Source: a virus
DNA: 47,924 nucleotides
IMG/VR virus record: IMGVR_UViG_3300047557_001921
Coordinates: 1-47,924 of that record
Reading direction: 5' to 3' (one strand)
In this document: in pieces, positions 1-47,924 of the stretch
How the letters are laid out: every line of letters begins with the position of its first letter
Numbering within the stretch: the stretch's first letter is position 1
Notes under the pieces: generated by a model
What the model saw: the letters and a program-made list of their open reading frames with translations, nothing else
Told to the model about the DNA's origin: nothing
Database searches by the model: none
Translations under genes and position numbers: made by a program

Positions 1-20
1 TTAGGACTACAGGACACCCA

Positions 21-263
21 ATGGCGATTAAACATCTAGCCGCGTTACCTTCCGACGCAGATGCGGTGGCGGCAATAAACCAAAAGTTAGGCACCGACTT
101 TACTGCGGCAGACTACGCACGTTGGGACAGAGGAGGCAACAGTAGGCGCAGCCAGGAATTCGACGAAGCGGTCCAGAAGTACGTAGGTGCGACCAAGTTC
201 AATGCCGTCGGTACTTTGGCCAGCCTATGGGCCCTAGTCAAGTATATCGTTCTGGGCAAGTAA
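21..263 (+). CDS. Small hypothetical protein
   Basis: An 80-residue protein I do not recognise. The ATG follows an AGGA-like ribosome site (ctacaggacaccc). The middle is charged (WDRGGNSRRSQEFDEA) and the C-terminus is hydrophobic (TLASLWALVKYIVLG), perhaps one amphipathic or membrane-associated helix. Its N-terminal half resembles the protein at 809-1039: both have a pattern of the form LA-x-LP-x-D followed about 14 residues later by G-x-x-F, so the two may be paralogs. It is first in a run of small plus-strand genes leading to the SNF2-type helicase. Function unknown. Confidence 0.6.
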   Translation: MAIKHLAALPSDADAVAAINQKLGTDFTAADYARWDRGGNSRRSQEFDEAVQKYVGATKFNAVGTLASLWALVKYIVLGK

Positions 264-275
264 AAGTCCTTACTG

Positions 276-764
276 ATGACAGCCAAAGGTACTCGTACTT
301 CTGTAACCGCAGGCCTAAAGAGGGCAGCAACCGGGTATTGGTCCAAGAGGACGTTCGGCGTGTACCATGAATTAGGCGTCGCCTCCTGGGGTAAGTTGAA
401 AGCCGACGTGGTTGCCGTGAATCGCAAAGGGCACATTGTTATAGTGGAGGTCAAATCTTGTTGGGCCGACTTTCACACCGATCACAAGTACCACAAGTAT
501 CTCCCGTACTGCAACCAGTTCTACTTTGTCTTCACCGACACCCTGTGGGCCTCACATAGCGACAGGATTGTCCTGCCCCGAGAGTGTGGTGTACTGGTTC
601 TGTCTTCGACTACGGGTCTAGTAGAAGCGGTACGCCCTAGCACCAACCGCAAGATGGAGCCGTCGGTAAAGAAGGATATGGTGCTTCGCATGGCCTGGAG
701 AGCTGCGACATACTCCAAATATCAAGGAACACGCAGAACCAGAGTGTTCCTACAAACTCAGTAA
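276..764 (+). CDS. MmcB-like DNA repair protein (PD-(D/E)XK nuclease fold)
   Basis: A 162-residue protein with the core seen in MmcB-type repair proteins: KADVVAVNRKGHIVIVEVKS (residues 42-61), then ADF-x-x-D-H-K and YLPYCNQFYFVF. D44, E58 and K60 fit the D...E-x-K metal-binding residues of the PD-(D/E)XK fold. In Alphaproteobacteria mmcB belongs to the DNA-damage response; a phage copy may act in repair or recombination, which is inference. The ribosome site before the ATG is weak. The stop codon TAA (762-764) lies inside the recurring motif GTAATTTCATGT. Family call fairly sure, role uncertain. Confidence 0.75.
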   Translation: MTAKGTRTSVTAGLKRAATGYWSKRTFGVYHELGVASWGKLKADVVAVNRKGHIVIVEVKSCWADFHTDHKYHKYLPYCNQFYFVFTDTLWASHSDRIVLPRECGVLVLSSTTGLVEAVRPSTNRKMEPSVKKDMVLRMAWRAATYSKYQGTRRTRVFLQTQ

Positions 765-772
765 TTTCATGT
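761..772 (+). promoter_or_regulatory. Recurrent motif A (GTAATTTCATGT), copy 1
   Basis: A 12-base motif overlapping the stop codon of the MmcB-like gene and lying 36 bases before the ATG at 809. The same string occurs at 24938, 46289 and, with small changes, at 26472 and 38637, always just upstream of a gene start. It is followed by ctaaacac, similar to the TTAAC run after the copies at 24938 and 38637. Probably a phage-specific promoter or leader element; which polymerase or factor reads it is unknown. Confidence 0.5.
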
Positions 773-808
773 CTAAACACATAAGCGACCTCACTAGGAG
801 CTCTATCT

Positions 809-1039
809 ATGATTCCGCAAAGCCACAACGCATCTGCCAATGAAGATCGCCTAGTCGCTCAAACACTGGCCTCTCTACCTGACGACATCACTGGCTTCCG
901 CGAAGCCAGCCAGCTCTACGGCAGCGAGTTTTTCGCCGATGAAACACCCTCTTTCAAACAGAAGTTGTGCCTCGCCTTGCGTAACAAGTACCAGCGCATA
1001 GGCACCAACAACTTCTGGAACACACACTCGTCTATTTAA
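809..1039 (+). CDS. Small hypothetical protein
   Basis: A 76-residue protein without a recognised family. The start is supported by AGGAG about 8 bases upstream of the ATG. It follows motif A, so it may be the first gene of the transcript that runs into the large helicase at 1054. Weak resemblance to the protein at 21-263 (LASLPDD...GSEFFAD...KYQRIG here) suggests a small paralogous pair flanking the MmcB-like gene. No membrane segment or catalytic motif is visible. Confidence 0.6.
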   Translation: MIPQSHNASANEDRLVAQTLASLPDDITGFREASQLYGSEFFADETPSFKQKLCLALRNKYQRIGTNNFWNTHSSI

Positions 1040-1053
1040 ACCACAGGTGACCT

Positions 1054-4000
1054 ATGGCTCTACGTGCGGTATCAACGCTACACACGCCGAAAGAATTTAA
1101 GCTCTCTCGCGATGAGCGCCTGACCGGCTTCCTTCCCCTTTACGAAGCTCGTTATCGCGAACACGTCAGCTTGGTGATCAACTCCCTCGTTTTGCAGGGC
1201 TTTCTGCCTATGGCGCGCAACGATCGGTTCCTCGCAGGCGTTAAGCGTCAGGTACTGAACGAGGTGCTAACGGCGCTCGTAGGGGATCTGAGGTCGAGGG
1301 CCAACAAGTCTATTCTGCGTCCCTCCTCCGACCCTAAGAAACCCGGGTATGACTTCGAGTTCGAGCTGGTGCCTGCGAGTACAGGAATGTTGCTCCTTAC
1401 GAAGAAAGGTCAGATTACCTTCCTGAGCTCGTGCGGCATCAAGATGTCGATGGCCGAAGAGGATAACTATCAAGAAGTAGATACTGTAGGGCTCGTGTTG
1501 ACAGGAGAAGATGTACGCAACAACTGTGTATCTCTAGGACCAGTACTTCGCAACTCCCTAGCCTCTTCGCTCAAATCTATGAGCGTAGACTCGGAAGGTA
1601 CTATTACCGTAACCATGCACCTGACCAAGCGCGAAGTCGAGTTCATGACGTCGACGCCGCTGATTGCTGTGCGTCCTGGCAACCTGTATGCCCTTCTGAG
1701 CCTTTGGGTGGCCTCCACTCTGGGTAACACTACCCGTATGCCGGTCGCCAGCATGTCGATCACGCATATCTCCAAAGCCGTAACTGCCGCTTCTGCGGGC
1801 AAAGATGTCGCGGCACGGAACAAGAACAACAGCATCGTGGTTTTGGAAGAAGGTGGTTTGGCGTACATCCCGGACGTCGACCAGTCTGCTCAGTACGAGC
1901 AAGCCTTGCACGACTACGGCATCCAGGAAGATGGAAGCTACTGCTTCTCTCCTCCTAAAGAGGCGCAAACCGAGTACAAGATAGGGCAAGAGTCTACCGG
2001 CAAGAAATTGCCTATCAACATGCCGATCCTTACGGACTGGGTGAACCTCAAGTTCGCCTACTCCAACACGGAAGGCAGGCTGGCTGTTCTAGACCTAGAC
2101 CGTAGTGTGAAGCTTCGGCCTACGCATGTGCGCCGATTCCTAGAGCTGAACATGACGAAAGGGAAAGGTGCAGCCTTCTTGAGCAAGATGGCGTTGCTCT
2201 TGCAGGTGTTCGGAATCAAGATTGCGCCTACTGCAGAGCAACTCTCCCAATACAATACCTCGATCGCAGACGTCAACGCCCTGGTAGCCTTACCTCTGGT
2301 AGACTACGTAGCCAAGATAGGCAGTCTGACGGTCAACCTGCGGCTGTCCGAAGAGTTGTCTGTAGAGGACGATCTCAAGCTGACCTTGATCCGTGAAGAC
2401 AGCGTCGTAGCCCCGTTCCGGGCTGTAGCAGAAGCCTTCAAGCAACTGCAGGCAGCGATCGAAGGCAACTTCGACAAAGCCTACCGCGCGGTGTCCGTGC
2501 TTTCGTTCATCGAACTCTTTGCAGGTCTGCGGCTCATCAATGCTTACGCCAAGGACTTCGACAAGGTCGTCCAGATTGACGTAGACCAGCGCAGCGTCTA
2601 CATCAAGCAAGGTGTAGACCCCGAGCATACCCCGGAGCCTTTGCCGTTCATGCGTAAAGGCAGCTTCATGCTGCCTCACCAGAAGAAGACCGAGAACCTG
2701 ATGCGGGGCAATCCTGCTTTCGCTATCTACTCTATCGATGCTGGCGGCGGCAAGTGCTTAACAGGGGAGAATGTGGTAGCCACTAAGCAGGGGCTCCTCA
2801 CCTTAGATGAAATGAGACTAATGTCTGGGTCTTGTGCAGGTGACAAAGGGTTCCGCTCTGCGGAATTCGACATAGTCTCCTCCTGGGGGATGCAGAAGAC
2901 CGACAGTACCTACCAGCGCAAAGGTAAGACGGTTCGGGTGAAGTTTTCGGATGGAACTATTGTGGAAGGTCTACCCGACCATCGATTCTGGGCGTACAAA
3001 TATTCAGAAGGGTTTCAGTACGTGCGGTTAGACAAGCTAACCGCAGATCACTTAATTGAGAAAAAGATAGGGTTAGGTTTATTTGGGACAAAGACTGACC
3101 TTACAGAATACAGACGTAAAGCTGCCTCTTCGCTCACAAGTAAAGCTAAGACCAACTTTGACAACTTGGGTAACTCCGTTCCTAGACACCTAACCGAAGA
3201 TCTAGCCCGGGTGTTGGGCTATCTAGTAGCTGAGGGTTATACCCCCTTAGATACCGAGGGGAGAAACCTTGCGGTTTTCCACAATAAAGACTCGGATGTA
3301 CTTAAGGACTACTCGGATAGCTTGTCTGCTCTGTTTGGGGAGAATTCGTACCGAATAAAGGCTGGTTCTAAGGGCCTAACCTCTGTGGAAATATCAGATA
3401 AGGCAACCCGAACCTTTATTCGGTCGTTGCTAACCTTAGGCACCTCGTCTTTCAAGGAAGTTCCTCTTTGTGTGCGGCAAGCCCCTAGAGAAATTCAAAC
3501 AGCGTTCCTCTCCTCATTATTTGAAGGGGACGGCACTATCTACTGGAAATCTATGGGGGTAGGCAAGGAAGATAGTAAGCACGCTACCTTAGCCTACACC
3601 ACTATTAGCTGGAGGCTAGCCTTGCAGGCAAAAGTGATGCTCGAGAACTTGGGCATACCAGCTACTATTAAAAGTAGAAAGGGGTACCTCAGCAGTAATG
3701 GTACTGACGGCACGGTAACGGAGCGTCGCCCTTACGAGGTTTGTGTCAACTACAGGTACCAAGACAAGTTTGCCGAGATCGGCTTCCGATCTTCTCGGAA
3801 GAAGGCCGCCTTAGCTGCGGCTATAGACTTGCTGGAAGATTCCCTATCCAACGAAGATAACCGCAATATTGAGAGTCGCGGCTCTTGGAACAAGCTGAAC
3901 TTGCGTCGCGAGTACTTGGATCTACTAGAAGAGACTGCGGATCTAATATCGGAGTGCAATATTGAGATCACCACTGCCCCGCAAGTCAGGCACTACGACT

Positions 4001-7000
4001 CTGGTATCGTTACAGAAGTGGCGGCTATCGTCCGTACTCAGCCTGCTCATATTAGGGCTATCTGGAAAGAAGCCTTAGCAGATTCAAAGGGGCCTAATTC
4101 CTACGGAAGGTGTGTTAAAGAAACAAAGCTGCCGTACGTGAGTCGCCTTAACATTGACTACCTGAGGCAGTTTGCGAAGCACTGTGCTCAAAGAACAGAC
4201 CAAATAGGGAAACTATTCCGTACGAGGCTGTCCCAAAAATACGATGAATTTTTCGGTATGGCCGACAAATTTTGGGTAAGGCCACTAGGGCGTAAAGAGG
4301 GGTCCTACCGAGACGTTTATGACTTGAGTGTGCCTGGACCTCATGACTACGTTGTTAATGGCATGATGTCCCACAATACGATGTTGGTTCTGACCAACGT
4401 GCTCAAGGAGCTCAAGCAAGGTCATTGCAAGCGCCCTATCATCCTGTGCCCCGGCCACTTGGTTCAAGGCTACATCAAGGATGCCGTGTATTTCACGGAA
4501 GGTAAGGTCAACATGATCCCGATTACTGCGTACTCCATTCGCCAGAATGGTTACGAGCGTATTCAGGAGATGATCAAGCGGGCGCCGCCTAACACTATCT
4601 TCGTCAGCGACTACGACTTCCTGAAACGCAGCAAGGAGCGGATCGCCTACGGCGTGCGCCCTGTGTTCGTGTTCCGTAACGTCGAGTTCCTGCGCCAGTT
4701 CAAGTTCGACTTGGTTGCCGCAGACGAGAGCCACTACCTCAAGAACGACTCGACTCGTTCGGAAGCAGCTCAGCGATTCATGGCTGAAATCCCTCGCAAG
4801 CGTCTGTGTTCGGGTACTATCGTTACCGATACTCCTATGGACATTGTGGCGCAAGCCTCCATTATGGATCCCTCCATATTCGGTTCGCGCGGAGACTTTG
4901 CCACAGACTACGCCCAGGAGATGAAGGGCGAGAAGGTTATGGTCTGGAAGGAAGGAGCAGGCCGCAACATTCGTGCTCAGCTGCAAGAGCATGTAGTGTG
5001 GGTGGACTGTCGGCGTAAAGAGTGGGCCACCTTGCTCCCTGATCCGGACGAGACTTTCCACGCGGTTGACCTGACGCCTAACCAGATGGCCTGCTACCAG
5101 TCGTTGCTGGAAAAGACCATGGACGACATCAAGAATGCAGCGGCGAAAGATCCGAAGCTGAAAGCGGCCTTGGATGCGGCGGAGGACGAGAACGTATTTG
5201 ACTCGCTGGCCGCCCTGTTGAAGCCTTACTTGTCTCGCCTTGAAAGTTTCTTGGCTGCGCCTGCCAAGGACAAGTTAGGTCAAGAGCTTCTGACTGAACC
5301 GTCGGATCGCATGAGTCCTAAGGTAGCGAAGATCATCGATCTGTGTCGCACTCACCTTAGCACAGGTATCAAGGGCAAGATCTTGATCTTCACCAACCAC
5401 ATTGCTGTGGCTGAGGAGATCTACAACTCTTTCCCGCCCGATCTCAAGAAGCAGGCTATTCACTACATTGCAGCAGAGAAGCTGGAGTGCGGTGCAGCGT
5501 TCGAGGGTGATGATCGCAAGACCATTATGGTAGGCGTAGAAAAATCCATGAACACGGGACTTAACCTGCAGTTTGCCAGCCGACTGATTCGGATCGAGAC
5601 GGTTTGGACCCCAGGCGAAATGGAGCAAGGTAACTCGCGTATCAATCGTCCTGAGCTCAAGAAGGAGGACGTTCGCGACAAGATCTACTTAGACTGGATC
5701 GTCTGTAACAAGACCTTCGACATCACTAAGGTGTCGCGCCTTGTATCCAAGATGATCCAGAAGGCCAAGTTCGATGAGCCGCACAACCCAGAGTTCCAGG
5801 CACTGACGGAACCTCCGATGATGGCGATGACGCTGAACAACATCATCGCGCAGAATGACTTTGCCCAGGAGCTGGCTCCTTATCTGGAGGCCTACCAGGA
5901 CTACAAGCAGGTCCTGTACACGGACTACAGGAACTACAGAGAAGAGCACAAGGACGAAATGGATCCTACTCTCTGGGTGCGTTCGGAGAACCTGCCTGGA
6001 TCTAAGCTGATGGCCCGTACACCGTACATTCCTGACATGGCCTTGTATGGCTCTGATCAGCTAGGTCTGCTGCGGTACGACGAGTACATGCGGATTGACC
6101 CGGACGACCTCGAGACCGAAGATGAAGGTGAGGACGAAGGAGACGACGAGGACGAGGCCGAGGACAATTCGTCGCGCGGTTCTGCCCAACGCCAGGCTAA
6201 CAGAGCAGAGCTGGCTAAGGTGGAGGGCTTAGGCGTTCACACGGAGTTCGGCGACGGCACCATCATCGGTTGCGGCAAGATTCGCCTCAAGATTCGGTTG
6301 GCGAACGGCGACGTTGTCCGTCCCCGGAAGCTGGCTTGCTACGTTATCACTCGCCGTGACACTTCGACTAAGGATATCCGCAAGCAGCTCTTGAAGATGT
6401 CTGGGGACATTCCGATCGACACGCCTATCGATGTGCCTGCCACTTCGATCAAATCTGGGTCACGCAGGGATCGCAAGGCTGTAGAGGATACCGAACCACC
6501 GGTTACCACTTCGGTGCAGGTGGAACTGTACCTCACTATCGTGAACGACTTCCTAGCCCTGGGTGTTCAGGACACGGAAGACCAGACCGCAGTAGGCGCC
6601 TTGTCCAAGTTCGGGTTCAGGCTTATCCCGGAGCACTACACCGCTCTTATCCGGACGCCGCAAGCCTTGTTGAAGCTCTACAAGGCATGGTCTGTCGCAG
6701 GCCTCAAGATGTACCGTGGTCCTACGATGCGCGCCAAGGAATTGTACGAGAAGGTGAAGAACAAGTCCAAGATGAACATTGTTGGCCTTGCTACCAAACT
6801 GTCTCTCCGCAACTTCCTCCTGATGGAGTACAAGGCATCCGGCGACACTAACGCTATTAAGCCTTACCCCATGCTTCGGGACGGCATGCTGTACGTTGGT
6901 CTGCCTAGGCGTAACCAAGCAGGTACGGCTGCGGCAATTCGAGTTGCGGTACCTACGGTGAAGTGGGTTGTGGCCGAGCCGGAAATGCTACGGTTCGTGG

Positions 7001-7146
7001 TTTCCAAGCAGGAGGTAGTCGAGGTCATCAAGTCCCTGATGGCTGCAGGTATCGAGGTCACCAATCTTGATGAACTCGGCAAAGTGTGGAAGAAGATTAG
7101 GGTCGTTCGGAATCCGGAAGCGGAAACCGAAGATTCCGACGAGTAA
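1054..7146 (+). CDS. SNF2-type superfamily 2 helicase, intein-containing precursor
   Basis: A 2030-residue precursor; removing the intein (residues 568-1108) leaves about 1489. A long N-terminal region (1-545) has no recognised motif. Walker A reads DAGGGK-T only after splicing. Motif Ia is near RPIILCPGHL, motif II is DESH (1224-1227), motif III is SGT (1253-1255). The second RecA-like domain has KILIFTNH and motif VI (QGNSRINRP, near 1525-1533), typical of SNF2 proteins. An acidic stretch near 1685-1710 precedes a C-terminal region of unknown role. The protein should use ATP to move on or remodel DNA or protein-DNA complexes; its target is unknown. AGGTGA lies before the ATG. It is far longer than most phage SNF2 proteins. 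Confidence 0.85.
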   Translation: MALRAVSTLHTPKEFKLSRDERLTGFLPLYEARYREHVSLVINSLVLQGFLPMARNDRFLAGVKRQVLNEVLTALVGDLRSRANKSILRPSSDPKKPGYDFEFELVPASTGMLLLTKKGQITFLSSCGIKMSMAEEDNYQEVDTVGLVLTGEDVRNNCVSLGPVLRNSLASSLKSMSVDSEGTITVTMHLTKREVEFMTSTPLIAVRPGNLYALLSLWVASTLGNTTRMPVASMSITHISKAVTAASAGKDVAARNKNNSIVVLEEGGLAYIPDVDQSAQYEQALHDYGIQEDGSYCFSPPKEAQTEYKIGQESTGKKLPINMPILTDWVNLKFAYSNTEGRLAVLDLDRSVKLRPTHVRRFLELNMTKGKGAAFLSKMALLLQVFGIKIAPTAEQLSQYNTSIADVNALVALPLVDYVAKIGSLTVNLRLSEELSVEDDLKLTLIREDSVVAPFRAVAEAFKQLQAAIEGNFDKAYRAVSVLSFIELFAGLRLINAYAKDFDKVVQIDVDQRSVYIKQGVDPEHTPEPLPFMRKGSFMLPHQKKTENLMRGNPAFAIYSIDAGGGKCLTGENVVATKQGLLTLDEMRLMSGSCAGDKGFRSAEFDIVSSWGMQKTDSTYQRKGKTVRVKFSDGTIVEGLPDHRFWAYKYSEGFQYVRLDKLTADHLIEKKIGLGLFGTKTDLTEYRRKAASSLTSKAKTNFDNLGNSVPRHLTEDLARVLGYLVAEGYTPLDTEGRNLAVFHNKDSDVLKDYSDSLSALFGENSYRIKAGSKGLTSVEISDKATRTFIRSLLTLGTSSFKEVPLCVRQAPREIQTAFLSSLFEGDGTIYWKSMGVGKEDSKHATLAYTTISWRLALQAKVMLENLGIPATIKSRKGYLSSNGTDGTVTERRPYEVCVNYRYQDKFAEIGFRSSRKKAALAAAIDLLEDSLSNEDNRNIESRGSWNKLNLRREYLDLLEETADLISECNIEITTAPQVRHYDSGIVTEVAAIVRTQPAHIRAIWKEALADSKGPNSYGRCVKETKLPYVSRLNIDYLRQFAKHCAQRTDQIGKLFRTRLSQKYDEFFGMADKFWVRPLGRKEGSYRDVYDLSVPGPHDYVVNGMMSHNTMLVLTNVLKELKQGHCKRPIILCPGHLVQGYIKDAVYFTEGKVNMIPITAYSIRQNGYERIQEMIKRAPPNTIFVSDYDFLKRSKERIAYGVRPVFVFRNVEFLRQFKFDLVAADESHYLKNDSTRSEAAQRFMAEIPRKRLCSGTIVTDTPMDIVAQASIMDPSIFGSRGDFATDYAQEMKGEKVMVWKEGAGRNIRAQLQEHVVWVDCRRKEWATLLPDPDETFHAVDLTPNQMACYQSLLEKTMDDIKNAAAKDPKLKAALDAAEDENVFDSLAALLKPYLSRLESFLAAPAKDKLGQELLTEPSDRMSPKVAKIIDLCRTHLSTGIKGKILIFTNHIAVAEEIYNSFPPDLKKQAIHYIAAEKLECGAAFEGDDRKTIMVGVEKSMNTGLNLQFASRLIRIETVWTPGEMEQGNSRINRPELKKEDVRDKIYLDWIVCNKTFDITKVSRLVSKMIQKAKFDEPHNPEFQALTEPPMMAMTLNNIIAQNDFAQELAPYLEAYQDYKQVLYTDYRNYREEHKDEMDPTLWVRSENLPGSKLMARTPYIPDMALYGSDQLGLLRYDEYMRIDPDDLETEDEGEDEGDDEDEAEDNSSRGSAQRQANRAELAKVEGLGVHTEFGDGTIIGCGKIRLKIRLANGDVVRPRKLACYVITRRDTSTKDIRKQLLKMSGDIPIDTPIDVPATSIKSGSRRDRKAVEDTEPPVTTSVQVELYLTIVNDFLALGVQDTEDQTAVGALSKFGFRLIPEHYTALIRTPQALLKLYKAWSVAGLKMYRGPTMRAKELYEKVKNKSKMNIVGLATKLSLRNFLLMEYKASGDTNAIKPYPMLRDGMLYVGLPRRNQAGTAAAIRVAVPTVKWVVAEPEMLRFVVSKQEVVEVIKSLMAAGIEVTNLDELGKVWKKIRVVRNPEAETEDSDE
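2755..4377 (+). mobile_element. Intein with LAGLIDADG homing endonuclease, in the helicase Walker A motif
   Basis: A 541-residue in-frame insertion beginning with Cys568 (CLTGENVVATKQGLL) and ending VVNGMMSHN (N1108), followed by Thr as the +1 extein residue. The endonuclease motifs are LGYLVAEGY and LSSLFEGDG, the two LAGLIDADG helices. Excision joins GGGK to TMLVLT and restores the ATP-binding loop, so the helicase should be inactive until spliced. Codons are more AT-rich (many tta, ata, aaa) than in flanking exteins, consistent with later acquisition. Intein calling is firm; endonuclease activity is inferred. Confidence 0.92.
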
Positions 7147-7177
7147 CTCTCAACTCTAACCAGAAAAGGAAACACAA

Positions 7178-7819
7178 ATGAAACAGACCGCTATCTATGC
7201 TGCACTCCAGTTCATCCTGGCCCAGACGGGCTACCGCGACAAGCAACTTCCTGTAGATGGAGCAGTTTGGCCCCAGTCGGATCAGGCTCTGTGGCAAGTC
7301 CTAGCTACCGACAAGCTCAACGTGCCGCCGCACATTGCCCACGAAGTTCCGACCTCCCTGGAAGTCCTTAGCACCTACAAGTCGGTCATTCCTGAGTGGC
7401 TTGACCTGGTGAAGGCCGCAGAGGAGCATGCCGCACTGATCGAAGGTGAGACCTACGAACCGCCGGCGGATGCAGTAGTAGACGACGGTGACGAGGACAC
7501 TGATGAAGGTTCCGAAGGAGAACCTGATTCGGGTGCCCCTGTAGACGATCCTCAGGATCCTGTTGTCGGAGAGCAAACTGCCGAAGCACCTGCGGTGGTA
7601 GAGGAGACTCCTGCGCCAGTAGCCGAAGTGGTTGCGGAGTCGGATGCCCCCTCAGATCAGGCCGCTGACGCAGAGCCGGCAGCAGACGTGGTAGCCGAAG
7701 CCTCTGCCGACACGGAGGACAGCGAAGCTGCCGAAGAAGCTGCTTCCCACGGCGTCGACATGAGCGACGATCCCGAGGACATCAAGGCAGACGAGTCGAA
7801 TGAGGCTGGGGGAGTGTAA
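7178..7819 (+). CDS. Hypothetical protein with long acidic C-terminal tail
   Basis: A 213-residue protein. Residues 1-90 look globular (FILAQTGYRDKQLPVDGAVW; a Trp/Leu-rich middle); residues 90-213 are almost entirely Asp, Glu, Ala, Val and Pro and are probably disordered. AGGAAAC precedes the ATG. It directly follows the SNF2-type gene and is 3 bases from the next gene, so the three may be co-transcribed. Acidic tails of this type occur in phage structural and DNA-mimic proteins, but nothing here decides between them. Function unknown. Confidence 0.65.
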   Translation: MKQTAIYAALQFILAQTGYRDKQLPVDGAVWPQSDQALWQVLATDKLNVPPHIAHEVPTSLEVLSTYKSVIPEWLDLVKAAEEHAALIEGETYEPPADAVVDDGDEDTDEGSEGEPDSGAPVDDPQDPVVGEQTAEAPAVVEETPAPVAEVVAESDAPSDQAADAEPAADVVAEASADTEDSEAAEEAASHGVDMSDDPEDIKADESNEAGGV

Positions 7820-7822
7820 TCT

Positions 7823-8194
7823 ATGGCCCTTACCTTTCGCTCCAATAAGGGGCAAACCTTCCAGGCAGTGAACGGGAAGTTGCCTGAGTCTTTCGAGGTG
7901 GCAGAGATCATTGCTTCTACTGCCGAGACTGCTCTGGTGCCCTTCTCGACTCTCCTGAGAGCAGGTGCTCAGGTTGGCCCTGTGATTCAGGCGGGCAAAG
8001 GTGGGGCCGTTGCCATCTACCTTACGCTAGATGAGCGGGAGTTCGCCCTAAAACCTGCTAACGACTCTTTGGTGGCGTGGGGTGCCGTCATCAACGTGGC
8101 CGCCGGGATCATCCAAGCCATAGACCCTCCGTTGTTCACTGTAGCAAAGATCGTCTTTGCCGCACCCAACAAGATCGTTTTCGCTTGTATGTAA
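7823..8194 (+). CDS. Hypothetical protein, possibly beta-rich
   Basis: A 123-residue protein starting 3 bases after the preceding stop. The sequence alternates short hydrophobic strands with Gly and Thr (VAIYLTLDEREFAL, VVAWGAVINV-like stretches) and ends in a hydrophobic segment (FTVAKIVFAAPNKIVFACM). There is no signal peptide. The composition would suit a small virion or decoration protein, but it sits between helicase and polymerase genes and I cannot assign a function. It is followed by an 84-base gap with motif B and a hairpin. Confidence 0.6.
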   Translation: MALTFRSNKGQTFQAVNGKLPESFEVAEIIASTAETALVPFSTLLRAGAQVGPVIQAGKGGAVAIYLTLDEREFALKPANDSLVAWGAVINVAAGIIQAIDPPLFTVAKIVFAAPNKIVFACM

Positions 8195-8209
8195 CTTGCG
8201 TAGTGTAGG

Positions 8210-8219
8210 ACTGTAAATA
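8210..8219 (+). promoter_or_regulatory. Recurrent motif B (ACTGTAAATA), upstream of DNA polymerase
   Basis: The string ACTGTAAATA occurs in the intergenic region 59 bases before the polymerase ATG. Identical copies precede the SSB-like gene (13811) and the sliding-clamp candidate (28101). All three targets are replication genes. Each copy is followed 12-25 bases later by a TAAC- or TAAAC-type string. A middle-type phage promoter or shared leader signal is the simplest reading. Confidence 0.5.
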
Positions 8220-8220
8220 G

Positions 8221-8254
8221 TAGGGCAGCGAGGCTAAACACCTTAGCTGCCCTA
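8221..8254 (+). other. Hairpin in the polymerase leader
   Basis: TAGGGCAGC (8221-8229) and GCTGCCCTA (8246-8254) are perfect inverted repeats of 9 bases with a 16-base loop, directly after motif B and 24 bases before the polymerase start. No T-run follows, so it is not a typical intrinsic terminator. It could be a 5' leader structure controlling translation or mRNA stability, or a protein-binding site. Confidence 0.5.
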
Positions 8255-8278
8255 CCGCACCTTTACCTTCTGGACACT

Positions 8279-11179
8279 ATGTTTAATTCCAAATACTCTG
8301 TCCCTGTTAAATCCCGCAAGGACGACTTCGAGTTGACGCTGCCAGTTGACCGCAACTGGTACTCGGAAGACAGCCGTCTGCTTATCGTGCTGGAGTCGGT
8401 AGACGGCACTGACCTAAAGGCTGGCCGGCTACTGGCGGATCGTAGTAAGGTGGTGGTAGAGAACCTCTTGAACTTTGCGGCACAGCAAGCAGCCCTGATA
8501 GATGAGGGCTGCAAGCTGCCTGCTCTTGCGGCCATCAACTTCAACAATGCCCGCACGTTTCATCTGCAAACAGAGACGGAGAAGGTTCCTTACCACACAC
8601 GATTCGTTAGGCGGATATACGCCGCTATCAAGAAACTCAAGCCTACGCACCTGCTAATCTGCGGTGACGGGGCGATGCACCACCTATTCCCAGACGTGGC
8701 GAACAGCCAGTGGAAACGAGGCTGGGTACACAGGCTGACAGTAGGCGACCTTAAGCTTAAGGTTGTGTCGACGCTAGACCTAGAGCCCTTGTACGTACCT
8801 AAGCGTACCCTCAAGGAAGAGGATGACGATGGTGGCGACAACGAATTCGAGCGCGACGACTTCGGTAAGTGCAACCTTCTAGGCTACGTCATCAGGAACA
8901 TCTCGCACTGCCTGCTAGGTCGGCACCCTTTCTCTTTGCGAAAGGTTGTGCCTAAGCCCCACTACATCAACACCATTGAGAAGTTTGACCGCTTCTACGC
9001 CAAGCTAAAGACCTCAGCTTTGGTTGCCACGGATACGGAGACCAAGAATCTTTCGGCTACCAAGAATGCTATCTTCACCATTCAGTTCGCCTTTACGAAA
9101 GACGAAGGCTACGTAATTCCTCTGCACCATCCTCAGACGCCGTTCTCTTCGGAAGAGGTTCAGTACATCAGTAAGAAACTGGCTCGATGGTTCATTGCCG
9201 AGCCTGAGGATCACTTCATAGGCCTGTTGGCCTTCAACGGCAAGTTTGACCTACGAGTGATTCGAGCCCAGTTCAAGCTGCCTATTATCCTGCGCCCTGT
9301 ATGGGAGATATCTTCTGGCGAACACGAGCTGGACGAGAACATCAAGTTCCTAGAGGACTTCGGTACGCCGAACGGCAACCTCAGAGCTACCTTCACCAGC
9401 TACAACAATGACCTGTACTGGACGATGCCTTTCTCCAAGGAAGAGCGCGCCACTATTGCGTTCGTGAACCCTGGCGACAAAGACTTCCTGGACTACGCGG
9501 TCCTGGACGTGCAGAGTTTGATCGGCATGAGGGAGATGCAGCTGGCTAAGGCCAAGCTGATGCGGTTAGGTAACAAGTCCTTCTTGCCGTTTTACCGTAG
9601 TTTGGTGCTCCAGCAGATGAGCAACACGGTGCACACTATCTCGCACATGGAGCAACGAGGTGTGTTCATCGACGGCTACTACCTCGCGCACCTAAAGTCC
9701 AAGGGTTCCCCTCTAGTACAGTCCATAGCAGAGACTAAGCGCGAACTGTTCGCTATGCCTAGTGTGGTCAAGGCGAACCAACTGCTACTGCAAAAGAACG
9801 ATTCAGTATCCTACGCCAAAGGCGGCTTGTTCAACGCCTCTAGTTGGGTACTGAACCTGAACAAGCCCGAACACAAGATCGTGATGTTCTTGGACGTGAT
9901 GAAGCTGGAGCCTCTCACGAAAACCAAGACAGGCCAGCCTCAGATAGACAAGAACTTCCAGAAGGCCTACGCAGACAAGCATCGTGAGGTGAAGCTGTTT
10001 GCTACGTACCAGGAGACCACTAAGCTCTGGGGTACGTATGTGAAGGGCTGGTACCAGAAGATTAAGGACAGCCCGGACGGATCGTTCGACGGCAGGCTGC
10101 GTCCTAGTTACGGATTCTTCCGCGTGGTAACAGGTCGCTTGAACTCTCAAGACCCGTCCCTGCAGCAGGTGCCTAGCCGAGGTGGTCTAGCCAAGTATGT
10201 GAAGCGGGCGTTCGTGGCACCACCCGGTACGTTGTATGTAAAGTATGACTACTCGGCACATGAGGTTAGGTTCTGGGGCATCATCGCTAAGGACGACGTT
10301 ATCGCAGATACGTTCAAGATGGGGCAATCCTTACGGCGCAAGTATCGAATACTGAGCCAACAGGTAAACCTCTCTAAAGCGGCGGATTACAAGAGACTTG
10401 TTGAAGAATGGTTTACGTATAACCCTAAGACAGGGGATTTGATATGGAAAAAGAAAACAGGAAGAAGCACAAGCTTAGGGTCACCTGCAGGGTCTAAGCG
10501 CGACGACGGCATTTATGTAAAAATCGAAGGCAAAGGATATATAGCCCATAGGCTAATCTTTGCGTATCTGTACGGGTGGTTACCGGACGAGGTCGATCAC
10601 AAAGATCGAGACAGGTTTAACAATTCCAAAGATAACCTGAGACCAGCCACTCGAGAGCAGAATGCCCAGAACCGAGGTAAAGAGTTAGGCAAGAATCCCG
10701 TATCCCGCTACAAAGGTGTTTTTAAACATTCTCAGAATGGTAACTGGGTAGCCCAGATAAGACCAGGCAAAGGACTGCGAGTAAAACACCTAGGAAGTTT
10801 CGACACGGAAGAGGAAGCTCACAAAGCCTACGTAAGGGCAGCTAAGAAGTACCATAAGCAATTTGCTAATGACGGTGTGATCTCTCTAGCTACAGGTGAG
10901 GTGGATTGTACCAATCCTTTAGAGCTCCTTCAAAAAGAGTTGCGTCAAAAGGGCGACGTCCATATCATCAACATTTACCACTTCTTCAAGAAGTGGGTCG
11001 ACAAGTCTCACCCTTTGCGTGACGCCATTAAGGCTGTGGTGTTCGGCACTATTTACCAGATGAGAGCAAGCTCGCTGGCTAAGAGTTTGAGGAAGCAGCG
11101 AGTAGGAGAACTGGATGACAAGGTGCGTAAGATGCGTAAGCGTATTGCTGAGCTCAAAGCTGAGCTAGGAGTAGAGTGA
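8279..11179 (+). CDS. DNA polymerase family A, N-terminal part (3'-5' exonuclease, palm motif A, fingers motif B) with in-frame HNH-AP2 insertion
   Basis: 966 residues. The proofreading exonuclease shows DTET (D252, E254), LLAFNGKFD and YAVLDVQ, matching ExoI, II and III. Palm motif A is DYSAHEVR (D657, E662). Fingers motif B is RDAIKAVVFGTIYQ: R914, K918, F922 and Y926 match the O-helix, with Gln replacing the usual Gly after Tyr. Between motifs A and B lies an in-frame HNH-AP2 domain (about 691-870). The reading frame ends after motif B in a charged heptad-like helix (KVRKMRKRIAELKAEL). The C-terminal palm, with motif C, is in the next gene, joined by TGATG. The product therefore needs the second polypeptide to form an active polymerase. 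Confidence 0.9.
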   Translation: MFNSKYSVPVKSRKDDFELTLPVDRNWYSEDSRLLIVLESVDGTDLKAGRLLADRSKVVVENLLNFAAQQAALIDEGCKLPALAAINFNNARTFHLQTETEKVPYHTRFVRRIYAAIKKLKPTHLLICGDGAMHHLFPDVANSQWKRGWVHRLTVGDLKLKVVSTLDLEPLYVPKRTLKEEDDDGGDNEFERDDFGKCNLLGYVIRNISHCLLGRHPFSLRKVVPKPHYINTIEKFDRFYAKLKTSALVATDTETKNLSATKNAIFTIQFAFTKDEGYVIPLHHPQTPFSSEEVQYISKKLARWFIAEPEDHFIGLLAFNGKFDLRVIRAQFKLPIILRPVWEISSGEHELDENIKFLEDFGTPNGNLRATFTSYNNDLYWTMPFSKEERATIAFVNPGDKDFLDYAVLDVQSLIGMREMQLAKAKLMRLGNKSFLPFYRSLVLQQMSNTVHTISHMEQRGVFIDGYYLAHLKSKGSPLVQSIAETKRELFAMPSVVKANQLLLQKNDSVSYAKGGLFNASSWVLNLNKPEHKIVMFLDVMKLEPLTKTKTGQPQIDKNFQKAYADKHREVKLFATYQETTKLWGTYVKGWYQKIKDSPDGSFDGRLRPSYGFFRVVTGRLNSQDPSLQQVPSRGGLAKYVKRAFVAPPGTLYVKYDYSAHEVRFWGIIAKDDVIADTFKMGQSLRRKYRILSQQVNLSKAADYKRLVEEWFTYNPKTGDLIWKKKTGRSTSLGSPAGSKRDDGIYVKIEGKGYIAHRLIFAYLYGWLPDEVDHKDRDRFNNSKDNLRPATREQNAQNRGKELGKNPVSRYKGVFKHSQNGNWVAQIRPGKGLRVKHLGSFDTEEEAHKAYVRAAKKYHKQFANDGVISLATGEVDCTNPLELLQKELRQKGDVHIINIYHFFKKWVDKSHPLRDAIKAVVFGTIYQMRASSLAKSLRKQRVGELDDKVRKMRKRIAELKAELGVE
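10349..10888 (+). mobile_element. HNH-AP2 homing endonuclease-like insertion inside the polymerase gene (boundaries approximate)
   Basis: About 180 codons resemble phage HNH-AP2 endonucleases: FTYNPKTGDLIWKK and GYIAHRLIFAYLYGWLP, then the HNH core (VDHKDRDRFNNSKDNLRP), NAQNRG, and a C-terminal AP2 DNA-binding domain (SRYKGVFKHSQNGNWVAQI; HLGSFDTEEEAHKAY). The frame stays open from polymerase into the domain and out again. There is no Cys...His-Asn splicing signature, so it is not an intein, and too little non-coding sequence for a group I intron core. Exact edges cannot be set without an uninterrupted homolog; base composition shifts near 10346. Confidence 0.8.
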
Positions 11180-11994
11180 TGGCCGCCACCTTAGACAAGA
11201 AACGCAGAGCCGAGTTGACCGAAGAGCTAGCCAAGCTGAGAGCAGAGTTGCCCGCGGTCAAGGCTGAGCTGAAAGAGGCGCAAGAGCGGGACTGGAAGGT
11301 TTTCGCAGAAGACCTGATAGCGAAACTGTTTCATCGCTATGCCAAAGGCGCAGCGTGGCTAGACTGGGCCAAGAACTTTGCTGAGAAGAACGGGTACGTC
11401 TATGCGCCTACAGGACGTCGTCGCAATCTTCCTGGCGTAATGATCGGCAACAAATCCCTGGTGTCGGCACTGTTGCGGCGCGCGGTGAATTCACCTATTC
11501 AAGGTACAGCCTCTGACGTTACTGCGACGGCTGCTCGACTAACGGCCGTCCACTTCTACCGCTACCTACGCAAGTTCAAGATGCTAGAAGGCGTAGAGTT
11601 TCTGCCTGGTGAGGCACTGAAATTGGTGCATGACGCTACCTACGCGGAAGCCGCCTACGACCACATGCTGGCGTACCTGCACATCACGCAGTGGGTCGCA
11701 ACGTATGGCGTTACCGAATACTACGAGAAAGAGTTCGGCTTCAAATTCAACATCGAGCCTGAGATAGAGGTCGAGATCGGCGCCCAGGAAGACCACATGT
11801 ATAAGTGGGACTGGACGGACGAAGGCTTACGAAAGATAGTCCGTTCGTCCTTAGAAGACCAGGTCAAGATCAAGATGCTCAAGGAAGAAGATCTGGAAAG
11901 ATCCTTCAAACGCATATTCAGGATTTACCGTAACCCCGAGATCGCACAGTTTCTACGTACCAACTATCCTATCCTAGGAGTAGTAGATGAGTGA
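11179..11994 (+). CDS. DNA polymerase family A, C-terminal part (palm motif C)
   Basis: 271 residues from ATG 11179, which overlaps the preceding TGA by one base (TGATG); a GTG at 11176 is also possible. The N-terminus is a charged coiled-coil-like helix (KKRRAELTEELAKLRAEL). Then come YAPTGRRRNLPG, the conserved RRAVNSPIQGTASD, and palm motif C as VHDATY (D152); the Glu usual after Asp in VHDE is Ala here. This supplies the catalytic carboxylate missing from the first polypeptide. Reinitiation at TGATG suggests coupled translation. The frame is -1 relative to the first gene, but no slippery heptamer is visible at the join. Confidence 0.9.
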   Translation: MAATLDKKRRAELTEELAKLRAELPAVKAELKEAQERDWKVFAEDLIAKLFHRYAKGAAWLDWAKNFAEKNGYVYAPTGRRRNLPGVMIGNKSLVSALLRRAVNSPIQGTASDVTATAARLTAVHFYRYLRKFKMLEGVEFLPGEALKLVHDATYAEAAYDHMLAYLHITQWVATYGVTEYYEKEFGFKFNIEPEIEVEIGAQEDHMYKWDWTDEGLRKIVRSSLEDQVKIKMLKEEDLERSFKRIFRIYRNPEIAQFLRTNYPILGVVDE

Positions 11995-12544
11995 AGAGGA
12001 ATTCGTCCCTGACGAGCGAATCGAACTGATGAGCGCTCGTCCTAAATACTGGGGCCCTTACGCTACCGTGTGGGACATGCCGCATGTCAACGGGTGGATG
12101 CCTAATCAGATCGGAAGGCACATTGTCTACGCGCCTTCTGTCCATCCCTTTCTCGAATACTTTTACCTAGGGCTGGTTTCCTTGTGCATGTCTACTTCCA
12201 AGGAAGCGCACGTTAGTCCTAAGGTGGTGCAGCCAGGAGCCAACTTCGAGATTCATCTGTACGCCTGCGACCCTCAAAAGAAGCCTTGCCTGAACTATCC
12301 TCCTAACATCATCATGCCGCAGCTCTTCGCTTCTCAGTGGTACTCTTTTAACCAGGTGTACGCAGAGGCTGCTTACCATCAGGTGATGATGGAGGTGTGC
12401 ATGGGCACCGTTCCCATACTGCCTACCGAGGGCAAGAACGAATGGGTGCTTAGGTTCGGCTACCACACGTTGCTAGTGAACGGAATGAGCATTCAAGATT
12501 CCCACCGTCTCTATCTAGAGATGTCTGATCAGCAATACCAGTAG
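11987..12544 (+). CDS. Hypothetical protein
   Basis: A 185-residue protein overlapping the polymerase C-part by 8 bases, so probably translated with it. No family is recognised. It is rich in aromatic residues (WGPYATVWDMPHVNGWMP; SQWYSFNQVYAEAAYHQ) and has several Met and Cys residues, suggesting a compact globular fold. No Walker, nuclease or zinc motif is clear. Position alone suggests a replication accessory role, which is weak evidence. Confidence 0.6.
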   Translation: MSEEEFVPDERIELMSARPKYWGPYATVWDMPHVNGWMPNQIGRHIVYAPSVHPFLEYFYLGLVSLCMSTSKEAHVSPKVVQPGANFEIHLYACDPQKKPCLNYPPNIIMPQLFASQWYSFNQVYAEAAYHQVMMEVCMGTVPILPTEGKNEWVLRFGYHTLLVNGMSIQDSHRLYLEMSDQQYQ

Positions 12545-12568
12545 TAATCACCCCAAGGAGGCTTCATC

Positions 12569-13123
12569 ATGTCAGTAAATCACCCTCACCCCGCTCTTGT
12601 CGCAGATCTTCTGATGCTTTCGATCAGCATCGATTCTTACCAGAAAACTCTCAACCCGCCGCCGGCCTTCCCGGAAGGCGAGGCGGTGCCTGACAACATC
12701 CCGGCCACTTACGCAGAGTCACGTCAGAGGTCCAACCTCAATATCTTGATCAACACGGATACTCTGAATTCGCTGAGCAACGTCTACTGGTTCCTCAAGA
12801 AGGCGATAGCGCTCACTCCTGACCAGACCCGGGTTCTGTCTGTACTAGATCACATCTACACCTCGCTGGCTGCCGAGGGGAAGGCCTCCGACAAGTCCAT
12901 CATGGCTACGACTTTGTCGATTGCCCACGACAGCGGGTTGCTTCAAGCAGGTGCAACTAAGTACACCTGGCTCGCGGCCTGGAATGAGTACATGGAAAAT
13001 CTCCTGACAGTCACCTTCCCTGAGATTCGGCGCCTGGATCCTAATGACCCGTCCGGCAACGCCTACTCGTCGGACACGTTCACTATTACGTTCGGCACCA
13101 ACGTGGCTGTTCTAGGAGCCTAA
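12569..13123 (+). CDS. Hypothetical protein
   Basis: A 184-residue protein with a strong ribosome site (CCAAGGAGG) before its ATG, suggesting high expression. Mostly helical by appearance (LLMLSISIDSYQKTL; VYWFLKKAIALTPDQTRVL), ending in a Thr/Ser-rich strand-like segment (SDTFTITFGTNVAVLG). No recognised domain. It is one base from the next gene's GTG start. It could be a structural or host-takeover protein; no motif decides. Confidence 0.6.
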   Translation: MSVNHPHPALVADLLMLSISIDSYQKTLNPPPAFPEGEAVPDNIPATYAESRQRSNLNILINTDTLNSLSNVYWFLKKAIALTPDQTRVLSVLDHIYTSLAAEGKASDKSIMATTLSIAHDSGLLQAGATKYTWLAAWNEYMENLLTVTFPEIRRLDPNDPSGNAYSSDTFTITFGTNVAVLGA

Positions 13124-13124
13124 C

Positions 13125-13805
13125 GTGAGCGTGATTGCTGGGTGCTTGGCTCTGACAGATGCTAAGGTGCTAGGGCTAATCCCTTTCAGTGCTACCGCCT
13201 TTAAGGGTAGCCACCTTACACCTAGCAAGTACAACCCGCCCATCTCTGCTGGGGATTTTCTCTTGGAAGGAGAAGATAGCCAGAGCGTCACCTACGTACC
13301 ATCCAGAGCCGAGACGCTACATGCTGTCCTGTCAGGCCAGATCGATCATAACCTAGGTCTCAAGTACGCGGTTAGCCGGAGCCTATCCCTAGACACGCCT
13401 AACCAAAACCTCAAGCTAAAAGACATTGTTCTGTCGCAGTTAGGCGAGAACATACCAGGTAGTTACTCCTTGGTGCTCTCTACCAGCAGCCGGTCCGGAC
13501 GGTCTAGCCGAATGGTGTTGGTCAACCGTCACCGTACCTTGTATTTGCTAGGCGTAGCAATAGGATCTAGCTTGTACTTGGTGTGGTCCAATCAGCCTGA
13601 CATGGAAACGGACATTTCCAAGGCCCATCCTGAGGCATTGTATTACCGGTACCCGCCCCAGACCAACTCCCTTTGCGTGGTTCAGACACTGTTCCTGGTT
13701 CACCGCATTCGACGCTGGACTAAGGACGGCCTAGAGCACTTGAAGATGTTCGCCGCAATAGAGAGGAGTCTGAGTAACTCGACAGAAAGGCTGTTGCTGC
13801 TTTAA
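13125..13805 (+). CDS. Hypothetical protein
   Basis: A 226-residue protein with a GTG start one base after the previous stop, so probably translationally coupled. No family is recognised. The middle has strand-like and Ser-rich segments (SYSLVLSTSSRSGRSSRMVLVNRH), followed by a hydrophobic stretch (LYLLGVAIGSSLYLVW) that could be a buried strand pair or a weak membrane segment. It ends before the motif B leader of the SSB-like gene. Function unknown. Confidence 0.55.
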   Translation: MSVIAGCLALTDAKVLGLIPFSATAFKGSHLTPSKYNPPISAGDFLLEGEDSQSVTYVPSRAETLHAVLSGQIDHNLGLKYAVSRSLSLDTPNQNLKLKDIVLSQLGENIPGSYSLVLSTSSRSGRSSRMVLVNRHRTLYLLGVAIGSSLYLVWSNQPDMETDISKAHPEALYYRYPPQTNSLCVVQTLFLVHRIRRWTKDGLEHLKMFAAIERSLSNSTERLLLL

Positions 13806-13810
13806 AGGGA

Positions 13811-13820
13811 ACTGTAAATA
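13811..13820 (+). promoter_or_regulatory. Recurrent motif B (ACTGTAAATA), upstream of the SSB-like gene
   Basis: An exact copy of the motif found at 8210 and 28101, 43 bases before the ATG at 13864. It is followed by a TTTTAACCACTAACC stretch similar in position to the TAAAC/TAAC strings after the other copies. It supports a shared control signal for replication genes. Confidence 0.5.
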
Positions 13821-13863
13821 TGCTCGCAGTTTGTTTTAACCACTAACCAGAGGTCACCACACG

Positions 13864-15345
13864 ATGGGCCTACGAGATTTCAAAACGAAAAAGAGCTTTG
13901 CTGACGCGAATGCTCGAGGCGGCCAGAGGCAGCCTGGGATGGGGGACTTGGTCGAAGTATTCAAGTTTCCTGACAAGAAGTGGATTACCTTGCGGTTCGT
14001 CGGGCCTCTTTGCTCGTACGGTAACCACTGGGTAGTCACCAAGAAGAAAGATGGCAGTCAGGGCAAGTTTCCTGCGCCTTGCTTGGCTTACGACTCTGCT
14101 ACTGAGAGTAGGGATGCCACTAAGGACTGCCCGTGGTGCAAGGAAGATCCGGAGATGGTTCAGTCCGGGTCAGACTATTTCACCAACGCCATCATCCGTT
14201 CGTTGCAAGAGAACGAGCCTCGGCGTAAGGCTAAGCCGACGGCAGAGGAGAGAAAGACGGGCTGGAAGGACAAGAATTCCGAGTCCTGGACTCCTGTCCG
14301 TGTAGTGAGGCTAACCGGCTCTGTTGTGCAAGAGCTCCAGCGGCTGAGTACGTTGAATCGCCACAAGGATAACAAGACCGGCGAGACGCGGACTTTCCCT
14401 ATCAGCCACATTACCAAAGGCGTCGACGTCAAGATCATGTACGACTCGACGGAGAAAACGCCTTCCAAGAAGTACACCATTCAGATACGCGAAACCCTTA
14501 CTCCTTTGTCTTCGGTGGAGAAAGAGTATCTGCTGTGGGACATCGAAGACCGCATCACCCTACCTAGTTTGTCAACCGTGATCAAGGAGCATGATATGTG
14601 GGCTACCCGCATGGGCCTCAAGAAGAAGCCGTCGTCCAAAGCAAAAGCTGGTAAAGAGAAGGACATCTTCGACGAAGACGAAGACTTCGACGAGGATGAC
14701 GAGGACGAGGAGGAGGATGACACTCCGAAGAAAAAGAAGGCCTCCAAGAAACCCGTCAAGAAGTCCAAGAAGCCCGTCGACGAAGACGAAGATGAGGACG
14801 AAGACGAGGATGAAGACGAGGATGAGGATGACGAGCCTCCTCGCAAGTCCAAGAAGAAGCCTGTAGCCAAGAAGAAGTCCAAGAAGCCCGTCGACGAAGA
14901 TGAGGACGAGGATGAAGATGAGGATGAAGATGAGGATGAAGATGAGGACGAGGATGAGGACGACGAGCCTCCTCGCAAGTCCAAGAAGAAGCCTGTAGCC
15001 AAGAAGAAGCCGGCTGCCAAGTCCAAGAAGAAGCCCGTCGACGAGGATGAAGACGACTTCGACGAAGACGAGGATGAAGACGAGGACGAGGATGAAGATG
15101 AGGACGACGAGCCTCCGAAGAAGTCCTCCAAGAAGAAGCCGGCTGCCAAGTCCAAGAAGAAGCCCGTCGACGAGGATGAAGACGACTTCGACGAAGACGA
15201 GGATGAAGACGAGGACGAGGATGAAGATGAGGACGAGGATGAGGACGAGGAAGAGGAAGACGAGGAGGATGACGAGCCTCCTCGTAAGAAGAAACCCGTC
15301 AAGAAGCCTGCAGCCAAGAAGCCTGTCAAGAAGTCCCGGCGGTAA
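13864..15345 (+). CDS. Putative ssDNA-binding protein with acidic/basic repeat tail
   Basis: 493 residues. Residues 1-260 form a globular part with a basic N-terminus (KTKKSFADANARGGQR) and four cysteines (C50, C73, C89, C92; CPWC) that could bind zinc as in T4 gp32-type proteins. Residues from about 265 on alternate Asp/Glu runs with Lys/Pro/Ala blocks (KKSKKPVDEDED) in at least four repeats, ending in a basic stretch. Acidic tails are typical of phage and bacterial ssDNA-binding proteins, where they recruit partners; this one is unusually long and ends basic. Neighbouring recombinase and polymerase genes support the call. Another ssDNA- or dsDNA-binding role is possible. Confidence 0.6.
   Translation: MGLRDFKTKKSFADANARGGQRQPGMGDLVEVFKFPDKKWITLRFVGPLCSYGNHWVVTKKKDGSQGKFPAPCLAYDSATESRDATKDCPWCKEDPEMVQSGSDYFTNAIIRSLQENEPRRKAKPTAEERKTGWKDKNSESWTPVRVVRLTGSVVQELQRLSTLNRHKDNKTGETRTFPISHITKGVDVKIMYDSTEKTPSKKYTIQIRETLTPLSSVEKEYLLWDIEDRITLPSLSTVIKEHDMWATRMGLKKKPSSKAKAGKEKDIFDEDEDFDEDDEDEEEDDTPKKKKASKKPVKKSKKPVDEDEDEDEDEDEDEDEDDEPPRKSKKKPVAKKKSKKPVDEDEDEDEDEDEDEDEDEDEDEDDEPPRKSKKKPVAKKKPAAKSKKKPVDEDEDDFDEDEDEDEDEDEDEDDEPPKKSSKKKPAAKSKKKPVDEDEDDFDEDEDEDEDEDEDEDEDEDEEEEDEEDDEPPRKKKPVKKPAAKKPVKKSRR
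14773..15290 (+). repeat. Tandem repeats encoding acidic/basic blocks
   Basis: Blocks beginning CCCGTCGACGA recur at 14773, 14887, 15034 and 15163, each running through GAC/GAG/GAT-rich DNA into a Lys-rich segment. The last two repeat units are 129 bases apart and nearly identical. Copy-number change by slippage or recombination would alter tail length without breaking the frame, since spacings are multiples of three (114, 147, 129). Confidence 0.85.
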
Positions 15346-15365
15346 GGCGTAACCGCTTCTCGCCC

Positions 15366-15395
15366 ACGGCGCCGCTTGCATAGGGCGCCGTTTTT
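15366..15395 (+). terminator. Rho-independent terminator after the SSB-like gene
   Basis: ACGGCGCC (15366-15373) pairs with GGCGCCGT (15384-15391) around a 10-base loop and is followed directly by a T-run (15391-15395). It lies 20 bases after the stop codon, and separates the SSB-like transcript from the RecA gene. Confidence 0.9.
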
Positions 15396-15423
15396 CATTT
15401 CATCTTAGCAAAAGGGTCCTGTA

Positions 15424-16071
15424 ATGGCACAGTCTGCTCGTAAGGCAAACCCTGGTAAGAAAAAAGCGGTTCAGGAGGCAGTCGAAGACGCCTTTAATCC
15501 GTATGGCAACATAACAACCGTACTCGACCTGATCGAGAAAGAACTGGACATATCGGATGGTGGCCTAGTGCCTAATGAAGCCCGAATGTCCACAGGATTA
15601 TTGTGCCTAGACATTGTGCTAGGCGGAGGTATCACCGCAGGTTGGTACACCAACTTCGGGCAAGAGCAGTCCTGTAAGACAACCTTAGCGGTCAACATTC
15701 TCTTCTCGGCTCTGTTCAGCCGAATCCCTATCCTGGCCTACTGGGACTTTGAAGGTTGCTTAACCAAAGACTCCACGTTACGTCTTGAAGGTAATGAGGA
15801 CGTTAGTTTTGACCAACTGGCAAAGACGTACTCCGATGGAGACTCGGTGTCAGGTATATTGACCGTCGGCGGTGCTTCCTCTACCGGGACCTTCCGGGTT
15901 ATCCCGGACAAACCTTTGCACAGCATCAGGCTAGAAGATGGTACCTGTTTTAGGGGGTATAAACACCCCTTTTTAGTATGGGACCCTCTCACCGAGGATG
16001 CAGAGTGGGTTCTACTAGAAAATCTTAAGGTCGGTATGACCTTACTACAGTCATCACCTCTTCCGGGGTAG
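15424..16071 (+). CDS. RecA/UvsX-type recombinase, N-terminal part fused to split-intein N half
   Basis: 215 residues. Residues 1-111 are RecA-like: ARMSTGLLCLDIVLGGG, a Walker A-like loop GQEQSCKTT with Cys where Gly is usual, and YWDFEG carrying the catalytic Glu region. At Cys112 the sequence changes to an intein N-terminal half (CLTKDSTLRLEG; later TCFRGYKHPFLV), which ends at the stop. The remainder of RecA lies downstream (17425), so full-length protein requires protein trans-splicing. The stop codon is inside a strong inverted repeat and the 3' end overlaps the opposite-strand endonuclease gene by 47 bases. An AGGG lies before the ATG. Confidence 0.9.
   Translation: MAQSARKANPGKKKAVQEAVEDAFNPYGNITTVLDLIEKELDISDGGLVPNEARMSTGLLCLDIVLGGGITAGWYTNFGQEQSCKTTLAVNILFSALFSRIPILAYWDFEGCLTKDSTLRLEGNEDVSFDQLAKTYSDGDSVSGILTVGGASSTGTFRVIPDKPLHSIRLEDGTCFRGYKHPFLVWDPLTEDAEWVLLENLKVGMTLLQSSPLPG
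15757..16068 (+). mobile_element. Split intein, N-terminal half
   Basis: 104 residues starting at Cys112 with intein block A (CLTKDSTLRLEG) and a block B-like stretch (IRLEDGTCFRGYKHPFLV) containing the His of the splicing centre. No endonuclease domain. The partner C half is encoded at 17425-17586. The insertion site, right after DFEG, is at the RecA Walker-type catalytic Glu region, where inteins favour conserved residues. Confidence 0.88.
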
Positions 16072-17389
16072 TTAATCTAACTACCCCGACCTTAGGCAGT
16101 TGAAGGTATATCACAAAATTGCTTACGGTCTTGAATGCGGCCTTGAATTTAGCTAGGTTCTTTTCAATAAGGCCTCTGTTGAAAGGGACTAGCCCCATGG
16201 TGTAGAAACTCTTCACTTCTGCAACTTCTGCCTTACCTATAGGTGACACGTACTTGATATCCGGGTAGTACCTACGAGAAACTCCTTGGTACTCATAGGG
16301 TATTGTGACTATCTCTCTAGTTTCGGTAGTGAGATCCGTAACCTTGTATTGACGTAAAAGTTTCTCCACTACTTCGGCTTCCAGCTGAGATCTAACATCG
16401 TACGTCTTTTTCTTTACCGTAACAGGACGGAGTTTGTACCGAGATGATAAGACCTTTTCCATAATGTCAGCTACGTGAGTAGGATAGGATGTGCGTACCT
16501 GGTATCGCCAGTAGTAGGTCTCCTCCATCTTCCTGATGTACCAATCTAGTTCTCTCATGTTAGTGGTGCCGTACCTTTTGATGTAGGTCTCTTTAGTTTT
16601 TCTCGCTAGGGCGGCTAGTCCCCTATCATAGGTACCGTACTCGTCCGTTAAGTTTCTTTTTCGAGATGCGACTGCTTTAGCGGCGATACTAGGCACTCTC
16701 ATTGCGTTACTCACATCTGTTTGATATCTAGCCTGCAAAGTCTTTATGCCTTTTAGGTGCCTACGAGCCCGTTCTTCTGTTGATACTTGTCCTGCGAGCT
16801 CCTTCACACTTTCCATCTTGAAAGGATTGTCTACTCCGTATTTCGCCAACCATGTCTCTTTCTTTTTCTGGAGTACGGCTTTGTTTCTAGATATATTGGT
16901 TACGCCGTACCTATCGACCAGAGTCTGCACACTTTTGCGTCTCACCTCATAACTTTGTTGAGGGAAATCTACCCCATAATTCCTGCGACAGGTTTGAATC
17001 TTCTTTTCTCTCGCCCCTTCGATGTGTGAAGGGTTGGTTACTCCGTACTTATCTAGTAAAGCTTTACGGATAGACTGCTTTACTTTAGGGTCTCGTAGGG
17101 AGCATCCTCTTTGAGCATACTGCGAGTATCGTTTGCCTACGAACAGAGTAGGTCTGCCACACCCGCAGCAACACAGGTGTTTATTGGGGTCCCTTAGAGT
17201 TAGCGCGTCGTAGGCAGCTTGAGCTAAAGGAGCTCCTTGGCGTAGTCTCTTCTTGAGAAGCTGTCTGTGTCTTCTATTAGGTAACTCTTGTATAGCCCTA
17301 ATGATACTTTTCAAGTAAAGCCGGCGGCCACCTCTGTAAATAGATTTAGGTAAAACCTTTTGTGCAACTGTGTTTAGATCAGTCTTCAT
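16025..17389 (-). CDS. Free-standing homing endonuclease, PD-(D/E)XK/Vsr-like, in the fractured RecA locus
   Basis: 454 residues, the only minus-strand gene in the window. A strong ribosome site (AGGAAGG) precedes the ATG. Features: a Cys cluster (CCCGCG, residues 73-78), then tandem modules with a KYGVTNP-type core (near 114, 138, 161, 183, 273), a repeat seen in phage homing endonucleases, and a C-terminal nuclease core YYPDIKYV...AEVKS (D377, E391, K393). It lies between the two RecA halves, an arrangement known as a fractured gene, where a stand-alone endonuclease spreads with a split intein. It should cut an intact recA allele near the insertion site; specificity is not shown by sequence. 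Codon use is AT-richer than in neighbours. Confidence 0.85.
   Translation of the reverse strand: MKTDLNTVAQKVLPKSIYRGGRRLYLKSIIRAIQELPNRRHRQLLKKRLRQGAPLAQAAYDALTLRDPNKHLCCCGCGRPTLFVGKRYSQYAQRGCSLRDPKVKQSIRKALLDKYGVTNPSHIEGAREKKIQTCRRNYGVDFPQQSYEVRRKSVQTLVDRYGVTNISRNKAVLQKKKETWLAKYGVDNPFKMESVKELAGQVSTEERARRHLKGIKTLQARYQTDVSNAMRVPSIAAKAVASRKRNLTDEYGTYDRGLAALARKTKETYIKRYGTTNMRELDWYIRKMEETYYWRYQVRTSYPTHVADIMEKVLSSRYKLRPVTVKKKTYDVRSQLEAEVVEKLLRQYKVTDLTTETREIVTIPYEYQGVSRRYYPDIKYVSPIGKAEVAEVKSFYTMGLVPFNRGLIEKNLAKFKAAFKTVSNFVIYLQLPKVGVVRLTTPEEVMTVVRSYRP
16026..16094. other. Nested inverted repeats at the fracture boundary
   Basis: Three overlapping pairings: TAAGGTC(16026-16032)/GACCTTA(16038-16044); GGGGTAGTTA(16065-16074)/TAACTACCCC(16078-16087), a perfect 10-base stem with a 3-base loop; and TAAGGTCGG(16026-16034)/CCGACCTTA(16086-16094). 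They contain the stop codons of both convergent genes (IntN and the endonuclease). No T-run follows on either strand. It may be a bidirectional transcription or RNA-stability signal, or a recombination scar. Confidence 0.7.
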
Positions 17390-17403
17390 TTCAACCTTCC
17401 TGT

Positions 17404-17415
17404 GATTAGCTAATC
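17404..17415. promoter_or_regulatory. 12-base palindrome between divergent genes
   Basis: GATTAGCTAATC is a perfect palindrome in the 35-base gap between the divergent endonuclease (minus) and the IntC-RecA gene (plus). It could be an operator or dimeric protein-binding site controlling one or both; no direct evidence. Confidence 0.45.
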
Positions 17416-17424
17416 GGAGTCCTT

Positions 17425-17586
17425 ATGAAATTACTGAAAGCGGATTTAGCCAAGCTAGGCTTAACCCCTATTGAAGTTGTAGCTAGTGCGCCCACAGGCA
17501 CACGGGAGACCGTTTACGATGTATCGTTGCCGGGGACGGAACTGGTGCCCCACAGCATTATCACTAATGGTATCGTCACTCACAAC
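17425..17586 (+). mobile_element. Split intein, C-terminal half
   Basis: 54 residues ending GIVTHN, with block F (ETVYDVSLPG) and block G (the penultimate His and terminal Asn). Followed by Ser, the +1 nucleophile. It matches the N half at 15757-16068; together they lack an endonuclease domain, which here is replaced by the separate minus-strand gene. Confidence 0.9.
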
Positions 17587-19815
17587 TCGGCAAGTCCTGA
17601 ATACTACGAAACGATCATGCGTAAGGTGACACGCAGATTGTTTACTAGCATCAGTGAAGTGTTCGGCGAAAAGGACAACAAAGGCCAGTGGGTTCACCCG
17701 CCCGTTATTCGCTATCGCTCTGAGGCTGTAGCCGAGAAGTTCTTCGACTTCCTGGCGTCGATCGAACGCAAGCTTCCAGACAAGAAACTACTCGGAGACC
17801 AGTGGTACTACGTCTACGAAGATACTAAACCTAACCGGGCCATCGTCAAGGACAAGTTCGACAAGTCTTATTTCTCCAAGACTGGCAAGTTGCGCGTACC
17901 TGCACCTGACGGCTCTTTGCAGGCCATTGTCCTGGTTGACTCGTACCCGGCGATGCTCCCAGAGAAGCAGGACGTCGACGATCCTAACAACGCTATCGCT
18001 ATGCAAGCCCGGATGTTCTCTGACCAGCTCAAGCGGGTTAAGGGCAGAATGCGCGGCAAGAGGATCGCGGTGTTCGGCATCAATCAGCTTAGGCTGAAAC
18101 CTATGGTCATGTTCGGCTGCCTGCACGGCTCCGCTCGGGTGGTCCTGGCTGACGGTAGTACGATGTTGATGGAAGACATCGTGCAAAACAAGATTAAAGG
18201 GCCGGTTATGTCGTACAACCCGGTCACTAAGAAAGTTGAGCCTAAAGCCATCAAGCGTTGGTTTAACAATGGCCACACAGATGATTGGCTTCAATTCAAG
18301 TTGGGGGGAGTAGACACCGCTAATGGACTAACCAGTCTTAGGTGTACCCCCAACCATTTGTTGATGAGTGGCAAAGGTAAACTCAAGAGGGCGAAGTCCT
18401 TTAAAGACGGCGACACCTTGATGTTAACCAGTTTGAAGCCTGCCTTAAATGAGGTTCAGCGCCAGGTAATACTAGGGTCTATTCTGGGCGACGGTTGGTT
18501 CAAGGTCAAGAACCGAGGTTTTGGTGTTAGAGGCGGTTTCGCTCACAAAGAGGCAGATTCCAGTTATGTGGAATACAAAGCCAACTTGCTGGGGTCTTAC
18601 GGACAACCCGCCTACGGGGGGAAAATGCTAACCGTAGAGACGTGCATGATGCACGAACCTTGGCTAACACAGATTGTAAAAACCGCAAAGGGGAAAGGGC
18701 GAAAGTACCATTTCTGCAAAGAGCTATTCGAGAAGATTGAGCCTTTAGGTCTAGCTATCTGGCTAATGGATGATGGCGCACGTTCAGGTAAACCTGGAGT
18801 AGGGACCTTGTCGTACAGCCTAGAGGACACTCGGAAAATATCTCGAGCATTGAACAGAAAGTTTGGCACCAAGTGCCGAGTCAAAGTTCATAGAGACAAA
18901 TATGCTCCTACAGGATATGGGTATGGGGTGCAGTTCTGTGAAAAAATGATGGCGTTGATAGCCCCGTATTTATATGAACCGTTCTACGAAGGGTTTACCA
19001 CTAAGCACAGAGATTTGCCGGGATTCGCCTCCGCTAAAGTAACGCCCTTGCCTCCAGGGGACAGATTTACTTATCCTGCGGTGATACGTTCTATCACTCC
19101 TGGGGCACCTACCCAGAGCGTTAATGGTCGGCTGATAGGTAATACCAAGTACGACCTAGAGATAGAAGGTAATCACTTGTACGTGGTTAACGGAGCCGTT
19201 GTCCATAATTCTCCGGAGTACGAGCCGGCCGGAGAAGCCCTCAAGCTCTATTCGGACGTGCGGCTCAAGTGCACCTCGCGGGCTATCTCTGCGGTGGATG
19301 GTGCTAAGGGCAAAGGTCAAATCGAACTGGAGCCGTCCTTGACTGGCGATGGCGATGACGAGTACCGCTATGTCCACATCAGGGCGCATAAGAACAAGCT
19401 GAGTGTGCCTTACCTAGAGTGCTTCCTGCGCTTGTGGATCAAAGACGTTGATGGTGTCGCTCAGGGTTTTGACCTGGTCTACGACACGTATGAGTACCTG
19501 CGGTCTACAGGTCAAGCCACAGGTAACCGTAAGGCCATCCACATCCACTTGCACGGTCAGGAGAAACCTTTCCGCAGGCCTCTTCCTTGGAGCGTCTTCA
19601 AGACTCTTATCTTAGGTGACAAGCCTAAGATCAAGTCCATCTTCACTAAGCTAGGGCTAAAGCCGATGATGCTGCGTACCTTCTGCGAAAAGCAAATGAA
19701 GTCCGGGAAAGGGTTGGACCTCTACTTTGCTCACCAGAAGGCTGCGAAGAAGGCGGCTATCGCCAAGAAGAAAGCTAACCCGGATGCGGACGACGAAGGC
19801 GGCAGTGAGGAGTAA
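17425..19815 (+). CDS. Split-intein C half fused to RecA/UvsX central and C-terminal parts, with a second intein
   Basis: 796 residues. Residues 1-54 are an intein C half (VYDVSLPGTELV...GIVTHN) followed by Ser55 as +1 extein. Residues 55-231 continue RecA (SPEYYETI; AIVLVDSYPAM; INQLRLKPMVMFG). A second intein occupies 232-595. Residues 596-796 resume with SPEYEPAGEALKLYSDVRL, matching the RecA motif after INQ-R-K-G-V-M-F-G, then a lysine-rich C-terminus. Extein total with the N part is about 489 residues, longer than E. coli RecA. The product should form filaments on ssDNA and drive strand exchange after one trans and one cis splice. A GGAG-like site precedes the ATG. Confidence 0.92.
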   Translation: MKLLKADLAKLGLTPIEVVASAPTGTRETVYDVSLPGTELVPHSIITNGIVTHNSASPEYYETIMRKVTRRLFTSISEVFGEKDNKGQWVHPPVIRYRSEAVAEKFFDFLASIERKLPDKKLLGDQWYYVYEDTKPNRAIVKDKFDKSYFSKTGKLRVPAPDGSLQAIVLVDSYPAMLPEKQDVDDPNNAIAMQARMFSDQLKRVKGRMRGKRIAVFGINQLRLKPMVMFGCLHGSARVVLADGSTMLMEDIVQNKIKGPVMSYNPVTKKVEPKAIKRWFNNGHTDDWLQFKLGGVDTANGLTSLRCTPNHLLMSGKGKLKRAKSFKDGDTLMLTSLKPALNEVQRQVILGSILGDGWFKVKNRGFGVRGGFAHKEADSSYVEYKANLLGSYGQPAYGGKMLTVETCMMHEPWLTQIVKTAKGKGRKYHFCKELFEKIEPLGLAIWLMDDGARSGKPGVGTLSYSLEDTRKISRALNRKFGTKCRVKVHRDKYAPTGYGYGVQFCEKMMALIAPYLYEPFYEGFTTKHRDLPGFASAKVTPLPPGDRFTYPAVIRSITPGAPTQSVNGRLIGNTKYDLEIEGNHLYVVNGAVVHNSPEYEPAGEALKLYSDVRLKCTSRAISAVDGAKGKGQIELEPSLTGDGDDEYRYVHIRAHKNKLSVPYLECFLRLWIKDVDGVAQGFDLVYDTYEYLRSTGQATGNRKAIHIHLHGQEKPFRRPLPWSVFKTLILGDKPKIKSIFTKLGLKPMMLRTFCEKQMKSGKGLDLYFAHQKAAKKAAIAKKKANPDADDEGGSEE
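18118..19209 (+). mobile_element. Second intein in RecA, LAGLIDADG type
   Basis: 364 residues from Cys232 (CLHGSARVVLADGSTMLMEDI) to N595 (YVVNGAVVHN), +1 Ser. LAGLIDADG-like motifs are ILGSILGDGW and LAIWLMDDGA. It interrupts MFG/SPE near the DNA-binding loop 2 region of RecA. Splicing restores GSPEYEPAGEAL. A contiguous cis-splicing intein in a gene also dependent on a trans-splicing one is rare. Confidence 0.93.
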
Positions 19816-19818
19816 CAC

Positions 19819-20847
19819 ATGCTGGAAGGCGTAGGTATCGGCGACCTCCATTTCGATAAGCTCAACAAGTTGTTTCCTAAAGCCGACGACCTTATCGTAG
19901 CCGAAGTAACGAAGGTTCTAGACTACGCGGTGGATCGTGGCGTGCGTAACGTGTTCTTCTACGGTGACGTAGGGGACACGGCTCGCATGTCCTATGAGGC
20001 TAACCTAGCCTTCTGGGACCTCCTGTTTCGGGATGACTACAGTGGCTTACTGTTTGACGTGATCTTAGGGAACCACGACTTCGATGAACACGGCCGACAC
20101 TCCTTAGAGCTGCTGTCCTGGGTACACCGTCACTTTGGTGGTGAGAGGAAGCTGCGAGTCCATACGCAGCCCTCGGTCATTACTATGGGCGGTGTACCTG
20201 TTCAGTTCCTCCCTTATCCTTATGTCAAGACTCGCGCCGACTGTCTTAACGTAGGTCACTTCGAGAGTTCAGGGTCCATCCGCGACAACGGCATGAGGAT
20301 ATCTAAAGGTGTTTCCACCAAGCACCTGTCTCTCGTAGGGCATCTACACACGCCACATAGTGTTAATAGACATTACTTCTCCGGTACCTTGTACCAAACC
20401 AACTTCGGTGAATCTCTGCCGAAGAAGTTTCACCATTTCAAGGTCGCATCTGACCTGACGCACAAGATAAAGATGGTCCCTAACGACCCGGACTTCAAGC
20501 TGATCAACTTGGAGATCTGGGGAACGAAAGACCTGAAAAAGATTAGCCCTAACCCTCTGCACCTCTACAAGGTCTACGTCCAAGAAGGAGTAATAATGGA
20601 CGAGAACTCCTTTGCCCCTTACCCTAACGTGGTGAAGATCATATTCTTCAAGACGAAAGGCGAGTTGAAAACCTTGTTGGAAGAGGAGTGGCGATCGGCA
20701 GAGTCGGTAACCAGCTTGTACCAGCCTAAGGCTGACCTGAAAGCCTTCCTTACCAAGCGACAAGTGGATGCGCCCTTGCGCCGTCGAGTGCTGGAGCTGC
20801 ACAAACAGATCTTTGAATCCAACCTGAGGAAACCAGATAATGGCTGA
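19819..20847 (+). CDS. Recombination nuclease subunit, SbcD/gp47-like
   Basis: 342 residues of the calcineurin-type metallophosphoesterase family: GDLHFDK (residues 8-14), YGDVGD, GNHDFDEH and GHLHTPH supply the metal-binding Asp/His/Asn residues. Like T4 gp47 or SbcD it should be the nuclease subunit that pairs with the gp46/SbcC-like ATPase at 21957, resecting DNA ends for the RecA-like protein encoded just before. A GAGGAG site lies at the end of the preceding gene. It overlaps the clamp-loader gene by 8 bases, which sits between the two nuclease subunits. Confidence 0.88.
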   Translation: MLEGVGIGDLHFDKLNKLFPKADDLIVAEVTKVLDYAVDRGVRNVFFYGDVGDTARMSYEANLAFWDLLFRDDYSGLLFDVILGNHDFDEHGRHSLELLSWVHRHFGGERKLRVHTQPSVITMGGVPVQFLPYPYVKTRADCLNVGHFESSGSIRDNGMRISKGVSTKHLSLVGHLHTPHSVNRHYFSGTLYQTNFGESLPKKFHHFKVASDLTHKIKMVPNDPDFKLINLEIWGTKDLKKISPNPLHLYKVYVQEGVIMDENSFAPYPNVVKIIFFKTKGELKTLLEEEWRSAESVTSLYQPKADLKAFLTKRQVDAPLRRRVLELHKQIFESNLRKPDNG

Positions 20848-21955
20848 CGCCTTCCACCTTAAGTACCGGCCCACTCGTTTGTCCCAGATCATCGGTCATG
20901 ACGTGGCTACTACTCGCCTTAGAGGCGTCATCAAGACCAACAAATTTCCAAATGCGTTTCTGATAACAGGGCCCACCTCCGTAGGCAAGACAACCCTAGC
21001 TCGATGTTTTGCCGCAGACGTTCTGGACTCCGACGACGTAGAGCGTCACCCTGATTACCTGGAGAAGAACGCAGGTTCCGAAGGCGGCATCGACGATGTA
21101 CGGGAACTTGTGTCCGTATCGTTGCTTCACCCTATGCGTGGCAAGAAGCGGTTCATCGTTATCGACGAGGCCCAGAAGCTAACAGGTGCGGCAGCCAACG
21201 CCATCTTGAAACCTCTGGAGCAACCACCCAAGAACACGGTGTTCATCTTGTGCTCCATGGAGCCGGAGAAATTCGCCTCAGGCGCAGGCAGAGCCATTGC
21301 GAACAGATGCTCCCACTTAATCCTTGAGTCCCCTACCTTGAGCATGGTGGCACGGTACCTCATGCGTATCTGCAAGAGCGAAAAGCTGTCTATGGACAAA
21401 GAGGTGATCAAGAAGATCGCCCGGTTCTCTAGCGGGGAGATGCGAGCCGCAGCTTCACTCCTTGAGTCTATCGTGCAGTACACCGCAGGCACTGACGGTG
21501 ATGTCAGCGAGGACGACATCCTCAAGGTACTGAAAGACTCGGTGACCGTAGAGGACGAGTTGGCTGTACGTATCTTGGTTGGCGTGTACTCGCACAAGTT
21601 CTCTGTGGTACAGAAGGCTATCCTGGATGCAGGAGACTCCTTCACTCTCATCAACAAGCTACTGCACATGAACGCCTACGTGCTCAACAGGCATGTATTG
21701 AAAGACGAGAGGCATCCTAAAGTGTGGCCGAACGTCTACGGCGACGAGGTTATTGGTTGGGTCAACAAGCTCAGCGAACAAGATAGTGGTAAGCACCTGG
21801 CCGCCTCTGCCAACCGTATTTTGACCTACGCTACCACGCAAGCCGCTCTAGTATCTCTGCGGCAGCAGGCTGCCAGTTTCCTAGTGCCGGAGCAGAATTT
21901 GATTAGCGCCTGCATGTACTCTTTGATCCGAGACCTTCGTACTTCCCTCAAATAA
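20840..21955 (+). CDS. Clamp loader ATPase subunit (gp44/DnaX/RFC-like)
   Basis: 371 residues. N-terminal LKYRP typical of clamp loaders; Walker A GPTSVGKTT (44-52); Walker B IDEAQ (D109, E110); sensor-type IANRCS like the SRC motif; C-terminal helical domain. It should load the sliding clamp (candidate at 28150) on primed DNA for the split polymerase. ATG overlaps the preceding gene's end by 8 bases. No separate gp62-like small subunit was recognised in this window. Confidence 0.88.
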   Translation: MADAFHLKYRPTRLSQIIGHDVATTRLRGVIKTNKFPNAFLITGPTSVGKTTLARCFAADVLDSDDVERHPDYLEKNAGSEGGIDDVRELVSVSLLHPMRGKKRFIVIDEAQKLTGAAANAILKPLEQPPKNTVFILCSMEPEKFASGAGRAIANRCSHLILESPTLSMVARYLMRICKSEKLSMDKEVIKKIARFSSGEMRAAASLLESIVQYTAGTDGDVSEDDILKVLKDSVTVEDELAVRILVGVYSHKFSVVQKAILDAGDSFTLINKLLHMNAYVLNRHVLKDERHPKVWPNVYGDEVIGWVNKLSEQDSGKHLAASANRILTYATTQAALVSLRQQAASFLVPEQNLISACMYSLIRDLRTSLK

Positions 21956-21956
21956 C

Positions 21957-24188
21957 ATGTCACACCTGGTCTACGAACGACTAAAGGTTAAGAACTCTGA
22001 CATCTACGGCGAGGCTGACCTAGACCTCGCCTACCAAGGCATTACCGTCATCTACGGCTTAAACAAGGATGCTAACCACGGGTCCACTAATGCTGCAGGT
22101 AAGTCTAGGCTGTTTAGTTACATCCCCGAGTTGCTATTTAACTCCTCGCCCTTGGTGTCTAAGAGGGACAAGAGGACTAGTGGTGTAGAGAAACTGGCCT
22201 TGAGCCGAGGTGACGATCACCTAGTGGTGACACGCACTGGCCGTAAAGGTGGCGAATCCCTGTCGTTGAATCTGAACGGCAAGGAACTAGGAACCCGGAC
22301 CAAGTCCTACGCCCAACAGAGGCTAGCTAAGTTCCTCGACCGAACGGAAGAGGAATTCTACACCCTAGACTACGTCGACTCGGCTCGTCCTAATCTCTTC
22401 CAGCGAGGCACTACTGCACAACGCCGCACTTTCCTTATCGACCTGTTTCGATTGGAGGAGATTGACCTTGTGCGGAAATTGTTCGCGCAGGAATTGCGGA
22501 AGCTGGTTACTGACAAGGCTGTATTTAAAGAGCTAGTTCAGCAGTACAAGAAATTGAAAGCTGACCTGGGTGAAGTAGATGTGGCAGCACTCAAGGTGCA
22601 GGTCAGCAAGGGGCAGGAAGTCTTGGCTGACCTTACTGCTAAGGTGGAGGAACTGCGGTCAATTCAGACGCTGATAGACCTGGAGAAGGCTAACCGCAAG
22701 CAGGTGGCTTTACTCCTAGAGTCAGGCATATCGTTGGCTGAGGATTGGTCTGAGTACACTGAGCGCCTGCAGAGCAAACAGGCTAGGCTGGAGCTACTCG
22801 AAGACGAGGCTCGAAGGTACGCCGCGTATCGTCAGCAGAGGCTGGAGTGGGAAGAGTCCAACACCCTAGTCTTGCGTAAGCTAGCCAAGCTCAAGCTAGA
22901 CAAAGACCTGACCAAGGCCAAGATACAAGCCTTTGCCAGCAAGTACAAACAAGCATCAGACAGGCTTGCCGACTTGCTAGAGGAGAAGGAAGAACTCACC
23001 TCCTCAATGCCTGCTAAGGTAGATTTTGACAGGGACGACTTGCTGGTTAACCGCAAGAACCTCGAGGCGCAGATACACAACTTCCAGAGTCTGATTGACC
23101 TAAAGGATCAGCTCACTAAAGGCAATTGCCCTACGTGCAAGCAGGCTGTGCCCTCAGGTTTGTTTATAGGCCTGTCGACCAAAGTAGCCAAGCTGCAAAG
23201 CCGTTTGGACAAAGCGGAAGAAGCGCACAAAGCGAAAGAGATACTAGACAAGCGGAAGCAGATTAGGAGTAGCTTAGACGAGGTGCAAGCCAAGATATCC
23301 GTCTGCGAAGCGGCTGTGCGTAGGTACAAACCCTATGTGGCCGCCGCGGCCTTGCACGATGAATTGTCCCTTCCTCCGGCCAAGCAGCCTAAGCCTAAGA
23401 GAGACTTAGCCTCGGTTAAATCCTCTCTGCGCCAGGTAACGGCAGCCTTGGTGTTGGTGGATACCCTTCGACCGATTCAAGATCAGCTGCGTAAGGCACA
23501 GAAGCTAACCAAAGCCCAGCGGTACTCGTGCAGTCACCTCGACGAACTCAAGGACGAACTTACTAGGCATATAGAGAAGCTGCCTCACCGTCAGTCGCGC
23601 CTAGATCAAGCCTTGCAGGCCCAGACCCAGATAAAGGAAGTACGCGCCAAGTTGGCCCCCTTGAGAGCGTCGATAAACGACGAAGAGGCACTCAAGCTCT
23701 TGGTGGAAGCCTATGGTAACGAGGGCATTAAGAAATTGATGGTGCAGCGAGTAGCCAAGCACCTCGAGGATTGCCTCAACAAGTACGCACGATTCGTCTA
23801 CTCTGAGTCTTACAAATTCGAGATACGCCTAGGTACTCAGTTCGAGATACTAGTGCACAAGCGGTACCTAGGTAAAGTGAAGACAGTTGAGGTACGCAGG
23901 CTGTCTGGTGCAGAGTCCCGCATGTTCAGCCTGCTGCTTATCATGAGTTTTGTATCTCTGATGCCGGAGTCTCGCAGGTCAAACCTTCTAATTCTAGACG
24001 AACCGTCCGCCAACATGGGTGAAGAGATGCGTAATAGTTTCTGGAGTTTCTTGCCTGTACTGAACAAAGTGATACCGCACATTGTGGTGATCACACCGAA
24101 CTCGTCCGAGGGGTTAGAGTCTGCCCGGTGCTTTACTGCGGTGAAGAAGAACGGTGTCTCTCGGTTGGTGGAGGGACGTCCGCGATGA
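21957..24188 (+). CDS. Recombination nuclease ATPase subunit, SbcC/gp46-like
   Basis: 743 residues with the Rad50 layout: Walker A (STNAAGKS, ending near 50), a long coiled coil, a zinc hook CPTC (391-394), a second coiled coil, the ABC signature LSGAES, and Walker B LLILDEPSAN (D681, E682). It should form a complex with the gp47/SbcD-like protein to process DNA ends. It starts one base after the clamp-loader stop. Its stop overlaps the next gene's ATG. Confidence 0.9.
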   Translation: MSHLVYERLKVKNSDIYGEADLDLAYQGITVIYGLNKDANHGSTNAAGKSRLFSYIPELLFNSSPLVSKRDKRTSGVEKLALSRGDDHLVVTRTGRKGGESLSLNLNGKELGTRTKSYAQQRLAKFLDRTEEEFYTLDYVDSARPNLFQRGTTAQRRTFLIDLFRLEEIDLVRKLFAQELRKLVTDKAVFKELVQQYKKLKADLGEVDVAALKVQVSKGQEVLADLTAKVEELRSIQTLIDLEKANRKQVALLLESGISLAEDWSEYTERLQSKQARLELLEDEARRYAAYRQQRLEWEESNTLVLRKLAKLKLDKDLTKAKIQAFASKYKQASDRLADLLEEKEELTSSMPAKVDFDRDDLLVNRKNLEAQIHNFQSLIDLKDQLTKGNCPTCKQAVPSGLFIGLSTKVAKLQSRLDKAEEAHKAKEILDKRKQIRSSLDEVQAKISVCEAAVRRYKPYVAAAALHDELSLPPAKQPKPKRDLASVKSSLRQVTAALVLVDTLRPIQDQLRKAQKLTKAQRYSCSHLDELKDELTRHIEKLPHRQSRLDQALQAQTQIKEVRAKLAPLRASINDEEALKLLVEAYGNEGIKKLMVQRVAKHLEDCLNKYARFVYSESYKFEIRLGTQFEILVHKRYLGKVKTVEVRRLSGAESRMFSLLLIMSFVSLMPESRRSNLLILDEPSANMGEEMRNSFWSFLPVLNKVIPHIVVITPNSSEGLESARCFTAVKKNGVSRLVEGRPR

Positions 24189-24925
24189 TGCTGAAAAAAG
24201 TCTATGGCGTGTGCCATACAACCTACCTAGAATTCCTGTATCTCTGCCAGAGCCAGTCCTTAAATTTCGGCTACGTTACCCCTCAGGGAGTCCGTAAAGA
24301 GATTCTGGGCGAAGACGTAGTGCCGTTCCCTTTGTACTTCCAATCTCTCCCTTTGCTACTTCGGATAAAGTCCCGGCTCAAGAAGCCTTGCGTAGGCTTC
24401 GTTCCGGGTAACCCGCTTACTCTTCGAGAGTGGGGCATACCTCTGATAGGTGCTCGTCCTGCGGAAGGCGCATTGTTCAGGTACGAACTCTTTCCTGTTA
24501 GAGGCGACGACATTCGCAAAGCTTTGTCTGATCTATCGCCGGCGCCTTTGCGATACACTCCCGCCCTAGCCATTAGCCAGCTGTTGAAAATTGCCTCAGG
24601 CAAGTCCGTTTTGGCCCCTACGCAGACAGCCCTATACGCGATAAAAGATGCATCCATTCGCGGTTGGATTCAAGCCTGCTTCTTCGATTGGCTGGCTAAC
24701 GAGTTCTCCAACAAAGAATATGTCACCGCCTTGGAAGTCTTGGACGATAATGCTCGGGAGTACTTCACTAGCCTAGTAGCGAACCCTAAGATGAGTGCCT
24801 TGAGAAAAGCCGCACACATGGTACTGAGGCAAGGTTTGTCCTACGAAATTGCCGAGCAGGAATTTGGCGTTGCCGACTACGACCTCAAGTACATCTGCCA
24901 CAGACACAAGAAGAACTCGGCCTAG
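24185..24925 (+). CDS. Hypothetical protein, possible C-terminal helix-turn-helix
   Basis: 246 residues from ATG 24185, which overlaps the SbcC-like stop (ATGATG; 24188 also possible). No family is recognised. The C-terminal 50 residues (LRQGLSYEIAEQEFGVADYDLKYICHRH) look like a helix-turn-helix of the sigma-region-4 or resolvase type. The middle includes VPGNPLTLREWGIPLIGARP. It closes the recombination operon, just before motif A and the virion-gene block, so a regulator is possible but unproven. Confidence 0.6.
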   Translation: MMLKKVYGVCHTTYLEFLYLCQSQSLNFGYVTPQGVRKEILGEDVVPFPLYFQSLPLLLRIKSRLKKPCVGFVPGNPLTLREWGIPLIGARPAEGALFRYELFPVRGDDIRKALSDLSPAPLRYTPALAISQLLKIASGKSVLAPTQTALYAIKDASIRGWIQACFFDWLANEFSNKEYVTALEVLDDNAREYFTSLVANPKMSALRKAAHMVLRQGLSYEIAEQEFGVADYDLKYICHRHKKNSA

Positions 24926-24937
24926 GTGTGCCACTGA

Positions 24938-24949
24938 GTAATTTCATGT
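24938..24949 (+). promoter_or_regulatory. Recurrent motif A (GTAATTTCATGT), copy 2
   Basis: Exact copy, in the gap before the gene at 24977 (27 bases upstream). It is followed by TCCTTAACACTGATATACT; TATACT at 24964-24969 resembles a bacterial -10 box but sits too close to motif A for a normal -35 spacing. Here the motif is outside any coding sequence, which argues it is not just a coding coincidence. Confidence 0.55.
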
Positions 24950-24976
24950 GTCCTTAACACTGATATACTCTAAGCG

Positions 24977-25810
24977 ATGGCTCTAGAATCCGCATTTGTC
25001 GAGTATCCTCTAGGGTACGGCCAGAGGGTAACAGTACCGCGCCAAGTCTACCCCGTATCGTTCACTCAGTACGTCAACATGACTAACCCTTACCGCCTTA
25101 CACTGGCCGGTATAGGGTACCTCGACTTGCCTTCTGGCCTGGACCTCTGGACGCCTAATGGGTACGTTCCTGTAGAGGACATGCTAGGCGAAATCCTCGA
25201 ATTTGCGCCCCAGTTCAACACCTGGCAGAAAGTAGGCGCAGAGTACGTTTCGACGCCTGTAGTTGCTGCCCACATTAGGCGCAGCAAAGTCCTGTCTGTG
25301 GCGGTCCAGACAGGCACCCAACTCTCAGCCTTGCCTTTGTACGAAGGCACCTTCATCCAGCTAGAGCCTGCCTCTCGCGCCCACGTAGTCCTCACGGTCA
25401 ATCCTGTACCGGAGCAAGACGGTTCCGGAATACCACTAGGTCTCACCTGTGTGGCAGAGATTCCTGTCGAGGCGCCTGACGATAACCTCCCCGTACCTGA
25501 CGAGTTCGCCCTTATCTTCGAGTCGACCTCGGGGGTTGTCTACACCAATGAGATGCTGATAGTTGAGTTGGGGTTGGCCCTGACGCTAGGCAGCAGTACC
25601 ATCCTGTACGATGGGCAAGGTGACCCGATTCAGGTCAGTGGCACTTACCTCAGCAACCCTTACGTCGTAACCTACGTGTACGGCACCTTCGGCGGCCTCA
25701 AGAAGGTATCCTACACCACCGCTACGTACAAGGGCGCCAGCTTCACTAACATATACGGCTACGATGGGGAAGGTGACCTGATCAGTAGCACAGGATGGAT
25801 GCGACCCTAA
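24977..25810 (+). CDS. Putative virion structural protein
   Basis: 277 residues, rich in Thr, Val, Gly and Tyr with a beta-sheet look (RLTLAGIGYLDLPSG; NPYVVTYVYGTFGGLKKVSY). No nuclease or ATPase motif. The C-terminal TYKGASFTNIYGYDGEGDLIS resembles repeat turns in phage fibre or tail proteins. It follows motif A and heads a group of small genes. Structural role is inferred from composition and place; identity unknown. Confidence 0.5.
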   Translation: MALESAFVEYPLGYGQRVTVPRQVYPVSFTQYVNMTNPYRLTLAGIGYLDLPSGLDLWTPNGYVPVEDMLGEILEFAPQFNTWQKVGAEYVSTPVVAAHIRRSKVLSVAVQTGTQLSALPLYEGTFIQLEPASRAHVVLTVNPVPEQDGSGIPLGLTCVAEIPVEAPDDNLPVPDEFALIFESTSGVVYTNEMLIVELGLALTLGSSTILYDGQGDPIQVSGTYLSNPYVVTYVYGTFGGLKKVSYTTATYKGASFTNIYGYDGEGDLISSTGWMRP

Positions 25811-25811
25811 A

Positions 25812-26093
25812 GTGACCTCTCCGTTATTCTCACAGGTGATGCGAGACTTGGCGGCCCAGTCTCAAACGTCTCAGTTGGTAGTAGATACGCTTTCCTCGGA
25901 CTTCTTTTTCGTAGGTAAAGCTGAGCTAGGAGTAAAGCCTTTCTCTCCTCAGTGGCAGGTTGCTCGAATGTCCAGACTAGATCAAGGCAAGATGCTTGAA
26001 GAGTATCCTGGTGGTTCCTCAGGATTCACTTTCACTTGGGAACATCGACGAGTATACACCTATGGGCCTTTGACACAGGAGAACGTTCCGTGA
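25812..26093 (+). CDS. Small hypothetical protein
   Basis: 93 residues with a GTG start one base after the preceding TAA. Contains DFFFVGKAELGVKPFSPQWQ and an aromatic C-terminus (TFTWEHRRVYTYG). Family unknown. The end overlaps the next gene's GTG (GTGA), so translation is likely coupled. Confidence 0.55.
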   Translation: MTSPLFSQVMRDLAAQSQTSQLVVDTLSSDFFFVGKAELGVKPFSPQWQVARMSRLDQGKMLEEYPGGSSGFTFTWEHRRVYTYGPLTQENVP

Positions 26094-26332
26094 AAATAAG
26101 TCAGCATTTCAAAAACATCTTGCTATGGCTCTCTCAGGGCGGCAACGTCCTAGTGTTTAAAGGCAGCCCAGATGAGACCACCAGTGCACGAGCTTACAGA
26201 GAAGGTTGGTGGTTTAGGCACGTGATAAACCTAGTGTTCTGGGATCGCAACCACTGCCGAGATGCCTACTACGATGAGTTGGCCCGGGCACATCTTCCGG
26301 ACGACTATAAGACTAACTCCGTTTCACTTTGA
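26090..26332 (+). CDS. Small hypothetical protein
   Basis: 80 residues from GTG 26090, chosen because it forms a GTGA overlap with the preceding stop; the upstream ATG at 26036 would read deep into the previous gene. Sequence KISQHFKNILLWLSQGGNVL then charged and aromatic (YREGWWFRHVINLVFWDRN). No recognised domain. It has some resemblance in layout to the tiny gene that follows. Confidence 0.5.
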   Translation: MKISQHFKNILLWLSQGGNVLVFKGSPDETTSARAYREGWWFRHVINLVFWDRNHCRDAYYDELARAHLPDDYKTNSVSL

Positions 26333-26340
26333 GGTTCCCT

Positions 26341-26475
26341 ATGGGCATAATCCCTGTCACGTATTATCCAATGCAATGCTGGCGTGCCTACATTGGCTTG
26401 GTGGCTTCCTTGTGCCAGACAGGCTGGCAAACACTAGACGAAGTTACCAGCCTAGTATTCCTAAAGACTGAGTAA
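26341..26475 (+). CDS. Very small hypothetical protein (44 residues)
   Basis: ATG 26341 to TAA 26475 encodes 44 residues (MGIIPVTYYPMQCWRAYIGL...). GAGG lies 8 bases upstream of the ATG. It fills the space between 26332 and motif A, whose first bases contain its stop codon. Moderately hydrophobic with two Cys. Real coding is suggested by the ribosome site and tight packing, not by homology. Confidence 0.45.
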   Translation: MGIIPVTYYPMQCWRAYIGLVASLCQTGWQTLDEVTSLVFLKTE

Positions 26476-26483
26476 TTTCATCT
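26472..26483 (+). promoter_or_regulatory. Recurrent motif A variant (GTAATTTCATCT), copy 3
   Basis: Eleven of twelve bases match the other copies. It overlaps the stop codon of the 44-residue gene and lies 28 bases before the ATG at 26512. Confidence 0.45.
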
Positions 26484-26511
26484 TACTGCCCCACCTACAA
26501 AAGGACATCCG

Positions 26512-27660
26512 ATGCTCCAATACTACACCGTGGCGAACCAGGCTGCGTACCCTATTAGCCTAACCGATGCCTACGGCAAACTGGTTACGCTTCGCCCTGT
26601 GGGTACAGCCGGCGCCAGCGCCCGAGTTCCTCTGTCTTTGGCTACCTTCAATGAGGGCGACTTCGTTGCTCACGTTGCGGCCAGCAAACTCACCCTCACT
26701 CCTGTTAACGTAGGCGACTACAACGTGCCTAACCTGGCCAACTACCCTGTGTCGTTGCAAGACAGCCTGGGTCAACCTAAGGTACTGCCTCCTCAGAGCG
26801 TAACGCCTGTCACCTTGACCTCAGGGGACGCTACCTCGGACAACATCCTCAGCCTGAAAGCTCAAGGTATTCTAGGCACTCTGGCGGCCGTTACTGCACC
26901 GACGATGCCTCAGTCTTTCCTGCCTGTCATTGTAGGTGACGGCGAAATTGTCGGCCTCTTCGCCATTACGCCCACTACCTTCGACGGTACAGAGACTACC
27001 TTCGACCTGTCCGGCTTGCTCACTGCAGGCAAGACGGTGAACATCCAGAAGATTAGCACCGGCCCTGCCTTCCCGTTCCTGCCCCGCCTCAGCCACTACA
27101 TGGGTTGCGTCTTTACTCGGGCGCAAGAGGTAGCCGAAGCCTGGGCGTCGCATCTGGAGTTCATTCCCCTCAAGCACATCCTGCCTGCAAGTAGTTGGCA
27201 GCAGGCTGCACTAGGCCCGGATAACCTGCGGTACGTCCCTGGTGTTATGGTCTACTCGTTGTGCTACGGCAACAACGCGCCTATCTCGGTCACGACCACT
27301 ACGGCAGCGCCTACTGTAAGTACGCCGGCAGCTTTGTCCTGGGCCGTCAATGCAGCGTTCTCCAACCAGAATGGATTGCGGTTCGTCGACTTCAACTGGG
27401 TGGCTGCCTTCGCCGTTAGCTTCCCTACTCTGGAACCTGCCTACATTCGAGTGGTCAGCAACCCTGCGGAGAATGACGTCAAGGCATTCGTGATCAGCGC
27501 AGGCAACCAAGCAGCCAACGCCGGCATCACCCAGAACACTGTGCGCCTCGTGAAGGTCATCCAGGGTGCAGTGGCAGCAGGTGCACGGGCTTTCACCTTC
27601 TCGATCGTCGACCGTAAAGGCAATGAGGTTGCGGTCACCCTCAATCTGACCGTGTCTTAA
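26512..27660 (+). CDS. Putative virion decoration/structural protein with duplicated N-terminal domain
   Basis: 382 residues. Two tandem copies of an approximately 60-residue beta domain start at residues 4 and 67: YTVANQAAYPISLTDAYG and YNVPNLANYPVSLQDSLG, each followed by a Pro/Val-rich strand (LRPVG.., LPPQS..). A related domain opens the protein at 46335 (FNVLNSTNAPVDFTDAGG). The rest is Thr/Ala/Val-rich, with no enzyme motif. The composition and the domain duplication suit a capsid decoration or tail protein. An AAAAGGA site precedes the ATG. Confidence 0.55.
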   Translation: MLQYYTVANQAAYPISLTDAYGKLVTLRPVGTAGASARVPLSLATFNEGDFVAHVAASKLTLTPVNVGDYNVPNLANYPVSLQDSLGQPKVLPPQSVTPVTLTSGDATSDNILSLKAQGILGTLAAVTAPTMPQSFLPVIVGDGEIVGLFAITPTTFDGTETTFDLSGLLTAGKTVNIQKISTGPAFPFLPRLSHYMGCVFTRAQEVAEAWASHLEFIPLKHILPASSWQQAALGPDNLRYVPGVMVYSLCYGNNAPISVTTTTAAPTVSTPAALSWAVNAAFSNQNGLRFVDFNWVAAFAVSFPTLEPAYIRVVSNPAENDVKAFVISAGNQAANAGITQNTVRLVKVIQGAVAAGARAFTFSIVDRKGNEVAVTLNLTVS

Positions 27661-27670
27661 GGACCAGAAC

Positions 27671-27976
27671 ATGACCATTAAACAAGTAGCAACTCGCAGC
27701 AAAGAAATTGCCGATGACAAAGGTCCCGTTACGCTAGGGGCGTCCCAGGTTGCGGTAGCTGAGAAGTTGGTGGCCCCGCTGGGTATGATGGACGGCGGTT
27801 TTACTCATCACCTTATGGTCGGAGCCTTTGCTTACGTATTAAGCCTTCCTGACTACCAACCTACGGGCAACCGGCCTTTGTCTGTTCGTGACCTGAAAAC
27901 CGTGGTGGCTAAAAATAAAGCCATCCTCCTCAAGGCGCTAGAGGCTGTAGACGAAACCCTAGAGTTCGGAGACTAG
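27671..27976 (+). CDS. Small hypothetical protein
   Basis: 101 residues, ATG after TAAGGACC. Helical by appearance, with conserved-looking GMMDGGFTHHLMVGAFAYVLSLP and a charged C-terminus (LKALEAVDETLEFGD). Family unknown. It ends the virion block; a terminator follows before the clamp gene. Confidence 0.6.
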   Translation: MTIKQVATRSKEIADDKGPVTLGASQVAVAEKLVAPLGMMDGGFTHHLMVGAFAYVLSLPDYQPTGNRPLSVRDLKTVVAKNKAILLKALEAVDETLEFGD

Positions 27977-28064
27977 GGCTACCCCTGATTCAGTAATTTG
28001 ATTACGGCTGCACCTCTGATCCGGGTGTGGTTGCATGGAGTTTCCTCTTGGTGGAGGTCTTGGA

Positions 28065-28097
28065 GGGTGGTAGTTGGTGGCTACCCCCCTTCTTTTT
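28065..28097 (+). terminator. Rho-independent terminator before the clamp gene
   Basis: GGGTGGTAG (28065-28073) pairs with CTACCCCCC (28081-28089) with one mismatch, loop of 7, followed by TTCTTTTT (28090-28097). The 173-base gap 27977-28149 also holds a weak motif A-like string (GTAATTTGATTA, 27993) and motif B, but no gene. Confidence 0.75.
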
Positions 28098-28100
28098 CCT

Positions 28101-28110
28101 ACTGTAAATA
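28101..28110 (+). promoter_or_regulatory. Recurrent motif B (ACTGTAAATA), upstream of the clamp candidate
   Basis: Exact third copy, directly after the terminator and 39 bases before the ATG at 28150, with CCCTAACACTAAGG between. Its place between a terminator and a gene start is what a promoter would need. Confidence 0.6.
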
Positions 28111-28149
28111 CGTAGGTACTGCGGCCTCCCTAACACTAAGGATCATTCC

Positions 28150-29280
28150 ATGGCTATCTCTTTCGACACCGACCAACTGGTAACATCCGTTCGCACCCTG
28201 CAGAAGGTTGCTGCTTCCGGCGGCAACGTCCTCGCCCATTTCAAGGTCGTTAATAGCGACACCGTCCAACTGTCTGCCATCAACAAAGGCATCGGCATTA
28301 GCCTCAACGTGTCTGCGCGGGTAGGCAAAGAGGACAAGAACAAAACCTTCTCCGTAGAGCCAGGTGCTTTATTGGCACTCATCTCAGGACGCAAAGACGT
28401 CAGCTTGCTCATCAACTCCTCGACCGTGCTTGTGAAGGCGTCAGGGTACGAAGCCGAGCTAGTGACCTCGACGGTTGAGATCGAGGACATCCTCCCAAGT
28501 GATCTGAAAACGTCCGACAAGACCAAGGTTGGACAGGACGTAGTAGAGTTCATTGCCCAATCCCTTCCGGGCCTTGAACTCAAGCCGATGCTGAACATCG
28601 ATAGCTTCATGCCTGTTGCGGTCCGAGTTACCGCTAAGGGCGCCAAGATGATCTGTTACGATAACTGGCACTTGGCCTACACGTCGAACAGCAAGGTCAC
28701 TGGCGAACTGGACCTGGTAGTGCCTTACTCGGCCCTGTCTCTCCTCACTAAGGAATTCGGCGGCATGTCGTTCTACATGATCGCTACCGAGTCCAGCCTG
28801 TACGCCTACAACAAGGTTTTCCAGCTCGCACTTACGCTACCTCACCAGGAGAACCAGAACAAGATCTCTCCTGACGATGCGTTCGCCTTGGTAGCCAAGC
28901 TCAAGAGCTCCGAGACCGTGTCCCTTGACCTGAGCTCTGAGGACTTGCGCGCCGTGGCTCTCAACATTGAGGCCATCTTCAAGAAAGGCGAGTACGTTGA
29001 TTTCGACGTGGACAAGGCTTCGGGATGTACCGTCACGCTCAAATCGACGCACGGCAAGGTTCAGAGTACCCTCAGGTGCAAACCCACCAAGTCCGTTGCA
29101 TTCAGGACAGGCTTCGCTTTCCTGAAAGACGCCTTGTCCAAGCTGCCTGAGAACAAGGTGACCTTCCAGGTGGTAGGCGAGCAGATGCTTTTCTTCACGA
29201 AGGGCCGGTTCATGTATATGCTCGCCCTGCTGTCCCGTGACGAGAAACCCGCTAAGGCAAAGAAGGCTAAGGCCGAGTGA
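28150..29280 (+). CDS. Putative DNA polymerase sliding clamp (DnaN-like)
   Basis: 376 residues, the length of bacterial beta clamps. It shows repeated strand-rich segments with clamp-like features: an N-terminal domain starting ISFDTDQLVTSVRTLQKVAA, SGRKDVSLLINSSTVLVKASG, then ICYDNWHLAYTS and LVVPYSALSLLTKEFGG, reminiscent of the second DnaN domain, and a C-terminal FTKGRFMYMLALLSRD like the DnaN end. A lysine-rich tail follows (KPAKAKKAKAE). It would tether the split polymerase to DNA and be loaded by the ATPase at 20840. AAGGATC precedes the ATG. No identity was computed; a different two- or three-domain clamp is possible. Confidence 0.72.
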   Translation: MAISFDTDQLVTSVRTLQKVAASGGNVLAHFKVVNSDTVQLSAINKGIGISLNVSARVGKEDKNKTFSVEPGALLALISGRKDVSLLINSSTVLVKASGYEAELVTSTVEIEDILPSDLKTSDKTKVGQDVVEFIAQSLPGLELKPMLNIDSFMPVAVRVTAKGAKMICYDNWHLAYTSNSKVTGELDLVVPYSALSLLTKEFGGMSFYMIATESSLYAYNKVFQLALTLPHQENQNKISPDDAFALVAKLKSSETVSLDLSSEDLRAVALNIEAIFKKGEYVDFDVDKASGCTVTLKSTHGKVQSTLRCKPTKSVAFRTGFAFLKDALSKLPENKVTFQVVGEQMLFFTKGRFMYMLALLSRDEKPAKAKKAKAE

Positions 29281-29284
29281 CCCT

Positions 29285-29713
29285 ATGCGGTTCATCCTGC
29301 AGACCAACCTGAGGTCGAAGGTCTTTATCCCATACGCCACCCACGGACGGAAATACACCGTGCTGTTGAGCAAGTACCTACCGGCAGGAACTAAGCTGAG
29401 CGTTACGGACTCCCAGCTGGTTCCTGCCGACACCTACATCAGAGTAGGTGACCTCCACCTAGGAGGGCATGAAGGTGAAACCATAGGCCACTTGTTCTAC
29501 ACACCGCTCAGTTTCATGTGCTACGGATCGGCGCTTCTAGCTTATAGCAAAGCCTGGGAGAAGCGAGTGAACAACAAAGAGCTAGGCGTGCCTTCGGGTG
29601 TCTTGCTGATAGCTCGAACCCCTTTGTTCTACCTCTACCACAAAAAGAATGAGGTGACCTTAGCGGTCAACCCTACGCTACCTACCGCGATCAAAGACAA
29701 CCTCGAAAGCTGA
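29285..29713 (+). CDS. Hypothetical protein
   Basis: 142 residues from ATG 29285, four bases after the clamp stop; an upstream ATG (29237) lies inside the clamp gene and is less likely. Strand-rich (RKYTVLLSKYLPAGTKLSV; GVLLIARTPLFYLYHKKNEVTLAV). No motif recognised. Tight spacing suggests co-expression with the clamp. Confidence 0.55.
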   Translation: MRFILQTNLRSKVFIPYATHGRKYTVLLSKYLPAGTKLSVTDSQLVPADTYIRVGDLHLGGHEGETIGHLFYTPLSFMCYGSALLAYSKAWEKRVNNKELGVPSGVLLIARTPLFYLYHKKNEVTLAVNPTLPTAIKDNLES

Positions 29714-29716
29714 ACC

Positions 29717-30235
29717 ATGACCTCACCTACCGTCACAACGGATCGCATTAAGAACAATGCGGCTTACCAAAAGTACCTCAAGGTCCTAGAGAAGGTGGAG
29801 AGCATGGACCTGGCCTCGGTGGTTCGTGAGGCAAAGAGTCTCCACGCAGGTCGCACCAGCCGAACCCTGCACACCTCAGACATTGGTCCGAAGATGCTTA
29901 CCGAAGCCTTGTTCAAAGATCTTAGCTACCGAGCTCGTATGGTTGAGCTACGTGTAAATGTTTCGGACAAGCGCGATCGTCTGCACACCACTGTTGATGT
30001 AGTGCGCCGCTACTTGATGCACAGGTACGGAGAGAAGCTAGGGCTCAAGTCCCAGGTCAGCCGGCGCCAGTTCTTCGACACGCTGTTCCGCGAAGGCATT
30101 GAGACGATGGCAAGAATGCAAAGCATATCCGAGATGCTGGACATGTTCATCAAGGACATTGACCAAGCAGGCTACGCATTGAAGAATGCGGTCGCTCTCC
30201 TCCAGCTCGTGTACAAACCCGAGACCAAGATATGA
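29717..30235 (+). CDS. Hypothetical helical protein
   Basis: 172 residues, mainly alpha-helical and charged (YLKVLEKVESMDLASVVREAKSLH; MARMQSISEMLDMFIKDIDQAGYAL). No recognised family. Starts 3 bases after the previous stop and overlaps the next gene by 4 bases (ATGA). Position between clamp and helicase suggests a replication accessory, unproven. Confidence 0.55.
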   Translation: MTSPTVTTDRIKNNAAYQKYLKVLEKVESMDLASVVREAKSLHAGRTSRTLHTSDIGPKMLTEALFKDLSYRARMVELRVNVSDKRDRLHTTVDVVRRYLMHRYGEKLGLKSQVSRRQFFDTLFREGIETMARMQSISEMLDMFIKDIDQAGYALKNAVALLQLVYKPETKI

Positions 30236-30486
30236 CACAAGCTAGTAACACCTTAACGAAAATTCTAGGGAGTATTACTCCGGAGGAACATTGCTACGCT
30301 CTGCTGGAGCTAGAGGAGCAACAAAAGACAGGGGTTCTGCCTGCGAACTGTTTGTTCTTCGCCCTGGCTTCTAAGATTGCTTTAGGCGTAGGTATGTCTC
30401 ATAGTGTAGCTCGGGATCTGTTGGAACATCATCTGCTTAGGACGGCAGCGTTCTCTTGGGTCAAACTTATGAGAGATACTGAGTGA
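30232..30486 (+). CDS. Small hypothetical protein
   Basis: 84 residues, ATGA overlap with both neighbours' pattern; the end overlaps the GTG start of the helicase (GTGA). Helical (EEHCYALLELEEQQKTGVLP; SVARDLLEHHLLRTAAFSWVKLM). No domain recognised. Confidence 0.5.
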   Translation: MTQASNTLTKILGSITPEEHCYALLELEEQQKTGVLPANCLFFALASKIALGVGMSHSVARDLLEHHLLRTAAFSWVKLMRDTE

Positions 30487-32042
30487 AAAAACCACCGAAG
30501 CCGTTGAAGGTTCTTGCCCGCGAAGCCTTCTACATAGACAAGTCCCAACTATCTCGCGAAGAGATCGAGGCCACTTACGAGAGGGAGACCTTTCAGTTCT
30601 TCAAGGACTCGGCTTGCGAGAAGTGCGAGTTCTTCCAGGATAGACCAACCGATACCTGCGAAGAGTGCCCTAACAATCTGGGCCTAGTGAAACTCTCCAA
30701 GACGGTGGTGATAAACGAGAGGAATTTCCTGACAGTTCCTCTGGGCGACAAAGCAGGGTTGAAGCTGCTGTTCGGTCACCGTGACCTGCAAGTGGTCACC
30801 CAGTGGCCAGTTGTGCCAATGAAGAGCCAATCCCTACAGTTCGTAGGCAAGCTTCGGGGCGCACAGCCTGCTGCCGTAGCTGACATGCTCCGTGTCAGGC
30901 GCGGCGTGTTACGTAGCCCTCCTAGGTCAGGTAAGACGGTGATGGCAGCCTCCTTGGTTTGCCAGGTTAAGTGCAAGACAATCATCATCGCAGCCCAGCG
31001 AGACTGGCTTGTAAATTTCTACGAGACCTTCGTCGGTTCCAAGACCCAGAAGCCCCTCACAAACATCTCCACCAAGAGATGCGGCTTCGCAAAGACACTG
31101 GACGAGTTCAAGCGGTACGACGTGGCGTTGGCTACGTACCAGACCTTCATTTCGCCTAAGGGTCAGGCGCTGCTCAAGAAACTCCGCAGGATGTTTACGG
31201 TGATGGTAGTAGATGAGTGCCACCGTTCAGCCAGCCCAGAGCACGCCAAGGTAGTAGCTGCGTTGAGTACCCAGTACCGAATTGGTCTAAGCGGTACGCC
31301 GCAGCGCAAGGACTCTAAGCACAAGGTGATGCACCGCATAGTAGGACCCATCCTCCACACGTTAAAGATGGAACGGTTGGTTCCTCGTATTACTTTTGTG
31401 GATACTAAGGTGTCGCCTACTTACCAGTACAAGTCCTGGACGGCAATGATCAACTACCTGGAGTTGAATCCTCAGAGGCTTCGGTTGATTGCGAAGATGG
31501 CCATCCAAGATGCGAAACGCGGTCACATGGTTCTGATCCCTATGGCTAGAGTAACTGCCATTAAGGTGCTGGTGAGGACCATCAACAAACTGGCCGACGA
31601 CGTCTTAGCTGTACCTTTCTACGGCGGCGTGTCCAAAGACGAGCGGGACAAGAACATCGAGCGCGCCCGCAACTACAAGATCAAGATCATTGTAGGTAAC
31701 ACCAAGTTGTTATCTACGGGCATCAACATACCTAGGGCAAGCTGCATCTACCAATGCACTCCTTCGTCCAATCTGCCTAACGCCGAGCAGAGGTTCAGCC
31801 GCATTCTAACTCCTTTCGACGGCAAACCTCAGCCTCTGATTCGTGTGTTCGCCGATGATATGGGCGTGGTTAAGAACTGCTTTAGGTCCGAGTGGTGGGG
31901 CGTGGTGTACAAGTTGTTCAAACCCGAGATGACAGACGACGTCAAAGAAAAGCTGTACGCTTGGATGAACAGCGGCAGCAAGGCCAAGGCTAGGCAGGCC
32001 TACGAAGGCGGTGAAGGATTTAGGAGTGGAGGGGTGCTATGA
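30483..32042 (+). CDS. Superfamily 2 DNA helicase, UvsW-like
   Basis: 519 residues from GTG 30483. Walker A SPPRSGKT (K151, T152), motif II DECH (244-247), motif III LSGTPQRKD, then the second RecA domain (IIVGNTKLLSTGINIPRAS) and motif VI (NAEQRFSRI). An N-terminal four-Cys cluster (CEKCEFF...CEECPN) may bind zinc. UvsW-type helicases remodel forks and branched DNA, fitting the RecA, gp46/47-like genes here. RadD- or other SF2 types cannot be excluded. Confidence 0.85.
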   Translation: MKKPPKPLKVLAREAFYIDKSQLSREEIEATYERETFQFFKDSACEKCEFFQDRPTDTCEECPNNLGLVKLSKTVVINERNFLTVPLGDKAGLKLLFGHRDLQVVTQWPVVPMKSQSLQFVGKLRGAQPAAVADMLRVRRGVLRSPPRSGKTVMAASLVCQVKCKTIIIAAQRDWLVNFYETFVGSKTQKPLTNISTKRCGFAKTLDEFKRYDVALATYQTFISPKGQALLKKLRRMFTVMVVDECHRSASPEHAKVVAALSTQYRIGLSGTPQRKDSKHKVMHRIVGPILHTLKMERLVPRITFVDTKVSPTYQYKSWTAMINYLELNPQRLRLIAKMAIQDAKRGHMVLIPMARVTAIKVLVRTINKLADDVLAVPFYGGVSKDERDKNIERARNYKIKIIVGNTKLLSTGINIPRASCIYQCTPSSNLPNAEQRFSRILTPFDGKPQPLIRVFADDMGVVKNCFRSEWWGVVYKLFKPEMTDDVKEKLYAWMNSGSKAKARQAYEGGEGFRSGGVL

Positions 32043-32413
32043 AACGAACTGCAGATCACCACGCAGAGAGATGTCGAGAACTAGCCGACATCTTGATATT
32101 GCCTCTGCGAGAAGTTGCAAGGCGGCATGGGTACGCTCTGGCGGTGCATGGATCCTTGTCCTACGACATCGATCTAATCGCTGTCCCGTGGAGACTTTTG
32201 GCTACAAGCCCTGAATCTCTGGCTGAGGCTATCCACAAAGCTGTTGATGCGATCGTAGGTACGTCCAAAGCAACCGGCCCGGAGCAGAAGCCCTACGGGA
32301 GGCAAGCGTGGTCGATACACATGGGCGGGGGTCCCTATGTCGACCTGAGTGTAATGCCCCTAGAGCCACCTATAGCTGAAAAGAAACCCGAGGGACCTGA
32401 CGATGGTAACTGA
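32039..32413 (+). CDS. Nucleotidyltransferase-fold protein (small)
   Basis: 124 residues. HGSLSYDIDLIAVPW matches the G-S-x-x-x-D-x-D signature of nucleotidyltransferase folds; GGGPYVDLSVMP supplies a likely third Asp. The substrate is unknown: such small proteins may add nucleotides to RNA, small molecules or proteins. ATGA overlap with the helicase stop, so co-translated. Family assignment is by signature only. Confidence 0.55.
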   Translation: MKRTADHHAERCRELADILILPLREVARRHGYALAVHGSLSYDIDLIAVPWRLLATSPESLAEAIHKAVDAIVGTSKATGPEQKPYGRQAWSIHMGGGPYVDLSVMPLEPPIAEKKPEGPDDGN

Positions 32414-33011
32414 GGTACTAAAAATGGAGGAACTTCGTCTCAAGCTAGACGACAGATGCCTCCCTGCGTTGCTGTCCAAAGGCATGAACCGAATGGTTCT
32501 AGCCATCAAGCCGTTTCTATTACGACCTGCGTCCTTCACATCTCAACCTGAGGGCTTGAAGCCTAAGCTGGTGGAAGCCCAGAAGCAATACAAGTGGTAC
32601 CAACGAGCTTTGGACAATCCTTCCGAGCCAATCTGTTTTTGCATTGCCAGCGAACCTAACGACAAGCTGGCTAAGATGGCCGCAGCCTTCTTGATGCAGA
32701 ACCATTTCAAGAAATCTGGCCCGAGAGCCAATCCTGTGTGGCATGATCTACTAGGCGGGTTTCAGAACCGCTGGGCAGACAGCCACGAAACACCGCCTAC
32801 GTTTATCGTTCTGGCTAACGTGCTACCCACATCGACCAACGTCAAGCTAGAGAAACTAAGGGACATCCTGGAAGTGCGAGCAGACATTCCTAGGATAGTG
32901 GTCACCTCAGGTGCAGATCCTTTTTCGTTCTTCCACCAACAACTCAAATACCCGCTCAACGGCTGCTTGTATCTAAAGTCCAGCCTGGTTAGGGGTGACC
33001 TAGAGGTCTAA
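32403..33011 (+). CDS. Putative helicase loader with degenerate AAA+ fold
   Basis: 202 residues from ATG 32403 (GAGGGA upstream; internal ATG at 32424 possible). The layout resembles DnaC/gp59-type loaders: a strand ICFCIASEP then helix where Walker A would be, but no GKT; then PTFIVLANVLPTSTNVKLEKLRDIL at the Walker B place without the acidic pair, and RIVVTSGADPFSFF like the DnaC TSN region. It lies 5 bases before a DnaB-type helicase, which supports loading. ATP use is unlikely. Function inferred, not shown. Confidence 0.45.
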   Translation: MVTEVLKMEELRLKLDDRCLPALLSKGMNRMVLAIKPFLLRPASFTSQPEGLKPKLVEAQKQYKWYQRALDNPSEPICFCIASEPNDKLAKMAAAFLMQNHFKKSGPRANPVWHDLLGGFQNRWADSHETPPTFIVLANVLPTSTNVKLEKLRDILEVRADIPRIVVTSGADPFSFFHQQLKYPLNGCLYLKSSLVRGDLEV

Positions 33012-33016
33012 GCATT

Positions 33017-34351
33017 ATGGCAAGGCTTGTATCCACCAATACAGAGCTTCAAGTCCTTCGCACCTTGTGTTCGCGCAATCGCAAACTAGCCGGCTTGCTC
33101 TTGGCTAAGGTAGACGAGACCTACTTCCACAATAACGAGAGCGTAGCGGCCTACCAACGAATTCGCACCACCATCACGAAGTCTGGGGACCCTCCAACCT
33201 GGCCTTCCTTGCTCGAGGACCCATCTCTAGACGAAGGTGTCCGAGAGTACCTAGGTGAAGCTTCGGTCAGACTAAAGACGGAGGTTGAGGCAGCCTCCGC
33301 GGTCAAGATACTGCACAAGTACAGGCAGCTCCGAGGCCTGTTTCGTATTGGTGAAGACTTGCTGGACAAGCTGCAAGCCAAGCAGGTTGATACCTCCACA
33401 CTGATCGAGAGGGTTAGCGACAGTCTAGCTAACCTACGTGTCAGTAGGTCCATGAAGGACATAGCCCTGCACATTGGTAAGGGCAACAACTCCATGGAAG
33501 CGGTAAAGAACCTGCTGTACGATACGTCTGAGGAGACGTTCATACCTACAGGGTTCAAAGACTTCGACTCCAAGAACGGAGGCTTCTTCTTAGAGTCGCT
33601 GGTCACCTTAGGTGGATCGTCAGGCGCTGGTAAGTCTGCGATGGCGAGCCAGATGTGCAAGTTCTGGGCAAGCATAGGTATCAGGGTAGTCCTGGTGCCG
33701 CTAGAAATGTCCAAGAATGAGCAGACCGCGCGCCTCTTAGCAAACATTGCTAAGGTTGACATCCGAAAGATTCTGCTCAAGAAACTCTCTCCTGATGAGC
33801 GGGATATGATCTACGCCAAGTTCAGACGCTTCGCAAAGAAATGCGCCAAGCTAGGCGGCAGGTACACAATCTACAAACCCGAAGAGGACATGGCCATCGA
33901 GGAGATTCTTCCTGTGGCTAGCACGTATGGACCTCAGGTCATTATCATCGACTACATCTCTCTTCTCAAAGGTGTTGATGGCGACGACCAGTGGCGTAAG
34001 CTAGGTCAGGTTGCCAGGTACTGCAAGATCTACGCAGCTAACCACAACTTGATCATTGTGTTGCTGGCCCAGGTTGGTGAAGATGGCCGCATCAGGTATT
34101 CGCAAGCCATTAAGGAGCACAGTAGTACCAGCTGGATATTCGTGGCTACCAAAGAGAGCAGAGAGAACAAGGTCATCAACGTAGAGCCGCTTAAAGGCAG
34201 AAACGCTGAGCTGTTCCCGTTCTCGCTCCATGCTGACCTTTCTACTATGACGGTAGGCGACCTGCAGCAGGAGGTTAGCGACGAGCCACCTTCGGGCCCA
34301 GGTAAGCCTAAGAAGCGCAAGTACATGGAGGACCTAGATGAAGAAGAGTAA
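33017..34351 (+). CDS. Replicative DNA helicase, DnaB/gp41-like
   Basis: 444 residues. N-terminal helical domain (LVSTNTELQVLRTLCSRNRKL; YFHNNESVAAYQRI) as in DnaB; Walker A GGSSGAGKSAM (K206, S207); arginine-rich motif region LVPLEMSKNEQTARLL; Walker B IIIDYISLL; C-terminal WIFVATKES with EPLKGRN, typical of DnaB motif H4. It should unwind DNA 5'-3' ahead of the polymerase. GAGGT precedes the ATG. No primase gene was recognised in this window. Confidence 0.9.
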   Translation: MARLVSTNTELQVLRTLCSRNRKLAGLLLAKVDETYFHNNESVAAYQRIRTTITKSGDPPTWPSLLEDPSLDEGVREYLGEASVRLKTEVEAASAVKILHKYRQLRGLFRIGEDLLDKLQAKQVDTSTLIERVSDSLANLRVSRSMKDIALHIGKGNNSMEAVKNLLYDTSEETFIPTGFKDFDSKNGGFFLESLVTLGGSSGAGKSAMASQMCKFWASIGIRVVLVPLEMSKNEQTARLLANIAKVDIRKILLKKLSPDERDMIYAKFRRFAKKCAKLGGRYTIYKPEEDMAIEEILPVASTYGPQVIIIDYISLLKGVDGDDQWRKLGQVARYCKIYAANHNLIIVLLAQVGEDGRIRYSQAIKEHSSTSWIFVATKESRENKVINVEPLKGRNAELFPFSLHADLSTMTVGDLQQEVSDEPPSGPGKPKKRKYMEDLDEEE

Positions 34352-35150
34352 AGAAAGGGCACCGTTTACTCTAAGCCCTAAAGGCCGTCGCGTAGGAGTA
34401 GGAGCCTCAGGACTAGCGACCTCCACCTTAGAGGTTCAGAGGCGAGATTTGGCTGACCGTAGCGAACCTGCCTACCTCAACGACTTCAATGAAGAGATAC
34501 GAATAGAGCAAGAGGCCGCTCGAGAAAGAAAATTCACCCTGGACGACCTGTCGCCTCGGGTTGTATCCTTACCTAAAGCACCTGTGGTGCAGGTGCAGCG
34601 CAAGAAGCGGCGCATCAAGGTAAAAGCTCTCACAGGCAAGAGCCGGCATACGTTCAGGATGATACGGTTTCAGGTAGCAGAAGATCCTGTCGTTAAGACG
34701 GCGCCTGTCAACAAAGACATCTTGGCCACTAGCCAGCGGCTCAAGAAGCCTTTTTTCCGCTCGTTGGATGCGAACCAGAAGGCCATCAGCAAGTACCTGA
34801 TTCAAGATTTGGCTCCCTTGATGCTACCGGCCATGTCCGCCATCGACGACGCCAAGGAAGTCCTCAGCGAGATAACTGACCTCGACATTGACACGCCTCT
34901 GTACGCTACCCTGACGAAGTTCCTTCGGCTGGGGGTAGAGGTGAAACTAGCTACCTGGGTATCCCGATACCTGGGTCTGTCTGCGGAAGAGACGCAGACG
35001 CTATTCCATAGACTGGAACCTAAAGATGACAAAAAACTCATGCCTGGGATGCAGCCTATTCACCAGATGCTTCGATCCCAAGAAGAAGGCCTCCTACTCC
35101 TGCAAAAAGTTCTCGCCGCTACGAAAAAAGCTCAGCAGAGCCGAAGCTGA
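34338..35150 (+). CDS. Hypothetical protein overlapping the terminase gene
   Basis: 270 residues starting within the DnaB-like gene's end (14-base overlap; GGAGG upstream). N-terminal half basic and disordered-looking (KKRRIKVKALTGKSRHTFRM), C-terminal half helical (LAPLMLPAMSAIDDAKEVLSEI; KLATWVSRYLGLSAEETQTLF). The last 125 bases overlap the start of the large terminase in another frame. It might be the small terminase or a packaging partner from its position, but no small-terminase motif is seen. Confidence 0.55.
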   Translation: MKKSKERAPFTLSPKGRRVGVGASGLATSTLEVQRRDLADRSEPAYLNDFNEEIRIEQEAARERKFTLDDLSPRVVSLPKAPVVQVQRKKRRIKVKALTGKSRHTFRMIRFQVAEDPVVKTAPVNKDILATSQRLKKPFFRSLDANQKAISKYLIQDLAPLMLPAMSAIDDAKEVLSEITDLDIDTPLYATLTKFLRLGVEVKLATWVSRYLGLSAEETQTLFHRLEPKDDKKLMPGMQPIHQMLRSQEEGLLLLQKVLAATKKAQQSRS

Positions 35151-38100
35151 AACCATATACGGTTCATTAACCGTTCAGCTTCATCAAGAGGATACTGCCT
35201 CCAATCTACTAGACAACCCCGACGCAGATTTCGATATCGTCTCTCTAGTAGAGTCGGCCTACGATGCTGACACTAACACGGTACGTGACTTAAAGGTCGA
35301 TGACCGTGACCTACCCAAAGCCAAGAACTTCTACGACTACTGCTTGCACTACCTAGGACCGACGGCAAAGGTACCTTTCGCACGGCAGATGTGGATGGGG
35401 TACAAGCTACTGGCAGAGTATTGTGTTAGCGGGGATACTTTACTACTGACAAGTCGAGGGCTGCGGCGCATAGACGACCTCGTCGGGGCTAACCGTGGGC
35501 TACTCCCGGTTTCTGATTTAAGAGTAGCTACTAGGCTAGGTTCTCACGAGGTTACTTACGGAGGAAAAACGGGTACACAGACCTGTTTAACTATCAAAGT
35601 CCGTGGAGAAATACCTTTAACGGTTACCCCTAACCATAAGGTTCTTGTTCTATCAGACACACTTGACTTGACTTGGGTTAAAGCAAAGCACCTATCTCCC
35701 GGGGACTGGTTGGTTAGCCCCTCTAGTGTGGACTTGTGGCCGAAAAAGGTTCCTAGGTTGCCTACAGAATTTGTCTGGGACAAGACCAACGGAATAGCAA
35801 AACCTCCAGTCTCAGGATTTAAGCCTTTAAGGAAAGTCACCCCTGAGCTTGCGAAACTTGTAGGGTACTTGATTACAGATGGAAGTTTCTGTAAACAAGT
35901 GGGGTTCATTAACGAGAACAGGGCTATCATAAAGGACTTTGCCTCGTGTCTAGGTTCTGTATTTGGATTGTCTGCGGTTGAAATATCTAGGAAAAGGCGC
36001 AAGGCTTTGAAACAACGGTATCCTACTATGGGGTTGGGGAACTGGGCTAATCAGTATCTGCAATTTCTAGGGCTTAAACCTGGTAGGTGCTATACAAAAG
36101 AGTTGCCTTGGTTTATTCTACAAGCCCCTAGGCACCTAGTGATTGCTTGTTTGCGAGCCATGTTTGACAGCGATGGCTTTATCAGCCGACACAGAGTAGG
36201 CATAGAGTTATCCTCGGTCACTGCGGTCCGTCAGATCCATCTACTAATGAAAAATTTAGGAATTGAAGGGAACTATCAAGAATTTGAGATTGATAGTGAT
36301 ACCCATCCTTGTATTAAAGTAAAAACCAATAGGGAAGGGAAAAATCAGAGGGCTCGATGGCAGGCCTGCACCAAACACGCATTGAAAATGTATGCCGAGG
36401 TTATAGGAAGCACCCACTCTGAAAAACGCCGCACTTTGGCTAAACTATTACGGCTAAAAACACCTAATATAAGGATTGTGAACGGTCAGTATGGGGTAGT
36501 CCATAGTGGCAATATCCCTCAGTGGGACTCCCCTTATGTTAAACGCTGCCTGGCCCCCACTTTTTATCACGAAAGTGCGTTAAGTATAAGCACTTGCCAA
36601 AGAAAGAAAACAGCTAATCTAGCTTTTTTGCTATCTCACCCAGGACTTGCGCGTAGACTGAGCAAGACAGAGGACAGACAACTTCTTGCAAAAAAATTAG
36701 TACGCCTCTCCGAGTTAGGCTACAGGTATGTTAAGGTTACTTCTGTCGAAGACGCGATTAAGCAACCTGTTTATGACATAACTGTACCTGTCAATGAGAG
36801 CTTTTTAGCTAATGGTATCATAGTTCATAATTGCCCTAGGTGTAGTAACCCTAAGTGGGAGAACATCTACGAGGTACCTGTAGACTACAACGCTCGCAAC
36901 ATGCCGGAGCATGTCCAGTTCCTAGAGAACGGAGTGTGTCCTAAGTGCAAGTGGACCAAGTCTAAGCTTATTCGAGCAGGCTTGATGAACCTGTACTCGG
37001 AACTCGACGTCTGCGCAGGGCAGCGTTCAGGTAAGAGCGCCTACACCGCGGCCTTGAGCACGTACATCACCCACCTGCATCTCAAGAATCCTAGGTTAGC
37101 GACACTGTGTGATGGTATTCAGGAATCCACTCCACTGACCGCGACCTTCGTCGGCATTCGATTCGACGACGCTTACAAGCTGCTCTGGACTCCTATCCTA
37201 GAGATCATGGATGCCAGCCCTTGGTTCAACGAGTACCACGCCTTGTTGAACCAGTGCTCTGAGAAGTACGGCAAAGAGCTGCTAAAGAAACGCGACGTCT
37301 ATGTTCGTTACGCCCACAAGAACATCGACCTCTTCCCTATGTCGTCCAACAAGCGGGCGCTGCGTGGTAGAACTCGATTCCTTGGAGCCGTAGACGAAAT
37401 CGGTTGGTTCCCGTTGAACCCCAATGCTAAGGCTGACGAAGACGCAGGCGATGGTAACTCTGATCGTGAAAGGGCCGACGGAGAGGAAGTCTATACGTCC
37501 CTTGACCGTAGTATGCTTACGGTACGAGCTGAGGTGCACAGACTAATCCACGTCAAAGGCATCAGCACTATCCCTACCGCCATTAACGTGCTGATCAGTT
37601 CGCCTGCGTCCGCTAAGGACAAGATATCTAGACTGGTCGAGCAGAATAAACACAGCAAGAGTGCTCTGGCAGTTCACCTTCCTACATGGGAGATGAACCC
37701 TAACCTTCCAGAAGACCACCCGATCATCCGCAAAGCGTACCACGACAATCCTTCTAGGGCAGAGCGAGACTACGGAGCCAAGCCGCCGAAGTCCATCAAC
37801 CCGTACATGGCTAACCCGGACATCAAGGCCAACTTTAAAGGCATGAACAGGGCCACTGCCAAAATAGTGGACAAGAATATGCACGGCACCCACTACCGAG
37901 GTGGGATGCTCAACAAGGTGATGCCGGAGAACGACATACCCCCTGCGATCTTGTCTGTGGATGCCGGGTATAGCAATAACAGCTTTGGCTTGACGTTGAT
38001 GTACAAGGAAGCTCTCAAGATAGTGGTGCCTGTCTTGATCGAGATTCAGCCTTCGCAGGGCGCGGTACTTCACTACAACGCTATCTGGAAAGGCGTCATC

Positions 38101-38640
38101 GTTCCCTTGATACAGCAGTTCAACGTCCAATTGCTGCTAGCTGACAGGTGGCAGAGTCTAGCCTTGCTGCACCGTGCCCAAGACGAACTCGGTATCAAAG
38201 CGGCGGTGTACTCCGTTAAACGTAGAGACTTCGACCTAGTTAAGTCTAAATTCGAGTCCCAGGAGTTTGTACTGCCGTCTATCGAAGCAGACATATCAGA
38301 CGACACCGCTATTATGGACTACCCGAGTGCCTTCACAGGTAAGCCCGCCGCTCATCTGTTCTTCCAGTGTATGACTGTTAGGGACATGGGTAAGACAGTT
38401 GTTAAAGGTGATGGGTACACAGACGATTTGTTCCGTGCCCTAGTGCTAGGCGCTTCCCGTGCATTCGATCCTAAGGTGATCGAGTACCTAGCAACTCGTA
38501 GGAAGACCAAGCGCGGACCGGTTGCCTTAGGTTCTATGATAGGGCTAACGTCAGGCGGCATGACTTCTACCAGCCGCGCCATCTCTGCTGCCCGTGCAAT
38601 CCCGAGGATAGCCAGTGTTGGCATGTTGTCCCGTCGTTAA
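35026..38640 (+). CDS. Terminase large subunit, intein-containing precursor
   Basis: 1204 residues; about 734 after removing the intein (133-602). An N-terminal four-Cys cluster (C6, C9, C15, C26) precedes PFARQMWMGYKLLAEY. After splicing, CPRC...CPKC forms another probable zinc site. ATPase: Walker A AGQRSGKSA (K670, S671), Walker B GAVDEIGW (D790, E791). RNase H-like nuclease: ILSVDAGY (D979), LLADRWQSLALLH and a late acidic patch. It should translocate DNA into proheads and cut it. The start overlaps the preceding gene by 125 bases; the Cys cluster in the overlap supports it. The portal follows, as expected. Confidence 0.9.
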   Translation: MTKNSCLGCSLFTRCFDPKKKASYSCKKFSPLRKKLSRAEAETIYGSLTVQLHQEDTASNLLDNPDADFDIVSLVESAYDADTNTVRDLKVDDRDLPKAKNFYDYCLHYLGPTAKVPFARQMWMGYKLLAEYCVSGDTLLLTSRGLRRIDDLVGANRGLLPVSDLRVATRLGSHEVTYGGKTGTQTCLTIKVRGEIPLTVTPNHKVLVLSDTLDLTWVKAKHLSPGDWLVSPSSVDLWPKKVPRLPTEFVWDKTNGIAKPPVSGFKPLRKVTPELAKLVGYLITDGSFCKQVGFINENRAIIKDFASCLGSVFGLSAVEISRKRRKALKQRYPTMGLGNWANQYLQFLGLKPGRCYTKELPWFILQAPRHLVIACLRAMFDSDGFISRHRVGIELSSVTAVRQIHLLMKNLGIEGNYQEFEIDSDTHPCIKVKTNREGKNQRARWQACTKHALKMYAEVIGSTHSEKRRTLAKLLRLKTPNIRIVNGQYGVVHSGNIPQWDSPYVKRCLAPTFYHESALSISTCQRKKTANLAFLLSHPGLARRLSKTEDRQLLAKKLVRLSELGYRYVKVTSVEDAIKQPVYDITVPVNESFLANGIIVHNCPRCSNPKWENIYEVPVDYNARNMPEHVQFLENGVCPKCKWTKSKLIRAGLMNLYSELDVCAGQRSGKSAYTAALSTYITHLHLKNPRLATLCDGIQESTPLTATFVGIRFDDAYKLLWTPILEIMDASPWFNEYHALLNQCSEKYGKELLKKRDVYVRYAHKNIDLFPMSSNKRALRGRTRFLGAVDEIGWFPLNPNAKADEDAGDGNSDRERADGEEVYTSLDRSMLTVRAEVHRLIHVKGISTIPTAINVLISSPASAKDKISRLVEQNKHSKSALAVHLPTWEMNPNLPEDHPIIRKAYHDNPSRAERDYGAKPPKSINPYMANPDIKANFKGMNRATAKIVDKNMHGTHYRGGMLNKVMPENDIPPAILSVDAGYSNNSFGLTLMYKEALKIVVPVLIEIQPSQGAVLHYNAIWKGVIVPLIQQFNVQLLLADRWQSLALLHRAQDELGIKAAVYSVKRRDFDLVKSKFESQEFVLPSIEADISDDTAIMDYPSAFTGKPAAHLFFQCMTVRDMGKTVVKGDGYTDDLFRALVLGASRAFDPKVIEYLATRRKTKRGPVALGSMIGLTSGGMTSTSRAISAARAIPRIASVGMLSRR
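35422..36831 (+). mobile_element. Intein with LAGLIDADG endonuclease in the terminase
   Basis: 470 residues from Cys133 (CVSGDTLLLTSRGLRRIDDL) to N602 (FLANGIIVHN), +1 Cys. LAGLIDADG motifs are LVGYLITDGS and LRAMFDSDGF. Strongly AT-rich compared with flanking exteins (for example runs of aaaaa), suggesting recent entry. It interrupts a probable zinc knuckle rather than the P-loop, unlike the helicase intein. Confidence 0.93.
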
Positions 38641-38648
38641 TTTCATGT
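38637..38648 (+). promoter_or_regulatory. Recurrent motif A variant (TTAATTTCATGT), copy 4
   Basis: Overlaps the terminase stop codon (38638-38640) and precedes the ATG at 38670 by 21 bases; followed by ACTTAACC, like copy 2. Could start a transcript for the portal and following head genes. Confidence 0.5.
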
Positions 38649-38669
38649 ACTTAACCAATCGAGAGTGCC

Positions 38670-38873
38670 ATGCCTGACCTGAAAACTCCCCGCGAACTTG
38701 AGCTCGCCCGCACGTCTCTCACCGCACGAGTAGAGAACACCGAGGTGGGTGTGTGCCCTGTCTGCCACTCGACGATGAATGTTGCCAAGGTGGGTGACCT
38801 AGATTGTTACGTGTGCCTACCTTCGTGCCGCATCTGTCTTCCTCTGAAAGACGACGCTAACCTTTCCCAGTAA
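38670..38873 (+). CDS. Small Cys-rich (probable zinc) protein
   Basis: 67 residues with CPVC, then CYVC and CRIC (VCPVCHSTMNVAKVGDLDCYVC; CRICLP), giving at least two CxxC pairs for a zinc ribbon. GAGAG precedes the ATG. Between terminase and portal, 7 bases from the portal start, so probably involved in or co-expressed with packaging. Exact role unknown. Confidence 0.7.
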   Translation: MPDLKTPRELELARTSLTARVENTEVGVCPVCHSTMNVAKVGDLDCYVCLPSCRICLPLKDDANLSQ

Positions 38874-38880
38874 GGACGCC

Positions 38881-40692
38881 ATGTTCTCCACCACTCGTAG
38901 GTTCTCTGTCTCTAACGGATCATTAGCTGTCCGGAATCGGCCGGCCGAAAGCAAGGTTGTGGCTCGCACCTCCGCGAGGTCCAACCCTCAGAACGAAGAG
39001 CTGGCGGACGCCCTCCCCTTCTTCTTCTCCGGCGCCGGCGGCATTAGCAACAGCGCACGGATGACGGCGAGTGGCCCTCTTGCCTTGTCCTACCTCCTTA
39101 CAGGCATCGTCCCTAACAACGAGGACCTGCTGCGCCGTTTCTACCGAGACATCTACGCCTACGATACAGTGAGCGGCGCTTGTATCGACATCATGTCGAC
39201 CTTCCCGTTTAGCGACTACTCTTTGAATGGTGCTACCAAAGACCAACTAGAGAAGTTCGAGGAGAGCCTGTTCCGGATTAACATCCGCTCTTTGATGCCG
39301 GAGATCTCGGTAAACCATTTAGTAGATGGTGCCTTCTGTGGCACCCTGGCATTCAACCCTACGTCCAAGGTTTTTACTGACGTGCTGTTGCATGACCTAG
39401 ATCGTTGCCGCATCGACCCTGTACCTTTCTACAGTGCCGACCCTCGCATCACTGTCATCAATGACGAGAAGGTCAAGAACTTCTTGAGTTCGGATAGCCC
39501 GTACTTCCAGAGCCTCCGCAAGAACTTTGCTGCCTCGTTCCTGGATGCGTTACGTGCCGACGCCTACGAGCTCAGCCCTCTTACTACCATCTTTGTGCCT
39601 CGGCGTTCTACAGTCGAGCGCCCTATCACCTCCATCCTCAAGCGCATCTTGCCAATCTACTTGCTCGAGAAGCAACTGTATCGAGGCACTCTGACAGAGG
39701 CGCACAAACGGCAACGGGCTATGTTCCACGTTACTGCAGGCGACGACCTGTGGGAACCGACGCCGGAAGAACTGGATGCACTTACTTCCATCTTCCAACA
39801 AGCTGAGCTGGATCCCCTCGGTGCCATTGTTACCACGCGCAGTGGCGTGCAAGCCTCCGAGTTGAGGCAAGGGGGCGACTTCTGGAAATGGACGGATGCT
39901 GCAGACAGCCTAGTCAACTACAAGCTACGGGCGCTAGGTATATCCGAAGCCTTCTTGTCTGGCGACGCTAATTTTAGCAATGCAGAGACTGCGGTGTCGG
40001 TGTTCATGGAGAACATGGACGCTTATCGCAATCACCTAGACTACAAGGTCATCTACAACCGCATCTTCCCTGTCATCTCTTTCACTAACGGGTTCTTCCG
40101 CGACAGCTCTAAAGGCGGATCTGCCGGTACCCTCAGCCGGTCGCAGTACGCTATCAACAACCAACGCGACTTGGTTATACCGAAGTTGGTCTGGCACAAG
40201 AAACTCTCGGCTAAAGCTGAGAAAGACCCGTTTGAGGTGCTGGAGAAACTGACGGAGAAAGAGATTCCTGTGCCGCTGCGTATGTGGCTGGCTGCCGGTG
40301 AAGTCGATTTCGATAACCTGGTTCGCGAGCTGGAAGAGGACAAAGGCATTCGCGAGAAGATTGCTGCCTTTACAGGCGCCTCAGTTGGGTACGGAGAAGA
40401 TGGCAAGAGTGGTGGTGGCTCTGGTGACGAGGAGTTTGCTACGTTAAGTGCAGCCCTCAAAGGCACTCGCCGCAAGATTCCTCTGCTAGCCCGCAAGTTC
40501 GGCGCCGCAAGTGAGGTGGTAGGGCAAACCAAAACAGGTAAGCCTAAGGCAATCCTCAATCAAGTTGGCGCCAACGCCGCCCTCAACAGAAAGATCGCGG
40601 ACGCTGTGGTGAAGATGCGCGACCCGAGCTACCGGGCAGGCGTCAAAGCAAACGTGAAGGCCAAGTTTGGCCGCTTCCCTAAGATAATGTGA
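38881..40692 (+). CDS. Portal protein
   Basis: 603 residues. Portal-like features: RRFYRDIYAYDTVSGACIDIMS near the start, VNHLVDGAFCGTLAFNP, a long helical middle (SILKRILPIYLLEKQLYRGTL), and EAFLSGDANFSNAETAVSVFM, which resembles the conserved G...N..tAe/v stretch of myovirus portals. Follows the terminase and the Cys-rich protein, as in typical packaging modules. It forms the dodecameric ring through which DNA enters the head. Call rests on context plus the pattern; no alignment was run. Confidence 0.8.
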   Translation: MFSTTRRFSVSNGSLAVRNRPAESKVVARTSARSNPQNEELADALPFFFSGAGGISNSARMTASGPLALSYLLTGIVPNNEDLLRRFYRDIYAYDTVSGACIDIMSTFPFSDYSLNGATKDQLEKFEESLFRINIRSLMPEISVNHLVDGAFCGTLAFNPTSKVFTDVLLHDLDRCRIDPVPFYSADPRITVINDEKVKNFLSSDSPYFQSLRKNFAASFLDALRADAYELSPLTTIFVPRRSTVERPITSILKRILPIYLLEKQLYRGTLTEAHKRQRAMFHVTAGDDLWEPTPEELDALTSIFQQAELDPLGAIVTTRSGVQASELRQGGDFWKWTDAADSLVNYKLRALGISEAFLSGDANFSNAETAVSVFMENMDAYRNHLDYKVIYNRIFPVISFTNGFFRDSSKGGSAGTLSRSQYAINNQRDLVIPKLVWHKKLSAKAEKDPFEVLEKLTEKEIPVPLRMWLAAGEVDFDNLVRELEEDKGIREKIAAFTGASVGYGEDGKSGGGSGDEEFATLSAALKGTRRKIPLLARKFGAASEVVGQTKTGKPKAILNQVGANAALNRKIADAVVKMRDPSYRAGVKANVKAKFGRFPKIM

Positions 40693-40698
40693 GGACGT

Positions 40699-40965
40699 AT
40701 GGATACTCCTAAAGAGGTTATCACCTTCGGTAGACAATTTTTGCCGATGTTATCTGGTAACGGATTCTACGAGGCAATGAACGAAGAGCAGGAGCGCCGG
40801 GTAGATAGGTTCCTGAAAGCTCTCAAGGATAATAGCTTCCCGGAAGAGAAGGACAAGACCGGTAACGAGTACGCTTACCTTCGTACCAACGGCAAAGTTC
40901 GGGTACGATTCAGTTATAGGTACGGTAAGGGGTACTCTGCTATTCTAGGGATAGAGGCCGTATGA
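40699..40965 (+). CDS. Small hypothetical protein
   Basis: 88 residues, GAGGA before the ATG. Mixed helix and strand; the C-terminal YAYLRTNGKVRVRFSYRYGKGY is strand-like. No domain recognised. Overlaps the next gene by ATGA. It lies between the portal and ligase genes. Confidence 0.55.
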   Translation: MDTPKEVITFGRQFLPMLSGNGFYEAMNEEQERRVDRFLKALKDNSFPEEKDKTGNEYAYLRTNGKVRVRFSYRYGKGYSAILGIEAV

Positions 40966-41435
40966 TCCCTAAAGCCCCTACCGTAGCAATACAGGCGAGA
41001 GTGAAAGGAGGAGTCTACACCTTAGGGCTCCTCCTAGAGGCCAGTGACTCCAAGATCACTACTCGCGTCTTGCGTGACCTAGTTACCCTCAAGGCCGCGG
41101 CCACTACCCAGGGGGTAGAGCTGCAGGTGGCCTCGTCGAGTGACCTACTGGACAAGCACCTCAAGGAATTGAGGATTCGCCGTACGCCTGACCTAGGTCA
41201 AGCAAGCTACTGGCGCATCTACTACTCCGACGTTCCGCCGGAAGCTCCTGAGACGGCTACTCAGACAGAGTTGATTCAGATTGATCCTCCGCCTAAGACG
41301 CCGAAGGCTTTGCGACTCGATCCGAACTTTAGCGAGGATGTGGTCTACAGGGACATCAAGCAGATACCTCCCTCTATCGATATCGACAAACCTGCTCCGT
41401 GGCATAATGCGGATCCCCTGGCACAGGACTTCTAG
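40962..41435 (+). CDS. Hypothetical protein
   Basis: 157 residues. N-terminal strand-helix (TVAIQARVKGGVYTLGLLLEASDSK), a charged middle and a Pro-rich C-terminus (IDPPPKTPKALRLDP). It ends 3 bases before the ligase ATG. The first 100 residues could form a small alpha-beta domain with RNase H-like or ribonuclease folds, but no catalytic residues stand out. Confidence 0.5.
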   Translation: MIPKAPTVAIQARVKGGVYTLGLLLEASDSKITTRVLRDLVTLKAAATTQGVELQVASSSDLLDKHLKELRIRRTPDLGQASYWRIYYSDVPPEAPETATQTELIQIDPPPKTPKALRLDPNFSEDVVYRDIKQIPPSIDIDKPAPWHNADPLAQDF

Positions 41436-41438
41436 CAA

Positions 41439-42386
41439 ATGAACATTCGACAGGTGCTAAGGCTGCCTCTGGCACAGAAGAAGGTGCTCTTCAAGAAGGC
41501 CCGCCGGGCGTATTACAACGACGCGCAAGGCCGGACGTTGATGTCGGATGACGACTTCGACCGTCTCGAAGAGTCTATCCGAGACGAAGATCCTGACTGG
41601 GCAGAGCTCAAGAAAACAGGAGCGCCTATCCAGAAGAAGGTGAAAGTAAAACTCGAATACAAGATGCCGTCTCTGGATAAAGTGAAGCCCGAGACGGTTC
41701 AGCGTTTTCTGGACGCACATCGAAAGAAGATCATCAATACCAGCCTCAAGCTAGACGGCACTGCCATTCAAGTGCATTTCGATAAGCAAGTGCCGGTTGC
41801 CGCCTTCACTCGAGGCAATGGTGACGTAGGTGGGGACATCTCCTTCCTCATACCTCACCTGAAAATTCCCCGCAAGATTCCGTACTCCCGCAAATTCGTG
41901 GTGAGATGCGAGGGTGCGTTCACCGCCTCTGCTTTCAAGAAGTACGCCCATGAATTCGACGCTGCTCGCAATGCAGCCTCTGGTCTCCTGAATCGTGGCA
42001 GCAACAAGATCCATACTGCCATCCGCGACCTAGACGTTATCGTTGTGCGAGTTCTGGAGCCTCGCATTCAGCACTCTAAGGGACTGGCGTACGCCAAGAA
42101 GTACGGCTTTCAGGTGGTGCCTAATATCTCCAAACCTGCCGAGTCCCTTCGCCCTGACCGGCTGGCGGCCTTGCTAGACAAGAAAAAGGCGAGCAGCAAG
42201 TACCAACTAGACGGCTTGGTACTGACGCTAGACGAAGTCAATCCCCGAGACACCACTGAGAAACCTTCTTACGCGGTCGCCTTCAAGACGGTAGGGGACA
42301 CTTTCCTTGCTCGTGTGGTAGACATAGAGTGGCAAGTAAGTGCACACGGTGTCCTAGTTCCTGTAGCTATACTGGAGTCAGTATGA
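41439..42386 (+). CDS. NAD-dependent DNA ligase (LigA), N-terminal part: Ia, adenylation and start of OB domain
   Basis: 315 residues. Domain Ia-like YYNDAQGRTLMSDDDFDRLEE; nucleotidyl lysine in KLDG (K104, residues 104-107); TRGNGDVGGD; EFDAARNAASGLL; YAVAFKTVG; and the start of the OB domain (VVDIEWQVSAHGVLVPVAILESV). It stops exactly there; LigA proteins continue into the rest of the OB fold. The remainder is at 43387-44349, after an endonuclease gene. TGA overlaps the endonuclease ATG (ATGA). The two ligase parts must combine for activity. Confidence 0.88.
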   Translation: MNIRQVLRLPLAQKKVLFKKARRAYYNDAQGRTLMSDDDFDRLEESIRDEDPDWAELKKTGAPIQKKVKVKLEYKMPSLDKVKPETVQRFLDAHRKKIINTSLKLDGTAIQVHFDKQVPVAAFTRGNGDVGGDISFLIPHLKIPRKIPYSRKFVVRCEGAFTASAFKKYAHEFDAARNAASGLLNRGSNKIHTAIRDLDVIVVRVLEPRIQHSKGLAYAKKYGFQVVPNISKPAESLRPDRLAALLDKKKASSKYQLDGLVLTLDEVNPRDTTEKPSYAVAFKTVGDTFLARVVDIEWQVSAHGVLVPVAILESV

Positions 42387-43390
42387 ACGTCTACGTCTTG
42401 ATGGATAAGGCAGAGAAAGCAGACATTTGGCTTAGCCCTAAGGTGGCACTACTCTGGGAGCCTTTTTATGTAGGTAAAGCTAACAATGTAGAAAGCAGGT
42501 TGCTTACTCACGTATTTAGACCTCATAACAAAGAGCTCTACGAAAGGTTGACAGGCGTAGAGGAGTTAGAGGTTTGTGTTATACCCTTCTCTTCTGAGGA
42601 AAAGGCGTACGATTTTGAAGCTAGACTAATCCCTTATCTAGGTAGAAAGGACCTAAAGGAGGGTCCTCTCTTAAATAAGAGTAATGGGGGTGAAGGCGTA
42701 GTGCATCCTTCTTTTGCTTCGATTCAAAAGCGCCGCCTCAGGTTAAGTGTGGCTAGGTCTGCCTACTTGTCCAAATTAGCAACCCAGTTTCCTGACGAAT
42801 ACGCTTCTTACCTCAAACGTCTTCATTCGGGGTTAAACCGTTACTATCGTAACGTATCTGCCACAGCTCTCTCTAAGAGAGCACAGGCTTCTGTAGTAAC
42901 TCGGCGAGCCTCTGGTATGGATGTGGTTAGTGCTACCAACCGCCGAAAGACTTTGCGTAATAAGTATATTACCAAGTATGCCGACCTACTAAGACCTCTT
43001 AAGGGGACTTTTGAGGCTGATGGCTCTAGTTGGCTTTTTACGGACCTTGGAAATTTTTGGTGCAAGAATCACGGGTCTATTATTCAAAGTAGCCTGATGA
43101 CAAGAAGAAATCTGGTGAAAAATGGTAGTCCTTGTAGTAAGTGTATTCACGAGGGAGCAATACGAGCTAATTCTAGCTCTACTTTGGCTAGGTACGAAGC
43201 CATCTATTCGTCTCTACTATCCAAGTATTCTGACAAGATATCATATCAGCAAGGATACTGTGGGATAAACGTCCCGTGTGGCCATCATCTCTCTTCAGGA
43301 CGCACCTTGTCTCTAACCCCCAGAGAGGTACTAGACAGTATAGGGAAACGAGTTGGCTTGTACCTTACTGTGTGGGGGAAATCCTTATGA
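42383..43390 (+). CDS. GIY-YIG homing endonuclease splitting the ligase gene
   Basis: 335 residues from ATG 42383 (an upstream ATG at 42329 would lie in the ligase). N-terminal VYVLMDK...PFYVGKANNVESRLLTH matches the GIY-YIG core (Y..V...G), then EEKAYDFEARLIPYLG with the catalytic-type Glu. The C-terminus has a Cys/His segment (FWCKNHGS...GSPCSKCIHEG) like DNA-binding zinc domains of phage homing enzymes. AT-rich codons against its neighbours. It meets both ligase parts by ATGA overlaps, with no spare sequence for an intron core, so it appears to be a free-standing insertion. It may cut intact ligase alleles. Confidence 0.85.
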   Translation: MNVYVLMDKAEKADIWLSPKVALLWEPFYVGKANNVESRLLTHVFRPHNKELYERLTGVEELEVCVIPFSSEEKAYDFEARLIPYLGRKDLKEGPLLNKSNGGEGVVHPSFASIQKRRLRLSVARSAYLSKLATQFPDEYASYLKRLHSGLNRYYRNVSATALSKRAQASVVTRRASGMDVVSATNRRKTLRNKYITKYADLLRPLKGTFEADGSSWLFTDLGNFWCKNHGSIIQSSLMTRRNLVKNGSPCSKCIHEGAIRANSSSTLARYEAIYSSLLSKYSDKISYQQGYCGINVPCGHHLSSGRTLSLTPREVLDSIGKRVGLYLTVWGKSL

Positions 43391-44349
43391 TTACTAAGGT
43401 CAGACCCGGGGTAGAATTCGATGGAGCTATTGTCCGCAAGGCTACGGTCAACAACGCCAAGTGGATGTACGACAGAAAGATTGGACCTGGTGCAGTGGTA
43501 CGCCTTGTCCGCAGTGGGGAGATCATCCCCAAGATCATTGACGTGATCAAGCCTGGTAAGCTAAAGCTTCCACCTGCTTCTGTCGGCAAATACCAGTGGG
43601 ACGAGAACGGTACGCACTTCGTCCTTCTCGACAAATCTGTTAGCGTCGAAGCAAAGACGCGCGGCATTGTGCGGTTCTTCCGCGGCGTCGAGGTCGACCT
43701 CATTGGGCCTGGAGTCGCAGCCAAGCTTTACGAAGGCGGCTTCACTACGGTGCTCTCTATCTTGAGAGCTACCAAGGAGGACTTCCTGCAGCTGCCTGGT
43801 ATCCAGGACAGAGGGGCTACCAAGCTCTACGCCGCGGTGCAAGTTCTCTACACTCGAGGCGTAGAGCTGCCAAAGCTGATGGAAGCTAGTGGTGCGTTCC
43901 CTCGTGGTATGGGTGAGAAGAGGATCAAGCAGATCGCCAAGCAAGCACCTGACCTACTGGGACTGGCTGACCTTACACCTAAGGCACTAACCTCCTTGTT
44001 GCTCAGCATACCAATGTTTTCTGACACGATGGCTGCGGTGTTCGTCGAGGGCATCTACCCCTTCGTTAAGTGGTTTAAGCGCACCCGAATCAAGATAGCG
44101 CAGCCGCGCAAGGTAAAGGTGGAGAGCAACCAGCTAAATGGCTTGCGGGTGTCTTGGACAGGTTACAGGTCACCCGAACAAGAAAATGCTGTGACCACGT
44201 CGGGTGGTGAGGTCGTGTCGTTCGGCGGCCAGACCCAGGTGCTTATCTACTCACCTACTGGAAAGGCATCTACGAAAGTAGACAAGGCTCAGGCGAAGGG
44301 TATCACTACCCTCACTTGGGATCAGTTCCGCAAGAAGTACAAACTCTAG
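43387..44349 (+). CDS. NAD-dependent DNA ligase (LigA), C-terminal part: rest of OB, HhH, BRCT
   Basis: 320 residues from ATG 43387, overlapping the endonuclease stop. RPGVEFDGAIVRKATVNNAKW and VRLVRSGEIIPKI continue the LigA OB domain after LESV in the first part. Then a region at the usual zinc-finger place (PPASVGKYQWDENGTHFVLL) with no cysteines, an HhH domain (DLIGPGVAAKLYEGGF; LQLPGIQDRGATKL), and a BRCT-like end (LNGLRVSWTGYRS; GGEVVSFGGQTQVLIYSP). It provides DNA binding for the adenylation part. Loss of the zinc finger cysteines is unusual. Confidence 0.85.
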   Translation: MITKVRPGVEFDGAIVRKATVNNAKWMYDRKIGPGAVVRLVRSGEIIPKIIDVIKPGKLKLPPASVGKYQWDENGTHFVLLDKSVSVEAKTRGIVRFFRGVEVDLIGPGVAAKLYEGGFTTVLSILRATKEDFLQLPGIQDRGATKLYAAVQVLYTRGVELPKLMEASGAFPRGMGEKRIKQIAKQAPDLLGLADLTPKALTSLLLSIPMFSDTMAAVFVEGIYPFVKWFKRTRIKIAQPRKVKVESNQLNGLRVSWTGYRSPEQENAVTTSGGEVVSFGGQTQVLIYSPTGKASTKVDKAQAKGITTLTWDQFRKKYKL

Positions 44350-44359
44350 AGAGGGCGAC

Positions 44360-44938
44360 ATGGTAATAAGATCCGTAGCTACGGTTGAACAGGCGAATTG
44401 GTGGGACAACATGGATTCTTCGAAGAAGAAGGACTACATCGCCCGTCACCCTAACAGTAAGTATGCCAAAGACGCAAAGGCTAAAGGGGGTAAGAAAGAA
44501 GCGAAGAAACCATCCCAGGATGCAGACAAAGAAGTTCGTCGCCTGTCCCAGAAGGAAGACTCTCTGATGGATGCTATGAGGGGGGCAGGGTCCAAGAAGG
44601 AACTAGACCTCATAGTTGATGAACTAAATAAAACGCGACAGGAGCGCAAGAAAGCTCAGCAGGATAAGGAGAGTAGAGAACGTCCTGCGTCCTCCGAATC
44701 TCCTAAGGCCGTAAGAACCAAGCTGAAAGAGCTGAGAAAGAAAGAGAGCGACCTGTGGCGACCTGTGGCCGAACTGGACAAGAAACTGAAAAGCGGTAAG
44801 CTTACGCCGGATCAGAAGAAAGATCTGAAAAAGCAACGCGACGAGGTCTACGATAGGTGGAACTCTGTTAACCGAGACTTCGTAGACCAGATGGATGAGG
44901 CTAAGAAGGATGGGGTTAACGTAGATGACCTCTGGTAG
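44360..44938 (+). CDS. Highly charged coiled-coil protein, possible head/scaffold component
   Basis: 192 residues, Lys- and Glu-rich throughout. N-terminal WWDNMDSSKKKDYIARHPNSKYA resembles a phage motif (W..M....K..Yi..HP.SKYA) seen in head-associated proteins; the rest is coiled coil (DKEVRRLSQKEDSLMDAM; VRTKLKELRKKESDLW). GAGG precedes the ATG. Position after ligase and before unknown virion genes allows a scaffold or internal-head role, but this is uncertain. Confidence 0.5.
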   Translation: MVIRSVATVEQANWWDNMDSSKKKDYIARHPNSKYAKDAKAKGGKKEAKKPSQDADKEVRRLSQKEDSLMDAMRGAGSKKELDLIVDELNKTRQERKKAQQDKESRERPASSESPKAVRTKLKELRKKESDLWRPVAELDKKLKSGKLTPDQKKDLKKQRDEVYDRWNSVNRDFVDQMDEAKKDGVNVDDLW

Positions 44939-44961
44939 TACGTTTCTATCGAAAGGATAAC

Positions 44962-45111
44962 ATGAGAGCTATATTCAGGCTTAGGGAAGAGGCGGAGACT
45001 GTGCCGGCGGCAAAGGCGCCTCGGGGCAAAAGCAAATCGGTTGCTAGCACTGTCGCCAGATTGAAGGCGGCTAGGGTTAGGAAAGCCGTGCCTGCGAAAG
45101 GATCAAAATGA
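44962..45111 (+). CDS. Small basic protein (49 residues)
   Basis: ATG 44962 to TGA 45111, with AAAGGA upstream and an ATGA overlap with the next gene. The product is very basic (MRAIFRLREEAETVPAAKAP...; ARLKAARVRKAVPAKGSK), suggesting nucleic-acid contact or a cleaved head peptide. Coding is supported by the ribosome site and the ATGA junction, not by homology. Confidence 0.55.
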   Translation: MRAIFRLREEAETVPAAKAPRGKSKSVASTVARLKAARVRKAVPAKGSK

Positions 45112-46292
45112 GCAGACCTAACTCCCATAGCCTCGAATTGGCTGCTTCCTCCTTCTTTACGGTGCAAGACCTGCGGACCCGAGGCAAGGAGGAAATCAGA
45201 TCCAAGGTTACCGAGGTACGTCTTACTATCCCTACGCTGATTCGCATACTGGAATTGGCACGGGAAGGTATCCCTGACGACGCCCAGCTGCACATCTTTG
45301 TCGAGCACCTAATGTCGGAGATGTACATGCGCGGAACTCCTCTGGACATGGAGGCCTACTCCGAGGCTTACGCGAACTATTTGGTCGAGTGCCAGGAGTT
45401 GAACCTACCCGCTCTCACTGAGATCTCCCGCGTCCGCAAACCCGACGATGTGGATGCCAAGGTCACTTTGTCTGGATCTAAGGAGTGTGTACGGCGTGTC
45501 CAGAGACTGCTTGCCTGCATCGAATACAACGGTGGAGTAGGTCACTCTGGAACCTTCGGCATTACCTGGGACGGCGACGGCTCTGATCACATTCGTATCG
45601 ACGGGTTGCCGAAAGACATCGACAAGAAGCAATTTGAGGCCCAGTCTAACTATGGGGGAGAAGTAGAGGTTGTAGGCTCAGGTGAGAGTTGCTACGTGTT
45701 GAACAGTAGCCGAGACCCTAGTCACCCTTACCTTAAGTCTCGCCGAGTGTGGCCGGCTGAAGAGACAGCTTTCGTAGAAGAAGCCAAGACCCGCCGGCCT
45801 TTCACAGGCACTGCAGGTATCTACGTGTCCCGTGAATTGACTCCTTTGTCCAAAGCTAAAGCAGTGGCCTTCTTGCGCTCGCAATTCCCTTCAGTGCCTA
45901 TCAATGACGAAGACATTGAGGAGCAGCACTGCACGGTTGTATACAGCAAGACTTGCGTCCGTAACGTCGATACGGATTTGATCAACTCTGCTTCGGTAAC
46001 TGCACAAGTTACCAGCTTGGAGTGGTGGGAAGGTCACGATAAGGATGGGTATTTGGTAGCCAAATTGGTCGCGCCGGAGTTAATGGAGCGCCACAAGTTC
46101 TGGCTGTCCGAAGGTGCGGTACATTCCTTCTCCCCTTACGAGCCGCACGTTACGCTGAAAACTCCTCTTACTGTTACTCCTGCTTTTGAAGAGGAGCTAG
46201 AGGCAGCTAACCAATTCCTCCACACCTTCCAGCTAGATGTAACCTTAGCAGGAGAGGTTCTAGAAGACTTGAAGGCTTCTGCTTTCGAGTAA
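45108..46292 (+). CDS. Protein with C-terminal 2H-phosphoesterase-like domain
   Basis: 394 residues. Residues 1-235 are not recognised (GSKECVRRVQRLLACIEYNGGVGHSGTFG may form a small alpha-beta domain). The C-terminal part has two H-x-T motifs with the right spacing for the 2H family: QHCTVVYS (H274, T276) and PHVTLKT (H347, T349), about 73 residues apart. 2H enzymes cut 2',3'-cyclic or 2'-5'/3'-5' linkages; phage members include anti-CBASS Acb1 and head-module proteins. Location among presumed virion genes leaves both roles open. Motif A lies over its stop codon. Confidence 0.65.
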   Translation: MSRPNSHSLELAASSFFTVQDLRTRGKEEIRSKVTEVRLTIPTLIRILELAREGIPDDAQLHIFVEHLMSEMYMRGTPLDMEAYSEAYANYLVECQELNLPALTEISRVRKPDDVDAKVTLSGSKECVRRVQRLLACIEYNGGVGHSGTFGITWDGDGSDHIRIDGLPKDIDKKQFEAQSNYGGEVEVVGSGESCYVLNSSRDPSHPYLKSRRVWPAEETAFVEEAKTRRPFTGTAGIYVSRELTPLSKAKAVAFLRSQFPSVPINDEDIEEQHCTVVYSKTCVRNVDTDLINSASVTAQVTSLEWWEGHDKDGYLVAKLVAPELMERHKFWLSEGAVHSFSPYEPHVTLKTPLTVTPAFEEELEAANQFLHTFQLDVTLAGEVLEDLKASAFE

Positions 46293-46300
46293 TTTCATGT
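46289..46300 (+). promoter_or_regulatory. Recurrent motif A (GTAATTTCATGT), copy 5
   Basis: Exact copy overlapping the stop of the 2H gene (46290-46292), 34 bases before the ATG at 46335. The target gene has a strong AAAGGAGAA ribosome site, as expected for an abundant virion protein. Confidence 0.55.
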
Positions 46301-46334
46301 ACCATTTCAACCCGAAGACCCAAAGGAGAACCAA

Positions 46335-46913
46335 ATGAGTTTTAACGTCCTCAACAGCACCAATGCCCCGGTCGATTTCACTGACGCAGGAGGCGTACGC
46401 CAGTTTATTCAACCAGGCGGCTCGATGACCGTAGGCGCTATCACTGCCTCCCTCTATCGCCGAGTCGTGGAGAATGCAGTAGCTATCCAGTCTGTGGTTG
46501 CTGACGATGCTTACAACGCAGCCCTCATCAACGAACTGGCTGATCGTGCGGCCCTCGACAAGCCGTACGCCGTTACGTGTACCGCCGGTACCGCAATGTT
46601 GTCGGCGGCGCAGGTCTCTTTGCTGGCGGCCCCGTTTATTAGCACCGTCGGCATCAGTGCTGCGGGCGCTGTCGCCCCCGGTACTGCAACCACGACCCCA
46701 ATCCTGCCGGACGGTACGGATGGTCAAAAGCTCAAGCTGGTCAACGTCGGCGCCCAAACCATTACCCTGACGGACCAGGGTACCATGGCTGCTTCCAATC
46801 TGCGCCTGACCGCCGCTACCGTAGCGATCGCGGCACGCCAATCGATCGAGCTGACGTTCATCGCATCCATCGGTGACTGGGTGCAAACCGGCGCTCTGGT
46901 AGCGGTAATCTAA
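46335..46913 (+). CDS. Putative virion decoration protein
   Basis: 192 residues, Ala/Thr/Val-rich. Its start (FNVLNSTNAPVDFTDAGGVRQFIQPGGS) resembles each half of the duplicated domain in the protein at 26512. The C-terminal half looks like a beta sandwich (KLKLVNVGAQTITLTDQGTMAASNLRLT; SIELTFIASIGDWVQTG), common in phage capsid-decoration and tail proteins. AAAGGAGAA ribosome site and a terminator after it suggest a strongly expressed single-gene unit. Confidence 0.55.
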   Translation: MSFNVLNSTNAPVDFTDAGGVRQFIQPGGSMTVGAITASLYRRVVENAVAIQSVVADDAYNAALINELADRAALDKPYAVTCTAGTAMLSAAQVSLLAAPFISTVGISAAGAVAPGTATTTPILPDGTDGQKLKLVNVGAQTITLTDQGTMAASNLRLTAATVAIAARQSIELTFIASIGDWVQTGALVAVI

Positions 46914-46923
46914 CTTAGCTGAA

Positions 46924-46946
46924 AAGGGGCGCAGCTCCGGCCCCTT
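46924..46946 (+). terminator. Probable terminator after the decoration-like gene
   Basis: AAGGGGC (46924-46930) pairs with GCCCCTT (46940-46946), 9-base loop, followed by a mixed pyrimidine run (GCTTCCTTCTT) rather than a clean T-run. It lies 10 bases after the stop. Confidence 0.55.
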
Positions 46947-46966
46947 GCTTCCTTCTTGGAGTTTTC

Positions 46967-47407
46967 GTGCAAACCTTTAACTGGTACGAAAAGAACAAAC
47001 AGAAGACCAATGCGGTAGGTGCAATATTGCAGGCGAGAACCACAGGCCGAGTTTTGTTAGGCTGCAGAAGCACCAGCAGCGATAGCCCGCTGACCTGGTG
47101 CAACTTTGGTGGAGGTATCGAGCTAGGTGAAGACCCTTTGGCTGCTTTGGCCCGAGAGTTCGCGGAAGAGATAGGCCGTCGAATTGACGTTTCTGAGGCG
47201 AGGCCTTTAGCCGTGTTTAAGAGCCCCGCTAAGGACTTCGCTTTCTTTACCTTGTACTTGCAGGTGGCCTCTGAGTTTATCCCGCAGCTAAACAACGAGC
47301 ACGTAGGCTGGGGCTGGGCGAGCGTGAAGGCTTTACCTCGACCTATGCACCCCGGGTGCAACGACACCTTCAATCTGCCTGCGGTTGCTGCGCGGCTCGC
47401 TAGGTAA
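46967..47407 (+). CDS. Nudix hydrolase
   Basis: 146 residues from GTG 46967 (GGAG upstream). The Nudix box is complete: GGIELGEDPLAALAREFAEE then IG, with the REF-x-EE-x-G catalytic core. Upstream VGAILQART and TWCNFGGG are typical. Such enzymes hydrolyse nucleoside diphosphate-linked compounds such as NTPs, ADP-ribose, NAD or RNA caps; substrate cannot be told here. Next to a GNAT-like gene, so perhaps a host- or defence-modifying pair. Confidence 0.85.
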   Translation: MQTFNWYEKNKQKTNAVGAILQARTTGRVLLGCRSTSSDSPLTWCNFGGGIELGEDPLAALAREFAEEIGRRIDVSEARPLAVFKSPAKDFAFFTLYLQVASEFIPQLNNEHVGWGWASVKALPRPMHPGCNDTFNLPAVAARLAR

Positions 47408-47409
47408 CA

Positions 47410-47924
47410 ATGATGGCCATTCCTAGAGTCTCCGTACTGGCACTCGACAGAAACAATGTGAGCAAGAAAGGTAAGCTGCCTGCTATTGACATTCTGATAG
47501 AGGACGTCAACACCGACCTTGTTCCTGTGCAAGAACGGTTCGAGCTTATGTGCCAATTGCCTCAAGGGCACTCTGCTTGGTTAGACTCGTCTAGGTCTGA
47601 GGTCGTGATACTAGGCCCCGACAACCGTTGCGTAGGCGGCTTGATCTACGAGTACGCAGACTCCACCAGCGAATTCCTCTCTATCTGTCAGGTCAAGTTG
47701 CTGAAACCTGCTCAGGGTCAAGGCTTAGTACAAGCCTTCTTGGAGTTTGTGATTCGCACACACGGTGGCGTCTACTCTAGCAGTTCCGTCAGCCCCGGGC
47801 TGGTCAAGATCTTTAAGGCGTTGGCTGACAAGCACACTGCCTACATTGTGTGGCCGGCTGCTGGTGCTCGCGCCTACGCACCGATTTCATCTTGGGATTC
47901 CGCAGGTGTGTACTCCACTTTCCC
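47410..47924 (+). CDS. GNAT-like acetyltransferase, 3' end cut by the window
   Basis: Open from ATG 47410 (or 47413) to the window end, about 171 residues without a stop. CVGGLIYEYAD, then FLSICQVKLL and PAQGQGLVQAFLEFV match the GNAT acetyl-CoA-binding strand and Q-x-x-G-x-G/A loop. The acceptor is unknown. It follows the Nudix gene by 2 bases, so is likely co-translated. Confidence 0.6.
   Translation, partial: MMAIPRVSVLALDRNNVSKKGKLPAIDILIEDVNTDLVPVQERFELMCQLPQGHSAWLDSSRSEVVILGPDNRCVGGLIYEYADSTSEFLSICQVKLLKPAQGQGLVQAFLEFVIRTHGGVYSSSSVSPGLVKIFKALADKHTAYIVWPAAGARAYAPISSWDSAGVYSTF

What the first reader, a model, noticed from the sequence alone, without database searches (positions are those of the whole stretch)
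8279..11994. Family A DNA polymerase encoded as two coupled polypeptides with a coiled coil at the break
Exonuclease and motifs A and B are in the first gene; motif C (VHD) is in the second, joined by TGATG. Both ends at the break are charged heptad-like helices (KVRKMRKRIAELKAEL; KKRRAELTEELAKLRAEL), as if an antiparallel coiled-coil insertion between the O and P helices was cut at its tip and now docks the halves. A natural two-subunit family A polymerase appears unusual.
Basis: partly seen in the sequence, partly recalled or inferred. Interest (0 to 1): 0.85.

Follow-up and report, generated by a model that had tools for sequence, protein, structure and literature searches.

The report
Phage DNA polymerase split in two
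A large-phage DNA-copying enzyme is made as two separate proteins cut at the tip of a helical hairpin, and relatives show the same cut arose at least four times, so the helices probably clip the halves back together.

Summary
Genes 8279-11179 and 11179-11994 are the two parts of one family A DNA polymerase. Exonuclease, motif A and motif B are in the first; NSPIQG and motif C (VHD) are in the second. On the tree the cut needs at least four independent events; one origin is rejected (AU p=1.8e-7), and N and C halves have matching histories. Split forms have longer hairpin arms than nearly all single-chain forms. Sequencing error or frameshift is very unlikely. Split phage polymerases are known (T4-like family B; family A in MEP401, cut elsewhere). 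I found no description of the recurrent cut at a pre-existing hairpin. Two-chain assembly itself is inferred, not shown.

The parts
8279..11179 (+). Gene 1: N-terminal polymerase subunit (exonuclease, thumb, motif A, embedded HNH, motif B/O helix, first coiled-coil arm), 966 aa
   Evidence: ORF; Pfam DNA_pol_A and exo1; homologue alignment
9032..9508 (+). 3'-5' exonuclease active-site residues D252/E254, D324, Y406/D410
   Evidence: invariant columns in 25 homologues
10241..10270 (+). Motif A (YDYSAHEVRF), catalytic D657
10349..10915 (+). In-frame HNH_3 + AP2 homing endonuclease domain (~189 aa) inserted between motifs A and B; limits approximate
   Evidence: Pfam HNH_3 755-797, AP2 809-859; phrog_99 704-876; absent from other homologues; same site and domain in L093
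11018..11056 (+). Motif B (RDAIKAVVFGTIY), O helix
11066..11167 (+). First arm of the split hairpin: C-terminal helix of gene 1, residues 930-963
   Evidence: heptad test; AlphaFold2 model of gene 1 ends in helix 930-963
11167..11171 (+). Shine-Dalgarno AGGAG of gene 2
11177..11181 (+). TGATG stop/start overlap (translational coupling)
11179..11994 (+). Gene 2: C-terminal polymerase subunit (second arm, P helix to motif C and C-terminus), 271 aa
   Evidence: Pfam DNA_pol_A 237-313; homologue alignments
11191..11292 (+). Second arm of the split hairpin (about residues 5-38 of gene 2)
   Evidence: heptad test; alignment with single-chain hairpins
11488..11505 (+). NSPIQG motif (conserved Asn/Gln of the palm)
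   Evidence: invariant
11626..11634 (+). Motif C (VHD), catalytic D152
   Evidence: invariant

Best explanation
This is a replicative family A DNA polymerase of a jumbo-type phage made as two polypeptides. The polymerase of this phage clade carries a helical hairpin inserted between the O and P helices. In the lineage of this phage the gene was broken inside that hairpin by a stop and restart (TGATG with its own Shine-Dalgarno). The two translation products are made side by side and reassemble, with the two former hairpin arms pairing as an intermolecular antiparallel coiled coil while the ordinary palm and fingers interface re-forms. The active site is shared: motif A aspartate and the O helix come from subunit 1, motif C aspartate from subunit 2, so neither alone could polymerise. 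SHOWN: gene layout, motif distribution, single-chain hairpin relatives, recurrent independent splits, congruent trees, purifying selection in one split pair. INFERRED: coiled-coil pairing between chains, enzymatic activity of the complex, translational coupling.
For: Motif and domain distribution. Single-chain homologues with the insert exactly at the break: motif B to N[SA]PIQG is 78 aa (83 in two outgroup phages) without the insert, 112-127 aa in single-chain forms (161 in one) and 136-147 aa in all five split forms, so the arms are longer when cut. BcepSauron model: helix-turn-helix 754-772/778-800, mean pLDDT 90, Pol I fold. Gene 1 model ends in a 34-residue helix, and its palm/fingers part is poorly predicted without gene 2. 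Same break in L014, L035 (adjacent, overlapping or nearly so), L021 (337-aa gene between) and L033 (two small genes between). Tree: 4 changes of the split state, 4 forced by well-supported branches; one clade rejected, p-AU 1.8e-7; N-half and C-half trees each require 4 changes and place the split rows alike. L014/L035 halves: pN 0.17-0.19 against saturated pS 0.84-0.90. No family B polymerase match in the window record or eight related records, and DnaE-type only one weak partial hit in L148's record, so the split enzyme is probably the main replicase.
Against: No complex was predicted or measured; docking by coiled coil rests on sequence pattern and on a single-chain model. The heptad pattern is weak in some arms (L033 C arm p=0.32; L014, L035 and L021 N arms p=0.05-0.08) and absent by this test in short single-chain hairpins (L012, L148). 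The window's nearest relatives are only about 48% identical. The window is a 48-kb fragment, so a second polymerase elsewhere in its genome cannot be excluded. The low confidence of the gene 1 palm region may also come from the embedded HNH.
Confidence: 0.82

Rival explanations
1. Sequencing or assembly error: one base miscalled near 11161-11181 breaks a single-chain polymerase with an ordinary hairpin.
For: The halves overlap by a few bases, and single-chain hairpin relatives exist. It is a metagenomic contig.
Against: Gene 2 has a good Shine-Dalgarno of the same form as its neighbours; the hairpin is longer than in nearly all single-chain forms; four other contigs are split at the same place, two with other genes between the halves.
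Confidence: 0.03
2. Programmed -1 ribosomal frameshifting joins the two frames into one protein, at least part of the time.
For: The frames are offset by -1 and overlap.
Against: The overlap is only about 15 nt (11164-11179) and I see no X-XXY-YYZ slippery heptamer in it (sequence). L035 is offset the other way, and in L021 and L033 other genes lie between the halves, so no common frameshift mechanism can serve the family.
Confidence: 0.03
3. The halves reassemble through the normal polymerase core interface alone; the charged helices are incidental remnants.
For: Split enzymes can reassemble without added docking parts; Aeh1 NrdA is reported functional when split (PMC2988022). Some arms have weak heptads.
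Against: All four lineages are cut inside the hairpin and all have longer arms than all but one of the single-chain forms; the window arms have 7 and 6 consecutive 3-4-spaced hydrophobics.
Confidence: 0.1
4. The gene pair is a decaying relic broken by mobile elements, not a working polymerase.
For: Gene 1 also carries an in-frame HNH endonuclease, and replication genes of this phage are heavily invaded.
Against: All exonuclease and polymerase catalytic residues are kept in both halves; purifying selection in the L014/L035 split pair; no other family A, B or DnaE polymerase is seen in the large contigs with split genes.
Confidence: 0.04

Closest known systems
BcepSauron/BcepSaruman and related jumbo-phage DNA polymerase I
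   Same: Same family A polymerase subfamily; same hairpin between O and P helices
   Different: One uncut chain; no HNH insertion
Split family A polymerase of OM43 phages MEP401/MEP402 (PMC10580990)
   Same: Family A polymerase of a phage encoded by two genes, with an ORF between
   Different: Cut before motif A, so motifs A, B and C are all in the second gene; no hairpin at the cut
T4-like gene 43 split into 43A/43B (phages 44RR, 25) and split NrdA of Aeh1 (PMC2988022)
   Same: Essential phage replication enzyme in two adjacent pieces that must reassemble; split NrdA reported to be active
   Different: Family B polymerase or reductase; split linked to mobile or untranslated insertions, not to a hairpin
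Group I introns with HNH genes in polymerases of SPO1/Bastille-type phages (PMC11878797)
   Same: HNH homing endonuclease inside a phage DNA polymerase gene
   Different: There the endonuclease sits in a spliced intron; here it is in frame with both sides, ~189 aa, with no intron RNA match

Membership tests
Family A DNA polymerase (DNA_pol_A, PF00476) | Profile match across the polymerase domain | tested here: met
   Gene 1 profile 30-187 and gene 2 profile 237-313, both over the curated cut-off
Family A DNA polymerase (DNA_pol_A, PF00476) | Motif A Asp, motif B R-x3-K-x3-F-x3-Y, motif C His-Asp | tested here: met
   D657, R914/K918/F922/Y926 in gene 1; H151-D152 in gene 2
Family A DNA polymerase (DNA_pol_A, PF00476) | Pol I (Klenow) fold | tested here: met
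   Met for the single-chain homologue: Klenow/Bst top matches, Foldseek E 1.7e-24, VIA Z about 30; the window's two-chain complex could not be modelled
Family A DNA polymerase (DNA_pol_A, PF00476) | Polymerase and 3'-5' exonuclease activity | not testable with these tools
   Residues kept only
Split (genes-in-pieces) phage polymerase | Two adjacent genes that each match a different part of one known polymerase | tested here: met
Split (genes-in-pieces) phage polymerase | Both products made and assembled into one active enzyme | not testable with these tools
   Inferred from conserved residues, coupled start and selection
Split intein / trans-splicing precursor | Intein blocks at the gene ends | tested here: not met
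   No intein match at the break in genes 1 and 2; inteins of the helicase and UvsX genes in the same window score, so the search works
Group I intron (for the HNH insertion) | Intron core RNA between the exon parts | tested here: inconclusive
   No Rfam match at gathering or relaxed threshold; the insert is nearly all coding in the frame of both sides, leaving little room for a core

The most novel reading that the evidence does not exclude
A helical hairpin in the polymerase of this jumbo-phage clade is a pre-adapted breaking point: whenever the gene is broken there, the two arms become an intermolecular coiled-coil clasp. The replicase has thus turned into an obligate two-subunit enzyme with a shared active site at least four times, and in some phages the subunit genes have drifted apart.
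Probability: 0.6. Interest if true: 0.78.

Novelty: new variant of a known kind. Interest (0 to 1): 0.62.

Why it matters
It gives a natural, repeated experiment on how a one-chain enzyme becomes a two-subunit one: the docking element (hairpin) appears to be present before the cut and is longer after it. It makes a family A polymerase whose two catalytic aspartates sit on different proteins, useful as a naturally split, possibly controllable polymerase. It also warns that annotation pipelines will read such genes as broken polymerases.

Tried and rejected
Searching with gene 2 alone in viral contigs found no relative; alignments were needed. Rfam for an intron or other RNA element: nothing. 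Bacterial/archaeal genome contigs: no relative of the C-terminal half. A search for nearer relatives of the window brought no new contig. L017 carries a C-half gene with a different gene upstream, and no N half was found in its 66.8-kb contig, but the contig begins 575 bases upstream, so it was not counted as a split. L026 and L145 are cut by contig ends and were not counted. Intein/trans-splicing at the break was considered and rejected. A fused-frame translation for folding the two chains together was considered but no allowed reading gave it cleanly. I considered whether DNA polymerase theta's inserts are the same insertion; the review read (PMC9962433) places insert 1 in the thumb and inserts 2 and 3 in the palm, and I did not treat them as the same. 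Which way the hairpin changed on the tree (gain or loss) cannot be told from change counts alone.

Full report
WHAT IS THERE. The window is a 47,924-base virus record from IMG/VR. Genes 8279-11179 (966 aa) and 11179-11994 (271 aa) overlap as TGATG. Together they cover one family A DNA polymerase: Pfam DNA_pol_A positions 30-187 plus the exonuclease domain in gene 1, positions 237-313 in gene 2. Motif A (D657), motif B (R914, K918, F922, Y926) and the exonuclease residues are in gene 1; NSPIQG and motif C HD are in gene 2. The two catalytic aspartates are thus on different polypeptides, so polymerase activity should need both (inference from known family A chemistry).

THE BREAK IS A REAL GENE BOUNDARY. 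Gene 2 has AGGAG seven bases before its ATG, as good as its neighbours' signals. Its frame is closed by TGA at 11161-11163, so the two frames share only about 15 bases, without a slippery heptamer. In the relatives described below the halves are offset differently or separated by other genes, which no sequencing error or shared frameshift could explain.

SINGLE-CHAIN RELATIVES CARRY THE HAIRPIN. Tblastn and alignment brought in jumbo-phage polymerases: BcepSauron, Motura, PaBG, Erwinia Y3 and others, and about 30 distinct IMG/VR contigs. The distance from motif B to N[SA]PIQG is 78 residues in those without an insert (83 in PaBG and Y3), 112-127 in single-chain forms with it (161 in L028), and 136-147 in the five split forms. 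The AlphaFold2 model of the BcepSauron protein (from IMG/VR, mean pLDDT 90, pTM 0.88) has O helix 727-740, then helix 754-772, a five-residue turn, helix 778-800, then the following polymerase helices; its fold is Pol I. Two helices joined by a five-residue turn must run antiparallel if they pack. Gene 1 of the window, modelled alone, ends in a 34-residue helix (930-963), and its palm region is uncertain. Heptad chains at the two window ends are far beyond shuffles.

THE CUT RECURS. Four other contigs have the polymerase cut inside the same hairpin: L014 (stop and start overlapping, TAATG), L035 (stop and start two bases apart), L021 with a 337-aa gene of no known family between the halves, and L033 with two small genes between. 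On a 41-row tree from which hairpin and HNH were removed, the split state needs four changes, all forced by well-supported branches: window, L021, L033, and the L014+L035 ancestor. Holding all splits as one clade is rejected (p-AU 1.8e-7; without the window 1.7e-5). Trees of N and C halves alone agree, so the halves travel together. Split rows sit among single-chain rows, and the outgroups are single-chain, so fission is favoured over fusion. The hairpin itself needs four changes on the tree; presence before the splits with later losses (Motura, L111, the L009/L010/L149 group) is the simplest reading, not proven. In the L014/L035 pair non-synonymous differences are low (0.17-0.19) against saturated synonymous ones (0.84-0.90) in both halves, so selection acts after the split. 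Split and single-chain records of up to 263 kb have no recognised family B polymerase, and DnaE-type only one weak partial match in L148's record; no second family A polymerase is seen beyond a weak sub-threshold fragment in L098's record.

Between motifs A and B gene 1 has ~189 extra residues with HNH_3 and AP2 domains, a homing endonuclease. The same domain sits in frame at the same site in the single-chain polymerase of L093 (1252 aa). In L027 the polymerase is broken at this site by a free-standing DUF7487/homing endonuclease gene, giving three adjacent genes. No intron RNA was found, and nearly the whole insert is coding in the frame of both sides. My reading is a homing endonuclease carried as a domain of the polymerase in a tolerant loop between motifs A and B; RNA splicing is not excluded.

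MECHANISM. Most likely: coupled translation makes both chains together; the former hairpin arms pair as an antiparallel coiled coil and hold the halves while the core interface forms one active site. Shown: anatomy, relatives, recurrence, selection. Inferred: pairing, coupling, activity.

COMPARISON. Two-gene phage polymerases are known: T4-like 43A/43B (family B) and functional split NrdA (PMC2988022), and a split family A polymerase in OM43 phages (PMC10580990), which I located before motif A and so is a different cut. I found no description of a cut at an O-P hairpin or of its recurrence in the papers held; that library lacks most subscription journals. Hence a new variant of a known kind.

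Noticed in passing
window 10349-10915; L093 7881-11639: HNH+AP2 homing endonuclease embedded in frame in a family A polymerase between motifs A and B, in two different phages
   Followed up: partly
L027 2418-6714 (also L107, L136): Polymerase broken between motifs A and B by a free-standing DUF7487/homing endonuclease gene, giving three adjacent genes with stop/start overlap
   Followed up: partly
window 15424-19812: UvsX looks like a fractured gene: N part plus N-terminal intein piece (15424-16071), DUF7487 endonuclease on the opposite strand (16025-17389), then C-terminal intein piece plus UvsX carrying a second LAGLIDADG intein (17425-19812)
   Followed up: partly
window 1054-7146: SNF2-type helicase with a LAGLIDADG intein
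   Followed up: no
L030 and L031 2085-6696: Related polymerase with an intein start in the exonuclease region, broken into two ORFs about 1 kb apart; may be a split intein
   Followed up: no
L017 576-1478: C-terminal half gene with hairpin arm, with an unrelated gene (KilA-N-like by eye, not tested) directly upstream; N half not found in the contig
   Followed up: partly
window 13864-15345: 493-aa protein whose C-terminal half is long DEDEDE runs alternating with KKKP stretches; place and look suggest a single-strand binding protein with an unusually long acidic tail (not tested)
   Followed up: no

Follow-up and report, generated by a model that had tools for sequence, protein, structure and literature searches.

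The window analysed here, the entire 47,924-base IMG/VR virus record IMGVR_UViG_3300047557_001921, is a metagenomic fragment in which a split intein divides recA into two genes and a nuclease gene lies on the opposite strand between the halves. Very probably the insertion in this phage recA is a homing element that forms a fractured gene and is made harmless by trans-splicing. The layout and coordinates agree with those of an earlier note on this DNA, which placed RecA-N with the N half of the intein (IntN) up to position 16071, the C half (IntC) with RecA-C from 17425, and a minus-strand ORF between them. The features are as follows.

15424-16071, plus strand: recA N gene (RecA-N and IntN), 111-aa extein followed by the 104-aa IntN
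15424-15756, plus strand: RecA N-extein, 111 aa, with Walker A GQEQSCKTT and a DFEG motif at the junction
15757-16071, plus strand: split intein N half, 104 aa, with Cys1, block B GYKH and the stop codon
16025-17389, minus strand: DUF7487 nuclease, 454 aa, intact, homing-endonuclease-like, overlapping the IntN gene by 47 bp tail-to-tail
16064-16088, no strand: perfect 11-bp inverted repeat with a 3-nt loop, spanning the IntN stop codon (z -3.5)
17390-17424, no strand: head-to-head spacer, 35 bp, with Shine-Dalgarno-like sequences for both genes and the 12-bp palindrome GATTAGCTAATC
17425-19815, plus strand: recA C gene (IntC and RecA-C), 54-aa IntC followed by the extein that opens with Ser+1
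17425-17586, plus strand: split intein C half, 54 aa, with block F VYDVSLPG and block G GIVTHN, ending ...SIITNGIVTHN
17587-18117, plus strand: RecA extein 2, 177 aa, first residue Ser+1, holding Walker B (PF00154, 5.9e-11)
18118-19209, plus strand: LAGLIDADG intein, 364 aa, within the C gene, inserted at MVMFG/SPEYEP
19210-19815, plus strand: RecA extein 3, 201 aa and stop codon, placed by extein alignment

When the intein halves are removed, a seamless RecA is obtained (..DFEG/SASPEY.., the slash marking the break), and the alignment to uninterrupted phage RecAs has no gap and no surplus residue. The N-extein ends ..AYWDFEG, and IntN then opens with CLTKDST. All 13 phage RecAs compared carry the D[FY]EG/S motif at the break, and in NCTB, GR7B, GR11A and HRDY3 the tblastn matches of both exteins adjoin exactly at the break point. 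Aligned by eye, the DFEG motif appears to correspond to the region of the catalytic Glu of RecA. Both exteins are matched by phrog_97, a UvsX-like recombinase (1.1e-9 for the N-extein and 2.6e-20 for the other), while PF00154 gives 42.8 bits on the C gene and 16.9 on the N gene, the latter below the cut-off of 27. Both half-gene ORFs and the nuclease ORF are intact and have Shine-Dalgarno-like sequences. In addition, the endonuclease and the intein are lower in GC and GC3 than the neighbouring genes, GC3 being 0.46 in the endonuclease gene and 0.65-0.69 in the host genes. An independent 132.8-kb contig from another metagenome, IMGVR_UViG_3300002026_000001 (L002), has a recA split at the same site, with an IntN, an IntC and a minus-strand nuclease of its own. 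The seamless junction, the intein signatures and this second example bear out the fracture of recA by a split intein. IntN ends one ORF and IntC opens another, with a separate endonuclease gene between them, which is the fractured-gene layout that the earlier note recognized.

The IntC of the window is matched by TIGR01443 (intein_Cterm) at 16.3 bits against a cut-off of 15.6, and that of L002 also lies above the cut-off. IntN by itself had no match among the curated intein models. A profile of IntN plus IntC, built from the window and L002, gave seven matches among PDB sequences up to an E value of 1, all of them inteins, the best being the Ssp DnaB intein (1mi8, E=0.0013). The class 1 residues are kept in both RecA elements, diverged as these are: Cys1 (CLTK..), the block B His (GYKH), THN and Ser+1, together with the block F Asp. 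The canonical TxxH of block B is absent from both, the His being kept and the Thr replaced by Gly. This should not disqualify the two inteins from class 1, since TxxH is a common feature of the class, not a defining one; with Gly where Thr is usual, however, splicing could proceed at an unusual rate.

The diverged block B could also be read as decay, with recA simply a gene in pieces, whose polypeptides assemble non-covalently around intein halves that are relics, comparable to the split NrdA of phage Aeh1. Homing endonucleases that split phage genes without splicing are established (PMC2988022). However, both elements, though diverged, retain Cys1, the block B His, the block F Asp, the terminal His-Asn and Ser+1, which would not be expected of a relic. 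Moreover, the break lies in the ATPase core of RecA beside DFEG, where unspliced tails would probably be hard to tolerate. We therefore consider this explanation very unlikely and favour trans-splicing.

The C gene holds a second, contiguous intein, which is absent from the earlier note's description of that gene. It is matched by PF03161 (7.7e-19) and PF14890 (9.8e-9), and by TIGR01445 and TIGR01443 above their cut-offs; its site is presumably that of the M. leprae RecA intein. The two insertions also occur separately: contig L010 carries an intein at the second site and is uninterrupted at DFEG/S, and the fractured recA of L002 is without the second intein. With a contiguous intein in the C gene, mature RecA of the window would need one trans-splicing and one cis-splicing event.

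The nuclease between the halves matches Pfam DUF7487 (PF24308) at 4.5e-33 and 115.4 bits, against a gathering cut-off of 27, and phrog_3339, annotated as homing endonuclease, at 2e-19. The suggestion of a homing-type endonuclease on the opposite strand thus stands. Its assignment as PD-(D/E)XK/Vsr-like holds in the first part only. The sole residues invariant in all 54 relatives are E337, P376-D377, E391-V392-K393, T397 and K414, and this E..PD..EVK core is, as read from the sequence, the PD-(D/E)XK pattern. Among 53 DUF7487 catalytic domains, 47 are matched by the TnsA-like PF08722 and 13 by Phage_endo_I (T7-type endonuclease I), and Vsr models are absent among the 25 families listed for these domains. 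An EDxHD or Vsr-like identity is not supported, given the different invariant residues and the absence of a Vsr model among those listed families. AlphaFold (AF2) models have a pLDDT of 83.7 for the whole nuclease and 93.3 for the catalytic domain, and in fold searches against the PDB the top matches were mostly PD-(D/E)XK enzymes (Cas4, Exo5, TnsA with probabilities of 0.89-0.97, and Hjc), none of them at E <1e-3. The genomic context and the phrog_3339 annotation make a homing-endonuclease role likely. No cellular homologue of DUF7487 was found in a genome-contig scan with a narrow pattern, and no mention of DUF7487 was found in the literature searched.

From the anatomy of the locus, its junction, catalytic residues, GC3 and patchy distribution, we infer trans-splicing, cleavage and homing as follows. 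The recA half-genes would be translated separately, and IntN and IntC would associate; class 1 trans-splicing through Cys1, the block B His, the terminal His-Asn and Ser+1 would then join the exteins, and the second, LAGLIDADG intein would remove itself in cis to leave an ordinary full-length RecA of 489 aa. Meanwhile, the nuclease may cut the intein-less recA of co-infecting phages near the conserved DFEG/S codons, and recombinational repair of the break would copy in the whole 1.83-kb element, an insertion that the intein halves would render harmless to the host phage. We make no claim of a benefit to the phage beyond harmlessness. The nuclease gene lies antisense at the usual position of an intein's endonuclease domain, and because it runs through that position the intein can work only as two pieces, which would account for the fracture.

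The same association is found in other genes. DUF7487 nucleases lie antisense between split-intein halves at seven loci, including recA of the window and of L002. The UvsW-type helicase is fractured in this way in three phages, with the insertion inside the DE/CH box in Yersinia phage fHe-Yen9-02 and at TPKRKD/C in Dickeya phage JA33 and contig L061, and a type II topoisomerase (L023) and PolA (L073) are likewise split. Each of the seven nuclease ORFs has a tail-to-tail overlap with the IntN gene, and its start lies head-to-head with the IntC gene, within about 0-105 bp of it; the overlap in JA33 is 69 bp, with the stop codon at 3505-3507 of L029. Other arrangements also occur: in a terminase (L063 and L064) the nuclease gene shares the strand of the split gene and carries a frameshift, in a UvsX-like recombinase (L089 and L100) it is joined in frame to IntC, and in the case of NrdA (L086) it is adjacent, downstream. 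Among the 80 viral DUF7487 loci retrieved, the majority lie outside fractured genes. The presence of DUF7487 and split inteins in helicase, topoisomerase, polymerase and terminase genes, and next to NrdA, makes recA one of several DNA-metabolism targets.

These loci bear on the idea that the element is wired to its own repair enzyme, as the earlier note put it. Stated fully, the idea is that RecA splicing is conditional, for instance on ssDNA or on antisense transcription across the overlap, and controls the very recombinase needed for homing. The intein of P. horikoshii RadA, also in a recombinase, splices upon ssDNA (PMC5790916), and homing of the T4 td intron requires RecA or UvsX (PMC2988022). 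In addition, the nuclease and IntN genes overlap in antisense, and the IntN stop codon coincides with a strong hairpin. However, a logic specific to the recombinase is unneeded when the same nuclease family and split inteins also break helicase, topoisomerase, polymerase and other genes. The hairpin is confined to the window, no conserved terminator or hairpin having been found at the IntN stop in the other fractured loci, and no promoter-like signal for the C half or the nuclease gene rose above shuffled sequence. The wiring thus finds no specific support, and such self-regulation seems highly improbable. A broader proposal, in which DUF7487 defines a distinct class of homing elements, with the nuclease gene reversed at the endonuclease site of an intein and overlapping the IntN gene, whose convergent transcription tunes IntN and hence the supply of spliced recombinase, coupling recombination with homing, is also unlikely. 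The plain homing element remains our preferred reading.

The comparison with related phages that the earlier note had proposed supports this reading, since their recA is uninterrupted at the exact break point. Closely related phages thus cope with an uninterrupted recA, and contigs L003, L005, L008 and L121 are uninterrupted at DFEG/S. The RecA extein tree pairs L002 with the uninterrupted L003 as sisters (support 100/99). The inteins of the window and of L002 group together with support (98/96), and a sister relation of their nucleases is not clear (AU p 0.18). The distribution of the element is patchy, in keeping with mobility, though loss from L003 would be equally possible. The N-half gene had no match among plasmids.

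A joining of unrelated loci in assembly, which the earlier note had named as a way for its reading to fail, is worth raising for a 47.9-kb metagenomic fragment, but it is excluded by the same architecture in the sister element of L002, from a different metagenome; the reading-frame junctions are exact and similar neighbours flank the uninterrupted recA of L121 and L122 (an acidic-tailed SSB-like gene upstream and a phosphoesterase-like gene downstream), so that an artefact is scarcely conceivable. Introns with EDxHD endonucleases occur in phages, one of them reportedly in recA of phage 0305phi8-36, but a group I or other RNA intron with an endonuclease, the half-intein reading being coincidental, has next to no chance of being correct here: the Rfam search had no group I, group II or other match in 15300-19900 even at E 0.5, intein motifs adjoin the extein junction exactly on either side, and the nuclease is antisense to recA.

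Fractured genes with a split intein and a free-standing endonuclease were reportedly described by Dassa et al. 2009, mainly in phages and in eight enzyme types, and half of the loci are said to carry a Vsr-like EDxHD endonuclease. The window shares with them a DNA-metabolism gene in two ORFs, a split intein at the break and an endonuclease gene in between; it differs in that the nuclease is a DUF7487 PD-(D/E)XK enzyme and the host gene is recA, broken at DFEG/S. Recombinase genes are also known in this state. In the T4-like Yersinia phage TG1 (KP202158) and Vibrio phages vB_VmeM-32 and EniLVp02, uvsX is in two genes, and the locus shares with the window a RecA-family recombinase, IntN and IntC at the break and a homing endonuclease between them. 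There, however, the insertion is at GGG/TG nearer the C terminus, the endonuclease is a same-strand GIY-YIG enzyme and the protein is a T4-type UvsX, in contrast to the jumbo-phage RecA here. The UvsX-like gene of Lak phages is also split. In the IMG/VR contigs L089 and L100 a split intein accompanied by a DUF7487 nuclease likewise breaks a UvsX-like gene of the RecA family, but the nuclease is fused in frame before IntC on the same strand and the insertion is at NHxYM/[ST].

The mycobacterial RecA inteins are contiguous and cis-splicing, at sites other than DFEG/S. Those of M. tuberculosis and M. leprae share with the window an intein in the RecA ATPase, and the second intein of the window is of that general kind. 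Mycobacterial RecA inteins exist at differing locations (PMC5874633). I-Bth0305I is, like the nuclease of the window, a phage endonuclease with an extended DNA-binding part, but its catalytic motif is EDxHD as against E..PD..EVK (PMC3943268). In addition, T4 SegA cuts uvsX (PMC2988022). Together with the published split-intein uvsX phages, this weakens the novelty that the earlier note implied in the targeting of the recombinase itself. The fractured-gene layout and fractured recombinase genes are already known, and the window is a further case. As far as our tools show, the new elements are the RecA split intein at DFEG/S, the presence alongside it of a second, contiguous intein, and the association of DUF7487 with split inteins.

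The RecA split intein at DFEG/S, with its unusual block B, is a source for new trans-splicing tools, and the assembly of a recombinase by trans-splicing is directly testable with the recA of the window. DUF7487 gains a likely function, its members being putative PD-(D/E)XK homing endonucleases that recur in split-intein genes of large phages. These phages include two sequenced isolates, Dickeya phage JA33 and Yersinia phage fHe-Yen9-02, whose records annotate no intein at the fractured gene.

Antisense DUF7487 genes (Pfam PF24308, a PD-(D/E)XK homing-endonuclease-like family) accompany not only the fractured recA of the window but also other fractured genes in the following phage loci, each given in its own coordinates:
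L027 (Yersinia phage fHe-Yen9-02), 1306-4403: UvsW-type helicase fractured by a split intein, DUF7487 gene antisense
L029 (Dickeya phage JA33), 1469-4575: the same
L023, 462-3222: topoisomerase fractured, DUF7487 antisense
L061, 1384-4662: helicase fractured, DUF7487 antisense
L073, 2829-7440: PolA fractured, DUF7487 antisense
The database records of fHe-Yen9-02 and JA33 do not name the intein at the fractured helicase, and the JA33 nuclease is without annotation in its record.

DUF7487, or its repeat part, also occurs in other arrangements, and two-gene uvsX is known from published T4-like phages:
L086, 1998-5711: intein-split NrdA; the DUF7487 nuclease lies downstream of its C half
L012, 1-5224: split-intein fracture of the terminase, nucleases on the opposite strand
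L089, 3338-6275, and L100, 3325-6257: UvsX-like recombinase split by an intein, DUF7487 nuclease fused in frame ahead of the intein C half (IntC)
L125, 2365-4943; L126, 2377-4344; L127, 2311-4744: two-gene uvsX with a split intein and a GIY-YIG endonuclease between
The NrdA halves are separated by only about 100 bp, and the fusion proteins of L089 and L100 have the order nuclease-IntC-extein. The L012 nucleases share the N-terminal repeat part of DUF7487, but their C-terminal core resembles that of EDxHD endonucleases; the repeat region is common to two catalytic types. The phages with split uvsX and an intervening GIY-YIG gene are Yersinia TG1, Vibrio vB_VmeM-32, in which the endonuclease is truncated, and EniLVp02. 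At L018 (862-2415), a single open frame holds a DUF7487 nuclease together with an apparent RuvC-type resolvase domain.

Further genes of the window are interrupted:
1054-7146: SNF2-type helicase, contiguous LAGLIDADG intein within the Walker A motif (GGGK|T)
8279-11994: PolA, in-frame HNH+AP2 endonuclease insertion
35026-38640: terminase large subunit, contiguous LAGLIDADG intein
41439-44349: NAD-dependent ligase, GIY-YIG ORF (42329-43390) overlapping both halves
The PolA insertion lacks intein motifs; beyond it the gene is broken and continues in a second ORF that overlaps the first by 4 bp. Rfam gave no credible intron match at PolA and none at the ligase locus.

The first recA extein (15424-15756) has a GC3 of 0.56, lying between the value for the intein and the 0.69 of the remaining exteins, as exon co-conversion might conceivably have left it. 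An SSB-like protein encoded at 13864-15345 carries a very long repetitive tail rich in acidic residues and lysine, and similar tails are found on its relatives lying upstream of recA.

Follow-up and report, generated by a model that had tools for sequence, protein, structure and literature searches.

A phage NAD+-dependent DNA ligase gene divided within its OB fold by a probable GIY-YIG homing endonuclease gene

Results and Discussion

In a 47.9-kb IMG/VR virus record (referred to below as the window, that is, the whole stretch of DNA analysed) a GIY-YIG gene interrupts the gene of an NAD+-dependent DNA ligase within the part that encodes the OB domain. We regard it as very probable that the ligase gene was invaded by a homing endonuclease gene and that the ligase of this phage consists of two non-covalently associated chains. 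Open reading frames, Pfam and PHROG profiles bear out the split with an ATGA junction on either side that had been proposed in a sequence-only reading of this DNA. The features of the locus are as follows.

41439..42386, plus strand: LigA-N, 315 aa, ending in PVAILESV; comprises region Ia (NAD-binding), the nucleotidyltransferase domain with the K of LKLDGTA, and the beginning of the OB fold (PF01653, PF03120, PHROG 3869)
42368..42385, plus strand: 7-bp hairpin UAUACUG-GAGU-CAGUAUG; its loop contains the RBS GAG, its 3' arm the start codon of the endonuclease (folding energy)
42383..42386, plus strand: ATGA, LigA-N stop and endonuclease start, GGAG 5 nt upstream
42383..43390, plus strand: GIY-YIG endonuclease gene, probable free-standing homing endonuclease, 335 aa, catalytic motif residues present (PF01541, UvrC alignment)
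42384..43413, plus strand: minimal inserted segment, 1030 bp, with a GTA triplet before it and at its end (alignment with intact ligases)
43387..43390, plus strand: ATGA, endonuclease stop and LigA-C start, GGGGGA upstream (-8.4 kcal/mol with the anti-SD)
43387..44349, plus strand: LigA-C, 320 aa; extra MITKVRPG, followed from V9 onwards by the remainder of the OB fold, the HhH region and a BRCT-like C-terminus (PF03120, HHH_5, PHROG 3869, 1dgs)

Ligase homology and the position of the break

LigA-N matches DNA_ligase_aden (PF01653, 1.6e-22) and columns 2-26 of DNA_ligase_OB (PF03120), whose columns 26-72 are found in LigA-C together with HHH_5 (6.9e-8). The phage ligase profile PHROG 3869 is covered from column 15 to 336 by LigA-N (2.5e-65) and from 336 to 654 by LigA-C (2e-46); since both segments meet at column 336, the ligase loses no residue. 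Furthermore, the TIGR00575 matches of the halves meet at 333, the end of LigA-N aligns to about residue 345 of E. coli LigA, and LigA-C aligns to residues 344-656 of T. filiformis LigA (1dgs). Summed up, the halves amount to 635 aa, intact relatives having about 620-660 aa. Spread over two chains, the adenylation domain with its KxDG lysine (the K of LKLDGTA, which aligns with LigA), the OB domain, the HhH region and the C-terminal region follow each other in LigA order. Between the OB domain and the HhH region the four-Cys zinc finger is absent, as LigA-C contains no cysteines in that stretch; the ligases of phage relatives, that of Motura among them, are also devoid of it and the missing finger is therefore a trait of the phage clade.

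In comparison with intact ligases the last Val of LigA-N and V9 of LigA-C fall into one alignment column, and both are encoded by GTA. This defines the minimal insert of 1030 bp, whose removal in silico joins the flanks LESV and EFDG in frame. The expected junction was thus found in part: LigA-N indeed ends at LESV and normal LigA order is kept, but the homology in LigA-C resumes at V9 (VEFDG...) and not at RPG. LigA-C gains eight residues, MITKVRPG, ahead of its ligase homology. A profile test against the ligase strand yielded P = 0.007 for PVAILES at the end of LigA-N and P of about 0.1 for MITKVRPG; a reading of MITKVRPG as a second copy of the strand was rejected, as this similarity is not significant. 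The endonuclease frame starts and stops within the ATGA overlaps and thereby overlaps both ligase parts, as the sequence-only reading had stated; frame and insert begin at the same base, and 23 nt of the insert follow the end of the frame.

The intact ligase of the closest relative (L009, see below) was modelled with AlphaFold2 at a pLDDT of 90; its model matches E. coli LigA (2owo, 4glx) as well as the heterodimeric PR1 phage ligase (9hu3, 9i5i). By alignment the break maps to V308 of this model, in the strand 298-310 and just before the turn 311-312. The two-chain ligases compared here (those of T5, 9hu3 and the viral locus L081 described below) break after the OB domain and not inside it, which makes reassembly less certain here.

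Intact relatives and condition of the halves

Relatives were recovered with a ligase profile as 80 viral loci (IMG/VR), and in 77 of them a single open frame spans the junction. The closest relative, L009 (44% over the whole protein), has an intact 623-aa ligase and carries terminase, portal (49%) and the 40962 homologue upstream in the same order, so that the comparison with intact homologues proposed as a check delivered an uninterrupted, syntenic counterpart. In the cultured relatives Motura and BcepSauron the ligase is likewise one chain, and by its portal and polymerase matches the window lies close to these large phages; a search for the portal by peptide pattern gave no match. A second ligase broken at the same place was not present among the 80 loci. 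One viral locus (L081:3897-6031) encodes its ligase in two ORFs, divided past the OB domain with no endonuclease in between, and two others (L058 and L059, 3997-5930) hold it in two overlapping frames with a break inside the NTase domain, either a frameshift or a real split.

For the condition of the halves, conserved columns were defined as those kept in at least 70% of 59 non-redundant intact ligases. LigA-N retains 40 of 44 and LigA-C 34 of 39 such columns, which is near the median of the 59 intact ligases; at the 90% level LigA-C ranks low (15 of 17), yet inside the range of this set. The proline next to the break (column 314, conserved at 80%) is a Ser in LigA-N and is the sole 80% column that LigA-N loses. 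Terminal branch lengths are ordinary in the trees of the N half, the C half and the full ligase. As the conserved columns of both halves lie within the range of intact ligases, the ligase homology is not a matter of chance, and taken together with the ordinary branch lengths they give no clear sign of decay.

The inserted gene

The middle frame matches GIY-YIG (Pfam PF01541, 3.3e-4) with 21.3 bits, just below the cut-off of 22.6. The motif itself is present, with VYVL...FYVG, R in ESR, E in FEARLI and N in LLNKSNGG, and an alignment with the UvrC GIY-YIG domain pairs FYVG, R and E with the endonuclease. Weak relatives occur in other phages, one of them being a 'putative homing endonuclease' of BcepSaruman; a single-sequence structure model reached a pLDDT of only 32 and was discarded. 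Peptide-pattern searches of viral contigs revealed no close relatives of LigA-N, LigA-C or the endonuclease, and those of genome contigs none of the endonuclease; searches of viral contigs found no second genome carrying the same insertion.

GC (0.447), GC3 (0.427) and codon score (-0.057) of the endonuclease gene are each the lowest among 36 genes. The codon scores of the ligase halves (0.099 and 0.090) are similar to those of neighbouring genes. By composition the insert is foreign and the ligase halves are native. With an insertion site that is empty in relatives and with neither intron nor intein detected at the locus, the gene has the properties of a free-standing homing endonuclease gene.

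Expression of the three genes

Both internal starts possess their own ribosome-binding sequence (GGAG at 5 nt; GGGGGA) with a strength equal to that of other starts, which makes independent initiation possible. The ATGA overlaps, in turn, suggest a coupled translation of the three genes in the manner of a relay. The hairpin over the endonuclease start (-6.2 kcal/mol) makes this the third most stable start region among 36; the chance of any 7-bp hairpin over a given start is about 8%, and a regulatory meaning of the hairpin is suggestive only. Inspection of the sequence at either ATGA found no slippery heptamer, and a frameshift fusion of the frames was rejected.

A more far-reaching proposal, which we consider doubtful, would embed the endonuclease in the expression of the ligase: LigA-C would be reached mainly by translating through the endonuclease gene, the hairpin would damp the start of the latter, the split OB fold would form a regulated heterodimer, and, in view of the two-chain polymerase and the probable split-intein UvsX of this contig, the replication proteins of the phage would generally be assembled from pieces. 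If this were true, the phage would forfeit its ligase whenever the endonuclease was lost imprecisely.

Proposed origin and alternative explanations

In the scenario we favour, a GIY-YIG homing endonuclease gene would have entered the NAD+-dependent ligase gene close to the point where an OB-domain beta strand ends. Stop/start overlaps and ribosome-binding sequences would have fitted the ends of the insert to the ligase frames. The ligase would then be made as two polypeptides, LigA-N (NTase and start of the OB domain) and LigA-C (rest of the OB domain, HhH and BRCT), which may assemble non-covalently, complete the OB fold and yield an active heterodimeric ligase. When relatives co-infect, their intact ligase genes would be cleaved by the putative endonuclease and would acquire its gene through repair.

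Alternatively, the insertion could have killed the ligase and left a decaying relic, the phage relying on the ligase of its host or on another one. The 47.9-kb contig is probably a fragment and another ligase gene may consequently lie elsewhere in the genome; moreover, the conserved proline at the break is lost and a very recent insertion could look the same. Both frames, however, are open and of full length with start codons and ribosome-binding sequences in place, and conserved columns and branch lengths resemble those of intact ligases while codon use is native in both halves, so that we judge a relic to be unlikely.

Still less probable is the reading of the insert as a self-splicing group I intron with a core that overlaps the endonuclease frame; its removal from the mRNA would give one normal ligase chain. 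Many phage GIY-YIG endonucleases reside in group I introns (PMC2988022), and the exact removal of 1030 bp restores the frame. No Rfam intron was detected, however, at E values up to 10 in the locus, nor in the 361-nt regions at either end of the insert, and a search of the whole window gave none either. Since the whole-region search also missed the T4 td intron, only the regional search constitutes a fair test; with 361-nt regions the 3' piece of T4 td was recognised as RF00028 at 1e-6 and nrdB was found at 3e-6. The conserved catalytic core of group I introns was likewise not found in the locus, in agreement with the earlier claim that there is no room for one, as the endonuclease frame occupies the insert from its first base to the last 23 nt. 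None of the five seamless joins has the U before and the G at the end that are expected for group I introns; this U|G rule is obeyed by certain joins at which one residue close to the junction is added or altered. Finally, the internal ribosome-binding sequences argue against splicing, as LigA-C would need none if it were a mere exon.

Protein splicing was assessed by the presence of an N-intein starting with Cys or Ser after LigA-N and of a C-intein ending in His-Asn before LigA-C. No split-intein sequence exists at the ligase junctions: LigA-N stops at LESV and LigA-C begins with MITKVRPG.

An assembly chimera, in which an endonuclease fragment was joined into a ligase, is barely credible, because the two joins share one homologous column, each is an ATGA overlap and the endonuclease frame is complete, even though the source is a 47.9-kb IMG/VR virus record and a second copy of the insertion was not found.

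Comparison with known split genes

A heterodimeric phage ligase as such is established, with the break after the OB domain, for T5 and PR1. The T5 genes dnlj1 and dnlj2 are two genes 202 nt apart with no endonuclease between them, and chain B of 9hu3 is a relative of T5 dnlj2. The T5 and PR1 ligases (9hu3, 9i5i) thus share with the present case a two-chain NAD+-dependent phage ligase, whereas the break here lies inside the OB fold.

Reportedly, Dassa et al. (2009) described fractured phage replication genes with an endonuclease between the halves, in which split-intein parts rejoin the halves. An endonuclease between the halves is common to those genes and to the ligase described here, whose break differs in having no intein sequence.

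Homing endonuclease genes are known to split nrdA of Aeromonas phage Aeh1 (mobE) and a topoisomerase gene of T4 (PMC2988022). The split Aeh1 NrdA is fully functional and the start of mobE overlaps the stop of nrdA (PMC2988022); in phage 25 a split gene 43 is associated with a homing endonuclease, and 43A and 43B copurify with activity (PMC2988022). As in Aeh1, where function is retained, a probable homing endonuclease gene lies here inside the gene of a replication enzyme that is encoded as two polypeptides; in Aeh1 an HNH endonuclease is combined with ribonucleotide reductase, whereas in the window a GIY-YIG gene is combined with a ligase and ATGA is found at both joins. The arrangement 43A/seg43/43B of Aeromonas phage 25, whose halves copurify and work, likewise has a GIY-YIG (seg-like) gene with a split replication gene. 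There, however, the enzyme is a DNA polymerase B and it is uncertain whether the endonuclease caused the split. The two-chain ligases of T5 and 9hu3 together with the precedents of Aeh1 nrdA and phage 25 gene 43 support the two-chain reading.

A break inside the OB fold appears to be new. In text searches of an incomplete literature collection no publication on a ligase divided by such an endonuclease turned up, which is weak evidence that an endonuclease-split ligase is new. In the favoured reading DNA ligase is added to the few phage enzymes that a homing endonuclease gene has divided, and the break within one small domain, the OB fold, and not between domains would offer a natural test of a beta-barrel rebuilt from two chains.

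Other interrupted genes in the window

As outcomes of mobile elements in replication genes, the contig exhibits side by side a plain division into two chains, a probable split intein and complete inteins. The probable split-intein UvsX, the inteins and the two-chain polymerase with its in-frame insert, all described below, support the view that this genome tolerates broken replication genes.

UvsX/RecA is encoded by 15424-16071 and 17425-19815 and is, as judged from its sequence, probably broken by a split intein: the first half continues past YWDFEG into CLTKDST..., and the second starts with a C-intein-like part ending in VTHN before SASPEYY. Between the halves and antisense to them (16025-17389, minus strand) lies a homing endonuclease gene of the DUF7487/phrog_3339 type. 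The second UvsX frame (17425-19815) additionally contains a whole LAGLIDADG intein (CLHGSARVVL...AVVHN) after VMFG.

The family A DNA polymerase is found in two chains (8279-11179 and 11176-11994) with a GTGA overlap, the break lying in a coiled-coil hairpin region at the site of the long helical insertion in the fingers of the BcepSaruman enzyme; the polymerases of Motura and BcepSaruman are one chain of about 1056 aa. The same polymerase bears an in-frame HNH_3 and AP2 insert of about 180 aa (10390-10930) without intein end motifs. Furthermore, LAGLIDADG_3 inteins are present in a 2030-aa SNF2-type helicase (1054-7146) and in the 1204-aa terminase (35026-38640).
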